Shown: positions 1-64,000 of the stretch, one piece after another
Layout of the letters: each line of letters begins with the position of its first letter
Position numbering within the stretch: position 1 is the first letter of the stretch
DNA from: Corallium rubrum
Lineage: Eukaryota; Cnidaria; Anthozoa; Scleralcyonacea; Coralliidae
Assembly: GCA_964035015.1 (NCBI GenBank)
Contig: OZ036013.1
Coordinates: 5,734,501-5,798,500, forward strand
Length of the DNA: 64,000 nucleotides
Direction: 5' to 3'
Translations under genes and position numbers: made by a program
The notes under the pieces: generated by a model
The model's database searches: none
The model's input: only the letters and a program-made list of their open reading frames with translations
What the model was told of the DNA's origin: nothing

Positions 1-800
1 AGTCAACCTGAAATATCTCAAGAACGAAGCAAGGAAACGAAAAACTACAAAAGATGTTACTCTATCATTTTAAGTGTTCTTTCATGCAAATAAGACAAAT
101 TTAATTTTCGTTTCATGTACACTTTAAGCAATTCCTATCAAAAAATTACTAGCGAATAAAAATATATGAAAAGCCCAAATGTGGGATAGGCCTCTGAAGC
201 GAAAATTAAGTTTGTCTTATTTGAAAGAACATCTAAAATGGTAGAGTAACATCTTTTGTAGTTTTTCGTTTCCTTGCTTCATTGTTGAGATATCTCAAGT
301 TGTTTGGTATGCAAATTAAACATGTTGTCGACAATCCATGTGTATCATGAATTATCTATCGGAGAAAGTTCTATATTTTTGCTATTATCAAACACAATCA
401 CTTGAAAATTCTACATGCTTACCAAAACACCCACATGCTTCTTCGATTTAATTTGGTTTGATAATAGCAACGATATGTAACTTTCGCTGATAACTCATGC
501 ACGTGTGACGTCAAGATGTTTAACTTGCATATCAATCAACCTGAAATATCTCAAGAACGAAGCAAGGAAACGAAAAACTACAAAAGATGTTACTCTATCA
601 TTTTAAGTGTTCCTTCAAATAAGACAAATTTAATTTTCGTTTCATGTACACTTTAAGCAATTCCTATCAAAAAGTACTAGCGAATAAAAATATATGAAAA
701 GCCTAAATGTGGGATAGGCTTATGAAGCGAAAATTAAGATGTTACTTTGTCATTTTACGTGTTCTTTTAAATAAGTCAAAGTTAATGTTGGCTTCACAAA
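1..800. repeat. MITE family A copies, downstream of fusion exon A
   Basis: This stretch has no gene. It holds copies of a dispersed AT-rich repeat in both orientations, marked by the core GAAGCAAGGAAAC (near 30 and 557) and its reverse complement (near 266). The same cores recur near 4407, 22818, 23385, 23568, 35037, 35320, 59867, 60170 and 63600. Facing cores about 300 bp apart make each full copy a terminal-inverted-repeat unit. The 200-846 part matches 34963-35617, downstream of fusion exon B, so it belongs to the duplicated block. I see no polyadenylation signal for the gene here. Confidence 0.75.
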
Positions 801-846
801 CACTTTAAAAACGTTAACCGACATTGACTCGTACAAAGAATAGATG

Positions 847-3800
847 TCAGTAAACTTTGTTGCACAGAACACAGTGCGAATTCAGAAGGTCTTTACATAT
901 TGTGCCATCTTTCAACTTTTCCTCTGCATTTTCGATGGCACTTGGTAGATTGAAAGCCAAATGAACAACATACGAGGAATCTTGAATGCTTTTCGATTGC
1001 CTTTCGAACGTCCCACCAGCTATATCGTAAACACATTCCTTCAAGGCTTTTTCGCCTCGAAAAGCGAAAGCGAGTTTCCCTGAAACTATCTTGAGTCCGC
1101 TTTTCTCTGCTTTGCTGGGCCATGGTTTCCAGACTTGGGAAAACGAAAACGTGCCTTGAGAATCCTCTTTGTAGAACTTCGCAAATCTCTCCAAGGTCGC
1201 TCTGAGAAATGGGTTGCCTTTTTCAAACTTCATGACCGCGCCATCATTGGCGTCTATAGGATCTGTCCCAAAGACATTGCCTTCTATTGCATCTAATGAC
1301 CGGACTACTATAGCATTTATATCTATAAAAGCTCCACCGTATTTGTACAAAACCAAAAACCGAAGAAGATCGGTCTGGTATTTCATACCACGCTTTCCCA
1401 GAGAATCCGCGTTTACTTGCGTATCTTGTACAAGAGCGAGGAGGCTGAATCGTTTGACCTCGAGATCATAGCCGACCTCTGTCAGAACATCGAATTGAGA
1501 CTGTCGAAGAGAATTACTGTGGACGATCACCTTGGACGTATGGTGATGGCGTAAAATCGATTCCACGCAACGCCAGTGGCGAAAACTGAACTCGCTTCGG
1601 ACATCTTGATCGGATGACGGGAAAATCAAGTGGAAAATTAATTGACTGTTCCCAATAAGTGACCGTGATATGAGGGGTAGCAGGCCAAATTTACGCGCGC
1701 TTTCGTGAAACACCCGCCTTTTTCTTATCACGTTCCAAGTAGACGCAACCAGTCTCATTCGTGTATCCAAGTTCGGGTTCTTCGGCGGGTTATCCCAATT
1801 AAAGTTTTCCAACCATTTACGAGCGTGCTCGGTTGACTTGTTGAGCATATTCAACGTGTGAAAAAGTTCCGTGAGTCCCCGAACCCGGTTGGAACCTTTA
1901 GTCAGAGAGCGCGACCCCCCGGGCATCCTACCGCTGTTAATAAAGATAACCGGCGTCCCCATTCCTACAGACGGGATGGCGCTATGAACTCTCTGTGTGA
2001 CGACGAGCTTAGCGCGCGAGTACAATTCGACGCGCTTGTAGGCTTCTATAACACGTCCCTTTGTGTTCGAACTTTGATCTTTACTATAACCTTTGACGTG
2101 GTTTACAACAATGCTTTGTTTCAGAAATTCTTGGGGGATCAGATCCCGAAACGTTTTCGAGATATCGACCAAATATATTTTATTCGTCCTGTTCTTTTCG
2201 CAGTTTTGGTTTCTCAAAAATAAGGTCAAACAACCAGAGAAAAAGGTCTCGATCCCGTGCTGCCGAAGGAATTGTTGCGTCGGATGGTCTCGGCAACCGA
2301 TCGGCGCTTTGCTTTTCAGGAAGTTCAGCGACTCGGGCTTCGAGGCGTTGCGTTTAAAATATTGGTCTATATGAATCGAGAGCATGACTGGGTCGATGTT
2401 TGATGACGGTGGCCAATGACTAGCACGCGCCCACCAAGCGTTATAAAACAGTGTATAGTTCTCCTTTGGGTTTGGCACAGCTTGCGCTGCCCTGTCTAAA
2501 AAGAAGTCGACATACGGAAGAAATTGAACACCTGGGAATCCTTGAATTTCGTCTCCGAGATTGCTTCCTCCGAGTTTCCTCACATTGCTATTATACGACA
2601 ACGTTCCGAAATGAGTACGCCTTTGCCTCTGTCCACTTTCTGGAGTCGATATTATTTCTATACGATGTCCACTGTTAACCGGGCACCGCCAGGTCGCGTT
2701 GTTTCCATTGCAATAACTTCTGTACGTTTTCCAAACAATTCCCCGAAAGTCAACCGGTACATCCTCATTTGAGAACTTCAGGTATTCTTTCGCCAAGGTA
2801 TCCGCGAGGACACTTATATAAGGATGGCGAGGGGGAAAGCTTGAGACATCGAGTATAGACGGAACGGCACTCGAGGGGTCCCTTGACGAAATTGTGATCC
2901 ATTCGTTTTGACTGGAAAACTGACCGCTCTTGATTCTAGCAGTTGGCACAAAAAATATCCCTCCGTAGTGCCAAAGGTGCGAGATTTGCACTGCCTTTTG
3001 AAGATAGTCCTCAAAATGCTCTCCCGACAAGATTTTGTGTAAAGGATGGCGCATAATCCAGGCTTCGAACGGGGTCCCTTTCAACAACTGTGGAATGACC
3101 AGAAAGCTCGCGGTGATTCTCGGGTTCCCTATTCCTTGAGTCGATTGCGTGCACTGTATGGATCCGCAGTAGACGTGAAGGAACATACCAGGATTTTGAT
3201 TGCTGACGCTTTTGATGTTCTCGACAACCTCGCGTGGTAGTGGACGTTCGTATACCCAAGATGTAGTTATATCGTTGCTTTTGTCCAGACCCGATTCCTC
3301 AGCTGGTGTGTTGTTGTTAATGAGAAAAACTAGTGCATAAAAGAACAGTCCTAACAGACCAACCAGACTGCACGTCTTTTTCCCTATTCTTACACGTTTT
3401 ATAGTAAACTGTAAGGCGGATTTCTGCAAGAAATAATAAAGGGCTAGTCCAACGCAGACGATACCCAAGCCCAATGTCATTTGCCAAGTCATTAGCGTAT
3501 TAAAATACCTGATGTTCGCCGAGATAACAAACACTCTTTTTATAAAATTTAGTATTGCGTGATTCATTGGAGAGATATCTCGCAATACGGCAATCGAGGC
3601 AATGTTGTAAATACAATGGAAACTGGCTGCCACTGTTCCCCAGTTGGACAGTAGTAAGCTGTGTTGCACCATCAGTTTGACACACAACAGGGGAATCAAT
3701 ATTAGCGAACCGTAAAAAGAGAGAACGAAGTATCTTTTCAGAGGGCTGTTGTCGGAATGGTCGCCCAATTTTTTCAAGGCGATATTGCGAATTGGGAACG

Positions 3801-4313
3801 CCGTGTTGGAGACAAACGCGGCGAGAACGCCCCATATGTTAAACGTTACGTCCCACATGACAAAAAGACAAGTGCCAAGCGACATGAGAACTAACGACAT
3901 CAACACAGAAGTATTCAGCTGTTTTCTTTGGCCGTCGTAGCCGAAGCACATCAAAAGGAAAAACATAAAGATGGGTTCGGAGGATTTGATGACTTGGGTC
4001 GCACTTGAACTGACGAAGGTGTACGATATATTGACCGAAAGGTGACCGAGAAGATTGCCAAGAATCGCTATCCAATGTTCTTTCTTATATTCCGGTGCGT
4101 TCAAGGGGAGTATTCCCCGGCTGACGAATAGGAGCCATGCCGCCGAGACGCAGCTACCGAGCAAAAACTGAACTGTTGTCAACTCCACCCACCTCAATGC
4201 TGCACTGGCTGTATTGTCGCCCAAACGGCTAACTCCTACTTCGCTTTTGGAGGCAATCGATGTAACGGCATTGGCGAACCACCAAATAGCAACGAGTAGC
4301 AGCAGGGTGAATG
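847..4313 (-). CDS. Transporter-pyruvyltransferase-glycosyltransferase fusion, large 3' exon, copy A
   Basis: One open frame of about 1155 codons ends in TGA at 847-849. Positions here count from an in-frame TTG at 4371. Residues 20-320 are a TPT/SLC35-like transporter with about ten hydrophobic segments, K129 in VIKSSEP and K278-R279 in FIKRVFVI, where triose-phosphate/PEP translocators carry phosphate-binding residues. Residues 333-352, after a basic stretch, are an extra membrane segment that would place the rest in the Golgi lumen. Residues 365-585 resemble A4GALT-type transferases (HYGGIFFVPTARI) but lack DXD. Residues 590-880 are a polysaccharide pyruvyl transferase: NLGDEIQGFPGVQFLP, IGCRD, FSGCLTLFL and VVTQRVHSAIP, with the R-x-H expected for PEP binding. 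Residues 905-1070 are a GT32/A4GALT-like transferase with DIN in place of DXD. The domains are seen; joint function in glycan pyruvylation is inferred. No in-frame ATG opens the frame: the exon starts at the acceptor at 4314-4315. Confidence 0.85.
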
Positions 4314-4345
4314 CTAAAGAAAGAAAAGTGCAAACATTAGGTTCG
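4314..4345 (-). promoter_or_regulatory. 3' splice site of fusion exon A
   Basis: Read on the minus strand, a CCTAAT branch-point-like motif is followed by a pyrimidine-rich tract and CTTTCTTTAG, then coding sequence in phase (the first codon is split, with two bases in this exon). An in-frame TAA lies just upstream of the TTG at 4371, so residues read between TTG and this AG are intron, not protein. The same acceptor occurs at 39091-39092 in copy B. Confidence 0.7.
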
Positions 4346-4638
4346 AAGACATTAAAGTGTTTATGAAACAATAATTAAGTTTGTCTCATCTTCAACAGTT
4401 GGATTTTCCTTGCTTCGTTGTTAAGATATTTCAGTTTTTGTTTGATATACAAATTAAACATGTTGACGTCGCAATTAAACAACACAAAATTCATAGACCT
4501 TATTCTAATATATATTTATATATATTCATATATTCTCATAACAAAAATTTTATCTTCCTTCCAAAATTTCACGATATTTAGTTTTTCTCGAAGTGCTTTC
4601 ACATGAATTTCCTCCAGAAACGCTTAATCTGCCCCTCT
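4346..4638. repeat. Intron start of copy A with a MITE A half-copy
   Basis: The sequence carries a MITE A core near 4407 and is alignable with the copy B intron (39621-39745) as far as about 4552, then diverges. In copy B the segment matching 4350-4422 is missing and a LINE fragment sits in its place. Confidence 0.6.
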
Positions 4639-5375
4639 GCAGGCCCTCGTATCATGGACAGGTCACACACGCCGAATTTAGGGCCTGCAAGATCCTGTAA
4701 ACAAATTGGCAAAACTTGGCACGGAAAAAAATTGCATGATTACCTATCCATCGGTTAATAGCCATGGCTATATCCAAATATTTTGAAGGCTATTCAAGAC
4801 TTATGACATACGAATCCTAGCTTTAAAATGAAGGAATTTTGAAAAAAGCAATTGCGGTTGAACTTTGTGAACTTTCGGTCGGAATAATCAACGAAAATGC
4901 ACTTTAGTCTATCCGGAGCCTCTTGGGTTTATACTTTTTCGGTTTCCACAACAATGGAAACTTGAATTACGCTACACTCTAGCCTACAATTTATCAAAAT
5001 TAAATCTCATTAACTCTTGGTCAGTTTTTAGTCTTCGATTGCTAAATAAGCCAAAAAACAGTAAGAAAAACCTGTACTTTCACGACCGTCGAATTTGCTT
5101 TTGTTCGGCAGATATTTTTTCCTTCAATTCCTTTTCGTCGCTAAAAATATTATTGGCAGAAGGTTGGTAATTCTAAATCATATTGGTTTCTTCATTGTCA
5201 TGATCTGTAAAAAGTTTAGACCGAATTTCCTGGCGTTTGTCGAAAAGCGGCCGGAAAGATTTTGCAGGACCTCTCTAGTCTCGCTGTGCATAATGGGATC
5301 GGTCACAATTTTGTTTACAGGATCTGGCAGGCCCTCTCAAAAGTGTGACCTGTCCATGATGCAATGAGGGCCTGC
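4639..5375. mobile_element. TIR element, about 740 bp (GCAGGCCCTC family)
   Basis: About 70 bp at each end are inverted copies. The left end carries GCAGGCCCTCGTATCATGG and GGACAGGTCACAC; the right end carries their reverse complements near 5310-5375, with AGATCCTGTAAACAAA next to both. The interior has no recognizable coding sequence. No clear target duplication was found, so the superfamily is undetermined. Confidence 0.65.
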
Positions 5376-5971
5376 GAAGAATGCAGACGCGCTTTATAAC
5401 ATCTTTTGGGACCTGGACCAAACTGTATGAAAAATGTGTGCTTCTCTGCAACACAGTCAAGGTGGTAGTAGACATTTGAAAGCATGGGGTTGCGGGCGCT
5501 CCGTTTGCCTTTCCTTTTTTTCTAGTCCGCGTCGCCGGTGCAGACTTTTTCCCGCTCGTCGTTGGCAGCCCAACAGGCAACATTGGACAGGCCTGTCACT
5601 CAGGTTTATATCTCGTTTATTTTTGCGATGACACTGTTAAGTCCAGTACAATCAAGCAATCTTTTAAGTATAAACGTAACAGTGTTATCATTCGAAACAA
5701 GTGCCACTCATAAAAACATGGCCTCTCTCAAAGCATGCTCCAATGTCAACACATCCCGTATGTCCGGCTACAATTGTTGCGGCCTGGTGACGAGCTATAG
5801 TCTATATACATACATAACAGCCACTTGACGAAATTGTTAAGAGTTCCATCATGTTCGGCAACAGCAACGACGTTCGAGCATATACTTGTTATAGGCCTGA
5901 TAATGTGGACAATTCTTATCACGATCCACCCGGCCATTTCCAGACACTTTGACTGTGTGTGGTGCCTTGGG
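5376..5971. other. Non-coding stretch, nothing recognized
   Basis: Short open frames on both strands have no family resemblance. I see no repeat shared with other parts of the window. Confidence 0.4.
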
Positions 5972-6339
5972 GTTGGAGGTGCTTAGCCGTGGGAGCCGCG
6001 GCTCCCCCTCCCCCCCCCCTCCCCCCCCCTTTTGATATAAAACAACAGACATGTAACTACAAAACTGATGCAATATGCCATTGTGTCAGGAAATAAACTG
6101 TAAACAGTGTATTCAGTCTACTGAGTGTATGCATTTTGAGTATCTATGTGACATTTGCGTGTTTTGAGTATTTTATATGACGTTTTTTAACCTTTAGGGT
6201 CTGTAAAATCTTCCTCCAAAAGCCAGGAAATGCCATTTCAGCGACTCTTGATTTCAAAATTTCCCGGGAGAGCATGCCCCCCTAAAAATTTATTTTGATT
6301 TTGGCTCCCCCCCTTTCAAAATCCTGGCTACGTCCCTGC
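5972..6339. mobile_element. hAT-like non-autonomous element, degraded
   Basis: The right end reads GGCTACGTCCCTG, which reversed gives a CAGGGACG terminus typical of hAT elements. The left end near TTAGCCGTGG is a poor match. Poly-C runs near both ends and the internal block CAGGAAATGCCATTTCAG are shared with the elements near 52613, 54740 and 55599. There is no coding sequence. Confidence 0.5.
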
Positions 6340-6533
6340 CATCCACAAATGGTGTTAAAAGGGCTTGGTCCTTGCATAAAGCAAAAACAGATCGGAATCA
6401 TCGGATTCCCCATGTAAACATGCGCTCGGATTGACTTTACTCGCGTTTTTCCATTAGATTGGACTGTCAATCCTCTTCATATAAACAGGTCTTATAAGCG
6501 ATCAAATATCTTCTCTTGAGTTGAATCGCTTAA

Positions 6534-7303
6534 GCTCGGGTCACACGTGCGATTTTTTCTCGCGCCGGCAACGCAACGGCTCAAATTTCATTGCGTTGCC
6601 GGCGCGAGCGAAGTGGCTACACGTGCGACGATTTTTTAGCCGCGTCGGAACCATTAACATGAAAAAACTGGAAAATAGTGTATTTGCCAACATGGCGTCG
6701 AAAAAAGTAGCTCAAAATCTGGTACGATCGCAAGCTGCCGTTTGACTTCACATCGCATAGATGTTCTTAAACTATGAAATTTCTTCTCGAGAACTTCGAT
6801 ATCTGTACCCAAATCGCTCACAAACTCTTCTTTCACTTTGTTTTTTTCAACATGGCTTCTACACTGGGGATAAGAAGCGCTCCACAGAATAGGATTATCG
6901 CGATAAAACTCTATTAATAATTTCACGTCGTCTGCTGTTATTTTCTCCGAGTTTTGTTGAACTACGTCGACCTGAGGTTGAGAGGCTTCCAAATACACGT
7001 CCATGTTATATATGTTTAAGGAATCGAAACAGAAAAAAACGAGCATGCACAACAACACACTGGCCATACAAAAGCGAATTTCATTGGCTGACTTAAAATA
7101 ATCATTGCCTTTCCTGCTGAAACAATGCCCATGCAATTTGATATTTTCGGCAATCGTTGCCGAAAGTTAAAACATTTTACGAACGCATGAGGTTACAATT
7201 GCGTATGCAACACGTGTGACTTCATCTCTTGCGCCGGCAACGCAATGAAATTTGACCCGTTGCGTTGCCGGCGCGAGAAAAAATTCGCACGTGTGACCCG
7301 AGC
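6534..7303. mobile_element. TIR element carrying a MADF-domain ORF, flanked by TTAA
   Basis: The ends are inverted copies: GCTCGGGTCACACGTGCGA on the left and its reverse complement on the right, each followed inward by a GCGCCGGCAACGCAA palindromic module in both orientations. Both sides are flanked by TTAA (6530-6533 and 7304-7307). A TTAA duplication suggests piggyBac-like integration, but a MADF protein is typical of PIF/Harbinger elements, whose TSD is TTA or TAA. No transposase is present. Confidence 0.7.
6654..7004 (-). CDS. MADF/Myb-SANT-like DNA-binding protein of a transposon
   Basis: The chosen start is the ATG at 7004; the frame stays open up to 7136, but that leader is hydrophobic and does not look like MADF protein. 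The core reads VKLLIEFYRDNPILW, then HVEKNKVKEEFV and LEKKFHSLRTSMRCEVKR, which matches the MADF pattern (leucine-rich helix, P-x-LW, then a helix with K-x-LR and R). Such proteins bind DNA; in PIF/Harbinger elements a Myb/MADF-like partner brings the transposase to the ends. It lies inside the TIR element and ends at TGA at 6654-6656, before any long C-terminal region, so it may be a truncated or partial protein. A host gene exon is less likely given the enclosing TIRs. Confidence 0.55.
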   Translation of the reverse strand: MDVYLEASQPQVDVVQQNSEKITADDVKLLIEFYRDNPILWSASYPQCRSHVEKNKVKEEFVSDLGTDIEVLEKKFHSLRTSMRCEVKRQLAIVPDFELLFSTPCWQIHYFPVFSC

Positions 7304-7485
7304 TTAACTATACACATCATTAAGTACTATTTAAAACATGAGCAGCAGTGTTTTATCAGATTTAAAAGACGAGGCGATAGCCGAGTCAAAAACTATCAAA
7401 TGTGCTTGATTGATAGCGCGATAACATTTGATCATTGTGGTATTGTTTGACAAAAACAACCGCGATACTCGTAAACAGTAAAGAG

Positions 7486-8142
7486 TTTGGTAATCGCGAC
7501 GTCTTTGACGACGGCTACGTCAACAACCCCAAAAGGACTGGGACGAGTTTAATGTTCACGTTGCAACGTGGCCTGGTACCCTGGCCCAATCAAAGAATAT
7601 GGGCCAGGTAACCACTAAAGACGTCCGCTTTCCTATTGGTTGAAATTTCGCGCGTTTTTATTGGCTATGAGTAAAACTGCAATCGTCATAAGTGGATTTA
7701 GCCCTGATGACGCGAGAATGAGATTAGTGTTTACCTGGCCCTTATTTCTTTTGAAATTGGGCCAGGGTGCCAGGCTAGTTGCAAAGTCGCCCGTACGTTC
7801 TCCTGCGACGCCATTTTTGTTAAACTGACGTTGTGTGACAACGGCAAGCATTGATATGGCAGAAACTGCAGAAAATAAGTAACTGCAGAAAATAAGTAAG
7901 TATTGACTGTCTTGGATTTGTTGAACTATATATTTTCATCTATTCAACTAATTTCCCAATAATATTAGGAAAATATCGATGAAATGGAAATCGCTACAAG
8001 CAGCCGTCGCGAATTAAAATTGGCCAAATTACCGAATTTTGCAACGGGTGCGATATTAAAAAGAGGTTCTCGTCCCAGTCCTTTTGGGGTTGTTTACGTA
8101 GCCGTCGTCAAAGACGTCGCGATTCCCAAACTCTCTACCATA
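7486..8142. mobile_element. Long-TIR element with a nested smaller TIR element
   Basis: About 60 bp at each end are inverted copies (left GACGTCTTTGACGACGGCTA and CCCCAAAAGGACTGGGACGA; right the complements at 8068-8140). A second inverted pair, CTGGTACCCTGGCCCAAT at about 7570 and its complement near 7765, marks a nested element of about 7568-7787. No protein is recognizable. Confidence 0.65.
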
Positions 8143-8242
8143 AACAAGGACGGCGACGGACGGCAGTTAAAAGCAATATAACATTTTCAATTTGACACCC
8201 CAGTAACGCCCTAGCACTGCCAAAACGATTGTACTATAGTTA

Positions 8243-8639
8243 GGGCCTGTTTATATGGACCCGAGTTACCGGCTAGCCGAGTTACCCGCCATGTATAGAA
8301 ATTCAGTGCTATCCCGGCAGAGTGTTTATATGAGACAGGCGGGTAACTCGGCTGGCCGAGATCCCGGCAAAACAGCCGAGATCTCGGCATGCCGGGATGA
8401 AAATATTCCCATATAAACACTCTCTTGCCGGGTAACTCGGCTAGCCGAGTTGAATTCGTCACAACAGCGCACGCGCCACTTATGAAGACAATCGGAAACT
8501 ACTCATGGAATGTGAAACCATTATAATGCGTGGGCGGCTTTGCCGAGTAACTCGTCTCATATAAACACTCATCTTTTTTCAACTCGGCTTGCCGGGTAAC
8601 TCGCTTAGTCGGGTAACTCGGCTCCATATAAACAGGCCC
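8243..8639. mobile_element. PIF/Harbinger-like MITE, 397 bp, TSD TTA
   Basis: The termini are GGGCCTGTTTATATGGA and the exact inverse. The interior repeats the motif CCGAGTTACCCGGC in alternating orientation. TTA flanks both ends (8240-8242 and 8640-8642), the 3-bp duplication typical of PIF/Harbinger. There is no coding capacity. Confidence 0.75.
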
Positions 8640-9353
8640 TTAGAATCTGTATTGGAGTCAAAGCAACAATCCTCTGTTGGTGTTGAATGAAGAAAGAGCA
8701 TTGCGCTTAGGGTCTACATGTATAAAAAAACCGGAACCCTTAGAAAATGAATTAATATTCTTTTAAAACAACCTATTGTAGTAGTTTGACAGCCATAAAA
8801 GCGCTGCGTTATATTCGAATTAACTTCGTCGGTAATGCGACGTAAATGCGACGTCGAGTCAAACATCGAATTTCAGTGGAATTTAATTGTTTTTACTTGG
8901 ACTCGTTGATCCTGAAAACGACTTCTCGAAAACATGACGCCGAATAGTCACAGACAGAAGCGAAACGTTTAATTCGACGCGACGATAATTCGTCGAACAC
9001 GCATTATCGTCGCATTATCCGTCTGACTCAGACGAATTTAATTCGTGTGTCGAATTTAATCGAGTTATACGACGCAGTTTCTTATCGACAAAACGGTGCT
9101 TTGAGGGATATCATCGTCAACGAAATAGGTAGAAATCACATTTTCCACAGCTTCAAGAGAACGTGCAAAATATGCACTGGAATGTAACTCGTCGAAATAC
9201 TTTGTGAAGGCGGTTCGAGGGTATATTCGTATTGCTCGTTATACTCCTGACTGGCTGAATCAGTCTTCTGGGACTGCTTCAGACTTTAGTATTACGGCTA
9301 TACGCGTTTTGGTCGTTCTATACTGAATGTTGACGACTATTGATTACATTCAA
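8640..9353. repeat. Half copy of a 48.1-kb repeat, plus CGACG/AATTCG-rich palindromic DNA
   Basis: Positions 8723-8812 match one arm of the MITE at 48117-48395 (GAACCCTTAGAAAA, CAACCTATTGTAGTAGTTTG, AAGCGCTGCGTTAT). The following 8815-9085 is dense in short inverted motifs such as TTCGTCG/CGACGAA and GTCGCATTA/TAATGCGAC, probably a decayed TIR element. There is no gene. Confidence 0.5.
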
Positions 9354-9997
9354 TTCCGGTGTCACAGCGGATTTGGACCCCCCAGTAGATTTGGACAGGG
9401 GGGTCCAAATCTACTCGTAAATATGGACCCACCCTTTTTAAACATTTTTTATACCCAAAACAACAGAGAAAACGATATGTTTATTGTTACATTCATTAAT
9501 TTTCATATCCAAAGCCAGTTATAAACCTCACATAGTCGAGCTCATTGTGTTGCAATAGCGAATAAAAAACACTGTTGGGCGACATTTTCATAGTTCGAAA
9601 ATTTGGTTCGTTGACGTACATGCATCAAACGAAATTTTATTGCCAGTAACATCTAAATTCAAAAATCTTAGCACTGTTATTAAACTGAGTATAAGTACTA
9701 CAAAAAACTACAAAGTTACCAAATGGAAAATATCTATACAACTACAAGGATAAATAAACATCGCTAAAAATGGAGAGCGTGGAGATCGTTTTTACTAACT
9801 CTGGTAGTGGTTTCTATTTTACGGTTTGTGTTCTTTATCACCAATATAAAGTGACAAAAAAAACTTCAGACTGTTTGCTATTATGAATTTCGTTTATATT
9901 ATTGTGTTCACACTATATATATTTAACTTTAGGAGGGGGGTCCAAATCCGCCAACGGGGTCCGAATTTAGGGGGGTCCAAATTAACTGGGACACCGA
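9354..9997. mobile_element. TIR element, about 640 bp (GGTGTC...GGGGGGTCC family)
   Basis: The left end reads CGGTGTCACAGCGGATTTGG and the right end its inverse CCAAATTAACTGGGACACCG. GGGGGGTCCAAAT repeats occur inside both ends. The AT-rich interior has no gene. Confidence 0.6.
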
Positions 9998-10147
9998 CCA
10001 CAGCCAATGAACATCTAGGTTTTGCTTGCTATATAATTAGCATAACTGCAATGTTCGTCCATTCTCGTTGGATTGTGCAGGTTCACTAATTCAAAAAGAC
10101 GGTACCTAGTGAAATGAATGTATCGTGCTGGGTTAGCCAGTGTTTAA

Positions 10148-10751
10148 GCCTGGTTTCCAATAGTTGTAATTGTTGTTAATTGAAATTGACGATTCGCTCG
10201 GACTCAGGACTTCTCAGTTTTTAAAATGCTTAAATGAGCTAAATATGGTATTCAAAAACAAATTGGAAGACTAAAAGTTTGTTTGTAATCACTCTTACAG
10301 GATATATAACAATATAGCATGCAGTATTTACAAGTGCAGTAATTTTGCCGCTTTGAGTCTCATGTTTCGTGAACGTTTAAGGACATTTGCGAACGTTGAG
10401 TTCGAAGTTTGGCGCTCAGGTCTTCCACTTAGTCATTTGGTAGACTAATTCTTTAACAAAATCGAGATTTTATTGAAAGGATTTGGCCGGTTTTTGTAAT
10501 GAATTTTGTCTTTTAGGTTGCAAAATTAAACCCTAGCGAAAAGTCGCCGACTGTCGCCGATTGATGTTTCATTAACTGTTGTTGCATTGGCGACTGTTGT
10601 AATTGTTGTAGAAGTTGAACTCGGTTCAACTTCTACAACAGTCGGCGATCGATCGCCGATTGCATTACAACAATTACAACTCGCGTTTCCATTAAATCGT
10701 AATTGTTGTATAGCGACTGAATTACAACAATTACAACTATATGGAAACCGT
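10148..10751. mobile_element. TIR element, about 600 bp (GGTTTCCA family)
   Basis: The ends are TGGTTTCCAATAGTTGTAAT and its approximate inverse. The right half contains four more copies of GTAATTGTTGTA or its complement and the palindrome GATCGATCG, making it strongly self-complementary. No gene. Confidence 0.55.
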
Positions 10752-10765
10752 GTTGAAACAACAAT

Positions 10766-10912
10766 CGAAATCTAGTTAGTAGTCTAACGTTTCGAGCGAA
10801 TGCCCTTCGTCACGTTTCTCTCTGACGAAGGGCTTTCGCTCGAAACGTTTAATATACTAAGGTTAGATATACTGCCGAAACAAAGAACGTACTATATTTC
10901 GATTGGTATTTC
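10766..10912. mobile_element. Hairpin MITE with hammerhead-like motif, copy 1
   Basis: The outer ends are CAACAATCGAAAT and its inverse near 10905. On the + strand, CTGACGA (10822-10828) is followed by a GGGC/GCTC stem and GAAAC (10842-10846), the conserved order of a hammerhead ribozyme core. The same family occurs at 12118-12290 and 50489-50660. Confidence 0.55.
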
Positions 10913-12117
10913 CCGTTGCCCTCCTACCGGGTTCATTTTGGAGAGCTTGGTGTAATGCAACAGACGTTTGGTAGACGTTTGGTAGACGTTCGTCCGTTCG
11001 TCAAGCTCTCAAACATACCACATGCACTATATACGCATACGTATACACTACACTTACTCACTACATCACAGTACCTTGTGTGCTATAGACGAAATCGGAG
11101 TTTCGACTGCACATACAGTCGGAGTCGGCTAAAACGTAGTTCATTTATAACATGAGCCTGAAGCAACCGTAGTAAACATAACACTTCTGAATTCAGAAAC
11201 TTTTTAATGTTTAGGTATTCTATAAGGGTAAAATTTGCTTATCGATTATGCTTGATAATAATCCTAAACGTAGTGTCTAAAAATAATGAACTCAAAACAT
11301 GAAAAAACAGTCCCAGCCTATATGTTATCTTCCCCGTTATGCTTTAATAGACACGATGTAATTTGCATAGGGGCCCAAATTGAATAGGAAACTTCTTTAT
11401 TTATTTAATAATCTTTATACACGGTAGCCTTATCAGCTGTAAAAATAAAAATAAACTACTAAAAATAAAAAGCTGTTTTTCAAGGGGCCGTGTTGTTAAC
11501 TATCAAAAAATTATTAACAATTCTTATCTAATAAATCTAATAAACTATCTTAATGTTCTAAAACTATTACAGCGGTTATCTTACAATATATGATTTAAAA
11601 ATTTACATAAAAATAATTCCTTTTCGCTTATGTTAAATAGTTCATTTTAAAAATAGAACGTTTCAGCTTAATATGATTCAGCTTACATGTTTGAGTCAAT
11701 TAAGAACTCTATTTTTATACGGCTATTATTGTTTGAGAATTCCAGATTTTAGCGGCTGCGTAGCTGGAGCTCCTCTTCATAGCATTTGTTGTTGGTTTCG
11801 ATAGCATCAACATTAAACTAATTTGCATGTGGGCCTAAATGAAACTATGATTTGGTATATACGTACTGTGCACTTATCACGATACCTTTTGTGCTATATA
11901 CTTACAGAAAAACAAAAGCAATCTTGCTTTGTTATATATCACGCAGACCCTACCATTTCGGAGCATATATATAGTCATATATATAGTCTATGAATTTGCA
12001 TCCTTAGCCTAAGCCTTATCTCTCCAACTGAGCGTCAGTGTCTCAATAGTCATTAGAGCTTGACGAAGGTTTATACATGCTCAAAGAACATAAAATCAAA
12101 AACGTCACATAAAATTA
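10913..12117. other. AT-rich non-coding stretch, nothing recognized
   Basis: No open frame with family resemblance, no tandem repeat and no clear inverted pair. A short TATATATAGTC duplication occurs near 11966. Confidence 0.4.
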
Positions 12118-12290
12118 CAATCGAAATATAGTAAGGTTAGATATACTGGCGAAACAGAGAACGTAGGTGTCCAACGTTTCGAGCGAAGGCCCACTTTAAA
12201 TTCTCTGACGAAAGGCCTTCGCTCGAAACGTTAGACTCCTATAGTGGCTATACGTTCTCTGTTTCGGCAGTATATGTATAATTGAGTCGG
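12118..12290. mobile_element. Hairpin MITE with hammerhead-like motif, copy 2
   Basis: The inverted ends carry GTAAGGTTAGATATACTG and AGAGAACGTAGG. CTGACGA at 12205-12211 is followed by a GC-rich hairpin and GAAACGTT. It is about 90 percent similar by eye to the copy at 50489-50660. Confidence 0.6.
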
Positions 12291-13018
12291 TTTTCGTTGA
12301 TGTACCGCGATTAATGGATTAAACATTTCGACAAAACTCGAAAAATCTTGATCGAACTTCAAAGTCTTCGAAATTGACGAAACCTTCTTGGAAAACCTAC
12401 TCAATGACTTATATTCCGCGTTCTCGGTATATAACCCTTACTTACTATATTTCGATTGTTGTTTAAGCTATTTGGTGTCCAGTGAAAACGTCCTCCGGTC
12501 AAAACGTCCTCACTTCTTCCAAACTGAGCGGGGAACATATCAACATACATATAATACTCTATATAAAACTTATTAGTATATTTTTGACATTGACAAATAC
12601 ATTCTTCAAATGTTTCACGCCAGTAATCTGTTCTACTCTATAATAAAGCTGCAAGATCAGGCTCAAGGCAAAGTGTCTGTGCTGGTCTTTACTTGTATCA
12701 AGTTTCCATTTTTATAGCAACACATAAATACAGCTACAAAGTCTAGTCAAACGATACAAATAAACCATCTAACTGCTTGAGGTATTCACTTATGTATGAT
12801 GTTTTAACTTCCAAACAAGTCTGTTAATATACTGTATATATCTTTTGACTTCTATGACCCGAGGACGTTTTGACGTGAGGTCGTTTTGACTGGTAAACCT
12901 TTTATTGCACATAAAATTAGCCCGGTAACTAGCCATCCTCATGATGAACAGCCCTTGAAACGACTCTATTAAAGGCTCTGAAGTATTTTAAGTACGCGTA
13001 CGTGGCAAAGTCTCGCTC
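12291..13018. other. Non-coding stretch with a segment shared with 50.7 kb
   Basis: Positions 12895-13015 match 50690-50812 (CCTCATGATGAACAGCCC, GTACGTGGCAAAGTCTCGCT), in the same orientation and the same order relative to neighbours. A GTCAAAACG/CGTTTTGAC inverted pair occurs near 12495 and 12865. There is no gene. Confidence 0.45.

Positions 13019-13098
<80 letters not shown>
13019..13098. repeat. (TA)n microsatellite, left part
   Basis: A pure TA run of about 80 bp. Together with 13353-13412 it was probably one array that a TA-target element split. Confidence 0.9.
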
Positions 13099-13101
<3 letters not shown>

Positions 13102-13348
13102 CAGCCTACTAACATTATTGCCTAAGTCACTTTTAGACATTTTGAGAAAACACAAAAAACATTTATAAAATTTTGTAAAACTCGTATGCTGCCGCGATTT
13201 TTTTTACAAATCTAACTAAAACTACAGCAAATAAAATCAAATAAAATACATAACTTTGCACAGAAGAATGCGGCCCCCAGAAGATTTGACTTATGCAAAA
13301 ATCTCAAATTTGACAAAAATTGACTTAGGCAAAAATGTTAGTAGGCTG

Positions 13349-13352
<4 letters not shown>
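13099..13352. mobile_element. Short MITE inserted in a (TA)n array
   Basis: The ends are CGACAGCCTACTAACATT and its inverse AATGTTAGTAGGCTGTCG, each abutting TA repeat. The inner copies of TTGCCTAAGTCA also pair. The TA target fits Tc1/mariner-type insertion. It has no coding sequence. Confidence 0.75.

Positions 13353-13412
<60 letters not shown>
13353..13412. repeat. (TA)n microsatellite, right part
   Basis: A pure TA run directly after the MITE; the SINE tail follows within a few bases. Confidence 0.9.
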
Positions 13413-13417
<5 letters not shown>

Positions 13418-13578
13418 GATATTGGGCATTTCACTCGATTACATTGCATGTTCTAAGGATTTAGGGTGAAGGAAAATTCGAGTGTAGAATATATACATTT
13501 TAAGACCAAACCGGGAGCAGTTGCGAAAAATGCAACTACACAGGCCGTCCGGCGGGAATTGAACCCACGACCTTGCGA
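13418..13578 (-). mobile_element. tRNA-derived SINE, 5'-truncated copy
   Basis: On the minus strand it matches the SINE at 23002-23202: the box B region GGTTCAATTCC, the hairpin AGTTGCATTTTTCGCAACT, CGAATTTTCCTTCACC and the end TGCCCAATAT. The 5' half, including box A, is missing, and (TA)n DNA abuts both ends. Confidence 0.75.
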
Positions 13579-13631
13579 TATATATATGTCTTTAAATATA
13601 CCACTATTGGACTCACTGCTATGTAACTAAC

Positions 13632-13664
<33 letters not shown>

Positions 13665-13852
13665 ATATATACTTACGTGACCGATCACAGCCAGCCATTT
13701 GTTTGTATGCTCTTGTATTTTCCCTATAAGTACCTCAAATATTGGTATAGTCGTTGGGCAAACAGAATTAATGACGAAAGTTGTTTTGAATAGATCATAT
13801 CCCTCCTACTGTCTTATTAGCATTAAGGTATGGAACTATAAAATATATCAAT
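13579..13852. other. Non-coding DNA with a TA run, shared with 50.87-51.0 kb
   Basis: Positions 13635-13661 are TA repeat. From 13663 to about 13797 the sequence matches 50872-51000 almost base for base (ACTTACGTGACCGATCACAG, CAGCCATTTGTTTGTATGC). No gene. Confidence 0.6.
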
Positions 13853-14826
13853 AGGCCGTGGGTCAACCAAGGAAAAGTGCTCTAGAAAAACGATTCCGTT
13901 GGGGAAATAAAATATTTTCACATGAACTTACGTTTTGAAATGTGCTGAGTTCCCCAAAAAAGTTCCCAAGCCTGAAACCTGCCAGTTTTTTCGTAAATGG
14001 CTATTCATTTTCACTAGCAAAATGTGAGTGAGTTCTGCCATTGTTCACCGATACGGAAGGATGACGATACTAGATAATATTACTCAAAAGGACCTTCTTA
14101 GGAACCAGTCTCTCACGCGCGTTAATATTGTTAACTAACAACAGTTTAGCTCGAATCCTTTTGAGATATGTAACTTTACACCCTGCATGTAAACAAACAG
14201 AGCTGCTGTGTTGATTGTGGACATGGTTCGAAAGAATATAGATATTACTTTCTAAATTCCTGATTTATGGCTGTATTTGTATGAAATCAAAAGGATGTTG
14301 TTGCTTAGTCATTGGGTTATTTATTAGCCTGCGTGCAGACACTCCTTCCCCCTCCTCAGTGTTCTTAAAAATGACCCCTCAGAATGCGTTCGTAATCGTG
14401 TTCCTGCATGGTCACGTGAACCAAAATAATTGCTGCCGAGCGTCAGCGAGGCAGCATCACTAATCTTGACATGGGTTGCCTGTGTCTCACCTCCAGACCT
14501 CTTTGCCGAGCTATGTATAGTCAACGAGATCTCGATTTTTGAGTTTTTCTGTTCGCATTCAGGGGGGTCACGGGGGGGGGGGGACCACGCAGGACAACAC
14601 TGAACTAGCATCACGTGAGCTACGCCAGAGTCCAGAGAAGGTTAAAATTTTTGAAGGAAAAAGGATAACTTGAAGAATGAAATAAATGATTTAGGCGCGA
14701 ACGAGTAAGTTTACTCGTTCTTAATATATATCATGTCTCTATTTGCTTGTGGAAGTATTCACCAGGGTTATACTCTTTACGTTTCTTTCTGCCGAAGCCG
14801 AAGGGCCTTCGCTCGACACGTCAGAC

Positions 14827-15632
14827 TCCTAGATTCACGGGCTTTAGGAAAGGCTCAGTATGGCTCAAGTGAAAAGTTGTTTCAGCATACGATTATAAAC
14901 AAAAAATTGTGTATTTGTCTTACCTTAATGTTCAATGAACTTTCTTATGTATGATACAAAGTCTAAGGTATCTTGAAATACGTTACAATCGCTTCGCAGT
15001 CTTCCTATATTCACTGATATCCTTCGATTTGAACGGCCATGTTTACTAGGCCCAATCCTTCAAACTGTCACGCGGCTTACGAGTGTTCTTGAAACCCAAA
15101 AAACAAGAGGGTAGGATCTTTGGATTTTCTCATCGTCAAGAGCGAGATGAAAGGACACTACCATATATGGCACCGAACGTGTCCCCAACTTCCATATATG
15201 GCACAAACGTGTCCCTGTTAATTTTTAAAACAAGCCGTTACTCTGACGTCAGAACGTTCATCCCGCTCTTGACGATTCAAACAGATCACATGGTATGCAA
15301 TCCAAATAGCTGATTGGTTTAGAAGAGTACCACACCCACTTTGATCCTACCCTCTTGTTTTTTGGGTTTCAAGAACACTCGTGAGCCGCGTGACAGTTTG
15401 AAGGATTGGGCCTAGTAAACATGGCCGTTTAAATCGAAGGATATCAGTGAATATAGGAAGACTGCGAAGCGATTGTAACGTATTTCAAGATACCTTAGAC
15501 TTTGTATCATACACAAGAAAGTTCATTGAACATTAAAGTAAGACAAATACACAATTTTTTGTTTATAATCGTATGCTGAAACACCTTTTCACTCGAGCCA
15601 TACTGAGCCTTTCCTAAAGCCCGTGCTAGATT
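14827..15632. repeat. Large inverted repeat, ~290-bp arms, ~230-bp spacer
   Basis: The arm 14827-15118 is repeated inverted at 15346-15632 (GGCCCAATCCTTCAAACTGT, CCAAAAAACAAGAGGG, GTTCATTGAACATTAA). The spacer holds two ATATATGGCAC...CGTGTCCC repeats and an inverted CAAGAGCG pair. Degenerate hammerhead-type hairpin sequence lies near its outer edges. The small ORFs in it have no family resemblance. Confidence 0.8.
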
Positions 15633-16092
15633 CTCTGTTTCGGCAGGATATTCTAACATATTTCGATTGTTATTTTTTGGTGTATATGCATATGCTAATA
15701 TTGGTGTGGGTTCATTGTGTTTGCAATTGCACTGATCAACATTCTGATCAGACGGACGCTACTATCAATGTACTGTACCATTGAGCCCATCAGATACACA
15801 CGCTGCTGTGTAATTTTATATTTAAAGCTCTAGATTTGCATTGACAGTTTTGCCACAGCATTAGAGCAAGAGGCATGATTATTTAATATTTGTATATTAT
15901 TGTGTGTATATCCTGTCAAAACCCTTGCTATATCATGTCAAGCGATACGTTATAGTAACGTATTAAGTTTTCAATTTTATAATTAAAAAAATATAGAAGA
16001 ACCGTGTAAATACTTTGCCCATTGTAATTAATATTACATTTTTGGACTTTCCAGCCTCCTTCGCAAGCAACCCAGCTGCGGACTCTTTTGGG

Positions 16093-16260
16093 TGGAATGG
16101 GCAAACTTTGGTGGAGTGGGCAATCTTGGATGGAGTGGGCAAACTCGGATGGAGTGGGCAATCTGGTGGAGTGTGCAAGGGGGGGTGTCACATTGGCCAC
16201 AGACTGGAAAGATTTTCCTGTGGAGTAGGCTAAAGGTTTCTCTCCCATTTGAGGCAGCAC
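16093..16260. repeat. 19-bp GTGGAGTGGGCAA minisatellite, short allele, with its 3' module
   Basis: Four to five imperfect units of GTGGAGTGGGCAATCTTGG are followed by a unique tail (GTGTCACATTGGCCA, TGGAGTAGGCTAAAGGTTT, CCCATTTGAGGCAGCA). The same tail ends the roughly 80-unit array at 56713-58310. Confidence 0.8.
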
Positions 16261-16879
16261 TTCACTTGCGATAGTAATTTCTAGTTAATTTATATGCTAG
16301 CATAATTACCACACCAATACTTGCATTTGCAAGCCACCATTATTACGGCTTTCGATTATTTTCTAGTTTATTTACGTTCGAAAGTTGCAAGTTTCATCTG
16401 AAAACGTTGAACATTTAAAAACAATTCAATCAACTTGCGCCGTTGGATTTTGACAGGTTGCTTTGAAATGACGCCGCAAGTTGATTGATTTGTTTTTAGA
16501 TTTCAACGTTTTCTGGTGAAATTTGCAAATTTAGTGTTTATTTTGGTCGACAGTTCTGTCCTGAGAGAGATTATATTGATGAGAGAATGGACGAACTGGC
16601 GAAAAGTCAACGTTTGGATGCGAAGAAATTGAGACTTTGTTGGTGTCGTGTGTACTCGATGTTTATTCCAAGCACCACGATGCTCATTGATTACCATGGG
16701 AATTATTTCGGTAGATCTGTGTTTTTTTCTCCCAAACTGATAAGTTCGGCTGTTTCTTGGTGTTAATTGCACTGTGTGGTTCTCTATTAAAGGTATTAAC
16801 TGCTATATTTCATTTAAAAAATAATTTATTTTGATGTTGAGCGGCGACAATACCGGATCCAGACAATATTAAATCGCAA

Positions 16880-17200
16880 TCAGCAAGTCGATCGTTTCGA
16901 CGGAGAACGCGTGTAGTACTCACACAATCGATTTCTCTTTTTTACATTGAGTGGCTGGCATGGAAGTCTTGAATGATGCAAATCGTAGAGGTCGGCCTCG
17001 ACTTTTCGCAGATTATTTATTATACCGCGGCGTTTTTTAAGCTTCTCGACACAAGATTTGCAAATATATGGTGACTTCGAATGAATTATAAATTCAAGCG
17101 TAGCTAATTCTTCTTTCACTTTAAATGCACCTTTACCGTCAACCACGTTTTTGTCCTTATGTTTCAAAATTTCGCAAGAGCAGAGAATACATGTTAACAT
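16880..17200 (-). CDS. Cysteine-rich C2C2 protein of unknown function
   Basis: A 106-residue frame begins at an ATG as MLTCILC and contains a second pair in YICKSCVEKLKKRR, followed by a basic, leucine-spaced stretch (NNLRKVEADLYDL). The C-x2-C ... C-x2-C spacing with a helix after the second pair looks like a treble-clef or zinc-ribbon unit and a short coiled coil. I do not recognize the family with certainty. It sits inside the 8-bp-TSD transposon, so it may be an exon of a transposon protein. The frame ends in basic sequence (KKRNRLCEYYTRSPSKRS) that could be non-coding. Chance coding is possible, but the paired cysteines argue against it. Confidence 0.4.
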   Translation of the reverse strand: MLTCILCSCEILKHKDKNVVDGKGAFKVKEELATLEFIIHSKSPYICKSCVEKLKKRRGIINNLRKVEADLYDLHHSRLPCQPLNVKKRNRLCEYYTRSPSKRSTC

Positions 17201-17263
17201 TTCAAAGTAGGATAGACGAAGCGAGACAATACAGAGAGGGAAAACCCGCTATAGCTTTTTCAC

Positions 17264-17482
17264 CAATCTCGTTCCCAGAGCCCACGTTCCCCACCCGGGA
17301 AACGAGAGACTCTGGGATAATCCATTTCACATCGACATTTCATTGGCTGATGAACACAGTGAACTCTATATAACTCTTCTTCCGGATAACACGAATCGTG
17401 TTATGGCGTGAACGGATTATCCCAGAGTCTCTCGTTTCCCGCCCGCTGGGTAAGGGGAACGTGGGCTCTGGGAACGAGATTG
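17264..17482. mobile_element. Mutator-like MITE, ~220 bp, 9-bp TSD GCTTTTTCA
   Basis: The TIRs of about 60 bp carry ATCTCGTTCCCAGAGCCCAC, GGAAACGAGAGACTCTGGGA and complements. GCTTTTTCA flanks both sides (just before CCAATCTCG and just after CGAGATT). A 9-bp duplication with long TIRs fits Mutator-like elements. Confidence 0.7.
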
Positions 17483-17921
17483 CTTTTTCACATGAGAATT
17501 TACTAATGATCAGAAGAAATCTGACCAATGAAATATCGGCTACTTAGATTATCTTTTGTCAACCAATCACATATTAGTCCTTAAAATCCAGTGACGACTC
17601 ACGTGACCAGAACACGATTACGAACGCCGTTTCGCAGACCCCGTTTCCCCGATTCCAGGAGGGGGAAGGAGTGTCTGCACGCAGGCTAGTTATTTATCTG
17701 CATTGTTTTATAAGCGATCGCAGTGTAAGCCGTAAGCCAACGTGATATACCAGCATTTCAATTTCAAATATCGCTTTAAAAGCCTGAATTCAGAGGTAAT
17801 ATTAGTTTATCATTGACCTAACATAACGTGTATGTCAGTTATTGCTTTTTGCCAATAAGCGAATAGACATCTTTTTAATATTGTAGCGATAGACACACCA
17901 GGCGGAAAACGCAATTTAAAA

Positions 17922-18341
17922 ATGAATATCAGAGCCCAGCAAATGACTTTGAAACAAGACATAATAAAAAGAAAAGAAAATTTATTTACTGACGTTTCGT
18001 TGTTACATCACAACATCTTCAGAGCATTTAAACTATATTACAGTTGGTTCACTATAAGATCAACTCCTCTTGATCTATTTTAGTATGTTGTCTGTTATTG
18101 ATATTCAATCTCTGTTGTCTGTTCTTGATGTTCATTTGTCCGTTTGAACTTTAAATTTTGTAACCGTTCTTGTAATTTTAAACCAGTATATCTTTGTAGT
18201 ATATATAGTGAACCAACTGTAATATAGTTTAAATGCTCTGAAGATGTTGTGATGTAACAACGAAACGTCAGTAAATAAATTTTCTTTTCTTTTTATTATG
18301 TCTTGTTTCAAAGTCATTTGCTGGGCTCTGATATTCATTTT
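17922..18341. repeat. Palindrome with two opposed hammerhead-like motifs
   Basis: Arms of about 140 bp face each other (ATGAATATCAGAGCCCAGCA to GTTGGTTCACTATA and the inverse) around a spacer of about 120 bp. Each arm carries CTGAAGA, a GTTG/CAAC stem and GAAACGTC: + strand 18238-18269, minus strand 17991-18022. This is the conserved hammerhead core with a minimal AC/GT stem III. Similar ends are known from Penelope-like retroelements. Confidence 0.65.
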
Positions 18342-19122
18342 TGAATAGACATCTATCTATATGTACGCCAGAATCGCCACACAATTAGCACGTGGAAATC
18401 TTTCTCCAGTTCGTCGTGGTTTTACAGAGCTGATAATCTACATTGGTACAGTTTCTGTTCTTTAACGTTCGCAGACTTCCTTCTAGTTTGAAGTTATGTG
18501 AGCTCTGTGCTGTCTCAAATTTTCTGTGAACAAACGATCGGCAATACTTCATATTAAATGTCATCTCTGATATCAGATTCGCCTACGCCATACCTTTGAA
18601 TTGAGCCGGTCGATCGTTTTTAAAACTTTCTTCCTTAATCCAGAGCAATAACCCAATGCCTACACAACAACATCCTTTTGTTTTCATACAAATATAGCCA
18701 TAAATCAGGAATTTAGAAAGTAATATCTACATTCTTTCGAACCTTGTCCACAACCAACACAGCAGCTCTGTTTGTTTACATGCAGGGTGTTAAGTTACAT
18801 ATCTCAAAAGGATTTGGGCTAAACTGTTTTTAGTTAACAATATTAACGTACGTGAGAGACTGGTTCCTAAGAAGGTCCTTTTGAGTAATATTATCTAGTA
18901 TCGTCATCCTTCCGTATCGGTGAACAATGGCAGAATTCACTCATATTTTGCATGAAATTAGTGAAAATGAATAGCCATTTACGAAAAAACTGGCAGGTTT
19001 CAGGCTTGGGAACTTTTTTGGGGAACTCAGCACATCTCAAAACGTAAGTTTATGTGAAAATATTTTATTTCCCGAACATGTGCAACGGAACGAAACGTTT
19101 TCCACTTGTGGCCCACGGCCTA

Positions 19123-19899
19123 CAAGGAACGGTAAACTGCATATTGTCCTACTTTTTGATGCTCTTTCAAATGAAGCAATAAAAAATTTCATTTCATAGG
19201 CACTTTAAATACACAGCAGATTAACTCTCCGATGAACCATTTGCGGATATAGTGCGATCACCGCCTCAATTTATTTACCATTGAAACAACAATGCTAGCC
19301 TAGTTTCTAGGCCTTACTCGGTTGACACGTTTCGGATGTGATCCGAACGGACCCGCTGGAGAAGGCCTAGCAAAATTCGTAAAAACTTTCACTTTACAGC
19401 TCAGTTGTTTATTGAGGAAGAATTGTGATGTTATCACCTCCTAAGTGTTTCCCGACATTTACTATTGCCATCTGCATAAAATAATACAAGCCTACTCACT
19501 TCGGATCGACGAAGGTTCACTGGCAACCGCCAAAAGTTGAAAGTTAAGCAGTTAAATTTTCATTTCGAGCTCCAATTGGAATATATTCCATAATTTCCTT
19601 CTTTCGATCGCCAAGATCTTTGGTAAAATCTTCGCAGACATCCTTATGCTTTTTGTATCTGCGCAACGCGCAGATATAAATTGCTATCGTGTTGTGTGTT
19701 TGTTTGTTTGTTTGTGTGTGTGTGTGTGTGTTAACTTTTTGGTGTAACCGCTGACCTATGTGTGCAGTAGTGACTGTTTATATTTCCTCGCCATGTTGTA
19801 TGAACTAAGGAGCGAGACGAAGAACAACATTATTTTCGAAGAAAGTCAATTGCAAATTTTGTAATGCTGTATGATTGGAGTAGTATGATTCAGGGATAC
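19123..19899. other. Non-coding DNA with a TTTG/TG microsatellite
   Basis: Positions 19690-19731 are (TTTG)n followed by (TG)n. The rest has no gene-like frame. Confidence 0.6.
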
Positions 19900-21003
19900 T
19901 TTAAAATGATTGCGTCTGACCGTACGCCAAGTGATACGATAATAATGCAATTTGATATTTGCGCTCATCTCAGTTCAAATAGATTTTTCTCCGTTGCTAT
20001 TCTATACGATTTGTTCTAATTCACATATGTTGTACAGAATTTAACACTCTATCTAACCGTACAAGTTTCTCAAATGGCACAAACCTACAGACGATTGATT
20101 TACTTTAAATATGACCGCGTTCGACCATACGCCAAGTAAATAGGGTAATAATGCAATTTGATATTTGCGCTCATCTCAGTTCAAATATATTTTTCTCCGT
20201 TGCTATTCTAATACGAGTTGTTTTAATTCACATATGTTGTACAGAATTTAACGCTTTATCTAACCGTGCAAGTTTCCCAAATGGCACAAACCTACAGACG
20301 ATTGATTTACTTTAAATATGACCGCGTTCGACCGTACGCCAAGCAAATAGCGTAATAATGCAATTTGATATTTGCGCTCATGTCAGTTCAAATAGCCTTT
20401 TCTCCGTTGTTATTCTATACCATGTTCTCTAATTCACATATGTTGTACAGAATTAAACGCTCTATCTAACCGTACAAGTTTCCCAAATGGCACAAACCTA
20501 CAGACGATTGATTTACTTTAAATATGGCCGCGTTCGACCGTACGCCAAGTAAATAGCGTAATAATGCAATTTGATATTTGCGCTCATGTCAGTTCAAATA
20601 GCCTTTTCTCCGTTGTTATTCTATACCATGTTCTCTAATTCACATATGTTGTACAGAATTAAACGCTCTATCTAACCGTACAAGTTTCCCAAATGGCACA
20701 AACCTACAGAGGTTTGTGCCATTTGGGAAACTTGTACGGTTAGATAGAGCGTTAAATTCTGAACAACATATGTGAATTAGAACAAATCGTATAGAATAGC
20801 AACGGAGAAAAGTATATCAGTTGAACTGAGATGAGCGCTAGTATCAAATTGCATTATACGGCTATTTACTGGCGTACGGTCGAACGCGGTCATATTTAAA
20901 GTAAATCAATCGTACAGACGATTGATTTACTTTAAATATGACCGCGTTTGACCGTAGGCCAAGTAAATAGCGTAAATAATGCAATTTGATATTTGCGCTC
21001 ATG
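19900..21003. repeat. Satellite array, ~206-bp unit, with one inverted unit
   Basis: GCAATTTGATATTTGCGCTC recurs at about 19947, 20153, 20360 and 20566, giving 206-207 bp spacing. At 20709 the array switches to a reversed copy (to about 20912), then returns to the forward orientation until 21003. The junction CCTACAGAGG is an abrupt fold-back. Units contain TACGCCAAGTAAATAGCGTA and CATATGTTGTACAGAATT. No coding sequence. Confidence 0.85.
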
Positions 21004-22599
21004 TCTCCGTAGCCGTGTTATTGGCCATTGGGATATATCTTCCAGCAGTTAGCCGTTAAATTCTATATTTCCGACAAAGTTTTGCAGCAATATCCCCTGT
21101 CTCCGAAATGTTTTTGTGATAAACTGGTTAAGTAATTTTAACGTGACTTATAGTAAACCTGTGAGTGTGATCTACCACAATTTTTGTGAGTCATGATGAG
21201 TCATGACAAAAAAATTATTAAGGTCAGAGAACGTGTACTTTCTCTTTAATTATCTTATAAGATCTCGTTAAAATCTTATAAGATCTACGTGTAAAAATCT
21301 TAAGATTTTTCTTAAGATCTTACAAGATTTTCCAAGATCACACAAGATCTTGAGTCTTGACATGATTCTCACAGTGGTGGGTTTGCGCAGACACATGTAC
21401 GCATAGCGGACCTTTTGTTATATAATATACTGTCGCTACGCTAGATCCCAGGAACACTCGAAGGGCCAGAACGATTCTGAGCAGGACCTTTTTACGAATG
21501 TTGCTAGGCCTTCTCGTTTCCAGCCTCTCTCCAGTCTTCCCAAGAACCCAAACCGACTACGCGGTAAAGCTCATGGCGGAAACGAAAGACTTAGAAACTA
21601 GGATAGCTTCATGCATCACTAAGTGTTTCCACAATGAAATGTCGAAATTTCCTTTTCCGGTCTTAAAAATTCCTTTAATTTCCTTGAAATGAGAATGTAA
21701 TTTCCCTGAAATTTCCTTCAAATTCCTATGTGCCAGTTGTGCTAAGGTACTTCATATAATAATAATATAATATTCTCAATTTGCATTTTGTAAACTTGGG
21801 GTTGGGACTCGAATAAACTACTAAACACGTACAAAAATTTGACATTTGAAAATATTGTTTTACTTTTAGCAAAATTTCCTTACATTTCCTTGAATTTTCC
21901 TTCATCCTAAAAAATTCCTTTTTACAGTCAAATTTCCTTGAAACAGCAAATTTCCTGGAAAGTGGAAACACCGCCGGGCGGGCGGTAACTATTATAAGCT
22001 CACGTTCTTGTGACGTACTAATGACTTATTAACCGAGTGCGAGGTCTGTACGGGAAAGTATTTACCTGAGGTTTTCGTACAGACCGAGCGACGAAGGAGC
22101 GAGGTTTATGGGATAAAACCGAAGGCAAATACTTTCCCGTACAGACCCAGCAAACGAGGTTAATATGGAATTTATTATATGGCTATTGGTTCATTTTATT
22201 TTTAAGTTTCGAGCGTTGTTTTCGCCTTCGGAGCATGCTGTTTACCTTAATACCTGTTAACTTTTGTACGTGTCACTTCTTGGCCTTCTTGTTTACACCA
22301 GTTCAGCTTTTATTTGTCGTATTTTTAGATAAACAGCTTTAAAGAAAACCAGCAGTAATGTTCCAACACATTTTGTTGTTCAGAATATTTGAATAAAGAT
22401 ACCCAGTACTCTTTTATTTGTATTCAAATCAACTCCGAAATCTTCTCGCCAAAACTTACAGGGCCGAGAAAAAAGCGTATTGACCCCGAGGTCAATATCG
22501 TAAAATCCCGACCTCTCGGGAACCAATCAGCGTGCGTCGTTTTGCGTACGGACCGGAAATCAAACCCAGCCATATAATAAATGAGTGCATAATGACTTA
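21004..22599. other. Non-coding DNA with short palindromes
   Basis: Positions 21240-21360 are rich in AAGATCTT and CTTATAAGAT palindromes. Positions 22043-22147 form a hairpin (GTCTGTACGGGAAAGTATTT and its inverse). TATTATATGG near 22173 and its inverse CCATATAATA near 22570 may be the ends of a decayed element. No gene. Confidence 0.4.
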
Positions 22600-22906
22600 T
22601 TGAGGAGGTTGTATATCTCTGTTATTATCACACAAAATCACTTGAAATTCTACATGTTATGGAAATAGACACGCATACGCTTCATTCGAATTAAATTTGG
22701 TTTTATTTTAGCAAAGATATATATAAGCTTATCCGATAAGACATTATGCACGTGTACGCCACACCATGTGACATTTGCATATCAAACAAACCGAAATATC
22801 TCAATAACGAAGCAAGGAAACGAAAAACTGCAAAAGATGTTACTTTGTCATTTCCAGTGTTCTTTCAAATAAGGCAAACCTAATTTACGTGTCATAGGCA
22901 CTTTAA
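22600..22906. repeat. MITE family A copy
   Basis: Contains GCATATCAAACAAACCGAAA, GAAGCAAGGAAACGAAAAAC and the end GTCATAGGCACTTTAAA, matching copies at 23520-23660, 35290-35420 and 60130-60280. Confidence 0.7.
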
Positions 22907-23001
22907 AGTTCAGAACAAACTCTTTTTGTATTCCACTGTTCAATCACTGTGGAACACTGTTACGCACTTGCGTGTCCCTGGGTTGACGTCATTTCGGCAA
23001 C

Positions 23002-23202
23002 GGCCTCCGTGGCTCAGTGGTCAGAGCATTGCACTAGAATCGCAAGGTCGTGGGTTCAATTCCTGCCGGAAGGCCTGTGTAGTTGCATTTTTCGCAACTG
23101 GTCCCGGTTTGGTCTTATAATGTATATATTCTACACTCGAATTTTCCTTCACCATAAATCCCTAGAACATGGTATGTAATCGAGTGCAGTGCCCAATATT
23201 AC
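23002..23202 (+). mobile_element. tRNA-derived SINE, full head
   Basis: Positions 23002-23075 fold like a tRNA: acceptor stem GGCCT/AGGCC, box A TGGCTCAGTGG, anticodon-like loop CTAGAAT and box B GGTTCAATTCC, which would be an internal RNA polymerase III promoter. The body that follows has the hairpin AGTTGCATTTTTCGCAACT and ends TGCCCAATAT, as in the truncated copy at 13418-13578. The repeated body shows this is a SINE and not a working tRNA gene. Confidence 0.8.
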
Positions 23203-23213
23203 TTCAAGTTTAA

Positions 23214-23732
23214 CTTTAATTGATGATTAATATTAAGCAATTCCTATCAAAAAGTACTAGCGTATAAAAATATATGAAAAGCCCAAATGTGGGATAGGCC
23301 TCTGAAGCGAAAATTAAGTTTGTCTTATTTGAAAGAACACTTAAAATGATAGAGTAACATCTTTTGCAGTTTTTCGTTTCCTTGCTTCATTGTTGAGATA
23401 TTTCAGTTTGTTTGAAATGTAAATTAAACAACTTGACGTCCTTCGAATTAAGTTTGGTTTGATAATAGCAAAGATATATAACCTTGTCTGACAACTCATT
23501 ATGCACATGTGACGTCAAGTTGTTTAATTTACGTTTCAAACAAACTGAAATATCTCAACAACGAAACAAGGAAACGAAAAACTGCAAAAGATGTTAGCTA
23601 CTCTATCATTTTAAGTGTTCTTTCAAATAAGACAAACTTAATTTTCGTTTCATGTGCACTTTAAGCAATTCCTATCAAAAAGTACTAGCGAATAAAAGTA
23701 TATGAAAAACCCAAATATGGGATAGGCCTATG
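23214..23732. repeat. MITE family A copy, right end split off by the BEL/Pao insertion
   Basis: The sequence runs to GGGATAGGCCTATG at 23732 and resumes as TATGAAGCGAAAATTAAG at 34963, the same junction that is uninterrupted near 188-212. The LTR element therefore inserted inside this repeat and duplicated TATG. Confidence 0.8.
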
Positions 23733-23982
23733 TGTCGGAAATTCGCCTCCCAAATCTCAAATACTTCACAAAGGTGTTATTATTTATTAAAGGTTCACAA
23801 AATCACAAGTTATTCACGGTTCACTTCACAAACTTCCCTGTTGTTTTCACTTTCCCACTGAATCTCTCGCTGACCATGCTCTCGTTCCAGTACTTTTACT
23901 CGTCCAAAAATAATTACGAATAAATTAAAGTTAATTATAGATTACATTAGCATTATCACGAAAATAGCAACAGTTTCCGACA
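23733..23982 (-). repeat. 3' LTR of the BEL/Pao element
   Basis: 250 bp, TG...CA with the 9-bp inverse end pair TGTCGGAAA/TTTCCGACA. The only difference from the 5' LTR I see is AAATACTTC against AAACACTTC. Confidence 0.9.
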
Positions 23983-23992
23983 CTCTCCCCCC
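23983..23992 (-). promoter_or_regulatory. Polypurine tract of the BEL/Pao element
   Basis: On the minus strand GGGGGGAGAG lies directly upstream of the 3' LTR, the place where plus-strand DNA synthesis is primed. Confidence 0.75.
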
Positions 23993-24105
23993 ATATAGCT
24001 CTTTCAGAGATATATGTTTTCAAAGGAAACTGAGTGCTTCAATGTTGTGGTAATTTATAAACAGTAAAATGTAAACAAGAGTTTTATGATAGTTCGGTCT
24101 ATGCA

Positions 24106-25239
24106 TCATTCAGTGTTTTTATCATCGCTGGCCAGCTCTTGGACACGTAGCCGAGCGGCGACTGCTGCTTGTCTCAGTCTCGGAACCCAGACGTTTTCTC
24201 GAATTTTCGCCATTGTCAGGCCTACTCCCCCGTGCAAGGTGCGTTGGTGAGCGTCTTCGACTAATTTTGTAGTGTAAAGGTGGCTGTCGGGTAAATATAT
24301 AGGATACTGACCTTGAAGACGACCCTTGCATACCAGGACACCTTCTTCATTCCTCTGTACACCAAGGCGTTGTCTATCTTCACTTCCCTTTTCATCATGG
24401 GTTGACTGGGCTCGCTTCACCCAAAAGGTGTGTTGGTCATTGATCTCTTGCGTTGTCAAAGGTCCCGACCGTCTCTTTTCCTTGGTCACTCGACAATTAT
24501 GCGTAAACCGAGAGATCCATGCGTTGATTCGAATGACTTTCCTTAGGGAAAACTTTGACAGAATCTTGTCAAGTCCGTCGGTCGATTCTATGGCAGCGTT
24601 GAAAACTTCTCTTGTTGCCTTGGTTTCTGTTTCACTTTCACGAGTTGCGATCGTCACAATATCTTGAGGCCACTCGTCTTGGTTAGTCAGCCACAACGGT
24701 CCGTTCCACCATAGTTGGTTGTCATTGACTCTTCCTCCCCTACTTCCCAAATCTGCAGGGTTGTCTTGGGTTGGGACATGACGCCAGGTGATATCTGGGT
24801 GGGCTTGGATTTTTCTCACTCGATTTGCTACGAATTGCTTGTATTCTCCTCCGCCTTTCAGCCACTGGAGCGCTACCGTGCTGTCCAGCCATCCATAGCA
24901 TCTCTTGACAGGCATTTCGTCGAGCGCTTGTCGTACATTCGTTACTAAATTCGTTGCCATGTGAGCGGAAACGAGTTCTAGACGTGGGATTGTCAAATCT
25001 TGCTTGGCTAATCTTGCTCGGGCAGCGACTAATCCCACGTTAATACCGGTACTTTGTTTCACAATTGCATAGACGGTCGCACAAACTCCTTTGGCACTTG
25101 CATCCCCAAATGTGTGGAGCTCGATTTCTTGGATGGCTTCGCGTTGGGTTGTCAAAGTCCTTGGAACAGTGACTGTTTTAGGCAACTCTCTCACCCATCG
25201 ACTGTATTCTGCAGCCAGTGGTTTTGGTAACGGCGCATC
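24106..25239 (-). CDS. BEL/Pao pol, C-terminal part: RNase H and integrase zinc-finger start
   Basis: The frame resumes at GATGCG beside the palindrome and ends in TGA at 24106-24108. It shows HTFGDASAKGVCATVY (first RNase H aspartate), LTIPRLELVSAHM (the glutamate helix of the BEL/Pao RNase H), WLDSTVALQWLKG and HVPTQDNPADLGSRG, then EDAHQRTLHGGVGLTMAKIR, the H-H half of the integrase zinc finger. After VWVPRLRQ the frame turns into unrelated sequence and stops; the C-C half and the DDE core are gone. No stop codon interrupts the retained domains, so the break is an internal deletion and the palindrome insertion, not slow decay. Confidence 0.88.
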   Translation of the reverse strand, partial: DAPLPKPLAAEYSRWVRELPKTVTVPRTLTTQREAIQEIELHTFGDASAKGVCATVYAIVKQSTGINVGLVAARARLAKQDLTIPRLELVSAHMATNLVTNVRQALDEMPVKRCYGWLDSTVALQWLKGGGEYKQFVANRVRKIQAHPDITWRHVPTQDNPADLGSRGGRVNDNQLWWNGPLWLTNQDEWPQDIVTIATRESETETKATREVFNAAIESTDGLDKILSKFSLRKVIRINAWISRFTHNCRVTKEKRRSGPLTTQEINDQHTFWVKRAQSTHDEKGSEDRQRLGVQRNEEGVLVCKGRLQGQYPIYLPDSHLYTTKLVEDAHQRTLHGGVGLTMAKIRENVWVPRLRQAAVAARLRVQELASDDKNTE

Positions 25240-26579
25240 AGTAGTAATACCCCCCCCCATCGAGGGACCAAAGGGATGCCGCCTCATTAAATATTCAATT
25301 TTTAATTATTCATTCTCATGCTCCTTTGCGACCCTCTAACCCTAATCTCGTTACGTAATTATGTTTCGTGCTCCTATATGACCCCCTAACCCTAATCTCA
25401 CTCAACCCTCCCGGTTTTCACTACGTCATACCGACTTATTATTTATTCATTCTCAGACTCCTTTGGGACGTAGTAACCCTAACTTTCCCCCCTAACCCTA
25501 GCTGTCACTCAACCCCCTGGTATTCACTACGTCATTCCCGATTGGTCTCCGACTGATTTCCGAAGTTACGTAAAAGGCACTGGACTTATCTCTTTATAAC
25601 TAATAGAAACCAACTTTCATTTAAACCCTTAACCCTACTTATAGCCAACACTTGTGGGACACGTATACGTACAGAGCATGCGTACAGTAAACTTTAACAA
25701 AATAGACGTTCTTTACAAGGAACTAAAGAGAAATTGATAGAGGCACTTTATATTTTTTTATCTGAAACCTTGTCTCGATGAGTATAGAGAGTTTTGAGCA
25801 GCCGAAGTGTCTGAATTGGCTGAGCTCGTATGGACTTAAATCAATAGCATATGATGAATATTATATTAGGTTTAGAGCCTAAACATTCAATCATCCTAGA
25901 ATCATTGCTAGCTAAACCCTTCGTTTGTAAGTGAAGAAATCGTAAGAAGATAGAATGAGGAGTCAATTCTAAAAGCCATAAGAACGTTTTTAAGTGTCGA
26001 TATATAAACGAAATATTATTTGGCTGCGGGACGGCTGAGTATCGACTTGAATTAATAGCAACATGAATATTATATTAGTTAGAACTTAAACGGCCAAACA
26101 GCTCTTTACCCATTTACTTGGAGATATGTGCCGAATTGTCGCTTATTTGGCTTTAGTTTATAAGTAAACGATGCCTTGAATGAAGAAATCGTTCGGCAAA
26201 CTGTTCGAAAGACATTGAATCATTTTCTTCAGAGGGGTTTGCCAGAATATAAACCGAGAAACCGTTCGGCAAGCTGTTCGAAAGACATTGAATCATTTTC
26301 TTCAGAGGGGTTTGCCAGAATATAAACTGTCAAGGGTTAAACGGCTGACTCGGCTATTTTATTAACGTCGTCAAGCATCTTGTTAATGTTGCTACGGCTG
26401 ATATTTGCGTATTTATGCTCAGTGCACGTGCAGGAGACAAAAGAGAAAACTCATTAAAGTTACTAATGACCAAAACATAACCGGATTTGCATATAAGTAG
26501 AATATTTAATTCATTTTAGGGGTGATCATGAGTTTTTTGGGAATAATAAGGGGCCTGAAGAGGTATTAATATATGGACA

Positions 26580-26885
26580 AGTTTAGGCGAAAAAGTTAGT
26601 CTTAGGACTATAGTCTTAGTTTTAGGACTATATAGTCTTAGTTTTAGCACTATATAGTCTTAGTCTTAGCACTATATAGTCTTAGTATTAGGACTATAGT
26701 CTTAGTCTTAGGAATATATAGTCTTAGTCTTAGGACTATATAGTCTTAGTTTTAGGACTATAGTCTTAGTCTTACGGACTATAGCCTTAGTCTTTGTCTT
26801 AGTCTTAGGACTATAGTCTTAGTCTTAGGACTATAGTCTTAGTCTTAGGACTATATACTCTTTGGACTATATAGTCTTAGTCTTA
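26580..26885. repeat. AGTCTTAGTCTTAGGACTATAT minisatellite, left arm
   Basis: Imperfect units of about 22 bp made of TAGTCTTAG and GGACTATA. The mirror array is at 29930-30215. Confidence 0.85.
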
Positions 26886-27045
26886 TAATCACCGCAGGGG
26901 TAATCCCCAAACACCCCCGGGGTACCCCAATCACCCCTGGGGTAACCCCAAACACCCCGGGGGTAACCCCCAAACACCCCTGGGGTACCCCAATCAACCC
27001 AGGGGTACCCCAATCACCCCAGGGATACCCACAAACACCCCTGTC
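26886..27045. repeat. GGGGTACCCCAATCACCCC minisatellite, left arm
   Basis: About seven units alternate ACCCCAATCACCCC and ACCCCCAAACACCCC. GGGGTACCCC is itself palindromic. The mirror is at 29770-29925. Confidence 0.85.
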
Positions 27046-27079
27046 GTGACACTTTTTACATTTTGTCACGGAAGAACAG

Positions 27080-27508
27080 CCAGGACTCGGAGCTGGGAGC
27101 CGATGGCTCGGAGCCAGGAGCCAAGGGCTCGGAGCTAGGAGCCGAGGGCTCGGAGCTAGGAGCCGAGGGCTCGGAGCCAGGAGCCGGGGACTCGGAGCCA
27201 GGAGCCGGCGGCTCGGAGCCAGGAGCCGTGGGGCTCGGAGCCAAGGGCTCGGAGCCAGGAGCCGGAGGCTCGGAGCCAGGAGCCGGGGGCTCGGAGCCAG
27301 GAGACGGGGGCTCGGGGCCAGGAGCCGGTGGCTCGGAGCTAGGAGCCGGGGGCTCGGAGCCAGGAGACGGGGGCTCGGAGCCAGGAGCCGGGGGGCTCGG
27401 AGCCAGGAGCCAAGGGCTCGGAGCCAGGAGCTGGGGGGCTCGGAGCCATGAGCCGGGGCCTCGGAGCCGGGAGCCAAGGGCTCGGAGCTCGCAGCCGAGA
27501 GTTCGGAG
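27080..27508. repeat. 21-bp GGCTCGGAGCCAGGAGCCGGG minisatellite, left arm
   Basis: About 20 imperfect units. Because 21 is a multiple of three, all frames stay open and give false proteins rich in GSEPGA or APSP. The mirror is at 29320-29733, one unit shorter by eye. Confidence 0.9.
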
Positions 27509-28355
27509 TCTTATCTTCCTTATCTTCCTCTTATCTTCCCATTATCTTCCTTGTCTTCCTCTTATCTTCCCCTTATCTTCCCCTTATCTTCCTCTTATCT
27601 TCATCTTATCTTCCTTATCTTCCCCTTATCTTCCCTTATCTTCCCATTATCTTCCTTATCTTCCTCTTATCTTCCCCTTATCTTCCCCTTATCTTCCCCT
27701 TATCTTCCCCTTATCTTCATCTTATCTTCCTTATCTTCCCCTTATCTTCCCATTATCTTCCTTATCTTCCTCTTATCTTCATCTTATCTTCCTTATCTTC
27801 CCCTTATCTTCCCCTTATCTTCCTTATTTTCCTCTTATCTTCCCCTTATCTTCCCATTATCTTCCCATTATCTTCCTCTTATCTTCATCTTATCTTCCTT
27901 ATCTTCCCCTTATCTTCCTCTTATCTTCATCTTATCTTCCTTATCTTCCCCTTATCTTCCCATTATCTTCCTTATCTTCCTATTATCTTCATCTTATCTT
28001 CCTTATCTTCCCCTTATCTTCCCATTATCTTCATCTTATCTTCCTTATCTTCCCCTTATCTTCCCATTATCTTCCTTATCTTCCTCTTATCTTCATCTTA
28101 TCTTCCTTATCTTCCCCTTATCTTCCCATTATCTTCCTTATCTTCCTTATCTTCCTCTTATCTTCATCTTATCTTCCTTATCTTCCCATTATCTTCCTTA
28201 TCTTCCTCTTATCTTCCCCTTATCTTCCCCTTATCTTACCATAGTCTTCCTTTATCTTCCTATCTTCCCCTTATCTTCCCCTTATCTTCCCTTTACCTTT
28301 CTTATCTTCCCTTTATCTCCTTATCTTCCTTATATTCCACTTATCTTCTCATAAG
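27509..28355. repeat. CTTATCTTCC minisatellite, left arm
   Basis: About 75-80 units of 10-11 bp (CTTATCTTCC, CCTTATCTTC, CATTATCTTC) make a strand-asymmetric polypyrimidine tract. The mirror polypurine tract is at 28405-29325 and is longer. Long LSSPYLPLIF-type frames here are artefacts of the repeat. Confidence 0.9.
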
Positions 28356-31300
28356 ATTGATTCAATCCTAGGATACAATTATTCAATCTTATAAGAATCA
28401 ATCTTATGGGAAGATAAGTGGAATATAAGGAAGATAAGAAGGAGATAAAGGGAAGATAAGAAAGGTAAAGGGAAGATAAGGGGAAGATAAGGGGAAGATA
28501 AGGGGAAGATAAGGGGAAGATAGGAAGATAAAGGAAGACTATGGTAAGATAAGGGGAAGATAAGGGGAAGATAAGAGGAAGATAAGGAAGATAATGGGAA
28601 GATAAGGAAGATAAGATGAAGATAAGAGGAAGATAAGGAAGATAAGGAAGATAATGGGAAGATAAGGGGAAGATAAGGAAGATAAGATGAAGATAAGAGG
28701 AAGATAAGGAAGATAATGGGAAGATAAGGGGAAGATAAGGAAGATAAGATGAAGATAATGGGAAGATAAGGGGAAGATAAGGAAGATAAGATGAAGATAA
28801 GAGGAAGATAAGGAAGATAATGGGAAGATAAGGGGAAGATAAGGAAGATAAGATGAAGATAAGAGGAAGATAAGGGGAAGATAAGGAAGATAAGATGAAG
28901 ATAAGAGGAAGATAATGGGAAGATAATGGGAAGATAAGGGGAAGATAAGAGGAAAATAAGGAAGATAAGGGGAAGATAAGGGGAAGATAAGGAAGATAAG
29001 ATGAAGATAAGAGGAAGATAAGGAAGATAATGGGAAGATAAGGGGAAGATAAGGAAGATAAGATGAAGATAAGGGGAAGATAAGGGGAAGATAAGGGGAA
29101 GATAAGGGGAAGATAAGAGGAAGATAAAGGAAGATAATGGGAAGATAAGGGGAAGATAAGGGGAAGATAAGAGGAAGATAAGAGGAAGATAAGGAAGATA
29201 ATGGGAAGATAAAGGAAGATAATGGGAAGATAAGAGGAAAATAAGGAAGATAATGGGAAGATAAGGGGAAGATAAGAGGAAGACAAGGAAGATAATGGGA
29301 AGATAAGAGGAAGATAAGGAAGATAAGACTCCGAACTCTCGGCTGCGAGCTCCGAGCCCTTGGCTCCCGGCTCCGAGGCCCCGGCTCATGGCTCCGAGCC
29401 CCCAGCTCCTGGCTCCGAGCCCTTGGCTCCTGGCTCCGAGCCCCCCGGCTCCTGGCTCCGAGCCCCCGTCTCCTGGCTCCGAGCCCCCGGCTCCTAGCTC
29501 CGAGCCACCGGCTCCTGGCCCCGAGCCCCCGTCTCCTGGCTCCGAGCCCCCGGCTCCTGGCTCCGAGCCTCCGGCTCCTGGCTCCGAGCCCTTGGCTCCG
29601 AGCCCCACGGCTCCTGGCTCCGAGCCGCCGGCTCCTGGCTCCGAGTCCCCGGCTCCTGGCTCCGAGCCCTCGGCTCCTAGCTCCGAGCCCTTGGCTCCTG
29701 GCTCCGAGCCATCGGCTCCCAGCTCCGAGTCCTGGCTGTTCTTCCGTGACAAAATGTAAAAAGTGTCACGACAGGGGTGTTTGTGGGTATCCCTGGGGTG
29801 ATTGGGGTACCCCTGGGTTGATTGGGGTACCCCAGGGGTGTTTGGGGGTTACCCCCGGGGTGTTTGGGGTTACCCCAGGGGTGATTGGGGTACCCCGGGG
29901 GTGTTTGGGGATTACCCCTGCGGTGATTATAAGACTAAGACTATATAGTCCAAAGAGTATATAGTCCTAAGACTAAGACTATAGTCCTAAGACTAAGACT
30001 ATAGTCCTAAGACTAAGACAAAGACTAAGGCTATAGTCCGTAAGACTAAGACTATAGTCCTAAAACTAAGACTATATAGTCCTAAGACTAAGACTATATA
30101 TTCCTAAGACTAAGACTATAGTCCTAATACTAAGACTATATAGTGCTAAGACTAAGACTATATAGTGCTAAAACTAAGACTATATAGTCCTAAAACTAAG
30201 ACTATAGTCCTAAGACTAACTTTTTCGCCTAAACTTGTCCATATATTAATACCTCTTCAGGCCCCTTATTATTCCCAAAAAACTCATGATCACCCCTAAA
30301 ATGAATTAAATATTCTACTTATATGCAAATCCGGTTATGTTTTGGTCATTAGTAACTTTAATGAGTTTTCTCTTTTGTCTCCTGCACGTGCACTGAGCAT
30401 AAATACGCAAATATCAGCCGTAGCAACATTAACAAGATGCTTGACGACGTTAATAAAATAGCCGAGTCAGCCGTTTAACCCTTGACAGTTTATATTCTGG
30501 CAAACCCCTCTGAAGAAAATGATTCAATGTCTTTCGAACAGCTTGCCGAACGGTTTCTCGGTTTATATTCTGGCAAACCCCTCTGAAGAAAATGATTCAA
30601 TGTCTTTCGAACAGTTTGCCGAACGATTTCTTCATTCAAGGCATCGTTTACTTATAAACTAAAGCCAAATAAGCGACAATTCGGCACATATCTCCAAGTA
30701 AATGGGTAAAGAGCTGTTTGGCCGTTTAAGTTCTAACTAATATAATATTCATGTTGCTATTAATTCAAGTCGATACTCAGCCGTCCCGCAGCCAAATAAT
30801 ATTTCGTTTATATATCGACACTTAAAAACGTTCTTATGGCTTTTAGAATTGACTCCTCATTCTATCTTCTTACGATTTCTTCACTTACAAACGAAGGGTT
30901 TAGCTAGCAATGATTCTAGGATGATTGAATGTTTAGGCTCTAAACCTAATATAATATTCATCATATGCTATTGATTTAAGTCCATACGAGCTCAGCCAAT
31001 TCAGACACTTCGGCTGCTCAAAACTCTCTATACTCATCGAGACAAGGTTTCAGATAAAAAAATATAAAGTGCCTCTATCAATTTCTCTTTAGTTCCTTGT
31101 AAAGAACGTCTATTTTGTTAAAGTTTACTGTACGCATGCTCTGTACGTATACGTGTCCCACAAGTGTTGGCTATAAGTAGGGTTAAGGGTTTAAATGAAA
31201 GTTGGTTTCTATTAGTTATAAAGAGATAAGTCCAGTGCCTTTTACGTAACTTCGGAAATCAGTCGGAGACCAATCGGGAATGACGTAGTGAATACCAGGG

Positions 31301-31573
31301 GGTTGAGTGACAGCTAGGGTTAGGGGGGAAAGTTAGGGTTACTACGTCCCAAAGGAGTCTGAGAATGAATAAATAATAAGTCGGTATGACGTAGTGAAAA
31401 CCGGGAGGGTTGAGTGAGATTAGGGTTAGGGGGTCATATAGGAGCACGAAACATAATTACGTAACGAGATTAGGGTTAGAGGGTCGCAAAGGAGCATGAG
31501 AATGAATAATTAAAAATTGAATATTTAATGAGGCGGCATCCCTTTGGTCCCTCGATGGGGGGGTATTACTACT

Positions 31574-34570
31574 CGCATCCCACGGTATCTTTGCCTTGCA
31601 AGCCTCTCTATAAATGGTCTTTCCTTTGAGATTCACAGGTGTCACGAGGCCCAGCGGATCGTAGACTCTTGCCAGGTTACATAAGAGCTCTCTCTTAGTC
31701 ACAGTATCTTTCATTTGGGGTATCACGACACTGAACTGATCCTTTTGCTTGTCCCACGAAAGCCCGAGGAGACTGGACTCTGGATCACTTGATGCACCGA
31801 GCTCCTGCTTAGCAAACGTATCTTCCATTTCTACTTTGGGTTCTTCTCCTTCCAGTTCGGAGGCATTGGAGTGCCACTTATGCAATGTAAACTTTGCATC
31901 TTGAAAGATCTTGATGGCTCCTTCTTTCAACTCTTTTGCACTTGCCACGGTTGGTTTTCCACTCAGTAGGTCATCTACATAGAGGCTTCTACGCAATTCA
32001 GCTACCAGCTCTGGTTCACGGGCTTCCCAGGATTCCAGGTGACATTCTACCACTCCGCCTAGTAGAAAGGGTGAACATACCAGACCAAACAATGCTCGGG
32101 TGAATCTCAATGTTTCCACCTTGGACTGTTCGTTAGGTTTCCAATGGAATCTAAGGGAATCTCTCTCTTCTTTCTTGATTCGAACTTGAAGAAACGCCTG
32201 TTTAATATCTCCTGTCAGGGCCACAGGGTGGAAGCGCATGCGCACCAGCACATTCCATAGGTGATTCTGAAGTGGAGGGCCAGCGTATAAGCAATCATTC
32301 AGGCTTGGTGCTTGTGGGGTTTCTCGGGCTGACGCATCGTAGACAACACGTAGCTTGGTTGATTCTGCTTCCATTCGTACCACAGGTTTATGAGGGATAT
32401 AGAATTCTTTTCCTGTTGGTGGTTCCATTGCCATCTCAACTATCCCTTCTGACTTTTGCTGCTCGATCACCTCAGCATACATCTCTGTTTTGTCTATCCG
32501 TTGAAGCTTGTTTTGGAGTTGTGTCAGCCGACGTAGGCTTCCAGCCTTGTTGCTTGGTAGAGGAGGGTGGCTTCCTTTCCAAAGTAAGCCCGTTTCATAC
32601 CATCCCTCAGGATCTCGTACCAGTTGCTCACGAAACTCTGCATGCACTGCCTGTTGGTCATGTTCAGGCTTGTCTTCCAGACCCAACACGTCCAATCGAC
32701 ATAGATCTTCATAATCCCTCTGGGTTGACTGCGTTAAGAGCATTCTCGAATGGTCGAATTCCTTTCCAGGAGACATTATTGTCCATCCTAATTTAGTCTT
32801 TTCTGCTACTGGTTCTCCAGGAAGTCCAACACGGGGTGCTTCTGAGGTCTTGATGAAGGCATAGGCACTTGCACCTAGAATTAGATGCACTGGCAGGAAT
32901 GGTTTAGGGTCATTGTCCTCCATATGTACTCCCTGAAGGTGTTTACATGAACCAATGAGTTTCTGGTAGTCTGGATTTTCAATCGTCAGCAGTTTCCCTC
33001 GGTCGACCCTTGTCACATCAACTTTCATCTTATAGCTCTGATCTGTAGCTTCCACACAGATGGTAGAAATAGCAACTTCACGAGTAGTTGAGCCCAACAT
33101 CATCTCTATTCGCCGAACTTCTTTGGACTGTGGTCGTTTTGGAAGTTTGTCCAGCAGTGCAGCTGAAGCATAGGAGCTTCCTGCCCCAGTATCAAGTAAT
33201 GCACGACATATCACTCCTTCCACATTCACGTTAACAACAGGATAAACAACTTGGCTTGTGCCCTCCTCGGTGGCTGTCTTCAAGCTCTCTTTCACGGTGC
33301 AGATTGAGGTGTGGTGTTTTTGGTTGCATTTCTGACAAAGTATTGTACTTCTGCATTCACTAGCTCGGTGTTTGGGGCCCGTGCAGTTGAAGCAAAGTTT
33401 CTTTTTAGCTAGAATCCCTTTCCTTTCATCTACACTGACCACACGCGTACACTCACGGGAACTGTGGTTTACATCATCACAGTACACGCATGAGCGTTTT
33501 CGAACATTCACATTAAAAAGACTTTCTCTGTTCTCCCTCGATTCTTTTCGCTTCATTTTGTCTTTGTCATTGCCACTCTCTTTATCACTGGGGTTTATGT
33601 CTCTCCATTGCTTTAGTGCTTGAACAAGATGAGGTAAATCCCACTCTTGCCAGCTTTCATGCCCTCTGACTAGGTCACTCTTTATTCCTGGTAACTTGTC
33701 AAGCACACTTCTCGTCATTCCATTCACTCGCTCTAATTTCCCAAGGGTTTCGAGAGACTGTACGTCAAACAAAAGAGTTTTATAAAAGTTATTTACCTCA
33801 CAACGGTCAGCGCCCTTCACGACTGGCAACTCAAGAATGTTCTGGACATAAGCGTTAACAATTTCACTCGGTTTACCATACTCTCCTTTAAGGATGTTCT
33901 TCGCTCTCTCATATCCCTCGACGCTAAGCGGTAATCCATCGATGTCTGTTCTTACTTTCGGTTTGACAAGCTCTTTCAAATATACAAATTTCGTGACAGG
34001 CGAAAGATCAGCGTTGTCAATCTCGGCGACGAACTTGTTCCAAAAGGATAACCAATTTGCACATTTCCCATCGAATTGTGTAATGGAAAGTTTTGGCAGT
34101 TTTGTTGACAAAGTTTTCTTTACCTGGTTCTGTTGGCCAGTTTCCAACGATTTCTGAAATCGTAGTTGTTGCTCCAATAGCTCACGTTCACGACTCATTT
34201 TCAGCTCATGTTTCGCTTTCTCGAGTGCCATTTCTTGTTTGTCTGACTCAGCTTTTTCCAATGCTCGATTTTCTCTTGCAACTTTGTCTTTCAAGCGTCG
34301 TAATTCCAGTGCTTGCTCGTCGGCTATTTTCAACTGCTCGTCGACTATTTTGACCCAGTCTTGCACTTGCTCTTCGGATTCCTCCTTACTGAATTTGAGT
34401 TCTACAATGTCTTCCTTCAAAGTGTGACTCGCTTCGATTTTGGCTGTAATCGAAGCTTCGTGTCTGGTTATAACTTCGAGGTTTCCGGTTTCAATCACTC
34501 CATTACCCTTACTCACAGCAAATTTTAGTGTTCTAAGCTTTCCATCAAGCTCTTGTAGTTTAGTCTCCAT
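31574..34570 (-). CDS. BEL/Pao gag-protease-reverse transcriptase
   Basis: Starts at an ATG in good context (ACCATGG, 34568-34570). In order: a coiled-coil gag N-terminus (about residues 1-150), a DUF1759-like gag region (LPKLSITQFDGKCANWLSFW), three zinc knuckles (CVYCDDVNHSSREC, CFNCTGPKHRASEC, CQKCNQKHHTSIC), an aspartic protease with ALLDTGAGSSYAS, reverse transcriptase motifs (LTGDIKQAFLQV, LFGLVCSPFLLGG, YVDDLLSG) and the connection region ending KAKIPWDA, where the palindrome begins. Gag, protease and RT share one frame, as usual for BEL/Pao. The 38 residues read beyond 31574 come from the insertion. The frame has no stops and looks recently active. Confidence 0.92.
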
Positions 34571-34691
34571 GGTTTCCCTCGATTGTAATGTCTCTCGGTA
34601 ATCTCAGTTTTTGGACAGTTTGTCGCTTTCCTTTGTTTGGCTTTGATCGGTCAGGTTCTTGCTCTTGTTCGAGCCACAATAATTCACTTAA

Positions 34692-34709
34692 ATCCCGTCG
34701 GAGGTGCCA
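34692..34709 (-). promoter_or_regulatory. Primer binding site of the BEL/Pao element
   Basis: Three bases after the 5' LTR the minus strand reads TGGCACCTCCGACGGGAT, which would pair with a tRNA 3' end finishing in GGTGCCA. I cannot name the tRNA with confidence. Confidence 0.6.
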
Positions 34710-34712
34710 CTG

Positions 34713-34962
34713 TGTCGGAAATTCGCCTCCCAAATCTCAAACACTTCACAAAGGTGTTATTATTTATTAAAGGTTCACAAAATCACAAGTTATTCACGGT
34801 TCACTTCACAAACTTCCCTGTTGTTTTCACTTTCCCACTGAATCTCTCGCTGACCATGCTCTCGTTCCAGTACTTTTACTCGTCCAAAAATAATTACGAA
34901 TAAATTAAAGTTAATTATAGATTACATTAGCATTATCACGAAAATAGCAACAGTTTCCGACA
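34713..34962 (-). repeat. 5' LTR of the BEL/Pao element
   Basis: 250 bp, nearly identical to 23733-23982. TATG follows at 34963-34966, matching the TATG before the other LTR. Confidence 0.9.
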
Positions 34963-35617
34963 TATGAAGCGAAAATTAAGCTTGTCTTATTTGAAAGAAC
35001 ACTTAAAATGATAGAGTAACATATTTTGTAGTTTTTCGTTTCCTTGCTTCGTTCTTGAGATATCTCAAGTTGTTTGGTATGCAAATTAAACATGTTGTCG
35101 TCATGTGCATCATGAATTATCTATCGGAGAAAGTTCTATATTTTTGCTATTATCAAACACAATCACTTGAAAATTCTACATGCTTACCAAAACACCCACA
35201 TGCTTCTTCGATTTAATTTGGTTTGATAATAGCAACGATATGTAACTTTCGCTGATAACTCATGCACGTGTGACGTCAAGATGTTTAACTTGCATATCAA
35301 TCAGCCTGAAATATCTCAAGAACGAAGCAAGGAAACGAAAAACTACAAAAGATGTTATTCTATCATTTTAAGTGTTATTTCAAATAAGACAAATTTAATT
35401 TTCGTTTCATGTACACTTTAAGCAATTCCTATATATATCAAAAAGTACTAGCGATTAAAAATGTATGAAAAGCCCAAATGTGGGATAGGCCTATGAAGCA
35501 AAAATTAAGATGTTACTTTGTCATTTTACGTGTTCTTTTAAATAAGACAAACTTAATGTTGGCTTCACAAACACTTTAAAAACGTTAACCGACATTGACT
35601 CGTACAAAGAATAGATG
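34963..35617. repeat. MITE family A copies downstream of fusion exon B
   Basis: Matches 200-846, downstream of exon A, with about 95 percent identity by eye, including facing MITE A cores near 35037 and 35320. It is the right part of the copy that the BEL/Pao element split. Confidence 0.75.
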
Positions 35618-38600
35618 TCAGTAAACTTTGTTGCACAGAACACAGTGCGAATTCAGAAGGTCTTTACATATTGTGCCATCTTTCAACTTTTCCTCTGCAT
35701 TTTCGATGACAATTGGTAGATTGAAAGCCAAGTGAACAACATACGAGGAATCTTGAATGCTTTTTGATTGCCTTTCGAACGTCCCACCAGCTATATCGTA
35801 AACACATTCCTTCACGGCTTTTTCGCCTTGAAAAGCGAAAACGAGTTTCCCTGAAACTATCTTGAGTCCGCTTTTCTCTGCTTTGCTGGGCCATGGTTTC
35901 CAGACTTGGGAAAACGAAAACGTGCCTTGAGAATCCTCTTTGTAGAACTTCGCAAATCTCTCCAAGGTCGCTCTGAGAAATGGGTTGCCTTTTTCAAACT
36001 TCATGACCGCGCCATCATTGGCATCTATAGGATCTGTCCCAAAGACATTGCCTTCTATTGCATCTAATGACCGGACTACTACAGCATTTATATCTATAAA
36101 AGCTCCACCGTATTTGTACAAAACCAAAAACCGAAGAAGATTGGTCTGGTATTTCATGCCACGCTTTCCCAGAGAATCCGCGTTTATATCAAACCCATGC
36201 ACATCTTGTACAAGAGCGACGAGGCTGTATCGTTTGACCTCGAGATCATAGCCGACCTCTGTCAGAACATCGAATTGAGACTGTCGAAGAGAATTACTGT
36301 GGACGATAACCTTGGACGCAAGGTGATGGCGTAAAATCGATTCCACGCAACGCCAGTGGCGAAAACTGAACTTGCTTCGGACGTCTTGATCGGATGACGG
36401 GAAAATCAAGTGGAAAACTAATTGACTGTTCCCAATAAGTGACCGTGATATGAGGGGTAGCATGCCAAATTTACGCGCGCTTTCGTGAAACACCCGCCTT
36501 TTCCTTATCACGTTCCAAGTAGACGCAACCAGTCTCATTCGTGTATCCACGTTCGGGTTCTTCGGCGGGTTATTCCAATTAAAGTTTTCCAACCATTTAC
36601 GAGCGTGCTCGGTTGACTTGTTGAGCATATTCAACGTGTGAAAAAGTTCCGTGAGTCCCTGAACCCGGACGGAACCTTTAATGTTTGAGCCCGACCCCCC
36701 GGGCATACTACCGCTGTTAATAAAGATAACCGGCGTCCCCATTCCTACAGACGGAAGGGCGCTATGAATTCTCTGTGTGACGACGAGCTTTGCACGCGAG
36801 TACAGTTCGATGCGCTCGTAGGCTTCTATAACACGTCCCTTTGTGTTCGAACTTTGATCTTTACTATAGCGTTTCGAGTGTTTTACAACAATGCTTTGTT
36901 TGCGAATTTCTTGGGGGATCAGATCCCGAAACGTTTTCGCGACATCGACCAAATATATTCTATTCGTCCTGTTCTTTTCGCCGTTTTGGTTTCTCAAAAA
37001 TAAGGTCAAACAACCAGAGAAAAAGGTCTCGATCCCGTGCTGCCGAAAGAATTGTTGCGTCGGAAGGTCTCGGCAACCGATCGGCGCTTTGCTTTTCAGG
37101 AACTTCACCGACTCGGGCTTCGAGGCGTTGCGTCTAAAACCTCCGGTTATATGAATCGAGAGCATGACTGGGTCGATGTTTGATGACGGTGGCCAATGGC
37201 TAGCACTCGCCCACCAAGCGTTATAAAACAGTGTATAGTTTTCCTTCGGGTTGGGCACAGCTTGCGCTGCCCTGTCTAAAAAGAAGTCGACATTTGGAAG
37301 AAATTGGACACCTGGGAATCCTTGAATTTCATCTCCGAGATTACCTTGTCCGAACCTCCCCACGTTGCTATTATACGACAACGTTCCGAAATGAGTACGC
37401 CTTTGCCTCTGTCCACTTTCTGGAGTCGGTATTATTTCTATAAGATGTCCACTGTTAACCGGGCACCGCCAGGTCGCGTTGTTTCCATTGCAATAATTTT
37501 TGTACGTTTTCCAAACAATTCCCCGAAAGTCAACCGGTACATCCTCATTGGAGAACTTCAGGTATTCTTTCGCCAAGGTATCTGCGAGCACGCTTATATA
37601 AGGATGGCGAGGGGGAAAGCTTGAGACATCGAGTATAGACGGAACGGCACTCGAGGGGTCCCTTGACGAAATTGTGATCCATTCGTTTTGACTGGAAAAC
37701 TGACCGCTCTTGATTCTAACAGTTGGCACAAAAAATATCCCTCCGTAGTGCCAAAGGTGCGAGATTTGCACTGCCTTTTGAAGATAGTCCTCAAAATGCT
37801 CTCCCGACAAGATTTTGTGTAAAGGATGGCGCATAATCCAGGCTTCGAACGGAGTCCCTTTCAACAACTGTGGAATGACCAGAAAGCTCGCGGTGATTCT
37901 CGGGTTCCCTATTCCTTGAGTCGATTGCGTGCACTGTATGGATCCGCAGTAGACGTGAAGGAACATACCAGGATTTTGATTGCTGACGCTTTTGATGTTC
38001 TCGACAACCTCGCGTGGTAGTGGACGTTCGTATACCCAAGATGTAGTTATATCGTTGCTTTTGTCCAGACCCGATTCCTTAGCTGGTGTGTTGTTAATGA
38101 GAAAAACTAGTGCATAAAAGAACAGTCCTAACAGACCAACCAGACTGCACGTCTTTTTCCCTATTCTTACACGTTTTATAGTAAACTGTAAGGCGGATTT
38201 CTGCAAGAAATAATAAAGGGCTAGTCCAACGCAGACGATACCCAAGCCCAATGTCATTTGCCAAGTCATTAGCGTATTAAAATACCTGATGTTCGCCGAG
38301 ATAACAAACACTCTTTTTATAAAATTTAGTATTGCGTGATTCATTGGAGAGATATCTCGCAATACGGCAATCGAGGCAATGTTGTAAATACAATGGAAAC
38401 TGGCTGCCACTGTTCCCCAGTTGGACAGTAGTAAGCTGTGTTGCACCATCAGTTTGACACACAACAGGGGAATCAATATTAGCGAACCGTAAAAAGAGAG
38501 AACGAAGTATCTTTTCAGAGGGCTGTTGTCGGAATGGTCGCCCAATTTTTTCAAGGCGATATTGCGAATTGGGAACGCCGTGTTGGAGACAAACGCGGCG

Positions 38601-39090
38601 AGAACGCCCCATATGTTAAACGTTACGTCCCACATGACAAAAAGACAAGTGCCAAGCGACATGAGAACTAACGACATCAACACAGAAGTATTCAGTTGTC
38701 TCCTTTGGCCGTCGTAGCCGAAGCACGTCAAAAGGAAAAACATAAAGATGGGTTCGGAGGATTTGATGACTTGGGTCGCACTTGAACTGACGAAGGTGTA
38801 CGATATATTGACCGAAAGGTGACCGAGAAGATTGCCAAGAATCGCTATCCAATGTTCTTTCTTGTATTCCGATGCGTTCAACGGGATTATTCCCCGGCTG
38901 ACGAATAGGAGCCATGCCGCCGAGACGCAGCTACCGAGCAAAAACTGAACTGTTGTCAACTCCACCCACCTCAATGCTGCACTGGCTGTATTGTCGCCCA
39001 AACGGCTAACTCCTACTTCGCTTTTGGAGGCAATCGATGTAACGGCATTGGCGAACCACCAAATAGCAACGAGTAGCAGCAGGGTAAATG
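35618..39090 (-). CDS. Transporter-pyruvyltransferase-glycosyltransferase fusion, large 3' exon, copy B
   Basis: Same architecture and length as copy A: TPT/SLC35-like transporter with VIKSSEP and FIKRVFVI, extra membrane segment, DXD-less transferase-like region (HYGGIFFVPTVRI), pyruvyl transferase (NLGDEIQGFPGVQFLP, IGCRD, VVTQRIHSALP) and C-terminal transferase with YGGAFIDINAVVV. The frame is intact from the acceptor at 39091-39092 to TGA at 35618-35620. By eye about 64 residues differ from copy A, and about 34 of these lie in the 240-residue core of the pyruvyl transferase; the first 350 residues differ at only about four sites. All recognizable motif residues are kept. It probably encodes a sister enzyme. 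The upstream exon with the start codon was not found, and a LINE fragment lies 35 bp upstream of the exon. Confidence 0.85.
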
Positions 39091-39125
39091 CTAAAGAAAG
39101 AAAAGTGCAAAAGTTAGGTTCGAAG
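39091..39125 (-). promoter_or_regulatory. 3' splice site of fusion exon B
   Basis: CCTAAC (a good branch-point match), a pyrimidine tract and CTTTCTTTAG precede the coding sequence on the minus strand. The site is intact despite the LINE insertion starting at 39126. Confidence 0.7.
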
Positions 39126-39620
39126 ATTCTGGATTACGCAGTTCCTGTGTTTCATTATCAGTTACCAAAGTACTTGAGAAAGAAATGGAGCGAGTACAAA
39201 AGCGAGTTATGGCAATAATTTTTCCTAATCAGGACTATAACGTGGCCTTGGATAAGTTAAATATGGAACGACTTGACCCTCATCATACGGACATTTGTAG
39301 AAAACTTTTCACTTTGATTACTAACGTTAATACCCACAGTCTTTATAGTTTGTTACCTCCTCTTTACCTGTCAAACTATAACTTAACATAGTTTCCCTCC
39401 CAAGTTCGTTATACCAAAATGTAAAACGAATCGATATAGGAACACTTTTATTATTTCATCATGCCGTAATGCAAATGCGTCCTCATGATGTTACTAATAG
39501 TTATTTGTAGTTAGGTTTAGATTTAGGTAGCCTATTTATATATATAAATATATATACATTGTAAATACGCAATTCAGCCTTTGGGCTGCATATGTATTTT
39601 ACCATTAAACCATCTATCTA
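39126..39620 (+). pseudogene. 5'-truncated CR1/L2-like LINE, 3' end only
   Basis: Encodes the C-terminal tail of a non-LTR reverse transcriptase: ILDYAVPVFHYQLPKYL, then after a frameshift MERVQKRVMAIIFP and LDPHHTDICRKLF, ending in TAG at 39391. The 3' UTR closes with ATCTATCTA. It lies in the intron of fusion copy B, where it replaces a stretch equal to 4350-4422 of copy A. The truncation and short repeated tail are typical of LINE insertion. Confidence 0.8.
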
Positions 39621-40239
39621 AGATATTTCAGTTTGTTTGATATACAAATTAAATATCTTGACGTCGCAATTAAACAACACAAAATTCAGAGACTTTATTC
39701 TAATATATTTTCATATATATTCATATATTCTCATGACAAAAATTTTATTTTCATAGCAATCAGAATTATTTTCTCTTCAAAAACTCATTAATAATTCATG
39801 AGGAGAACACAAAAGAAAATCATGACCGTATCGTGTCTTAAAATGTGATAAAGATACCTCCTGATTTACATAAACTTTAGCTTTGATTTTCTCGGCTTTT
39901 AGACAAGGTTATTTTTCAAACTTACTACGCCAATGAACTTACCAAGTGGTTAGTTTTTGAAGCCGTTCAATAAACTCGCCGTTCGTGTTTTATCAGATAT
40001 AAAAACAGTCGGCTTCGCCTCGTGTCTTTATATCTGATAAAATACTCCTGCTCGTTTATTAAATAGTACTTCAATACCAACAATAACAAAAGCCTTTATT
40101 TATCCAATGTTTTTACGTTTGACTAACAGAAATTATATAATATTAAAATTTACTATTGGTACTGGTAACCCGAAATTATTCAAAAGAATTACTTATGTTT
40201 GGGGAACAGTGATATAATAAATTGTGTTCAAACTAAATC
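39621..40239. other. Intron of fusion copy B, then non-coding DNA
   Basis: Positions 39621-39745 match 4423-4552 in copy A. The remainder is AT-rich; a hairpin near 39990-40050 (TTTTATCAGATATAAA and its inverse) is the only structure seen. Confidence 0.5.
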
Positions 40240-41440
40240 TAATAGATTTCAAACAGATTTCGCGATGCCACAAGTATTAACCATTTCCTAAGGTTTTCTA
40301 AATCAGAATTCACCGCAGTTTCAACATCATTTATCGATTCACCAGTGACTATTAAGTTTGTTTCGTCAGCAAATAATCGAGATTTTGTTTTATTTAAACA
40401 TTCAGACAAATCATTTATATATAGCAGAAAGAATCAAGGTCCTAAAATAGAGCCTTGAGGTACACCACACTTAACCGGACGCACCGATGAAATGAATCCC
40501 ATTTACCTGACATTTTTGGCTGCGATCAGTTAGATATGATCTTAATAGTGAAAGGGCATTACCTTTGATTCCATATACAGTAGCTCTAATTTTATTAATA
40601 GAATTTGATGATCAATTGTATCAAATGCTTTTTTCAAGTCTCTGACTACCACTAAATTGAATATTTTTCTGTCCATATTTACGTACCAGCTATTGGTACA
40701 ATCTAATAGTGCTGTAGACTTTCTCAAAGTCCTTTTCAAACATTTTTGACCTTTCGACATTTTTGACCTTTCGACATTTTTGACCTTTCGACATTTTTGA
40801 CCTTTCGGTTCCTCGTGGAAAAGGACTTTTCCCACCTGCAGCGCGCCAAAATTCACCGGTGAATTTTTCGACCGGTGACGTAATTCGGACCACAGTATCT
40901 AATATCCATGATTTAACGTTCGTTGGAAGTTGGAGTTAAACAGACTCTTGAAAACGTTTTAGTAGGGATAGAACCACTTTCCATTGCATGTAATGTACGA
41001 CAACCCGAAATACGTCAAAACAGGGTGATGTACATTTCAGCGATTTCCCGCCAGAATATTTAATTAGATTCAAAAACCTGCAAGCGAAACAAGTCCGCCT
41101 CTTTCCTCCCGCTTTTCCGCTCTCCCGCCTTTCCGCTCGCCCGTCTTTCCACCCGCCCGCAAAAACTGGCGCTAAGAGAGCGGACTTGGAGCAAGTCTAA
41201 TAGTGCTGTTGCATGCAGTAGAGTGAAATTTACGAAAACCAAATTGATTTTCAGAGAGTAACTCATTTTTGGTTAAGTAGTCGTACAATTGCTCATATAG
41301 AATCCGTTCCATAACTTTGCTTATAGCTGGCAAAACTGAAATAGGCCTGTAGTTATCTGGGAAATTACGATGGCCACTTTTATAAAGTGGTGTTACTCTA
41401 GCCATTTTCCATTCATTATTAGCCTGCGTAGCCGGCGGTA
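40240..41440 (-). pseudogene. Degraded CR1/L2-like LINE reverse transcriptase
   Basis: On the minus strand, in broken frames: WKMARVTPLYKSGHRNFPDN, YRPISVLPAISKVMERIL, LSENQFGFRKFHSTA, then after an insert VVVRDLKKAFDTIDHQILL, and KCGVPQGSILGP near 40450. These are RT motifs in the correct order. The catalytic YADD-type region is not intact. A 480-bp insert (40716-41195) splits it. It is a dead copy. Confidence 0.8.
40716..41195. mobile_element. 480-bp insert in the LINE, 14-bp TSD
   Basis: TCTAATAGTGCTGT flanks both ends (40702-40715 and 41196-41209). Inside are four direct copies of GACATTTTTGACCTTTC (40744-40806), an AATTCACCGGTGAATT palindrome and a CCCGC-rich stretch. A duplication this long fits target-primed retrotransposition. 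No tRNA-like promoter boxes were recognized. Confidence 0.6.
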
Positions 41441-41790
41441 TTAGTGAGCGGTTCGAGCGCGAATATGTTTGTTTAAGAGAACCAACTAGCCTGCGTACAG
41501 ACTTCACCCGTTTCGAAATGATTCATTGCCGGATAGTTAAATTGCTGTGTAGTTAAGCGATTCAAGAGAAGAGATTTGATCGTTTATAGATGCTCTTCAA
41601 GGGAGAGACGACGAGTACACAACAGCCATCATCTGAATCAAAAATCAATATTCTGACCAATCAGAATGCTCCGTCACCCATCGGACGGAGACCACTCAAA
41701 AACATATGGTTTTCGGGCAGGCGGTATTTCGGGTTGCCCGCCTACCGCCCGCGCTCGAACTTGCTAATACCGCCAGCTACACAGGCTATC
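41421..41790. mobile_element. TIR element, ~370 bp (TAGCCTGCGTAGC family)
   Basis: TAGCCTGCGTAGCCGGCGGT and GAGCGGTTCGAGCGCG on the left are mirrored at 41751-41790. The end resembles the TAGCCTGCG terminus of the 3.4-kb transposon at 14325. Flanking 8-mers TTCATTAT and TCCATTGT match only partly. Confidence 0.6.
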
Positions 41791-41989
41791 CATTGTCCAG
41801 CACGCCTCTAATTGCCGTCATATTTTAAAATCGTTTACCAACACAGGGTTGAACTTTTTGATCAGCGAACACGTCCAAGAGTAATATACAAAATGCAGCC
41901 TGATTGTTTCACAATTTTTATTGAGAACTTTTGGTAAAAACTCACTGTTAGAACGCACAATTATAATAAGTCATTCTTATATGTACATA

Positions 41990-42247
41990 ATATATATATT
42001 TGTGAAATTCATTAATTATTCATGAGTTTTGCAGCCAATCCAATTTCAGAAATTACGTCACATGTATACCCCTGTAAACCCCATACAAACCACTAGTGCT
42101 TGTAACTAATTAGCATCTCAATATGATTATCCCAAAGGGATTTTTACTATTTATTCATTTCACAAGTTGTTTACAACACTCGCGTCCTTGTTGTATTGTT
42201 GTATTGAATATAATTCAATACAACACGGCCGCTCGTGTTATAAACAT

Positions 42248-42293
<46 letters not shown>

Positions 42294-42385
42294 GTAGATG
42301 CGAGTGTTTTACTAGGGAATATGCAGTGTCGTATTTTCCATATCCTCGCTAGTGAAGATATCGATGACGTCATTAACGTCATACA
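41990..42385. repeat. Tandem repeat unit with a short (TA)n, intact copy
   Basis: About 390 bp containing TGTGAAATTCATTAATTATT, CACATGTATACCCCTGTAAA, a (TA)n run at 42248-42291 and TGCGAGTGTTTTACTAGGGA. It is repeated from 42386 on. This copy preserves the arrangement before the Penelope-like insertion in its neighbour. Confidence 0.75.
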
Positions 42386-42817
<432 letters not shown>

Positions 42818-42854
42818 TGAATTTGTGTTCTCTGGATTTAAGTTTTTTAAAGTT

Positions 42855-42889
42855 TGAGCTTTCAACTCGGTCCTTCAAGTCTTCGTCAG
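42855..42889 (-). ncRNA. Hammerhead-like motif in the Penelope-like copy 1 3' UTR
   Basis: On the minus strand CTGACGA is followed by ACTTG-loop-CGAGT (one wobble pair) and GAAAGC. Core order is right but stems I and III are weak, so activity is doubtful. Confidence 0.4.
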
Positions 42890-42900
42890 AAATGAGGTGG

Positions 42901-45068
42901 TTAGACTTTGGGTTCTTCGTTTATATTATTTGAATTTTGTTGTGATATGCGATCCGAGCGTCTGATTGGTTTGTTGTTTTTGGTAGATTTTTGATTGGTT
43001 GGTGTTCCCAGTGGTTGGTTCTGATTGGTTATTACTTTATAGGAGATCGAATGTTGAGTGTGTTTTAGTTGATGGTAGATAGTAGGTATTTCAACGTGTC
43101 TGTTAAATGTGTGTTTTTCTGTGCTGTACCATGCTTCTTTGAACTCGCGGGCATGTCTTGTTGAGGCTTGGCCTAGAACTTTCGTTTGAGTCCGATTAAA
43201 TGTGTGGCCATGGTCGTCTGCGTGGATTGCCGGAAGGGATTTGTGATCGTGTCGTTTGATTGCGTTTCTATGTTCTGTTAGTCTTGACTCAACTTTCTTG
43301 GATGTTTCGCCGATGTATTTTAGTGGGCAGTCGTTGCAAGGGAACATGTAGATTGCGTTGCGTCGGTCAGTTGTGGTAATTCTGTCTTTGTGTTTAGTAA
43401 AGTTGGTCGAGAGTTTGTGTAATGGTTTGTGAGCTACTTCTATGTTGTGTTGCCTAAGTAATCTGGTTGTTATTTCGGATATGGTCTGGATGTATGGTAG
43501 AACCACTTTTTTCTTTTCTGGTGTTGCGTTGTTTGGGTGTTGGACCGTAGTATTGGTTTGTGTGTGATTTCTTTGTGTCGTGATTTTGCGTATAAAGTTT
43601 TTTGGGTAGTTGTTTTTAAGGAATGTCTGGTATAGGTAGTTTCGTTCGTTCTGTTTAGATTGTTGTGTGCTGCAGTGTGTATCGATTCTGTTGAACAGTG
43701 TTTTGATACAACTGATCTTGTGTTGGGTAGGGTGGTTGCTGTTGTAATTCAGTATTTGGTCGGTGTTAGTTTTCTTTCTGTAAACCTGTGTGTGGATGGT
43801 GCCGTCATTAGTCTTGGTTAGTAAAACATCAAGAAAGGCGAGTTTGTTGTCATGTTCTTCTTCTATAGTGAATGTAATGTTGTCAGTGGTGTTGTTGATC
43901 GTTTGCAGTAAGTTGTTAATTTTGTTTGTCTTCACCACTGCCAAAACGTCGTCGACATATCTGTCCCATAGTCTTATGTCTTTGTTATTCGATACGGACT
44001 TTTTCTCTAGGTCTTGTAGCACCACTTCAGCGAGGAAACTGGAAAGTGGAGATCCCATCGGGGTGCCGGATACTTGTTTGTAGTATTTGTCTTGGAAGCG
44101 GAATTCAGTTGAGAGGCATAGGTCAAGAAGGTCGAGGATGTCGTATTTACTTGGGTCGGTTCTTGTTTGCCACGTTGTGTCGTCAGAAAGTAACTTGTCG
44201 GTGATTGTTTTCGCTGTTTGTAGTGGAATAGAGGTAAATAAGGAAACAACGTCAAATGATATCATGGTTTCGTCAGGTTCTAATTTGAGGTCTTTTATGT
44301 GTTCTAGGAAGGTGTTGACGTTGTCGATTGAATGAGGAGAGGTTTTCACTAGAGGTTGGAGAAGTTGTGCTAGGTACTTTGAGAGGTGATATGTCGGTGA
44401 TCCAGGAAGAGAGACTATGGGTCGTGGTATGTTGTCTTTGTGGATTTTAGGTAGTCCGTAGAAGCGTGCGATATTGGCGTCGTTTGGTCTGATTCGGTAG
44501 TAGGTGTTTGGTTTCAGTTTTCCTTTGTCCTTGAGAGATTTTAGTTTTGAGTTTATACGAGATATTGTAGTTTTAGTAGGGTCGGCGTTTATTGGAATGT
44601 AGGTATTACTATCTTGCAGTTGCGTGGTAGCTTTGTTGACATATTCAGTCTTGTTCATCACTACGGTAACGCGTCCTTTGTCAGCTGGTAGGATGATGAT
44701 GGTGTCGTCTTTCTTTAGGTCGTTCAGGGTTTGTTTTTCAGTTTGCGTCAAGTCGATTGGGTGTTTACGGTGTAAGAGGCTGTTAGTAACTTGGTGGCGA
44801 ATGTCGTTTCTTGTATCTTCTGTTGGAATGTTGGTCTTGATCGCAGTTTCTAGTTCAGCGATGAAATCTATGTTGTCGGCGTCTTTCGTGTTGTAGTTCA
44901 TCCCTTTGGCGAGTAAGGTGGTTTCATGTTCTGTGAGTTGTTTATCTGAGATGTTCTTGACCCAGTTGTTTGTGTTATACTTGTTGCGCGATCGGTACTG
45001 TCGTGTGTTTACTAATTTTGCTTGTAGTTCAGAGTGGCGTCTTGTCCTGTATTCGTTGACTGTATTAT
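42901..45068 (-). CDS. Penelope-like element reverse transcriptase with GIY-YIG endonuclease, copy 1
   Basis: A frame of about 720 codons ends in TAG at 42901-42903. The N-terminal region ([20 protein letters not shown]) is typical of Penelope/Poseidon. RT motifs follow: [46 protein letters not shown] and [10 protein letters not shown] (YVDD catalytic pair). The C-terminal GIY-YIG domain has [20 protein letters not shown] and [12 protein letters not shown] basic tail ends the protein. The in-frame ATG near 45096 lies in the inverted neighbour, so the real start is lost or upstream of the junction. Against copy 2 it lacks one residue (IPRPIVS against IPLRPIVS). The frame is otherwise open, suggesting recent activity. 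Confidence 0.9.
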
Positions 45069-46829
45069 GGACTGAATATGTCAACAAAGCTACCACGCAA
45101 CTGCAAGATAGTAATACCTACATTCCATTAAACGCCGACCCCACTAAAACTACAATATCTCGTATAAACTCAAAACTAAAATCTCTCAAGGACAAAGGAA
45201 AACTGAAACCAAACACCTACTACCGAATCAGACCAAACGACGCCAATATCGCACGCTTCTACGGACTACCTAAAATCCACAAAGACAACATACCACTACG
45301 ACCCATAGTCTCTCTTCCTGGATCACCGACATATCACCTCTCAAAGTATCTAGCACAACTTCTCCAACCTCTAGTGAAAACCTCTCCTCATTCAATCGAC
45401 AACGTCAACACCTTCCTAGAACACATAAAAGACCTCAAATTAGAACCTGACGAAACCATGATATCATTTGACGTTGTTTCCTTATTTACCTCTATTCCAC
45501 TACAAACAGCGAAAACAATCACCGACAAGTTACTTTCTGACGACACAACGTGGCAAACAAGAACCGACCTAAGTAAATACGACATACGACATCCTCGACC
45601 TTCTTGACCTATGCCTCTCAACTGAATTCCGCTTCCAAGACAAATACTACAAACAAGTATCCGGCACCCCGATGGGATCTCCACTTTCCAGTTTCCTCGC
45701 TGAAGTGGTGCTACAAGACCTAGAGAAAAAGTCCGTATCGAATAACAAAGACATAAGACTATGGGACAGATATGTCGACGACGTTTTGGCAGTGGTGAAG
45801 ACAAACAAAATTAACAACTTACTGCAAACGATCAACAACACCACTGACAACATTACATTCACTATAGAAGAAGAACATGACAACAAACTCGCCTTCCTTG
45901 ATGTTTTACTAACCAAGACTAATGACGGCACCATCCACACACAGGTTTACAGAAAGAAAACTAACACCGACCAAATACTGAATTACAACAGCAACCACCC
46001 TACCCAACACAAGATCAGTTGTATCAAAACACTGTTCAACAGAATCGATACACACTGCAGCACACAACAATCTAAACAGAACGAACGAAACTACCTATAC
46101 CAGACATTCCTTAAAAACAACTACCCAAAAAACTTTATACGCAAAATCACGACACAAAGAAATCACACACAAACCAATACTACGGTCCAACACCCAAACA
46201 ACGCAACACCAGAAAAGAAAAAAGTGGTTCTACCATACATCCAGACCATATCCGAAATAACAACCAGATTACTTAGGCAACACAACATAGAAGTAGCTCA
46301 CAAACCATTACACAAACTCTCGACCAACTTTACTAAACACAAAGACAGAATTACCACAACTGACCGACGCAACGCGATCTACATGTTCCCTTGCAACGAC
46401 TGCCCACTAAAATACATCGGCGAAACATCCAAGAAAGTTGAGTCAAGACTAACAGAACATAGAAACGCAATCAAACGACACGATCACAAATCCCTTCCGG
46501 CAATCCACGCAGACGACCATGGCCACACATTTAATCGGACTCAAACGAAAGTTCTAGGCCAAGCCTCAACAAGACATGCCCGCGAGTTCAAAGAAGCATG
46601 GTACAGCACAGAAAAACACACATTTAACAGACACGTTGAAATACCTACTATCTACCATCAACTAAAACACACTCAACATTCGATCTCCTATAAAGTAATA
46701 ACCAATCAGAACCAACCACTGGGAACACCAACCAATCAAAAATCTACCAAAAACAACAAACCAATCAGACGCTCGGATCGCATATCACAACAAAATTCAA
46801 ATAATATAAACGAAGAACCCAAAGTCTAA
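45069..46829 (+). pseudogene. Penelope-like element copy 2, 5'-truncated and frameshifted
   Basis: Begins inside the RT at EYVNKATT, head to head with copy 1, and is nearly identical to it. A 7-bp duplication (ACGACAT twice, about 45586-45599) shifts the frame between the FDVVSLF and GTPMGSP motifs. The second frame then runs intact through YVDD and the GIY-YIG domain to TAA at 46827-46829. The N-terminal part of the protein is missing, so this copy cannot make a full product. Confidence 0.88.
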
Positions 46830-46840
46830 CCACCTCATTT

Positions 46841-46870
46841 CTGACGAAGACTCGAAGGACCGAGTTGAAA
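46841..46870 (+). ncRNA. Hammerhead-like motif in the Penelope-like copy 2 3' UTR
   Basis: CTGACGA, then the perfect hairpin ACTCG-AAGGAC-CGAGT, then GAAA. This is the order of a hammerhead core, with one bulged base. Stems I and III are not convincing. Confidence 0.4.
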
Positions 46871-46947
46871 GCTCAAACTTTAAAAAACTTAAATCCAGAG
46901 AACACAAATTCAAACACATTATGCCTGGATTACAAATCTTTAAATCA

Positions 46948-46964
46948 TATATATATATATTATA

Positions 46965-47032
<68 letters not shown>
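46948..47032. repeat. (TA)n microsatellite next to Penelope-like copy 2
   Basis: TA repeat of about 85 bp at the 3' end of copy 2, opposite the array at 42672-42814. Confidence 0.9.
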
Positions 47033-47036
<4 letters not shown>

Positions 47037-48116
47037 GTAGATGCGAGTGTTTTACTAGGGAATATGCAGTGTTGTATTTTCCATATCCTCACTAGTGAAG
47101 ATATCGATGACGTCATGAAGAATTTTACCACTTTTTGCATTGAATCTATATAATAAAAAGAAAATTACACGCTGGCTTGAAGATAGAAGTTTTATCTTCT
47201 CGTGGTAAAAACGATATTTTACTCATTCGCTACGCTCATTCGTAAAATATTGTTTTCACCACTCGAAGATAAAATCCATATCTTCGCACCACCGTGTAAT
47301 ATCCTCTATTTAGTATATAAAAGTTTATAATGCAAATCCTCGATTTTCATTGGCTATTGCAGGAGTTTATAATTGGTGATATAAACCTCTGGGATAAACC
47401 AATGAAAGTCATTGTTTTAAAAAAAATGACCAATCACAAAATGCATAGTATAACACGAACAATGATCATTAGAGCCAGCGGTTGTTCTGTTAAGCAACAA
47501 TGGCGCCGAAATTATAACGGAGTGGGCAAATGAAAGAAGAAATTGAACATTTGGGCGAGGCAATACGTTCTACAGAAAACAAAAACGGCTACAAAATGGT
47601 TAGAATGGAAATTATTAATGGTAAGACCGTTAAATTGTTTATCGGTGTTCGTTTAAAACGAAATAACTGCAAACAAAACACATTTCAAAATTACGCTTGC
47701 TGTTGACAAGATTTCGTGATGTAAACTATACGCTAAATTGAATGTTTCTTTCAATTTTTTGTCATTTTTATAAATCAAATGAGTGGATATATATTGTTTC
47801 AATATTGTACATGAAAACCATGCTAAATTATGCAAGAAAACTTTACTTTTCCATCAGTTACTGAACGGGCCAAGGAAATGTCCGAAATGTCTGTTGAACG
47901 TTTGTTGTTGGCAGTTAAAAAATGTATTAAACGAGCCTCAAAGAATATGTTATGGTCGAGAATTTATTTAACTTTTGTTGGTAAATTTATACTAAAACAA
48001 TTAGACAACTCGCCCTCGTTTTCTATATTATGAGCGAATAGTCAACGAGGCGAAGCCGAGTTGACTATCGCTCATAGAAAACTCGGGCGAGTTGTCTAAT
48101 TGTTAAATATACAGTG
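47033..48116. other. Right part of the tandem unit, then non-coding DNA with hairpins
   Basis: Positions 47033-47117 match 42291-42376. After that come an inverted GAAGATAAAA/TTTTATCTTC pair around 47180-47280 and a hairpin at 48030-48095 (GAGCGAATAGTCAACTCGG-like arms). A short frame at 47830-48033 has no recognizable domain. Confidence 0.5.
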
Positions 48117-48395
48117 TGTATAAAAAAAACTGAACCCTTAGAAAACAACCTATTGTAGTAGTTTGAAATCCCTAAAAGCGCTGCGTTATAAATTAATCAG
48201 CACATAAGTTAAACAGGAAGAGAAAAAGCTTTTAAATACTTTCACCATCCATGCATACACTTCAAGTCATCTTAATTTCCCAGGTGTATAATACCGTGTG
48301 TTTTACGCATCTGTGGGTTCAGCGAAGTTCTTAGGGCTTTCAAACTACTACAATAGGTTGTTTTCTAAGGGTTCAGGGTTTTTTGATACCAATCA
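48117..48395. mobile_element. MITE, ~280 bp, with ~70-bp TIRs
   Basis: CTGAACCCTTAGAAAACAAC and CTATTGTAGTAGTTTGAAA on the left are mirrored at 48330-48390. Half of the same element is at 8723-8812. Confidence 0.75.
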
Positions 48396-48840
48396 CAGCG
48401 AGCTTTCTAGATTCTGGAACACACTGTTTATATATATTTAAATAATTATTGAGTCGGTTTTCTTTGTTCTTCCGAGGGCTTTATTGAATATAGCATAATC
48501 GTGCTTTATACTATACATACATATACATAAATAGCCCCAAGGTATATTTATCAACACTTGTAGCACAGAATAAAGACTATACAGAAGGGCCACTTAGCGG
48601 TACAACGTGTCCTCGTATTTTTATGCAAAAATATGCAGTTTACTGGCTAGGACAGCCAGTTCAGCGTGCTTATTGGCCAGAACATGCAGTTTACTGGCTG
48701 AGCAACATGCGTAATGCGACATGCGCGGAGACAAAAACTTCAAAGGTTCCGACCCGAGTGGCCCTTCTGTATAGTCTTTATTCTGTGCTTGTAGTTAATC
48801 ACCTCACCTCAATTACTTACTCACACCGGTCAATATACTC
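48396..48840. other. Non-coding DNA with a short TIR element at 48556-48797
   Basis: The 40-bp stretch with GCACAGAATAAAGACTATAC (48556-48595) is mirrored at 48759-48797. Between the arms are direct copies of ATGCAGTTTACTGGC. No gene. Confidence 0.6.
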
Positions 48841-49640
48841 ATTTCTCTAGTTTTGAACCGTTTTCTCGCAAAACTGCATGGATAAAATCGCTTTTTCATA
48901 GAGCCTCTAAAATCTCTAGCACTAATAAACTTTTTGAAAGTCAGATTTCGAATTTAAAGTCGATCATTTATGTCCTGGAACGGTTTCCCTAGCAATATAA
49001 GAAACTCTCCTTTCTTTCTGCTATAAATAACACATCTGATGAGTTAGATAATCTGCCGAAAATCTGCTTTCGTATTCCATACCTCGGTAAACGAGGTGAA
49101 AATCTAGTTAAACGATGTATAAATAAAGTCCAACGTTGCCTTAGAGAACCTGTTAATTTTATTGTGATTTACAACACCACTGAGGTTTCTTATTTGGAAT
49201 ATTTTCTGTCAAACAAAGACAACATTCCGGATAATTTACAAAGTGACATTGTTTACCAAATTTCTTCTCCAGGCTGTGGTCAAAGATACATTGGTAAAAC
49301 CGAGCGTTGTCTCGAAAAACGTCTTCTCGAACACAGCACCCAATTCAAAACTAGCGCGGTGGCTCAACATTTTCACAATTGCCAACATGCTCAACACCTC
49401 GCCGATTTAAACAACTTATATGACCGTTTAAATAATAATTAATCTCTTGAGTCATCTCACAATATTAAACCTCTTGTATTTAACAACTCTAGAATTCTTC
49501 ACTCCTGTAAGTCTTACAGTCCGAACATATTATTAATCTTAGAAGCTCTATTAGTTAAATTCAACTCGCCAGAGTTAAATTCTGGTCTAAAAGCCAGTAA
49601 AGACTTTGACTTGTAATAGATAGCATGCATTCCTTTAATT
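48841..49640 (+). pseudogene. Second, diverged Penelope-like element relic with GIY-YIG domain
   Basis: A coding-like stretch reads KICFRIPYLGKRGENL, then NTTEVSYLEYFLSNKDNIPD, YQISSPGCGQRYIGKTERC and EKRLLEHSTQFKTSAVAQHF, ending in TAA at 49440-49442. This is the linker and GIY-YIG endonuclease of a Penelope-like element of a different lineage from the 42.9-46.8 kb pair. The RT domain is absent or unrecognizable upstream. About 370 bp downstream is a hammerhead-like motif, a common companion of such elements. Confidence 0.8.
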
Positions 49641-49814
49641 CCTTTTTAATTCTTCTGACCTTTATATATACTATAGCTTTTTTCCCGTTTGTGCAGTTCA
49701 AATTTCAAAATTTTAAAATTTTGAATTTTCTTATCCTGCCGTTAACCGTTGTAATATAACTCTAGTTTACCATCCTTGCATAAATGGAACGTAGATATTT
49801 GATTCTAGTCACTT

Positions 49815-49853
49815 GGTCTGATGATGATTTTGTAATAAAATCGAAATATCACC
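49815..49853 (+). ncRNA. Hammerhead ribozyme-like motif (minimal type I)
   Basis: GGT, CTGATGA (49818-49824), a 6-bp stem GATTTT/AAAATC with a 5-nt loop, GAAA (49843-49846), TATC and ACC. The invariant core CUGANGA...GAAA is intact, stem I is GGT/ACC, stem III is the minimal AT/AT and cleavage would follow the C of ATC. Penelope-like elements are known to carry such ribozymes. Confidence 0.65.
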
Positions 49854-49975
49854 TGTTCAATTGTTGTCTTGTTTCTAGCTCATATTTTGAGTTTCAAGAT
49901 GTTTATTTTCGGTTTATGCTTTGTCTTGTATTTTTTCAAATTGTCTGCTGGGTGTCTTTTTTTTAATACTACTTA

Positions 49976-50414
49976 CGCCCTGTTTATATGGAGATAGGGC
50001 GACCCTTCTAGAAGGGCTACCCTTTGAAGCGAGTCAAAAGATAGCCCTTGTTTACATGGAGTGAGGGTGACCCTTGTAGCAGGGCTAACTCTTCTAATAG
50101 GGTCACCTTTCGGTTTGCATGTTATTGTTGGCGTCATTTGCTTGATATCTTCAAAAGACTTCACAAGGAATATAAGAACAGGAACGGCGCCACAAAATCG
50201 TTAAGACATTTTCTTCGGTACGCGTTGTTTTTTTTTCTCATTGAAACATAACCCGGCTGCGAGGGTCACCCTAGAAAACGCGTTTACATGGCCCTGCCGC
50301 CAGGGTTACCCTAGCACTCATGTAAACGAAACACGAAAAAACAATGAACTAGGGTAACCCTTTCACTAGGGTAACCCTTCTAGAAGGGTCACCCTACCTG
50401 CATGTAAACAGGGC
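49976..50414. mobile_element. TIR element, ~440 bp (GCCCTGTTTATATGG family)
   Basis: The ends GCCCTGTTTATATGGAG and CATGTAAACAGGGC are inverse. The interior repeats GGGTGACCCTT and GGGTAACCCT in both orientations. It resembles the 8243-8639 MITE in design, but the target duplication is unclear. Confidence 0.65.
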
Positions 50415-50488
50415 TTTATAGACTTCTTATAGACCCTCTAGCGCAGTATGCAGTCAAAGAACATAAAATCAAAAACGTCACAAAATTA

Positions 50489-50660
50489 CAATCGAATATA
50501 GTAAGGTTAGATATACTGCCGAAACAGAGAACGTAGGAGTCAAACGTTACGGGCGAAGGCCCACGTTTCTCTCCGTGACGAAAGGCCTTCGCTCGAAACC
50601 TTAGACTCCTACGTTCTCTGTTTCGGTAGTATATCTAACCTTACTATATTTCGATTGTTT
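50489..50660. mobile_element. Hairpin MITE with degenerate hammerhead-like motif, copy 3
   Basis: Nearly the whole 172 bp folds on itself: CAATCGAATATAGTAAGG to GTAGGAGTC and the inverse. The core here reads GTGACGA...GAAACC, with changes at conserved positions, so it is probably inactive. Confidence 0.7.
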
Positions 50661-51078
50661 CAACACTGCCTATGCAGCACGCTACTTTTATTACACATCA
50701 AATTAGCCAGGTAACTGGGCTAGCCCGCCTCATGATGAACAGCCCCTGAAACGACTCTAGATAAGTCTATAAATACCTCAAGTGTTTTAAGTACGTGGCA
50801 AAGTCTCGCTGTTGTTAGTCTCCTTCGCAGACCTTCTTATGGCTCTGCGAAGGAGACTACGCATAAGTATATATACTTACGTGACCGATCACAGCCAGCC
50901 ATTTGTTTGTATGCTCTTGTATTTTCCCTGTAAGTACCTCAAATATTTGTAAAGCCGTTAGGCAAACAGAATTAATGATGAAAGTTGTTTTGAATATGAT
51001 TTTCGGGTTTGTCAATTTTCAATTTCGGGTCTGCCGCTCGACGTTAATTAAAAAAAAGCCTGGAAAACAGGCTGCGCC
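50661..51078. other. Non-coding DNA shared with 12.9-13.8 kb
   Basis: Positions 50690-50812 and 50872-51000 match 12895-13015 and 13663-13797 in order. Between them is a hairpin (AGTCTCCTTCGCAGA and inverse, 50817-50858). Confidence 0.6.
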
Positions 51079-51868
51079 CATTCTCGTCCCCAGAGCCTCT
51101 CCCGTGCTGGCGCGCGGTAAAGGCTCTGGGAGAATCCAAACCGGAACACCAAGATTCTTTGGTGTTCTTTCAAAAGCGCATGCGTTTAAGTTCGCGGTTT
51201 GGGAATTGGACACGATATCATCGACAGTTGTTTGGAATATAAATTTTCCTTTCGTTTTCGATTCTGGCGGTTTGGCTGCCTCGTATTAACTCGTTTGACT
51301 TTAGAACAGTTGTGATTGTGGTACATTCCGTTCGAAGAAGGTATTTGTCAAGTGTGGCTCATCGCCGCGTTTACTCGGCGGGACAGAAGATATTTAAATT
51401 TAAATACGAGTTCGCTACAGAGCTTGGGAATTTCTTTGTATTTACGACCTCTTTTAGTGAAGGTAGTTCTCTTTAATTTGTTGCACTGTTCGTTTATATT
51501 TGACTTGCATATTTCAATGAGATTCTTATTTATGTACCATGCACGAACAGCCTGCAGTGTTCGGTCGATCGTCTATCGGTTTCAAATTGCTGTCTGTCTT
51601 CTGTGTTTGATTTAATTATATAAGGGGAAACAGGTTGATTGCTTTGATAAACGTTCGATTAAATTGTTCGGATTAGAATTGATTAGAATCATGATTAGAA
51701 TTGTACTTCGTTGTCAGTTTTCGTGTTTCAAATACTGTTTATTTATAAACAAGCTCCGTTATATATAGGCCTTTGAATTTGAACAACCAATCAGATCGCG
51801 ATGATATATGGATTCTCCCAGAGCCTTTTCAGCGCGCCAGCACGGGAGAGGCTCTGGGGACGAGAATG
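51079..51868. mobile_element. Mutator-like MITE, copy 1, 9-bp TSD GGCTGCGCC
   Basis: TIRs of about 60 bp (CATTCTCGTCCCCAGAGCCT, GCTGGCGCGCGGTAAAGGCT) close both ends. GGCTGCGCC occurs directly before and after. The interior has no gene. Confidence 0.8.
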
Positions 51869-51888
51869 GGCTGCGCCTTCCAATAACC

Positions 51889-53096
51889 CATTCTCGTCCC
51901 CAGAGCCTCTCCCGTGCTGGCGCGCGGTAAAGGCTCTGGGAGAATCCAAACCGGAACACCAAGATTCTTTGGTGTTTTTTCAAAAGCGCATGCGTTTAAG
52001 TTCGCGGTTTGGGACTTGGACACGAGATCATCGACAGTTGTTTGGGATATAAATTTTCCTTTCGTTTTCGATTCTGGCGATTTGGCTGCCTCGTATTAAC
52101 TCGTTTGACTTTAGAACAGTTGTGATTGTGGTACATTCCGTTCGAGGAAGGTATTTGTCAAGTGTGGCTCATCGCCGCGTTTACTCGGCGGGACAGAGGA
52201 CATTCAAATTTTAATACCAGTTCGCTTCAGAGCTTGGCAATAGAGCCACGTCGGAATTTCTTCGTATTTACGGCCTCTTTTGGTGAAGGTAGTTCTCTTT
52301 AATTTGTTGCACCGTTCGTTCAGGGGCGTCGGAAGCGGGGGGGCCGGGGGGGGGGGCCTGGGCCCCCAACTTTTTTTGGTGGGGGGGGGGGGTGGCAGAA
52401 TATGTTTGGGCCCCCCCACTTTTTAACAAGGCCAGTAATAAAGTTATGATTAACAAAATCACTAACCCTAGCTAACCCACGACTTTGAATAAGGATATAA
52501 TAAAGAAATTTGAATGCAGATATTCAATTTAATGTCCGGAAAAGTGTTGTCTTTTGAGTATTTTATGACGTTTTTCGACCTTTAGAATTCTGTAAATCCA
52601 TGTACTAAAATGCAGGAAATGCCATTTCAGAGACTCTAGATTTCAAAATTTCCCGGGGGAGCATGCCCCCCGACCCCCCTAAAAAAATTGCCCCTCCCCC
52701 CCTTTTAGTGTCGCTCCGACGCCATTGCGTTCGTTTACATTTGACTTGTATATTTCATTGAGATTCTTAATATGTACCATGCACGAACAGCCTGCAGTGT
52801 TCGGTCGATCGTCTATCTGTTTCAAATTGCTATCTGTCTTCTGTGTTTGAGTTAATTATATAAGGGGAAACAGGTTGATTGCTTTGATAAACGTTCGATT
52901 AAATTGTTCGGATTAGAATTATGATTAGAATTGTGCTTCGTTGTCGGTTTTCGTGTTTCAAATACTGTTTATTTATAAACAAGCTCCGTTATATATAGGC
53001 CTCTGAATTTGAACAACCAATCAGATCGCGATGATATATGGATTCCTAGAGCCTTTACCGCGCGCCAGCACGGGAGAGGCTCTGGGGACGAGAATG
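51889..53096. mobile_element. Mutator-like MITE, copy 2, 9-bp TSD CCAATAACC, with nested hAT element
   Basis: Same family and orientation as 51079-51868, with its own 9-bp duplication CCAATAACC on both sides. It is longer because of the 407-bp insert at 52321-52727. Confidence 0.8.
52321..52727. mobile_element. hAT-like MITE, 407 bp, 8-bp TSD CGTTCGTT
   Basis: The ends CAGGGGCGTCGGA and TCCGACGCCATTG are inverse. CGTTCGTT occurs at 52313-52320 and 52728-52735. CAGGG-type ends plus an 8-bp duplication define hAT. It contains long G and C runs and the shared block AGGAAATGCCATTTCAGAGA. Confidence 0.85.
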
Positions 53097-53305
53097 CCAA
53101 TAACCCTAATCAGTAAGGGCATGGGAACGAATTGATAATCGACAATGTGATTGGTTACTTCTAACCAATCATAAAACTAGTTCATTTTAGGTTGGTCTTT
53201 ACTGCATAAAGATCGACTTACAGGCACACGTCGGCTGTGCCAAGAAAAACCAAAGCAGAGAACACTCACCTCGGTCTAGCTGCACAACAGAGTCGGCCAA
53301 CCTCG

Positions 53306-53818
53306 TCCCCAGGGCATTTTGCCTCCACGTTGGGAGGTCGGCGAAAATGGCCCTGGCATTGGCTGGTTGATTCTATAATCGGATTGGCCGGTTTAAAAAC
53401 TTGATTAATTCAGATACAGTGTAATTTATTCATCAAAATATGAATTGCAATAAATCCACTCTGCGAAGTTCATCCAAAGAATTGTAACGATAGCTTTGGT
53501 TAAAGTCAAGAACAACATTAGATATATGTTTCTTCCCGATATTTAAATGTATCCTGGATAATCGTGGGGAGTATCATGATGAATAATGCTAGCCAGTTGC
53601 ATTTATGATAAAGGTTCACATGAGTGATTCGGCAGAGCGTTAAATATTTCTTATTTATTATTCATGTATACGTATTATACAAAAACGAAACACAAAGACC
53701 GCATAAATTTTCTTGCCAAAACACCCCAAAATTCTGGGTGTCACGTGACCAGCCGATGCCAGGGCCATTTTCGCCGACCTCCCAAAGTGGAGGCAAAATG
53801 CCCTGGGGACGAGGTTGC
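53306..53818. mobile_element. Mutator-like MITE (AACCTCGTCCCC family), copy 1
   Basis: TIRs of about 80 bp: AACCTCGTCCCCAGGGCATT, GGCGAAAATGGCCCTGGC and their mirror. CAGAGTCGGCC lies just before the left end and just after the right end, a duplication of about 9-11 bp. Confidence 0.75.
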
Positions 53819-54037
53819 AGAGTCGGCCTGGCCCTATGTGCCATTGTGCCAATGGCACATGCGTCTCTTTAGGATGCCGTTACTGCGCCCCTTTCCCGTT
53901 GTATAATATTATATTTAACATATGTAGTGCAATTCCTATTTAAAAACCCGAGTTTGGATTTATAGTCGTTTTACGTTTTAATCAGTATGGTACAGCTAAT
54001 AGTATATTACAATTAAATAATATTTTAGTACGCTTCA
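53819..54037. other. Short non-coding spacer
   Basis: Contains a GGCACATAGGG-like inverse pair (CTATGTGCCATTGTGCCAAT) and AT-rich DNA. Nothing else seen. Confidence 0.4.
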
Positions 54038-54546
54038 CAACCTCGTCCCCAGGGCATTTTGCCTCCACGTTGGTAGTCGGCGAAAATGGCCCTGGCATCG
54101 GCTGGTCACGTGACACCCAGAATTTTGGGGTGTTTCGGCAAGAAAATTTATGCGGTCTTTGTGTTTCGTTTTTGTATAATACGTACACATGAATAATAAA
54201 TAAGAAATATTTAACGCTCTGCCGAATCACTCATGTGAACCTTTATCATAAATGTAACTGGCTAGCATTATTCATCATGATACTCCCCACGATTATCCAG
54301 GATACATTTAAATGTCGGGAAGAAACATATATCTAATGTTGTTCTTGACTTTAACCAAAGCTATCGTTACAATTCTTTGGATGAACTTCGCAGAGTGGAT
54401 TTATTGCAATTCATATTTTGATGAATAAATTACACTGTATCTGAATTAATCAAGTTTTTAAACCGGCCAATCCGATTATAGAATCGACCAGCCGATGCCA
54501 GGGCCATTTTCGCCGACCTCCCAACGTGGAGGCAAAATGCCCTGGG
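54038..54546. mobile_element. Mutator-like MITE (AACCTCGTCCCC family), copy 2, opposite orientation
   Basis: The interior is the reverse complement of 53306-53818 (ATACGTACACATGAATAATA, CCTTTATCATAAATG). The right end is decayed (GGGGATGACAGCC). The two copies form a large inverted pair. Confidence 0.75.
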
Positions 54547-55137
54547 GATGACAGCCTGACATGAAGTAGTCGCCTAATTAATGGTACACACAATGTGAGT
54601 TGATTTGTCCATGTATGACGATATGTCCTCATGATGTATGCCTTGCACGTTATATGGTGTATTCCTATATAAAATGAGTATATTTGAGTATTTTGTTTCG
54701 TATTTTATGTCCTTCAAAACTCTTTCAAACCCCCCTCAAAATGCAGGAAATGCTATTTCAGAGACTCTGTAATTCTAAATTTTCACCAGGGGCAACTGAA
54801 ACTGACCCCCCCCCCCCCCCCCCCGAGAAAATCCAAAATATGATTTTTATAATGTCACACATCACATTAATTTGTTCCCAGAGTCACAGAATAAAGAACT
54901 AACTAGTCGTTATAATTCGGACAATGAGTTTTCGCGTTGCGTTCGCGCTTTATCCCATTAGAGTAACTATTATTTTACAGTTATTTGCTACTCACTTTTC
55001 AACAAAATGTTCGGAAGTGCGTTCCGAAGTTCGCAAGTGCGTTGGGAAGTTCAAAGCTCATTTTAAACTATGTATTTGATTGACTTCTTGTGTCTAAGCC
55101 GGCAATCAATTGCGTAGTTCAACTTCCCAGCGAACTT
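54547..55137. other. Non-coding DNA with a hAT-core fragment
   Basis: Positions 54735-54830 carry AATGCAGGAAATGC, TTTCAGAGACTCTG and a long C run, the shared core of the hAT-like elements. Near 55005-55060 AAGTGCGTT-type motifs recur. No gene. Confidence 0.5.
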
Positions 55138-55500
55138 AATAATAATAATAATAAAATCTTTATTTAAACTGTTGAAGATCCTATCAGCATAAATGCTGGT
55201 ATTAACAGGAGAACAGTGCTTAATTATAGATAATAACTAATCATTAATACAAAGTGAACAAAATTAATAAAAATAACAGTTATAGGAAATTTATAAACTA
55301 CAAATGTGAGTATTGTTGTCAGTTTCTAATAGGTGCATGAAAATACGACGTTTAAAACTAGAGATAGACGTAAGTTCTCTGAATTCCGAAGGCAAAGAGT
55401 TCCAATCCTTACTTCGTAACGAACTTCTGAACATTTTGGTGAAAAGGGACAAGTGAGTTGCAAATGACTGTAGTTGTCTTTGTAAATATGTAATACTGTA
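55138..55500 (-). pseudogene. LINE 3' end with (ATT)n tail
   Basis: On the minus strand it encodes KMFRSSLRSKDWNSLPSEF and LTSISSFKRRIFMHLLE, the usual C-terminus of CR1/L2/RTE-like reverse transcriptases (R...WN-x-LP...S...FK), then a stop, a 3' UTR and an ATT-repeat tail at 55138-55160. The 5' part is missing. Confidence 0.7.
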
Positions 55501-55656
55501 ATTTTAGACAAAATTTTTTATAAAAATGAAAGAATGTGTCTTAAGAAATATGTTTTAAAATGTCAAAAATTTTGCTCAAATATGATGTCAGATCGCGGAA
55601 AATGCCATTTCAGAGACTCAAATTTCAAAAATTTTCTGGGGAGCATTCCACCAACC
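55501..55656. repeat. hAT-core fragment
   Basis: GGAAAATGCCATTTCAGAGA and TTTTCTGGGGAGCATTCC match the cores at 6230, 52613 and 54740. It directly precedes the element at 55657. Confidence 0.55.
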
Positions 55657-56477
55657 CAGGGGCGCCGGAAGCTACTTAAGGCGGCGGGGGCAGCCATAAA
55701 AAGGGCACTTTTTCTCAGCATTAATTTTTGCACGTGGTAAATGTTTGCCAATCTTTCTCTATAGCATAAAATAACCAAAAAGCATAACGGTATAACATAA
55801 TGAATGACAATGTACTGAGAAAGAAAATTCAACGACTGAATTGTACATATTGATGCTACATTCCTATTTACATTTAAGAAAACATGGCAACTTTAATGAA
55901 TCAGAAAACACCCACCAAGTGAAAAAAGTCTGGGCACAACACACCGCTCAACCTCGTTCTTCAGGGCCTTTTTGAAATTGGTAAGGTTGGGAAAAGGTTC
56001 TGACATATCGGCTGTTGGATTCGGCATTTCATTGGTTGATTGCTTATCTTAAACATTCCTCGTGAAACATATTTATGCATAGTTTTGTGCCAGTTATGAC
56101 CAAATAGCTTCAACGGGACCGCCAACGGGACAAATAGGACTGCCATTACAATAAACTTCTCCCACGGGGCTGCCATTACTCAAAGTGATTTTGCATACTA
56201 AATTAATTGCTAATTTATTACACCCAGGGCTTTTTTCCACCCTCCAAATTTCAAATTTCAAAAACGCCCTGAGAACGAGGTTGGACACAGCTAACCCAAG
56301 GCAAAACTAGTTTGCTGCCTCTGCATGGTCTGCAGTAATAAGTTAGCTTATGAGTCATTTAAGGTATTAACACAAAAGTCATTTAATACAACATATAACA
56401 CAAATGGCAATTCCTGTAGAAAACATTCCTCTTACGAGAAAGGGCAATTGGTTGCCCCCGTGGCTCCGGCGCCCCTG
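55657..56477. mobile_element. hAT-like element, 821 bp, with nested Mutator-like MITE
   Basis: The ends CAGGGGCGCCGGA and TCCGGCGCCCCTG are perfect inverses. Flanks CACCAACC and CTCCAACC are a 7 of 8 target duplication. Positions 55950-56283 form a nested TIR element (ACCTCGTTCTTCAGGGC and AAAACGCCCTGAGAACGAGG) with flanks ACACCGCT and ACACAGCT. Confidence 0.75.
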
Positions 56478-56712
56478 CTCCAACCCCCTTAGAAATTGCG
56501 CAATCTTACTGCCCCCTGACTCAAAAAGCCTGCCTACGGCCATGTTTATAACATCTTATAGCAAGGTTGGTCTACTGCCGAAACGTGAAAGCAGCGTATT
56601 TCGATTTGTATAAATATATTTCAACACTACTACAATCACTTCCTACGCAGCACACTACTTTTATAATAAAGTAATACCCTCGTATGTATCAACCTTTTAA
56701 CGTAATGTAAAA
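56478..56712. other. Non-coding DNA before the minisatellite
   Basis: Contains a fragment like the hairpin MITE family (CTACTGCCGAAACGTGAAAG) and ATACCCTCGTATGTA, which recurs just after the minisatellite at 58300. Confidence 0.5.
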
Positions 56713-58310
56713 TGTCAAACTCGGGTGGAGTGGGCGCAATCGGGTGGAGTGGGCAAACTCAGGTGGAGCGGGCAATCTTGGGTGGAATGGGCAATGTCAG
56801 GTGGAGTGGGCAATCTAGGGTGGAGTGGGCAATCTTGGGTTGGAGTGGGCAATCTTGGGTGGAGTAGGCAATCTTGGGTGGAGTAGGCAATCTTGGGTGG
56901 AGTGGGAAAACTCAGGTGGAGTGGGCAGTCTTGGGTGGAGTGGGCAATCTTGGATGGAGTGGACAATCTTGGGTGGAGTGGGCAAACTCAGGTGGAGCGG
57001 GAAATCTTGGGTGGAATGGGCAATGTCAGGTGGAGTGGGCAATCTAGGGTGGAGTGGGCAAACTCAGGTGGAGTGGGCAATCTTGGGTGGAGTGGGCAAT
57101 CTTGGGTAGAGTGGGCAAACTCAGGTGGAGTGAGCAATCTTGGGTGGAGTGGGCAATCTTGGGTGGAATGGGCAATCTTGGGTGGAGTGGACAATCTTGG
57201 GTGGAGTGGACAATCTTGGGTAGAGTGGACAATCTTGGGTGGAGTGGACAATCTTGGGTGGAGTAGGCAATCTTGGGTGGAGTGGGAAAACTCAGGTGGA
57301 GTGGGCAGTCTTGGGTGGAGTGGGCAATCTTGGGTTGAGTGGACAATCTTGGGTGGAGTGGGCAATATTGGGTGGAGTAGGCAATCTTGGGTGGAGTAGG
57401 CAATCTTGGGTTGAGTGGACAATCTTGGGTGGAGTGGGCAATATTGGGTGGAGTAGGCAATCTTGGGTGGAGTGGGAAAACTCAGGTAGAGTGGGCAATC
57501 TCGGGTGGAGTGGGCAATCTTGGGTGGAGTGGGCAATCTTGGGTGGAGTGAGAAAACGCAGGTGGAGTGGGCAATCTCGGGTGGAGTGGGCAATCTTGGG
57601 TGGAGTGGACAATCTTGGGTGGAGTGGGTAATCTTGGGTGGGGTGGACAATCTTGGGTGGAGTGGACAATCTTGGGTGGAGTGGACAATCTTGAGTAGAG
57701 TGGACAATCTTGGGTGGAGTGGACAATCTTGGGTGGAGTGGGTAATCTTGGGTGGGGTGGACAATCTTGGGTGGAGTGGACAATCTTGGGTGGAGTGGGC
57801 AATCTTGGGTGGAGTGGACAATCTTGGGTGGAGTGAGAAAACGCAGGTGGAGTGGGCAATCTCGGGTGGAGTGGGCAATCTTGGGTGGAGTGGACAATCT
57901 TGGGTGGAGTGGGTAATCTTGGGTGGGGTGGACAATCTTGGGTGGAGTGGACAATCTTGGGTGGAGTGGACAATCTTGAGTAGAGTGGACAATCTTGGGT
58001 GGAGTGGACAATCTTGGGTGGAGTAGGCAATCTTGGGTGGAATGTACAATCTTGGGTGGAGTGGACAATCTTGGGTGGAGTTGGCAATCTTGGGTGGAGT
58101 GGGCAATCTTGGGTGGAGTGGACAATCTTGGGTGGAGTGGGCAATCTTGGGTGGAGTGGGCAATCTTGGGTGGAGTGGACAATCTTGAGTGGCGTGGACA
58201 ACCTTGGGTGGAGTGGGCAAGGGGAGTGTCATGTTAGCCATGGACTGCATAAAGTTGCCTTTGGAGTAGGCTAAAGGTTTTGTCCCATTTGAGGCAGCAT
58301 ACCCTCGTAT
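56713..58310. repeat. 19-bp GTGGAGTGGGCAATCTTGG minisatellite, ~80 units, with 3' module
   Basis: About 1.5 kb of imperfect 19-bp units with higher-order variants (AAACTCAGGTGGAG, GACAATCTTGG, GAGAAAACGCAGG); a block of about 230 bp is itself repeated near 57540-57770 and 57830-58010. It ends in the same unique module as the short array at 16093-16260. Because 19 is not a multiple of three, a frame repeats every 57 bp; long WSGQSWVEWAIL or HSTQDCPLHPRLPTPP frames are artefacts. Confidence 0.92.
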
Positions 58311-59789
58311 GTAACAACGTATTGTGGAATAAAGAAACCTACTCGTTTGCTGTCTGCTCTCAAGAAGAAGTTTATTTAAAACCGTAGTGCCTTCGTTCAT
58401 ATTTTTCTAATTTTAAGAATAATCCGAGCTCCAGCAGGATCGTGATGGATAAAGATGAATCATTTTCCACTAGTCCTCTCGCTCGATCCCTATTCTGTGA
58501 CGTCACCACAATAAGTTGTCGAGAGAAAAGAGGACTGTGAACTAGTCTATTAGAAGCCTTCTTTGTGTAGGTATAGGTAGGTGATCACCCGTCTATATGT
58601 GGTGCATAAATTTCACATATCATTTCACAACAAAATGTTTTCTATTTCTTAAATATTACATTAACATAGTCTTTCTTTGGGCGATTTCCTAATTCTCGCT
58701 ACCTCTGAACATGCGAGGTGAAATCCAGTCCTCTTTCAATGGCTAACGCTCTTATAGGAGGTCTGGCCTCCTCTATAAACATCTATAATTCTATTTTGTT
58801 TATTTTGTTTATAACTCTATAAACACCTCCCCTAGCTCATTCTCGTCTCGCCCTTTTGTCATCCGTCACTGGTGACGGATCACTTCGATTCGTTGTGAAC
58901 CTGAGGGGTTTTGACCAAAATTACCCCCCTTGGGCTTAAAATGATCCTGAAAGATCCCTTTTAAAATGAAACCTTTATAATGATATGCCATGAAGTACTA
59001 CACAAGCTCTGAGCGAGCGTGGCGAAACAACAAGAAAATGGCTTTTTTTGGTCAATATATATCAGCGAAACCAACCACATTTTTTGCTGTAACAACTCCT
59101 AAAGTAAGTATAAGCATTTGTTTGATGTAATTATTTCGTAGATTAGCAATAATTTGGTAAAATTTGACTAAAACGAACTCGGCCGATCGGCCATTTTTCG
59201 AGCAAAATTTGCCTAGACTTGTGGGCGTTGTAATGGCAAACAGGAGTAAATATCATGCAAAATAACAAATCTGAATAGCTGACTTAAAAACGATCTTAAT
59301 GATGCATTATGGTCGTATGTTCTTGTATAATTCTGTTTTAATTTGTAAATTTCCAAAATAAGTGATGATCCCGCTCGAGCGCACCATGGGGGGTCGCTCA
59401 ATGGAAAATACTAAAAAATCAATATAATATTCGCGTTTTATAATATTGCTTTAATTTTTTCAATTTGAATTTGTGAAATGGTGCTTTTCATTTTACTTCC
59501 CCAAAGTTTGGTGCTAAAGTCATTTATTGTTTAAATATTTAACATTTTGTTATGGATTGTAATAATATTTTTAATAATAATTAGCATAAATTAGCATAAT
59601 TTGCAAAATGGGTTGTCTGACAAGACTCAAAAACCCAAAATTTGAATGGTAGAGGTAAAAACGATTCAAATGATATATTGTGGTATTATTTTTGTGTTAT
59701 TATGCCATGCTAATTCACAAATTTGCTGAGACCACCTGCTGTGAGTGGTTTTCGCGCCAGACAAGAATGAGTGGTGCGTATGCAAAGAA
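58311..59789. other. Non-coding DNA, nothing recognized
   Basis: AT-rich with no significant frame. CTCTATAAACA/TTTGTTTATA repeats occur near 58770-58830, and TTAGCATAA is repeated near 59580. Confidence 0.4.
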
Positions 59790-60280
59790 ATTTCACCCCA
59801 GTTTTTTTATGACTGCATATGAAAAAAAACTTCAATTGACAACGTAACATCTTTCGTAGAATTTCGTTTCCTTGCTTCATTCTCGAGATATTCAGGTTTG
59901 TTTGATATGCAAATGTCATACTTATGACATCACACTGTATAATGACTTTTTAGTAAAGTATGATTTTCTTTGAGAGTGCTTATCGAAAGTACTTAATAAA
60001 AATTTGCACTTGCATGTATGAACGTAGCCATGACTGGTCACTAAACGTGTGTAGCTGTGTGTAAAATTTCTGAGCACCCCAAAATTGATGCTCTTTCAAA
60101 AAGTCATTATGCAATGTGATGTCATAAGTATGACATTTGCATATCAAACAAACCTAAATATCTCAAGAATGAAGCAAGGAAACGAAATTCCACGAAAGAT
60201 GTTACTTTATCATTTTAAGTGTTCTGTCAAATGCAATCATAAAAATCTGGAGTGAAATTTCGTTACATTGGCACTTTAAA
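59790..60280. repeat. MITE family A, long copy at the 3' end of the fibrinogen-domain gene
   Basis: TIRs of about 120 bp: ACATCTTTCGTAGAATTTCG to GATATGCAAATGTCATACTT and the inverse at 60120-60240. It ends at CACTTTAAAATGAC, about 15 bp beyond the stop codon of the gene, so it probably forms the 3' UTR or lies next to it. Confidence 0.75.
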
Positions 60281-60295
60281 ATGACAGAGAATGAA

Positions 60296-60561
60296 CTAGT
60301 TACGCCGTTGGAGTTTCATCTCGGACTTCTTTAAAGAAACCTTGTCTCCCCTCCAATTCTCCCAGACAACTCCATCTACTTTTGTACCATCTCCACCGTT
60401 ATGATAGTATAAACCATTCAAGCTGGAGTCATAGCAAGACGCGTACCACCAGGCACCCTTGGCGGCTTGAGCACAATTTCCAGTATATTCGTCATTATCC
60501 CTATCTTTTGTGCTGAACTTCATCCCGTCATGAACCGTAGCTAGTGAGTCAATGGCATTAC
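60296..60561 (-). CDS. Fibrinogen-related domain protein, last exon (C-terminal half of domain)
   Basis: After an acceptor (TTCTTTAATGCAG on the minus strand) the exon reads NAIDSLATVHDGMKFSTKDR, DNDEYTGNCAQAAKGAWWYA and SCYDSSLNGLYYHNGGDG, then VDGVVWENWRGDKVSLKKSE and MKLQRRN before TAG. These are the conserved parts of a fibrinogen C-terminal domain: HDGMKFSTKDRDND calcium site, the C...GAWWY..C disulfide pair, LNG and the W-x-x-WRG end. The codon split (G|GT) matches the donor at 63091-63096. Animal proteins with this domain include ficolins, tenascins and FREPs, mostly secreted lectins or matrix proteins; which class this is cannot be told from this domain alone. The frame read upstream of 60561 is intron. 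Confidence 0.88.
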
Positions 60562-60667
60562 CTGCATTAAAGAAAATAAGCACAAACTGATCGTATGTCC
60601 CAAAATTTGATACGGGCTCAAACCATAGATACCGTGGAATTCCGAAAGTAACGGCCCCCGAAAGTAA

Positions 60668-61288
60668 AGCCCCGGTCAAACGAGGATGAGAGTCGATGAG
60701 AGTTGCAACTCTCGGTCGCGTTTGACCAACTCTCATCGACTCTCATGCACTCTTATCAACTCTCATCAACTTTGAGCTGGTTCAAATTTTAATGAGAGTT
60801 GATGAGCGTTTTTGCTCGTTTGACCGGTCATGAGAGTTGGCATATGAGAGTTGATGAGAGTTTAGCGGCTAGCGGTTTGCACTTTGTAAAAACAGGCTCA
60901 ACAAAAATGGCGAAGGAACGGAACGATCCTGAATGTATTTCTGAGACTCTGGAAAAACCAGAAGCAAACAATGCCCAAATTATTGCCTCTGATAAAAAGA
61001 AGAAAAAGAAAAGGAGAAGATGTTACATATCCTCTGCAAGTGAGAGTTCGAGTAGCGATACGGACAGTCAACAATTTGACAAGCGACAAAAAGCGAAGAA
61101 CAAGAACTACTGAAGAAGAAAAAGATTTACTGCTACGCGCGGTAAATCCTACAACTCTCGTCAACTCTCATGATCAACTCTCATCAACTCTCATCCTCGT
61201 TTGACCGGGGCATGAGAGTTGAGAAAACACTCAGACAAACTCTCGCTTGCCAACTCTCATCAACTCTCATCCTCGTTTGACTGGGGCT
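60668..61288. mobile_element. PIF/Harbinger-like element, 621 bp, TSD TAA
   Basis: The ends AGCCCCGGTCAAACGAGGAT and the near inverse CCTCGTTTGACTGGGGCT are flanked by TAA (60665-60667 and 61289-61291). Both terminal regions are arrays of ATGAGAGTTGA or its complement. It lies in the intron of the fibrinogen-domain gene. Confidence 0.75.
60907..61113 (+). CDS. Small basic, serine-rich ORF of the Harbinger-like element
   Basis: A 68-residue frame begins at ATG as MAKERNDPECISE. It has a nuclear-localization-like KKKKKKRRR run followed by SSASESSSSDTDS and a basic end. No known domain is visible. It may be the N-terminus of a truncated transposon-encoded DNA-binding protein or a captured host fragment. 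Confidence 0.3.
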   Translation: MAKERNDPECISETLEKPEANNAQIIASDKKKKKKRRRCYISSASESSSSDTDSQQFDKRQKAKNKNY

Positions 61289-63096
61289 TAACGTTGAATT
61301 TGTGACACTTCTAAAATTTCCCGAAAGTAGCGGCCCCCTGAAAGTAGCGGCCCTTCGAATGCGGCGCATTTTTTTAATGTTTCAAATACATGTTTATCCA
61401 ACAAAAAAGTAATGTTCGTATTAAATCTTTAAAATTAATCGTGTAGCATCTCAGGCCTGTGATTGTGGATTCATTTGTGAATTTGAAATACACCCCACCC
61501 ACCCCACCTTCCAATGAAAATAAGCACTCCTGATATAACTCCTCAGGATAATTACAGAATTTATGATTACACATTTCATATTAAACTCTGGTTGTAAAAA
61601 GACATTGTTTTTAGCCATTTAGAAGGTTTCCAAACAATTACTTTTATGTTTTGCAATGGCAGGATTAAAAGTTAACAGCTCAAAAACTACATTTATAATA
61701 GGAGATACAAACAACAGACAACCTATAAATTTCAGTCTGTATAATACAGGACAAAAGAAAATGGACAAACAAAGCCTATGAGTATTTATGATAACTGCTT
61801 GCAATTAAGTCAATGAAAAACATCACGTCCACAGTAGCAAAGGGAAAGCACGAAAACGTGAAGCTGTATACCTACTGCTTAATGGGTAAAGCAAAAACTT
61901 GAAAACAACATATTAAAGGACAAAAGTATAAAATTTTATAAGATAGTTGCTAGATTATAAAGTTTACAGTAACTTACGAGTGTCTAAAAGGGTTTATATT
62001 TAAAACTCTTGCCGTTCTTGGCGTTTACAAAATATATTTAGAATGAATAAATGCTGATTACAATCAGCAAAATAAATAAAAACAAATTCCCTACCGTCAA
62101 CTTTAACATTATTTTGAGACCACTGAGTGACCTGTGACCACAAACACTACAATTGAGATCGAGTTTTTGTTTACCATACGTTTGGTTTCTTCAGGTTTTC
62201 TGTTTTCTCTTCAAGATATATTAAACCGGCTGTTTGTATCCTTCTTTTATTCGTTGTTCTGCTTCTTTCCGTTTAAAACGAAACCATTTGAAACTATTTT
62301 GTTTCGCGAAATATGGAAAAAAGTATAAGTTTGCCTCAAAGCTAGTCACCAGTGCCCAATTATTCTTACCGCGTGACACCCTACGACGTATATATATAAA
62401 CCATTTCCAGATTTTGTCTCCCTTGCTTTTTCTACACGCGTGTAAAGTGGACTCCACGCATGTCGAGATTAGCACCCTCACTCGGGCTCCGGGCCTTCGG
62501 CCCTACGCCCGGGCTCGGGGATTCATAGTTTTCGCCTCTAGTTTTCGCTTTAAATGATCGGGTTTTTAACGAAAACCAGCTAAATTTTTGTAACATGTAT
62601 CTGTCGCTATGGGAGAACGTAGAAGTGGCTGTATGAAAACCAAGTGGGTCCCACGTGAAATGGACACCGCTAATTTATTCCGACTTCACAGCGAGCACCG
62701 GATGCTCTATCCAGTATAATGAGTCTATTATTTGAGATCAGTGGTCCTGAGTCTCAAAGACGAAAACTGACTTAGCAATTAAAATGTTTAATTATACATA
62801 GTGCAAATATATCCGCAATCAATTACTCTAAATTACATTTCACCATGCAAAACTTCAAATCTTTAATATATTATCTTGTTTTTTATTTTGGCGTTTGTAC
62901 AACTTCGTCAGCTGTGGAAATTGAAAACGAAGTCGCTGCGAAATGTCGCGGGGAAAAAAATCGCTTCGCGCGAAAAAAGTCGCCTAGGGGAATACGGGCT
63001 TAATGCTTCGGTTCTCGATTGGTAATTAACTCTTACTTTTTTGTGTGTGTTACCCGGTAAAGACGCGGGGAAAAACGAGGCCGAAGACTTCCTTAC

Positions 63097-63477
63097 CTGA
63101 ATACTTTCCAACTCTCAACTGGTATAGATCCGTTTCACTCGCTACGTCAAATGTGTCGTACTTAGCGTAACGTGTCTCGTTTTCAAAATCTTCCAGATCA
63201 ATTCTCAAAACATTTTGACCACTCTCTGTCAAACGATTTATCTTGTCCAATCCAAGCCAGAACTCTCCACTGAGATTACCAAATCCATTTTCGTAGTCAG
63301 TCCAATTTCGATAAAAATACACACTTCCGTCCATTCGTCTTTGAAAAACAGTCCAACCTCCTCCATCAGTTGTCATGTCACAGCTAACATTAAAAGCTCC
63401 TGCACCATCTGGATCAATTATATAGACGCCATCTGATGTCACTCCGTTGTTGTACAAAGCAGCACAACTTTTTACTA
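63097..63477 (-). CDS. Fibrinogen-related domain protein, penultimate exon (N-terminal half of domain)
   Basis: The exon starts after an acceptor (TTTCTGCTATACATAG on the minus strand) and reads KSCAALYNNGVTSDGVYII, FNVSCDMTTDGGGWTVFQRR and MDGSVYFYRNWTDYENGFGN, then LSGEFWLGLDKINRLT and on to YQLRVGKYSG. This is the start of a fibrinogen C-terminal domain: the first cysteine pair, GGGWTVFQRR, and FWLGLDKI. Donor G|GTAAGG follows. An in-frame TTG upstream gives a pseudo-start; there is no ATG, so this is an internal exon. Exons for a signal peptide or other domains should lie beyond 63.5 kb and were not found. Confidence 0.88.
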
Positions 63478-63700
63478 CTATGTATAGCAGAAACAAAATA
63501 AATGATTAAATAAATTTTAAAGTGCCAAACGAAAATTAAGTCTGTCTTATTTGAAAGAACACTGGTTATAATGTAGAGTAACATATTTTGAAGTTTTTCG
63601 TTTCCTTGCCTCGTTCAGAGAGATATCTTGAGAATTGAAAATAATTATTAATACTATTTATGCTTATAGAAGTGAAGTAACATTACGTAACGTTACGTGT
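63478..63700. repeat. MITE family A fragment upstream of the fibrinogen-domain exon
   Basis: CGAAAATTAAGTCTGTCTTA and GTTTTTCGTTTCCTTGCC match one arm of the family. Confidence 0.6.
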
Positions 63701-63878
63701 TGCAGGATTTAAGGCCAAAACGCGAGCGCTTACTGGTTTAGATTTTTGCAGGATTTAGGCCGACTTAGCCATTGTGATTGGCCAATACTAGGCGAATTGT
63801 TGAATCTGATTGGTGGATAGTTTTGCCGGAAGTAATGCTTAACCGCAAGTCGGCAACGTCTCGCGGTTCTGTTCGATC

Positions 63879-63922
63879 ATGGCTTCTACAATCTTGTTAC
63901 AGATCGTGTCATTATCCATCAG
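63879..63922 (+). CDS. Possible first exon of a plus-strand gene
   Basis: ATG in fair context (ATCATGG) opens MASTILLQIVSLSI, a hydrophobic start that could be a signal peptide, followed by a donor-like CAG|GTATAAG at 63922-63923. The next exon would be outside the window. The evidence is weak; unspliced, the frame stops after about 25 codons. Confidence 0.2.
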
Positions 63923-64000
63923 GTATAAGCATTCTTCACACATGTGGCTAGCTTGATGAAATTTTAATCTGATAATTGCACTGGGCAGAAATTGAACTTG

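Follow-up and report, generated by a model that had tools for sequence, protein, structure and literature searches.

A predicted single polypeptide joining a TPT-family transporter, a pyruvyltransferase domain and two GT-A-fold domains in Corallium rubrum

The Giant Exon and Its Second Copy

In the window (the whole stretch of 64,000 nucleotides of Corallium rubrum contig OZ036013.1 that was analysed), a minus-strand open frame encodes 1174 aa (4371..847). Inspection of the sequence identifies an AG at 4315-4314, with a polypyrimidine tract, as the 3′ splice acceptor of a giant exon, so the exon extends over 4313..847 on the minus strand; with residue numbering starting at base 4314, its product has 1155 residues (Table 1). 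The exon frame contains no in-frame ATG upstream of the transporter part, and a putative short 5′ exon must therefore carry the start codon. The initial annotation had placed a transporter, a pyruvyl transferase and a glycosyltransferase in this exon without a stop, which was confirmed at the same coordinates, the strand now being minus; the matches to Pfam TPT, PS_pyruv_trans and Gly_transf_sug all exceed their curated cut-offs in the exon product. That annotation had overlooked a GT-A-fold domain, which separates the extra helix from the pyruvyltransferase, and also the second intact copy at 39090..35618. As judged from sequence comparison and structural models, the exon belongs to a real, conserved, multi-copy gene for a predicted single polypeptide of five parts.

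Both copies of the giant exon in the window are open across their full length and have an identical acceptor signal. The duplicated block is 96.5% identical across 4172 aligned columns, and divergence is distributed unevenly along it: dN/dS is 0.24 for the transporter (dN 0.006, dS 0.024), 0.28 for the first GT-A domain, 0.64 for the pyruvyltransferase (dN 0.064, dS 0.100), 0.85 for the C-terminal GT domain and 0.58 for the whole exon. Little constraint was measured between the two window copies in the pyruvyltransferase and C-terminal domain, and the uneven pattern suggests gene conversion with other copies. Because similarity between the copies ends some 35 bases before the exon starts, an arrangement of two giant terminal exons with one common first exon was considered. 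Each gene copy is followed by a repeat of ~200 nt that also recurs at another site in the window (3-738, 23233-23732, 34965-35509) and may have aided the gene duplication.

Table 1. Features of the giant exon and its second copy (positions are those of the window)
Feature	Position	Strand	Evidence
3′ splice acceptor and polypyrimidine tract of the giant exon	4314..4335	-	Sequence
TPT-family transporter, residues 1-300, ten predicted membrane helices	3415..4313	-	Pfam TPT; 5Y78 fold match
Eleventh predicted membrane helix, residues 312-334	3313..3381	-	AlphaFold2 helix, low confidence; hydropathy 2.36
First GT-A-fold domain (GT-A1), residues about 346-545, without DXD	2680..3279	-	
Pyruvyltransferase domain, residues 562-868	1711..2631	-	
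C-terminal GT32/A4GALT-like GT-A domain (GT-A2), residues 880-1155, D-I-N in place of DXD	850..1677	-	Gly_transf_sug; motif; GT-A fold in P0003 model
Second intact copy of the giant exon, with equal domains and equal acceptor	35618..39090	-	

Other Elements in the Window

Two large palindromes are present, at 25252-31563 and 42811-46919, with arms of 1956 and 1336 nt, respectively, that are 100% complementary; either may be real or a fold-back assembly artefact. The former lies between two Pao-type retroelement frames and contains satellite repeats, and the latter surrounds a reverse transcriptase frame, perhaps Penelope-like, with a GIY-YIG-like end (21.0 bits, cut-off 22.6). A MADF-domain frame (6654-7136, minus strand, PF10545) lies in a segment (6530-7307) with inverted repeats at its termini (29 nt at 97% and 74 nt at 89%), which looks like a small DNA transposon with a MADF/SANT-like protein. 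The segment 8242-8640 is a short MITE-like element; its inverted repeats measure 29 nt (97%), and a palindromic motif recurs many times inside it. Pieces of fibrinogen C-terminal domains at 60296-60742 and 63050-63505, both on the minus strand, are perhaps exons of fibrinogen-related genes.

Transporter Part and Extra Helix

The TPT match (PF03151) scores 93.9 bits (cut-off 30; 93.6 bits in the second copy), and the AlphaFold2 model has ten helices across this part. In the model of the window protein, the transporter fold is nearest to 5Y78, a triose-phosphate/phosphate translocator, by a clear lead; in the model of the relative P0003, a CMP-sialic acid transporter ties with 5Y78. Pocket positions were assigned via the 5Y78 alignment with what we take to be the 5Y78 numbering. 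The K-R pair (K259, R260) and Y236 of the phosphate site are present in 23 of 23 rows, K110 in 22 of 22 and H91 in 20 of 22, and P0003 and P0018 have Asn at the His position. All six pocket residues of the window transporter (His, Lys, Phe, Tyr, Lys, Arg) are those of plant TPT. At the position of F173 (plant TPT Phe262), 22 of 23 rows, the window protein included, have Phe; the small residue expected of PEP carriers is present in P0001 alone, as Ser. According to passages of PMC6981301, plant TPT does not transport PEP and Phe262 is the residue that excludes it. The score for TIGR00817 (plastid phosphate/PEP translocator), 77.3 bits, is far under its cut-off of 317.9. The earlier reading of the K-R pair as the mark of an organophosphate carrier, and of PEP as its cargo, thus gains from the invariance of the pair and loses from the pocket Phe shared with the non-PEP plant TPT. 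The exclusion rule derives from plastid carriers and may not hold for the fused transporter; given the plant-TPT-like pocket, the chances that the cargo is PEP are near even.

The helix that follows the ten TPT helices has pLDDT <50 in the AlphaFold2 model (segments 299-321 and 323-346). It coincides with the highest of the eight hydropathy peaks called in the window protein (2.36 at 314-332), and the other six proteins examined have a peak at the corresponding place. Sequons, used as a test of lumenal topology of the enzyme part, gave no support. The proposal that an odd number of helices puts the enzymes in the lumen fits the count and hydropathy of the predicted helices but gains no support from model confidence or sequons. 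From the ten plus one predicted helices we infer a lumenal enzyme part; the protein would sit in the Golgi membrane. The predicted structure sought in the initial annotation agrees with it in helix number, at low confidence for the last helix.

Pyruvyltransferase Domain

PS_pyruv_trans (PF04230) matches with 51.1 bits (cut-off 25.3). Sequence comparison with solved structures is weak (E 0.05; Pvg1, 5AX7, E 0.0015), and the assignment was therefore decided by fold comparison, in which the domain model matches the fold of Pvg1 (5AX7). Residues N585, G587, D588, H648, D676, R775 and H777 are invariant in 23 of 23 rows and R675 is kept in 22; D588, R775, H777 and their neighbours are mostly kept in a 29-row alignment with bacterial enzymes. 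In the 5AX7 alignment (5AX7 numbering being chain index plus 53), D588 corresponds to Pvg1 D106, in a weakly aligned segment (-2.5 bits), and R775 to Pvg1 R337; R675 is a likely candidate counterpart of Pvg1 R217. Passages of PMC4872226 state that Pvg1 D106A loses almost all activity and that R337 is a proposed PEP contact.

The Two GT-A Domains

GT-A1 has a GT-A fold by predicted structure and no Pfam match in the window protein. In P0003 it matches PF05704 with 25.2 bits (cut-off 24.5) across 37 residues only, and its profile match to the C-terminal domain has E 2.9e-4 at 18% probability. DXD is found in GT-A1 in none of 23 rows. The C-terminal domain passes Gly_transf_sug (PF04488; 39.8 bits, cut-off 23), and its score for Gb3_synth (PF04572) is 15.1 bits in the window protein, under the cut-off of 22.3, and 60.5 bits in P0003. 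The label of a GT32/A4GALT-like transferase is therefore sustained by the former family and not, in the window protein itself, by the latter. As the PF04572 cut-off is passed by four relatives (P0003, P0018, P0001, P0002), sequence comparison points to an A4GALT-like origin of this domain.

The C-terminal DXD is intact in P0001, P0002, P0003 and P0018, four of the 21 rows having the region, and also in P0029 and P0074, which are outside that count. Both window copies read D-I-N at this site, and AEN, TED, QDD, DEN or similar triplets stand there in the remaining 15 rows. As read from the alignments, DXD is decayed in 17 of 21 C-terminal and 23 of 23 first GT-A domains, with the transporter and pyruvyltransferase sites kept.

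In P0141 (18837-base contig) the order is reversed: a pyruvyltransferase comes after a Gb3_synth-type glycosyltransferase end that has D-A-D. Its branch in the tree is very long (1.85). The arrangement hints at a GT-then-pyruvyltransferase arrangement outside the cnidarian-type group.

Relatives and Conservation of the Fusion

In a search with the full-length query, limited to proteins of 0.55-1.75x the query length (7995 candidates scored), 21 proteins matched; PF03151 and PF04230 are present in all 21 and PF04488 in 16, so that the domain set first noticed in the window does occur together elsewhere. A profile search with the 23-row alignment, again with 7995 candidates scored, gave 19 matches, all within these 21, and nothing new; P0003 and P0018 were absent from its matches. 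One fused homolog, P0012, is an annotated protein of the octocoral Xenia sp. (uncharacterized LOC124446788), and rows grouping with it are called octocoral-type on the strength of that grouping.

The frame of P0011 (3996-base contig) reads LLTK-LWKTWQ and continues to a normal C-terminus, and that of genomic-looking relatives reads LLTK-VC (VR in P0004) followed by non-homologous residues. This difference between P0011 and the octocoral-type genomic frames would be the pattern expected for a spliced transcript versus unspliced DNA. Relatives P0005 and P0010 are equal in longest contig (143827 bases), as are P0006 and P0013 (249959 bases). Each pair probably represents neighbouring gene copies, and local duplication may therefore be common in the relatives too.

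A search with the pyruvyltransferase domain gave 185 matches, of which the best 120 were listed and 19 inspected; among these 19, several cnidarian-type ones begin or stop within a domain. P0029, from the sea anemone Actinia tenebrosa (528 aa, annotated as lactosylceramide 4-alpha-galactosyltransferase-like), starts within the pyruvyltransferase and reaches the C-terminus. P0022 (331 aa, 2290-base contig) has a pyruvyltransferase domain alone with unrelated residues behind it, and may represent either a fragment of a fusion gene or a separate, unfused copy. In a 55-row pyruvyltransferase tree, 29 rows, comprising fused proteins and partial pieces, form one group (support 97/95), which P0034 and P0036 adjoin; the other 24 rows stand apart (100/99), and those with names are bacterial.

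Identity was compared across eight pairs with overlapping rows. It ranges over 40-64% for the transporter, 45-59% for the pyruvyltransferase, 25-53% for GT-A1 and, counted to residue 1030, 32-53% for GT-A2. In seven of the eight pairs the transporter is more conserved than either GT domain; the pyruvyltransferase is so in seven as well, and both are so together in six; the exceptions, both relative to GT-A2, amount to 1.0 and 1.3 points.

Bacterial Relatives and Origin

The nearest named stand-alone relatives of the pyruvyltransferase among the matches listed are bacterial, mainly flavobacterial; Pfam annotation of one locus, L001, showed it to be a polysaccharide locus. Of 404 relatives, 80 loci were kept and GT32-like ORFs were sought in their flanks. 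Such an ORF is present in 22 of the 80, a raw count over loci that are related to each other; in all 22 it lies after the pyruvyltransferase on the same strand, and in none before. It is within 100 bases of the pyruvyltransferase in 10 loci, and in an eleventh close locus (L048) it begins within the pyruvyltransferase frame, stop-to-stop frames being used. The order is equal in the bacteria and the fusion, which would fit transfer of a pyruvyltransferase-GT32 gene pair from bacteria, but the PF04572 matches of the four relatives point instead to an A4GALT-like origin of the C-terminal domain. GT-A1 falls outside the bacterial GT32 profile (E 0.023).

Proposed Function and Alternative Explanations

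Pyruvyl transfer from PEP releases phosphate, and plastid members of the transporter family swap organophosphate for phosphate; for these two reasons phosphate is the probable counter-substrate. The transporter would bring an organophosphate, of which PEP is the likeliest, into the lumen of the Golgi and carry phosphate out, the pyruvyltransferase would transfer the pyruvyl group of PEP to a glycan, and the phosphate so released would be returned by the antiporter. The main task of the GT modules may be to bind the acceptor glycan; those with an intact DXD may, in addition, attach the sugar that is later pyruvylated. That the protein is a Golgi protein importing such an organophosphate against phosphate and pyruvylating a glycan in the lumen is a proposition that we consider evenly balanced. 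Its more specific form, a self-supplying enzyme in which PEP/phosphate exchange feeds the protein's own pyruvyltransferase and partly decayed GT-A modules present the glycan, is put forward tentatively. Overall, the initial interpretation is supported in part: the fusion and its domains stand, the pocket speaks against PEP, and sequons lend the lumenal topology no support.

A doubtful but serious alternative is that the transporter moves a nucleotide sugar, triose phosphate or some different sugar phosphate, and that PEP arrives via a separate carrier. It would account for the six plant-TPT pocket residues with the excluding Phe, for the tie of the CMP-sialic acid transporter in P0003 and, as a nucleotide sugar would be required there, for the DXD kept in four C-terminal domains; but where DXD is lost the phosphate site, K-R pair included, persists, and 5Y78 leads clearly in the window model. 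Repurposing of the pyruvyltransferase fold, as another transferase or a binding module in a fusion unrelated to pyruvylation, is unlikely. The GT-A sites indicate that decay is possible in the fused protein and sequence similarity to Pvg1 is weak, yet D588, R775, H777 and their neighbours are invariant here and mostly shared with the bacterial enzymes.

If residues 312-334 did not cross the membrane, the enzyme part would be cytosolic and use cytosolic PEP, and the transporter would move a product or phosphate. The low model confidence at 299-346 and the silent sequons are compatible with this arrangement, which is nevertheless improbable in view of the strong hydropathy peak, its counterparts in six other proteins and the fact that known glycan acceptors are lumenal. 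Least probable is that pseudogenization or faulty assembly explains the two copies in the window: although the exon lacks a start codon, lies in a retroelement-rich neighbourhood with two large exact palindromes and has the overall dN/dS given above, both copies are fully open with equal acceptors, the transporter dN/dS is low and the architecture is kept in distant relatives.

Significance

Pyruvylated galactose is reported from sponges, a sea hare and fission yeast in passages of PMC6801904 and PMC6994554, in line with the earlier remark on sponge glycans. Among the passages covered, no eukaryotic pyruvyltransferase other than yeast Pvg1 appears. The papers covered include none on pyruvyl transferase in Nematostella or on polysaccharide pyruvyl transferase in metazoans, and the small further sets in which the enzyme name was looked for, without an occurrence, say little. 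The fused family offers a specific candidate route by which some animals could produce pyruvylated anionic glycan ends. If the proposed function is correct, it would provide an animal pyruvyltransferase together with an SLC35/TPT-fold carrier covalently tied to the enzyme it feeds. In this family, transporter and pyruvyltransferase residues are retained while the adjoining glycosyltransferase motifs decay. With carrier and enzyme in one chain, whether donor uptake into the Golgi is coupled to its consumption there can be tested directly.

Comparison with Known Systems

The system of Schizosaccharomyces pombe has in common with the fused protein the pyruvyltransferase fold, the equivalents of D106 and R337 and a carrier that feeds donor to the Golgi lumen; however, Pvg1 and the PEP transporters Pet1 and Pet2 are separate proteins (passages of PMC4872226) and Pvg1 is without GT domains, whereas here one chain holds all parts and the cargo is putative. 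Plastid phosphate translocators (TPT/PPT, 5Y78) share the fold, the K-R pair, the Lys, the Tyr and mostly the His, but are stand-alone plastid proteins, whereas the fused transporter has a C-terminal multi-enzyme extension and does not reach the TIGR00817 cut-off. The A4GALT/GT32 families share PF04488 with the C-terminal domain, which in the window protein falls under the PF04572 cut-off and has D-I-N for DXD. Flavobacterial pyruvyltransferases, some with a GT32-like gene downstream, are encoded as separate genes without a transporter in the chain, and GT-A1 is outside their GT32 profile.

In Golgi complexes (abstract of PMC6453868), nucleotide-sugar transporters are assembled with glycosyltransferases, which brings a donor carrier near the donor-using enzyme, as in the fusion; these complexes are non-covalent, whereas the protein described here would be a single polypeptide. 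Among the titles and passages searched, a carrier covalently joined to a pyruvyltransferase between two GT-A domains was not found, nor, among titles and the starts of abstracts, was a carrier-glycosyltransferase fusion. Within the literature so covered, the component families are known and the covalent join of carrier and pyruvyltransferase is the new element.
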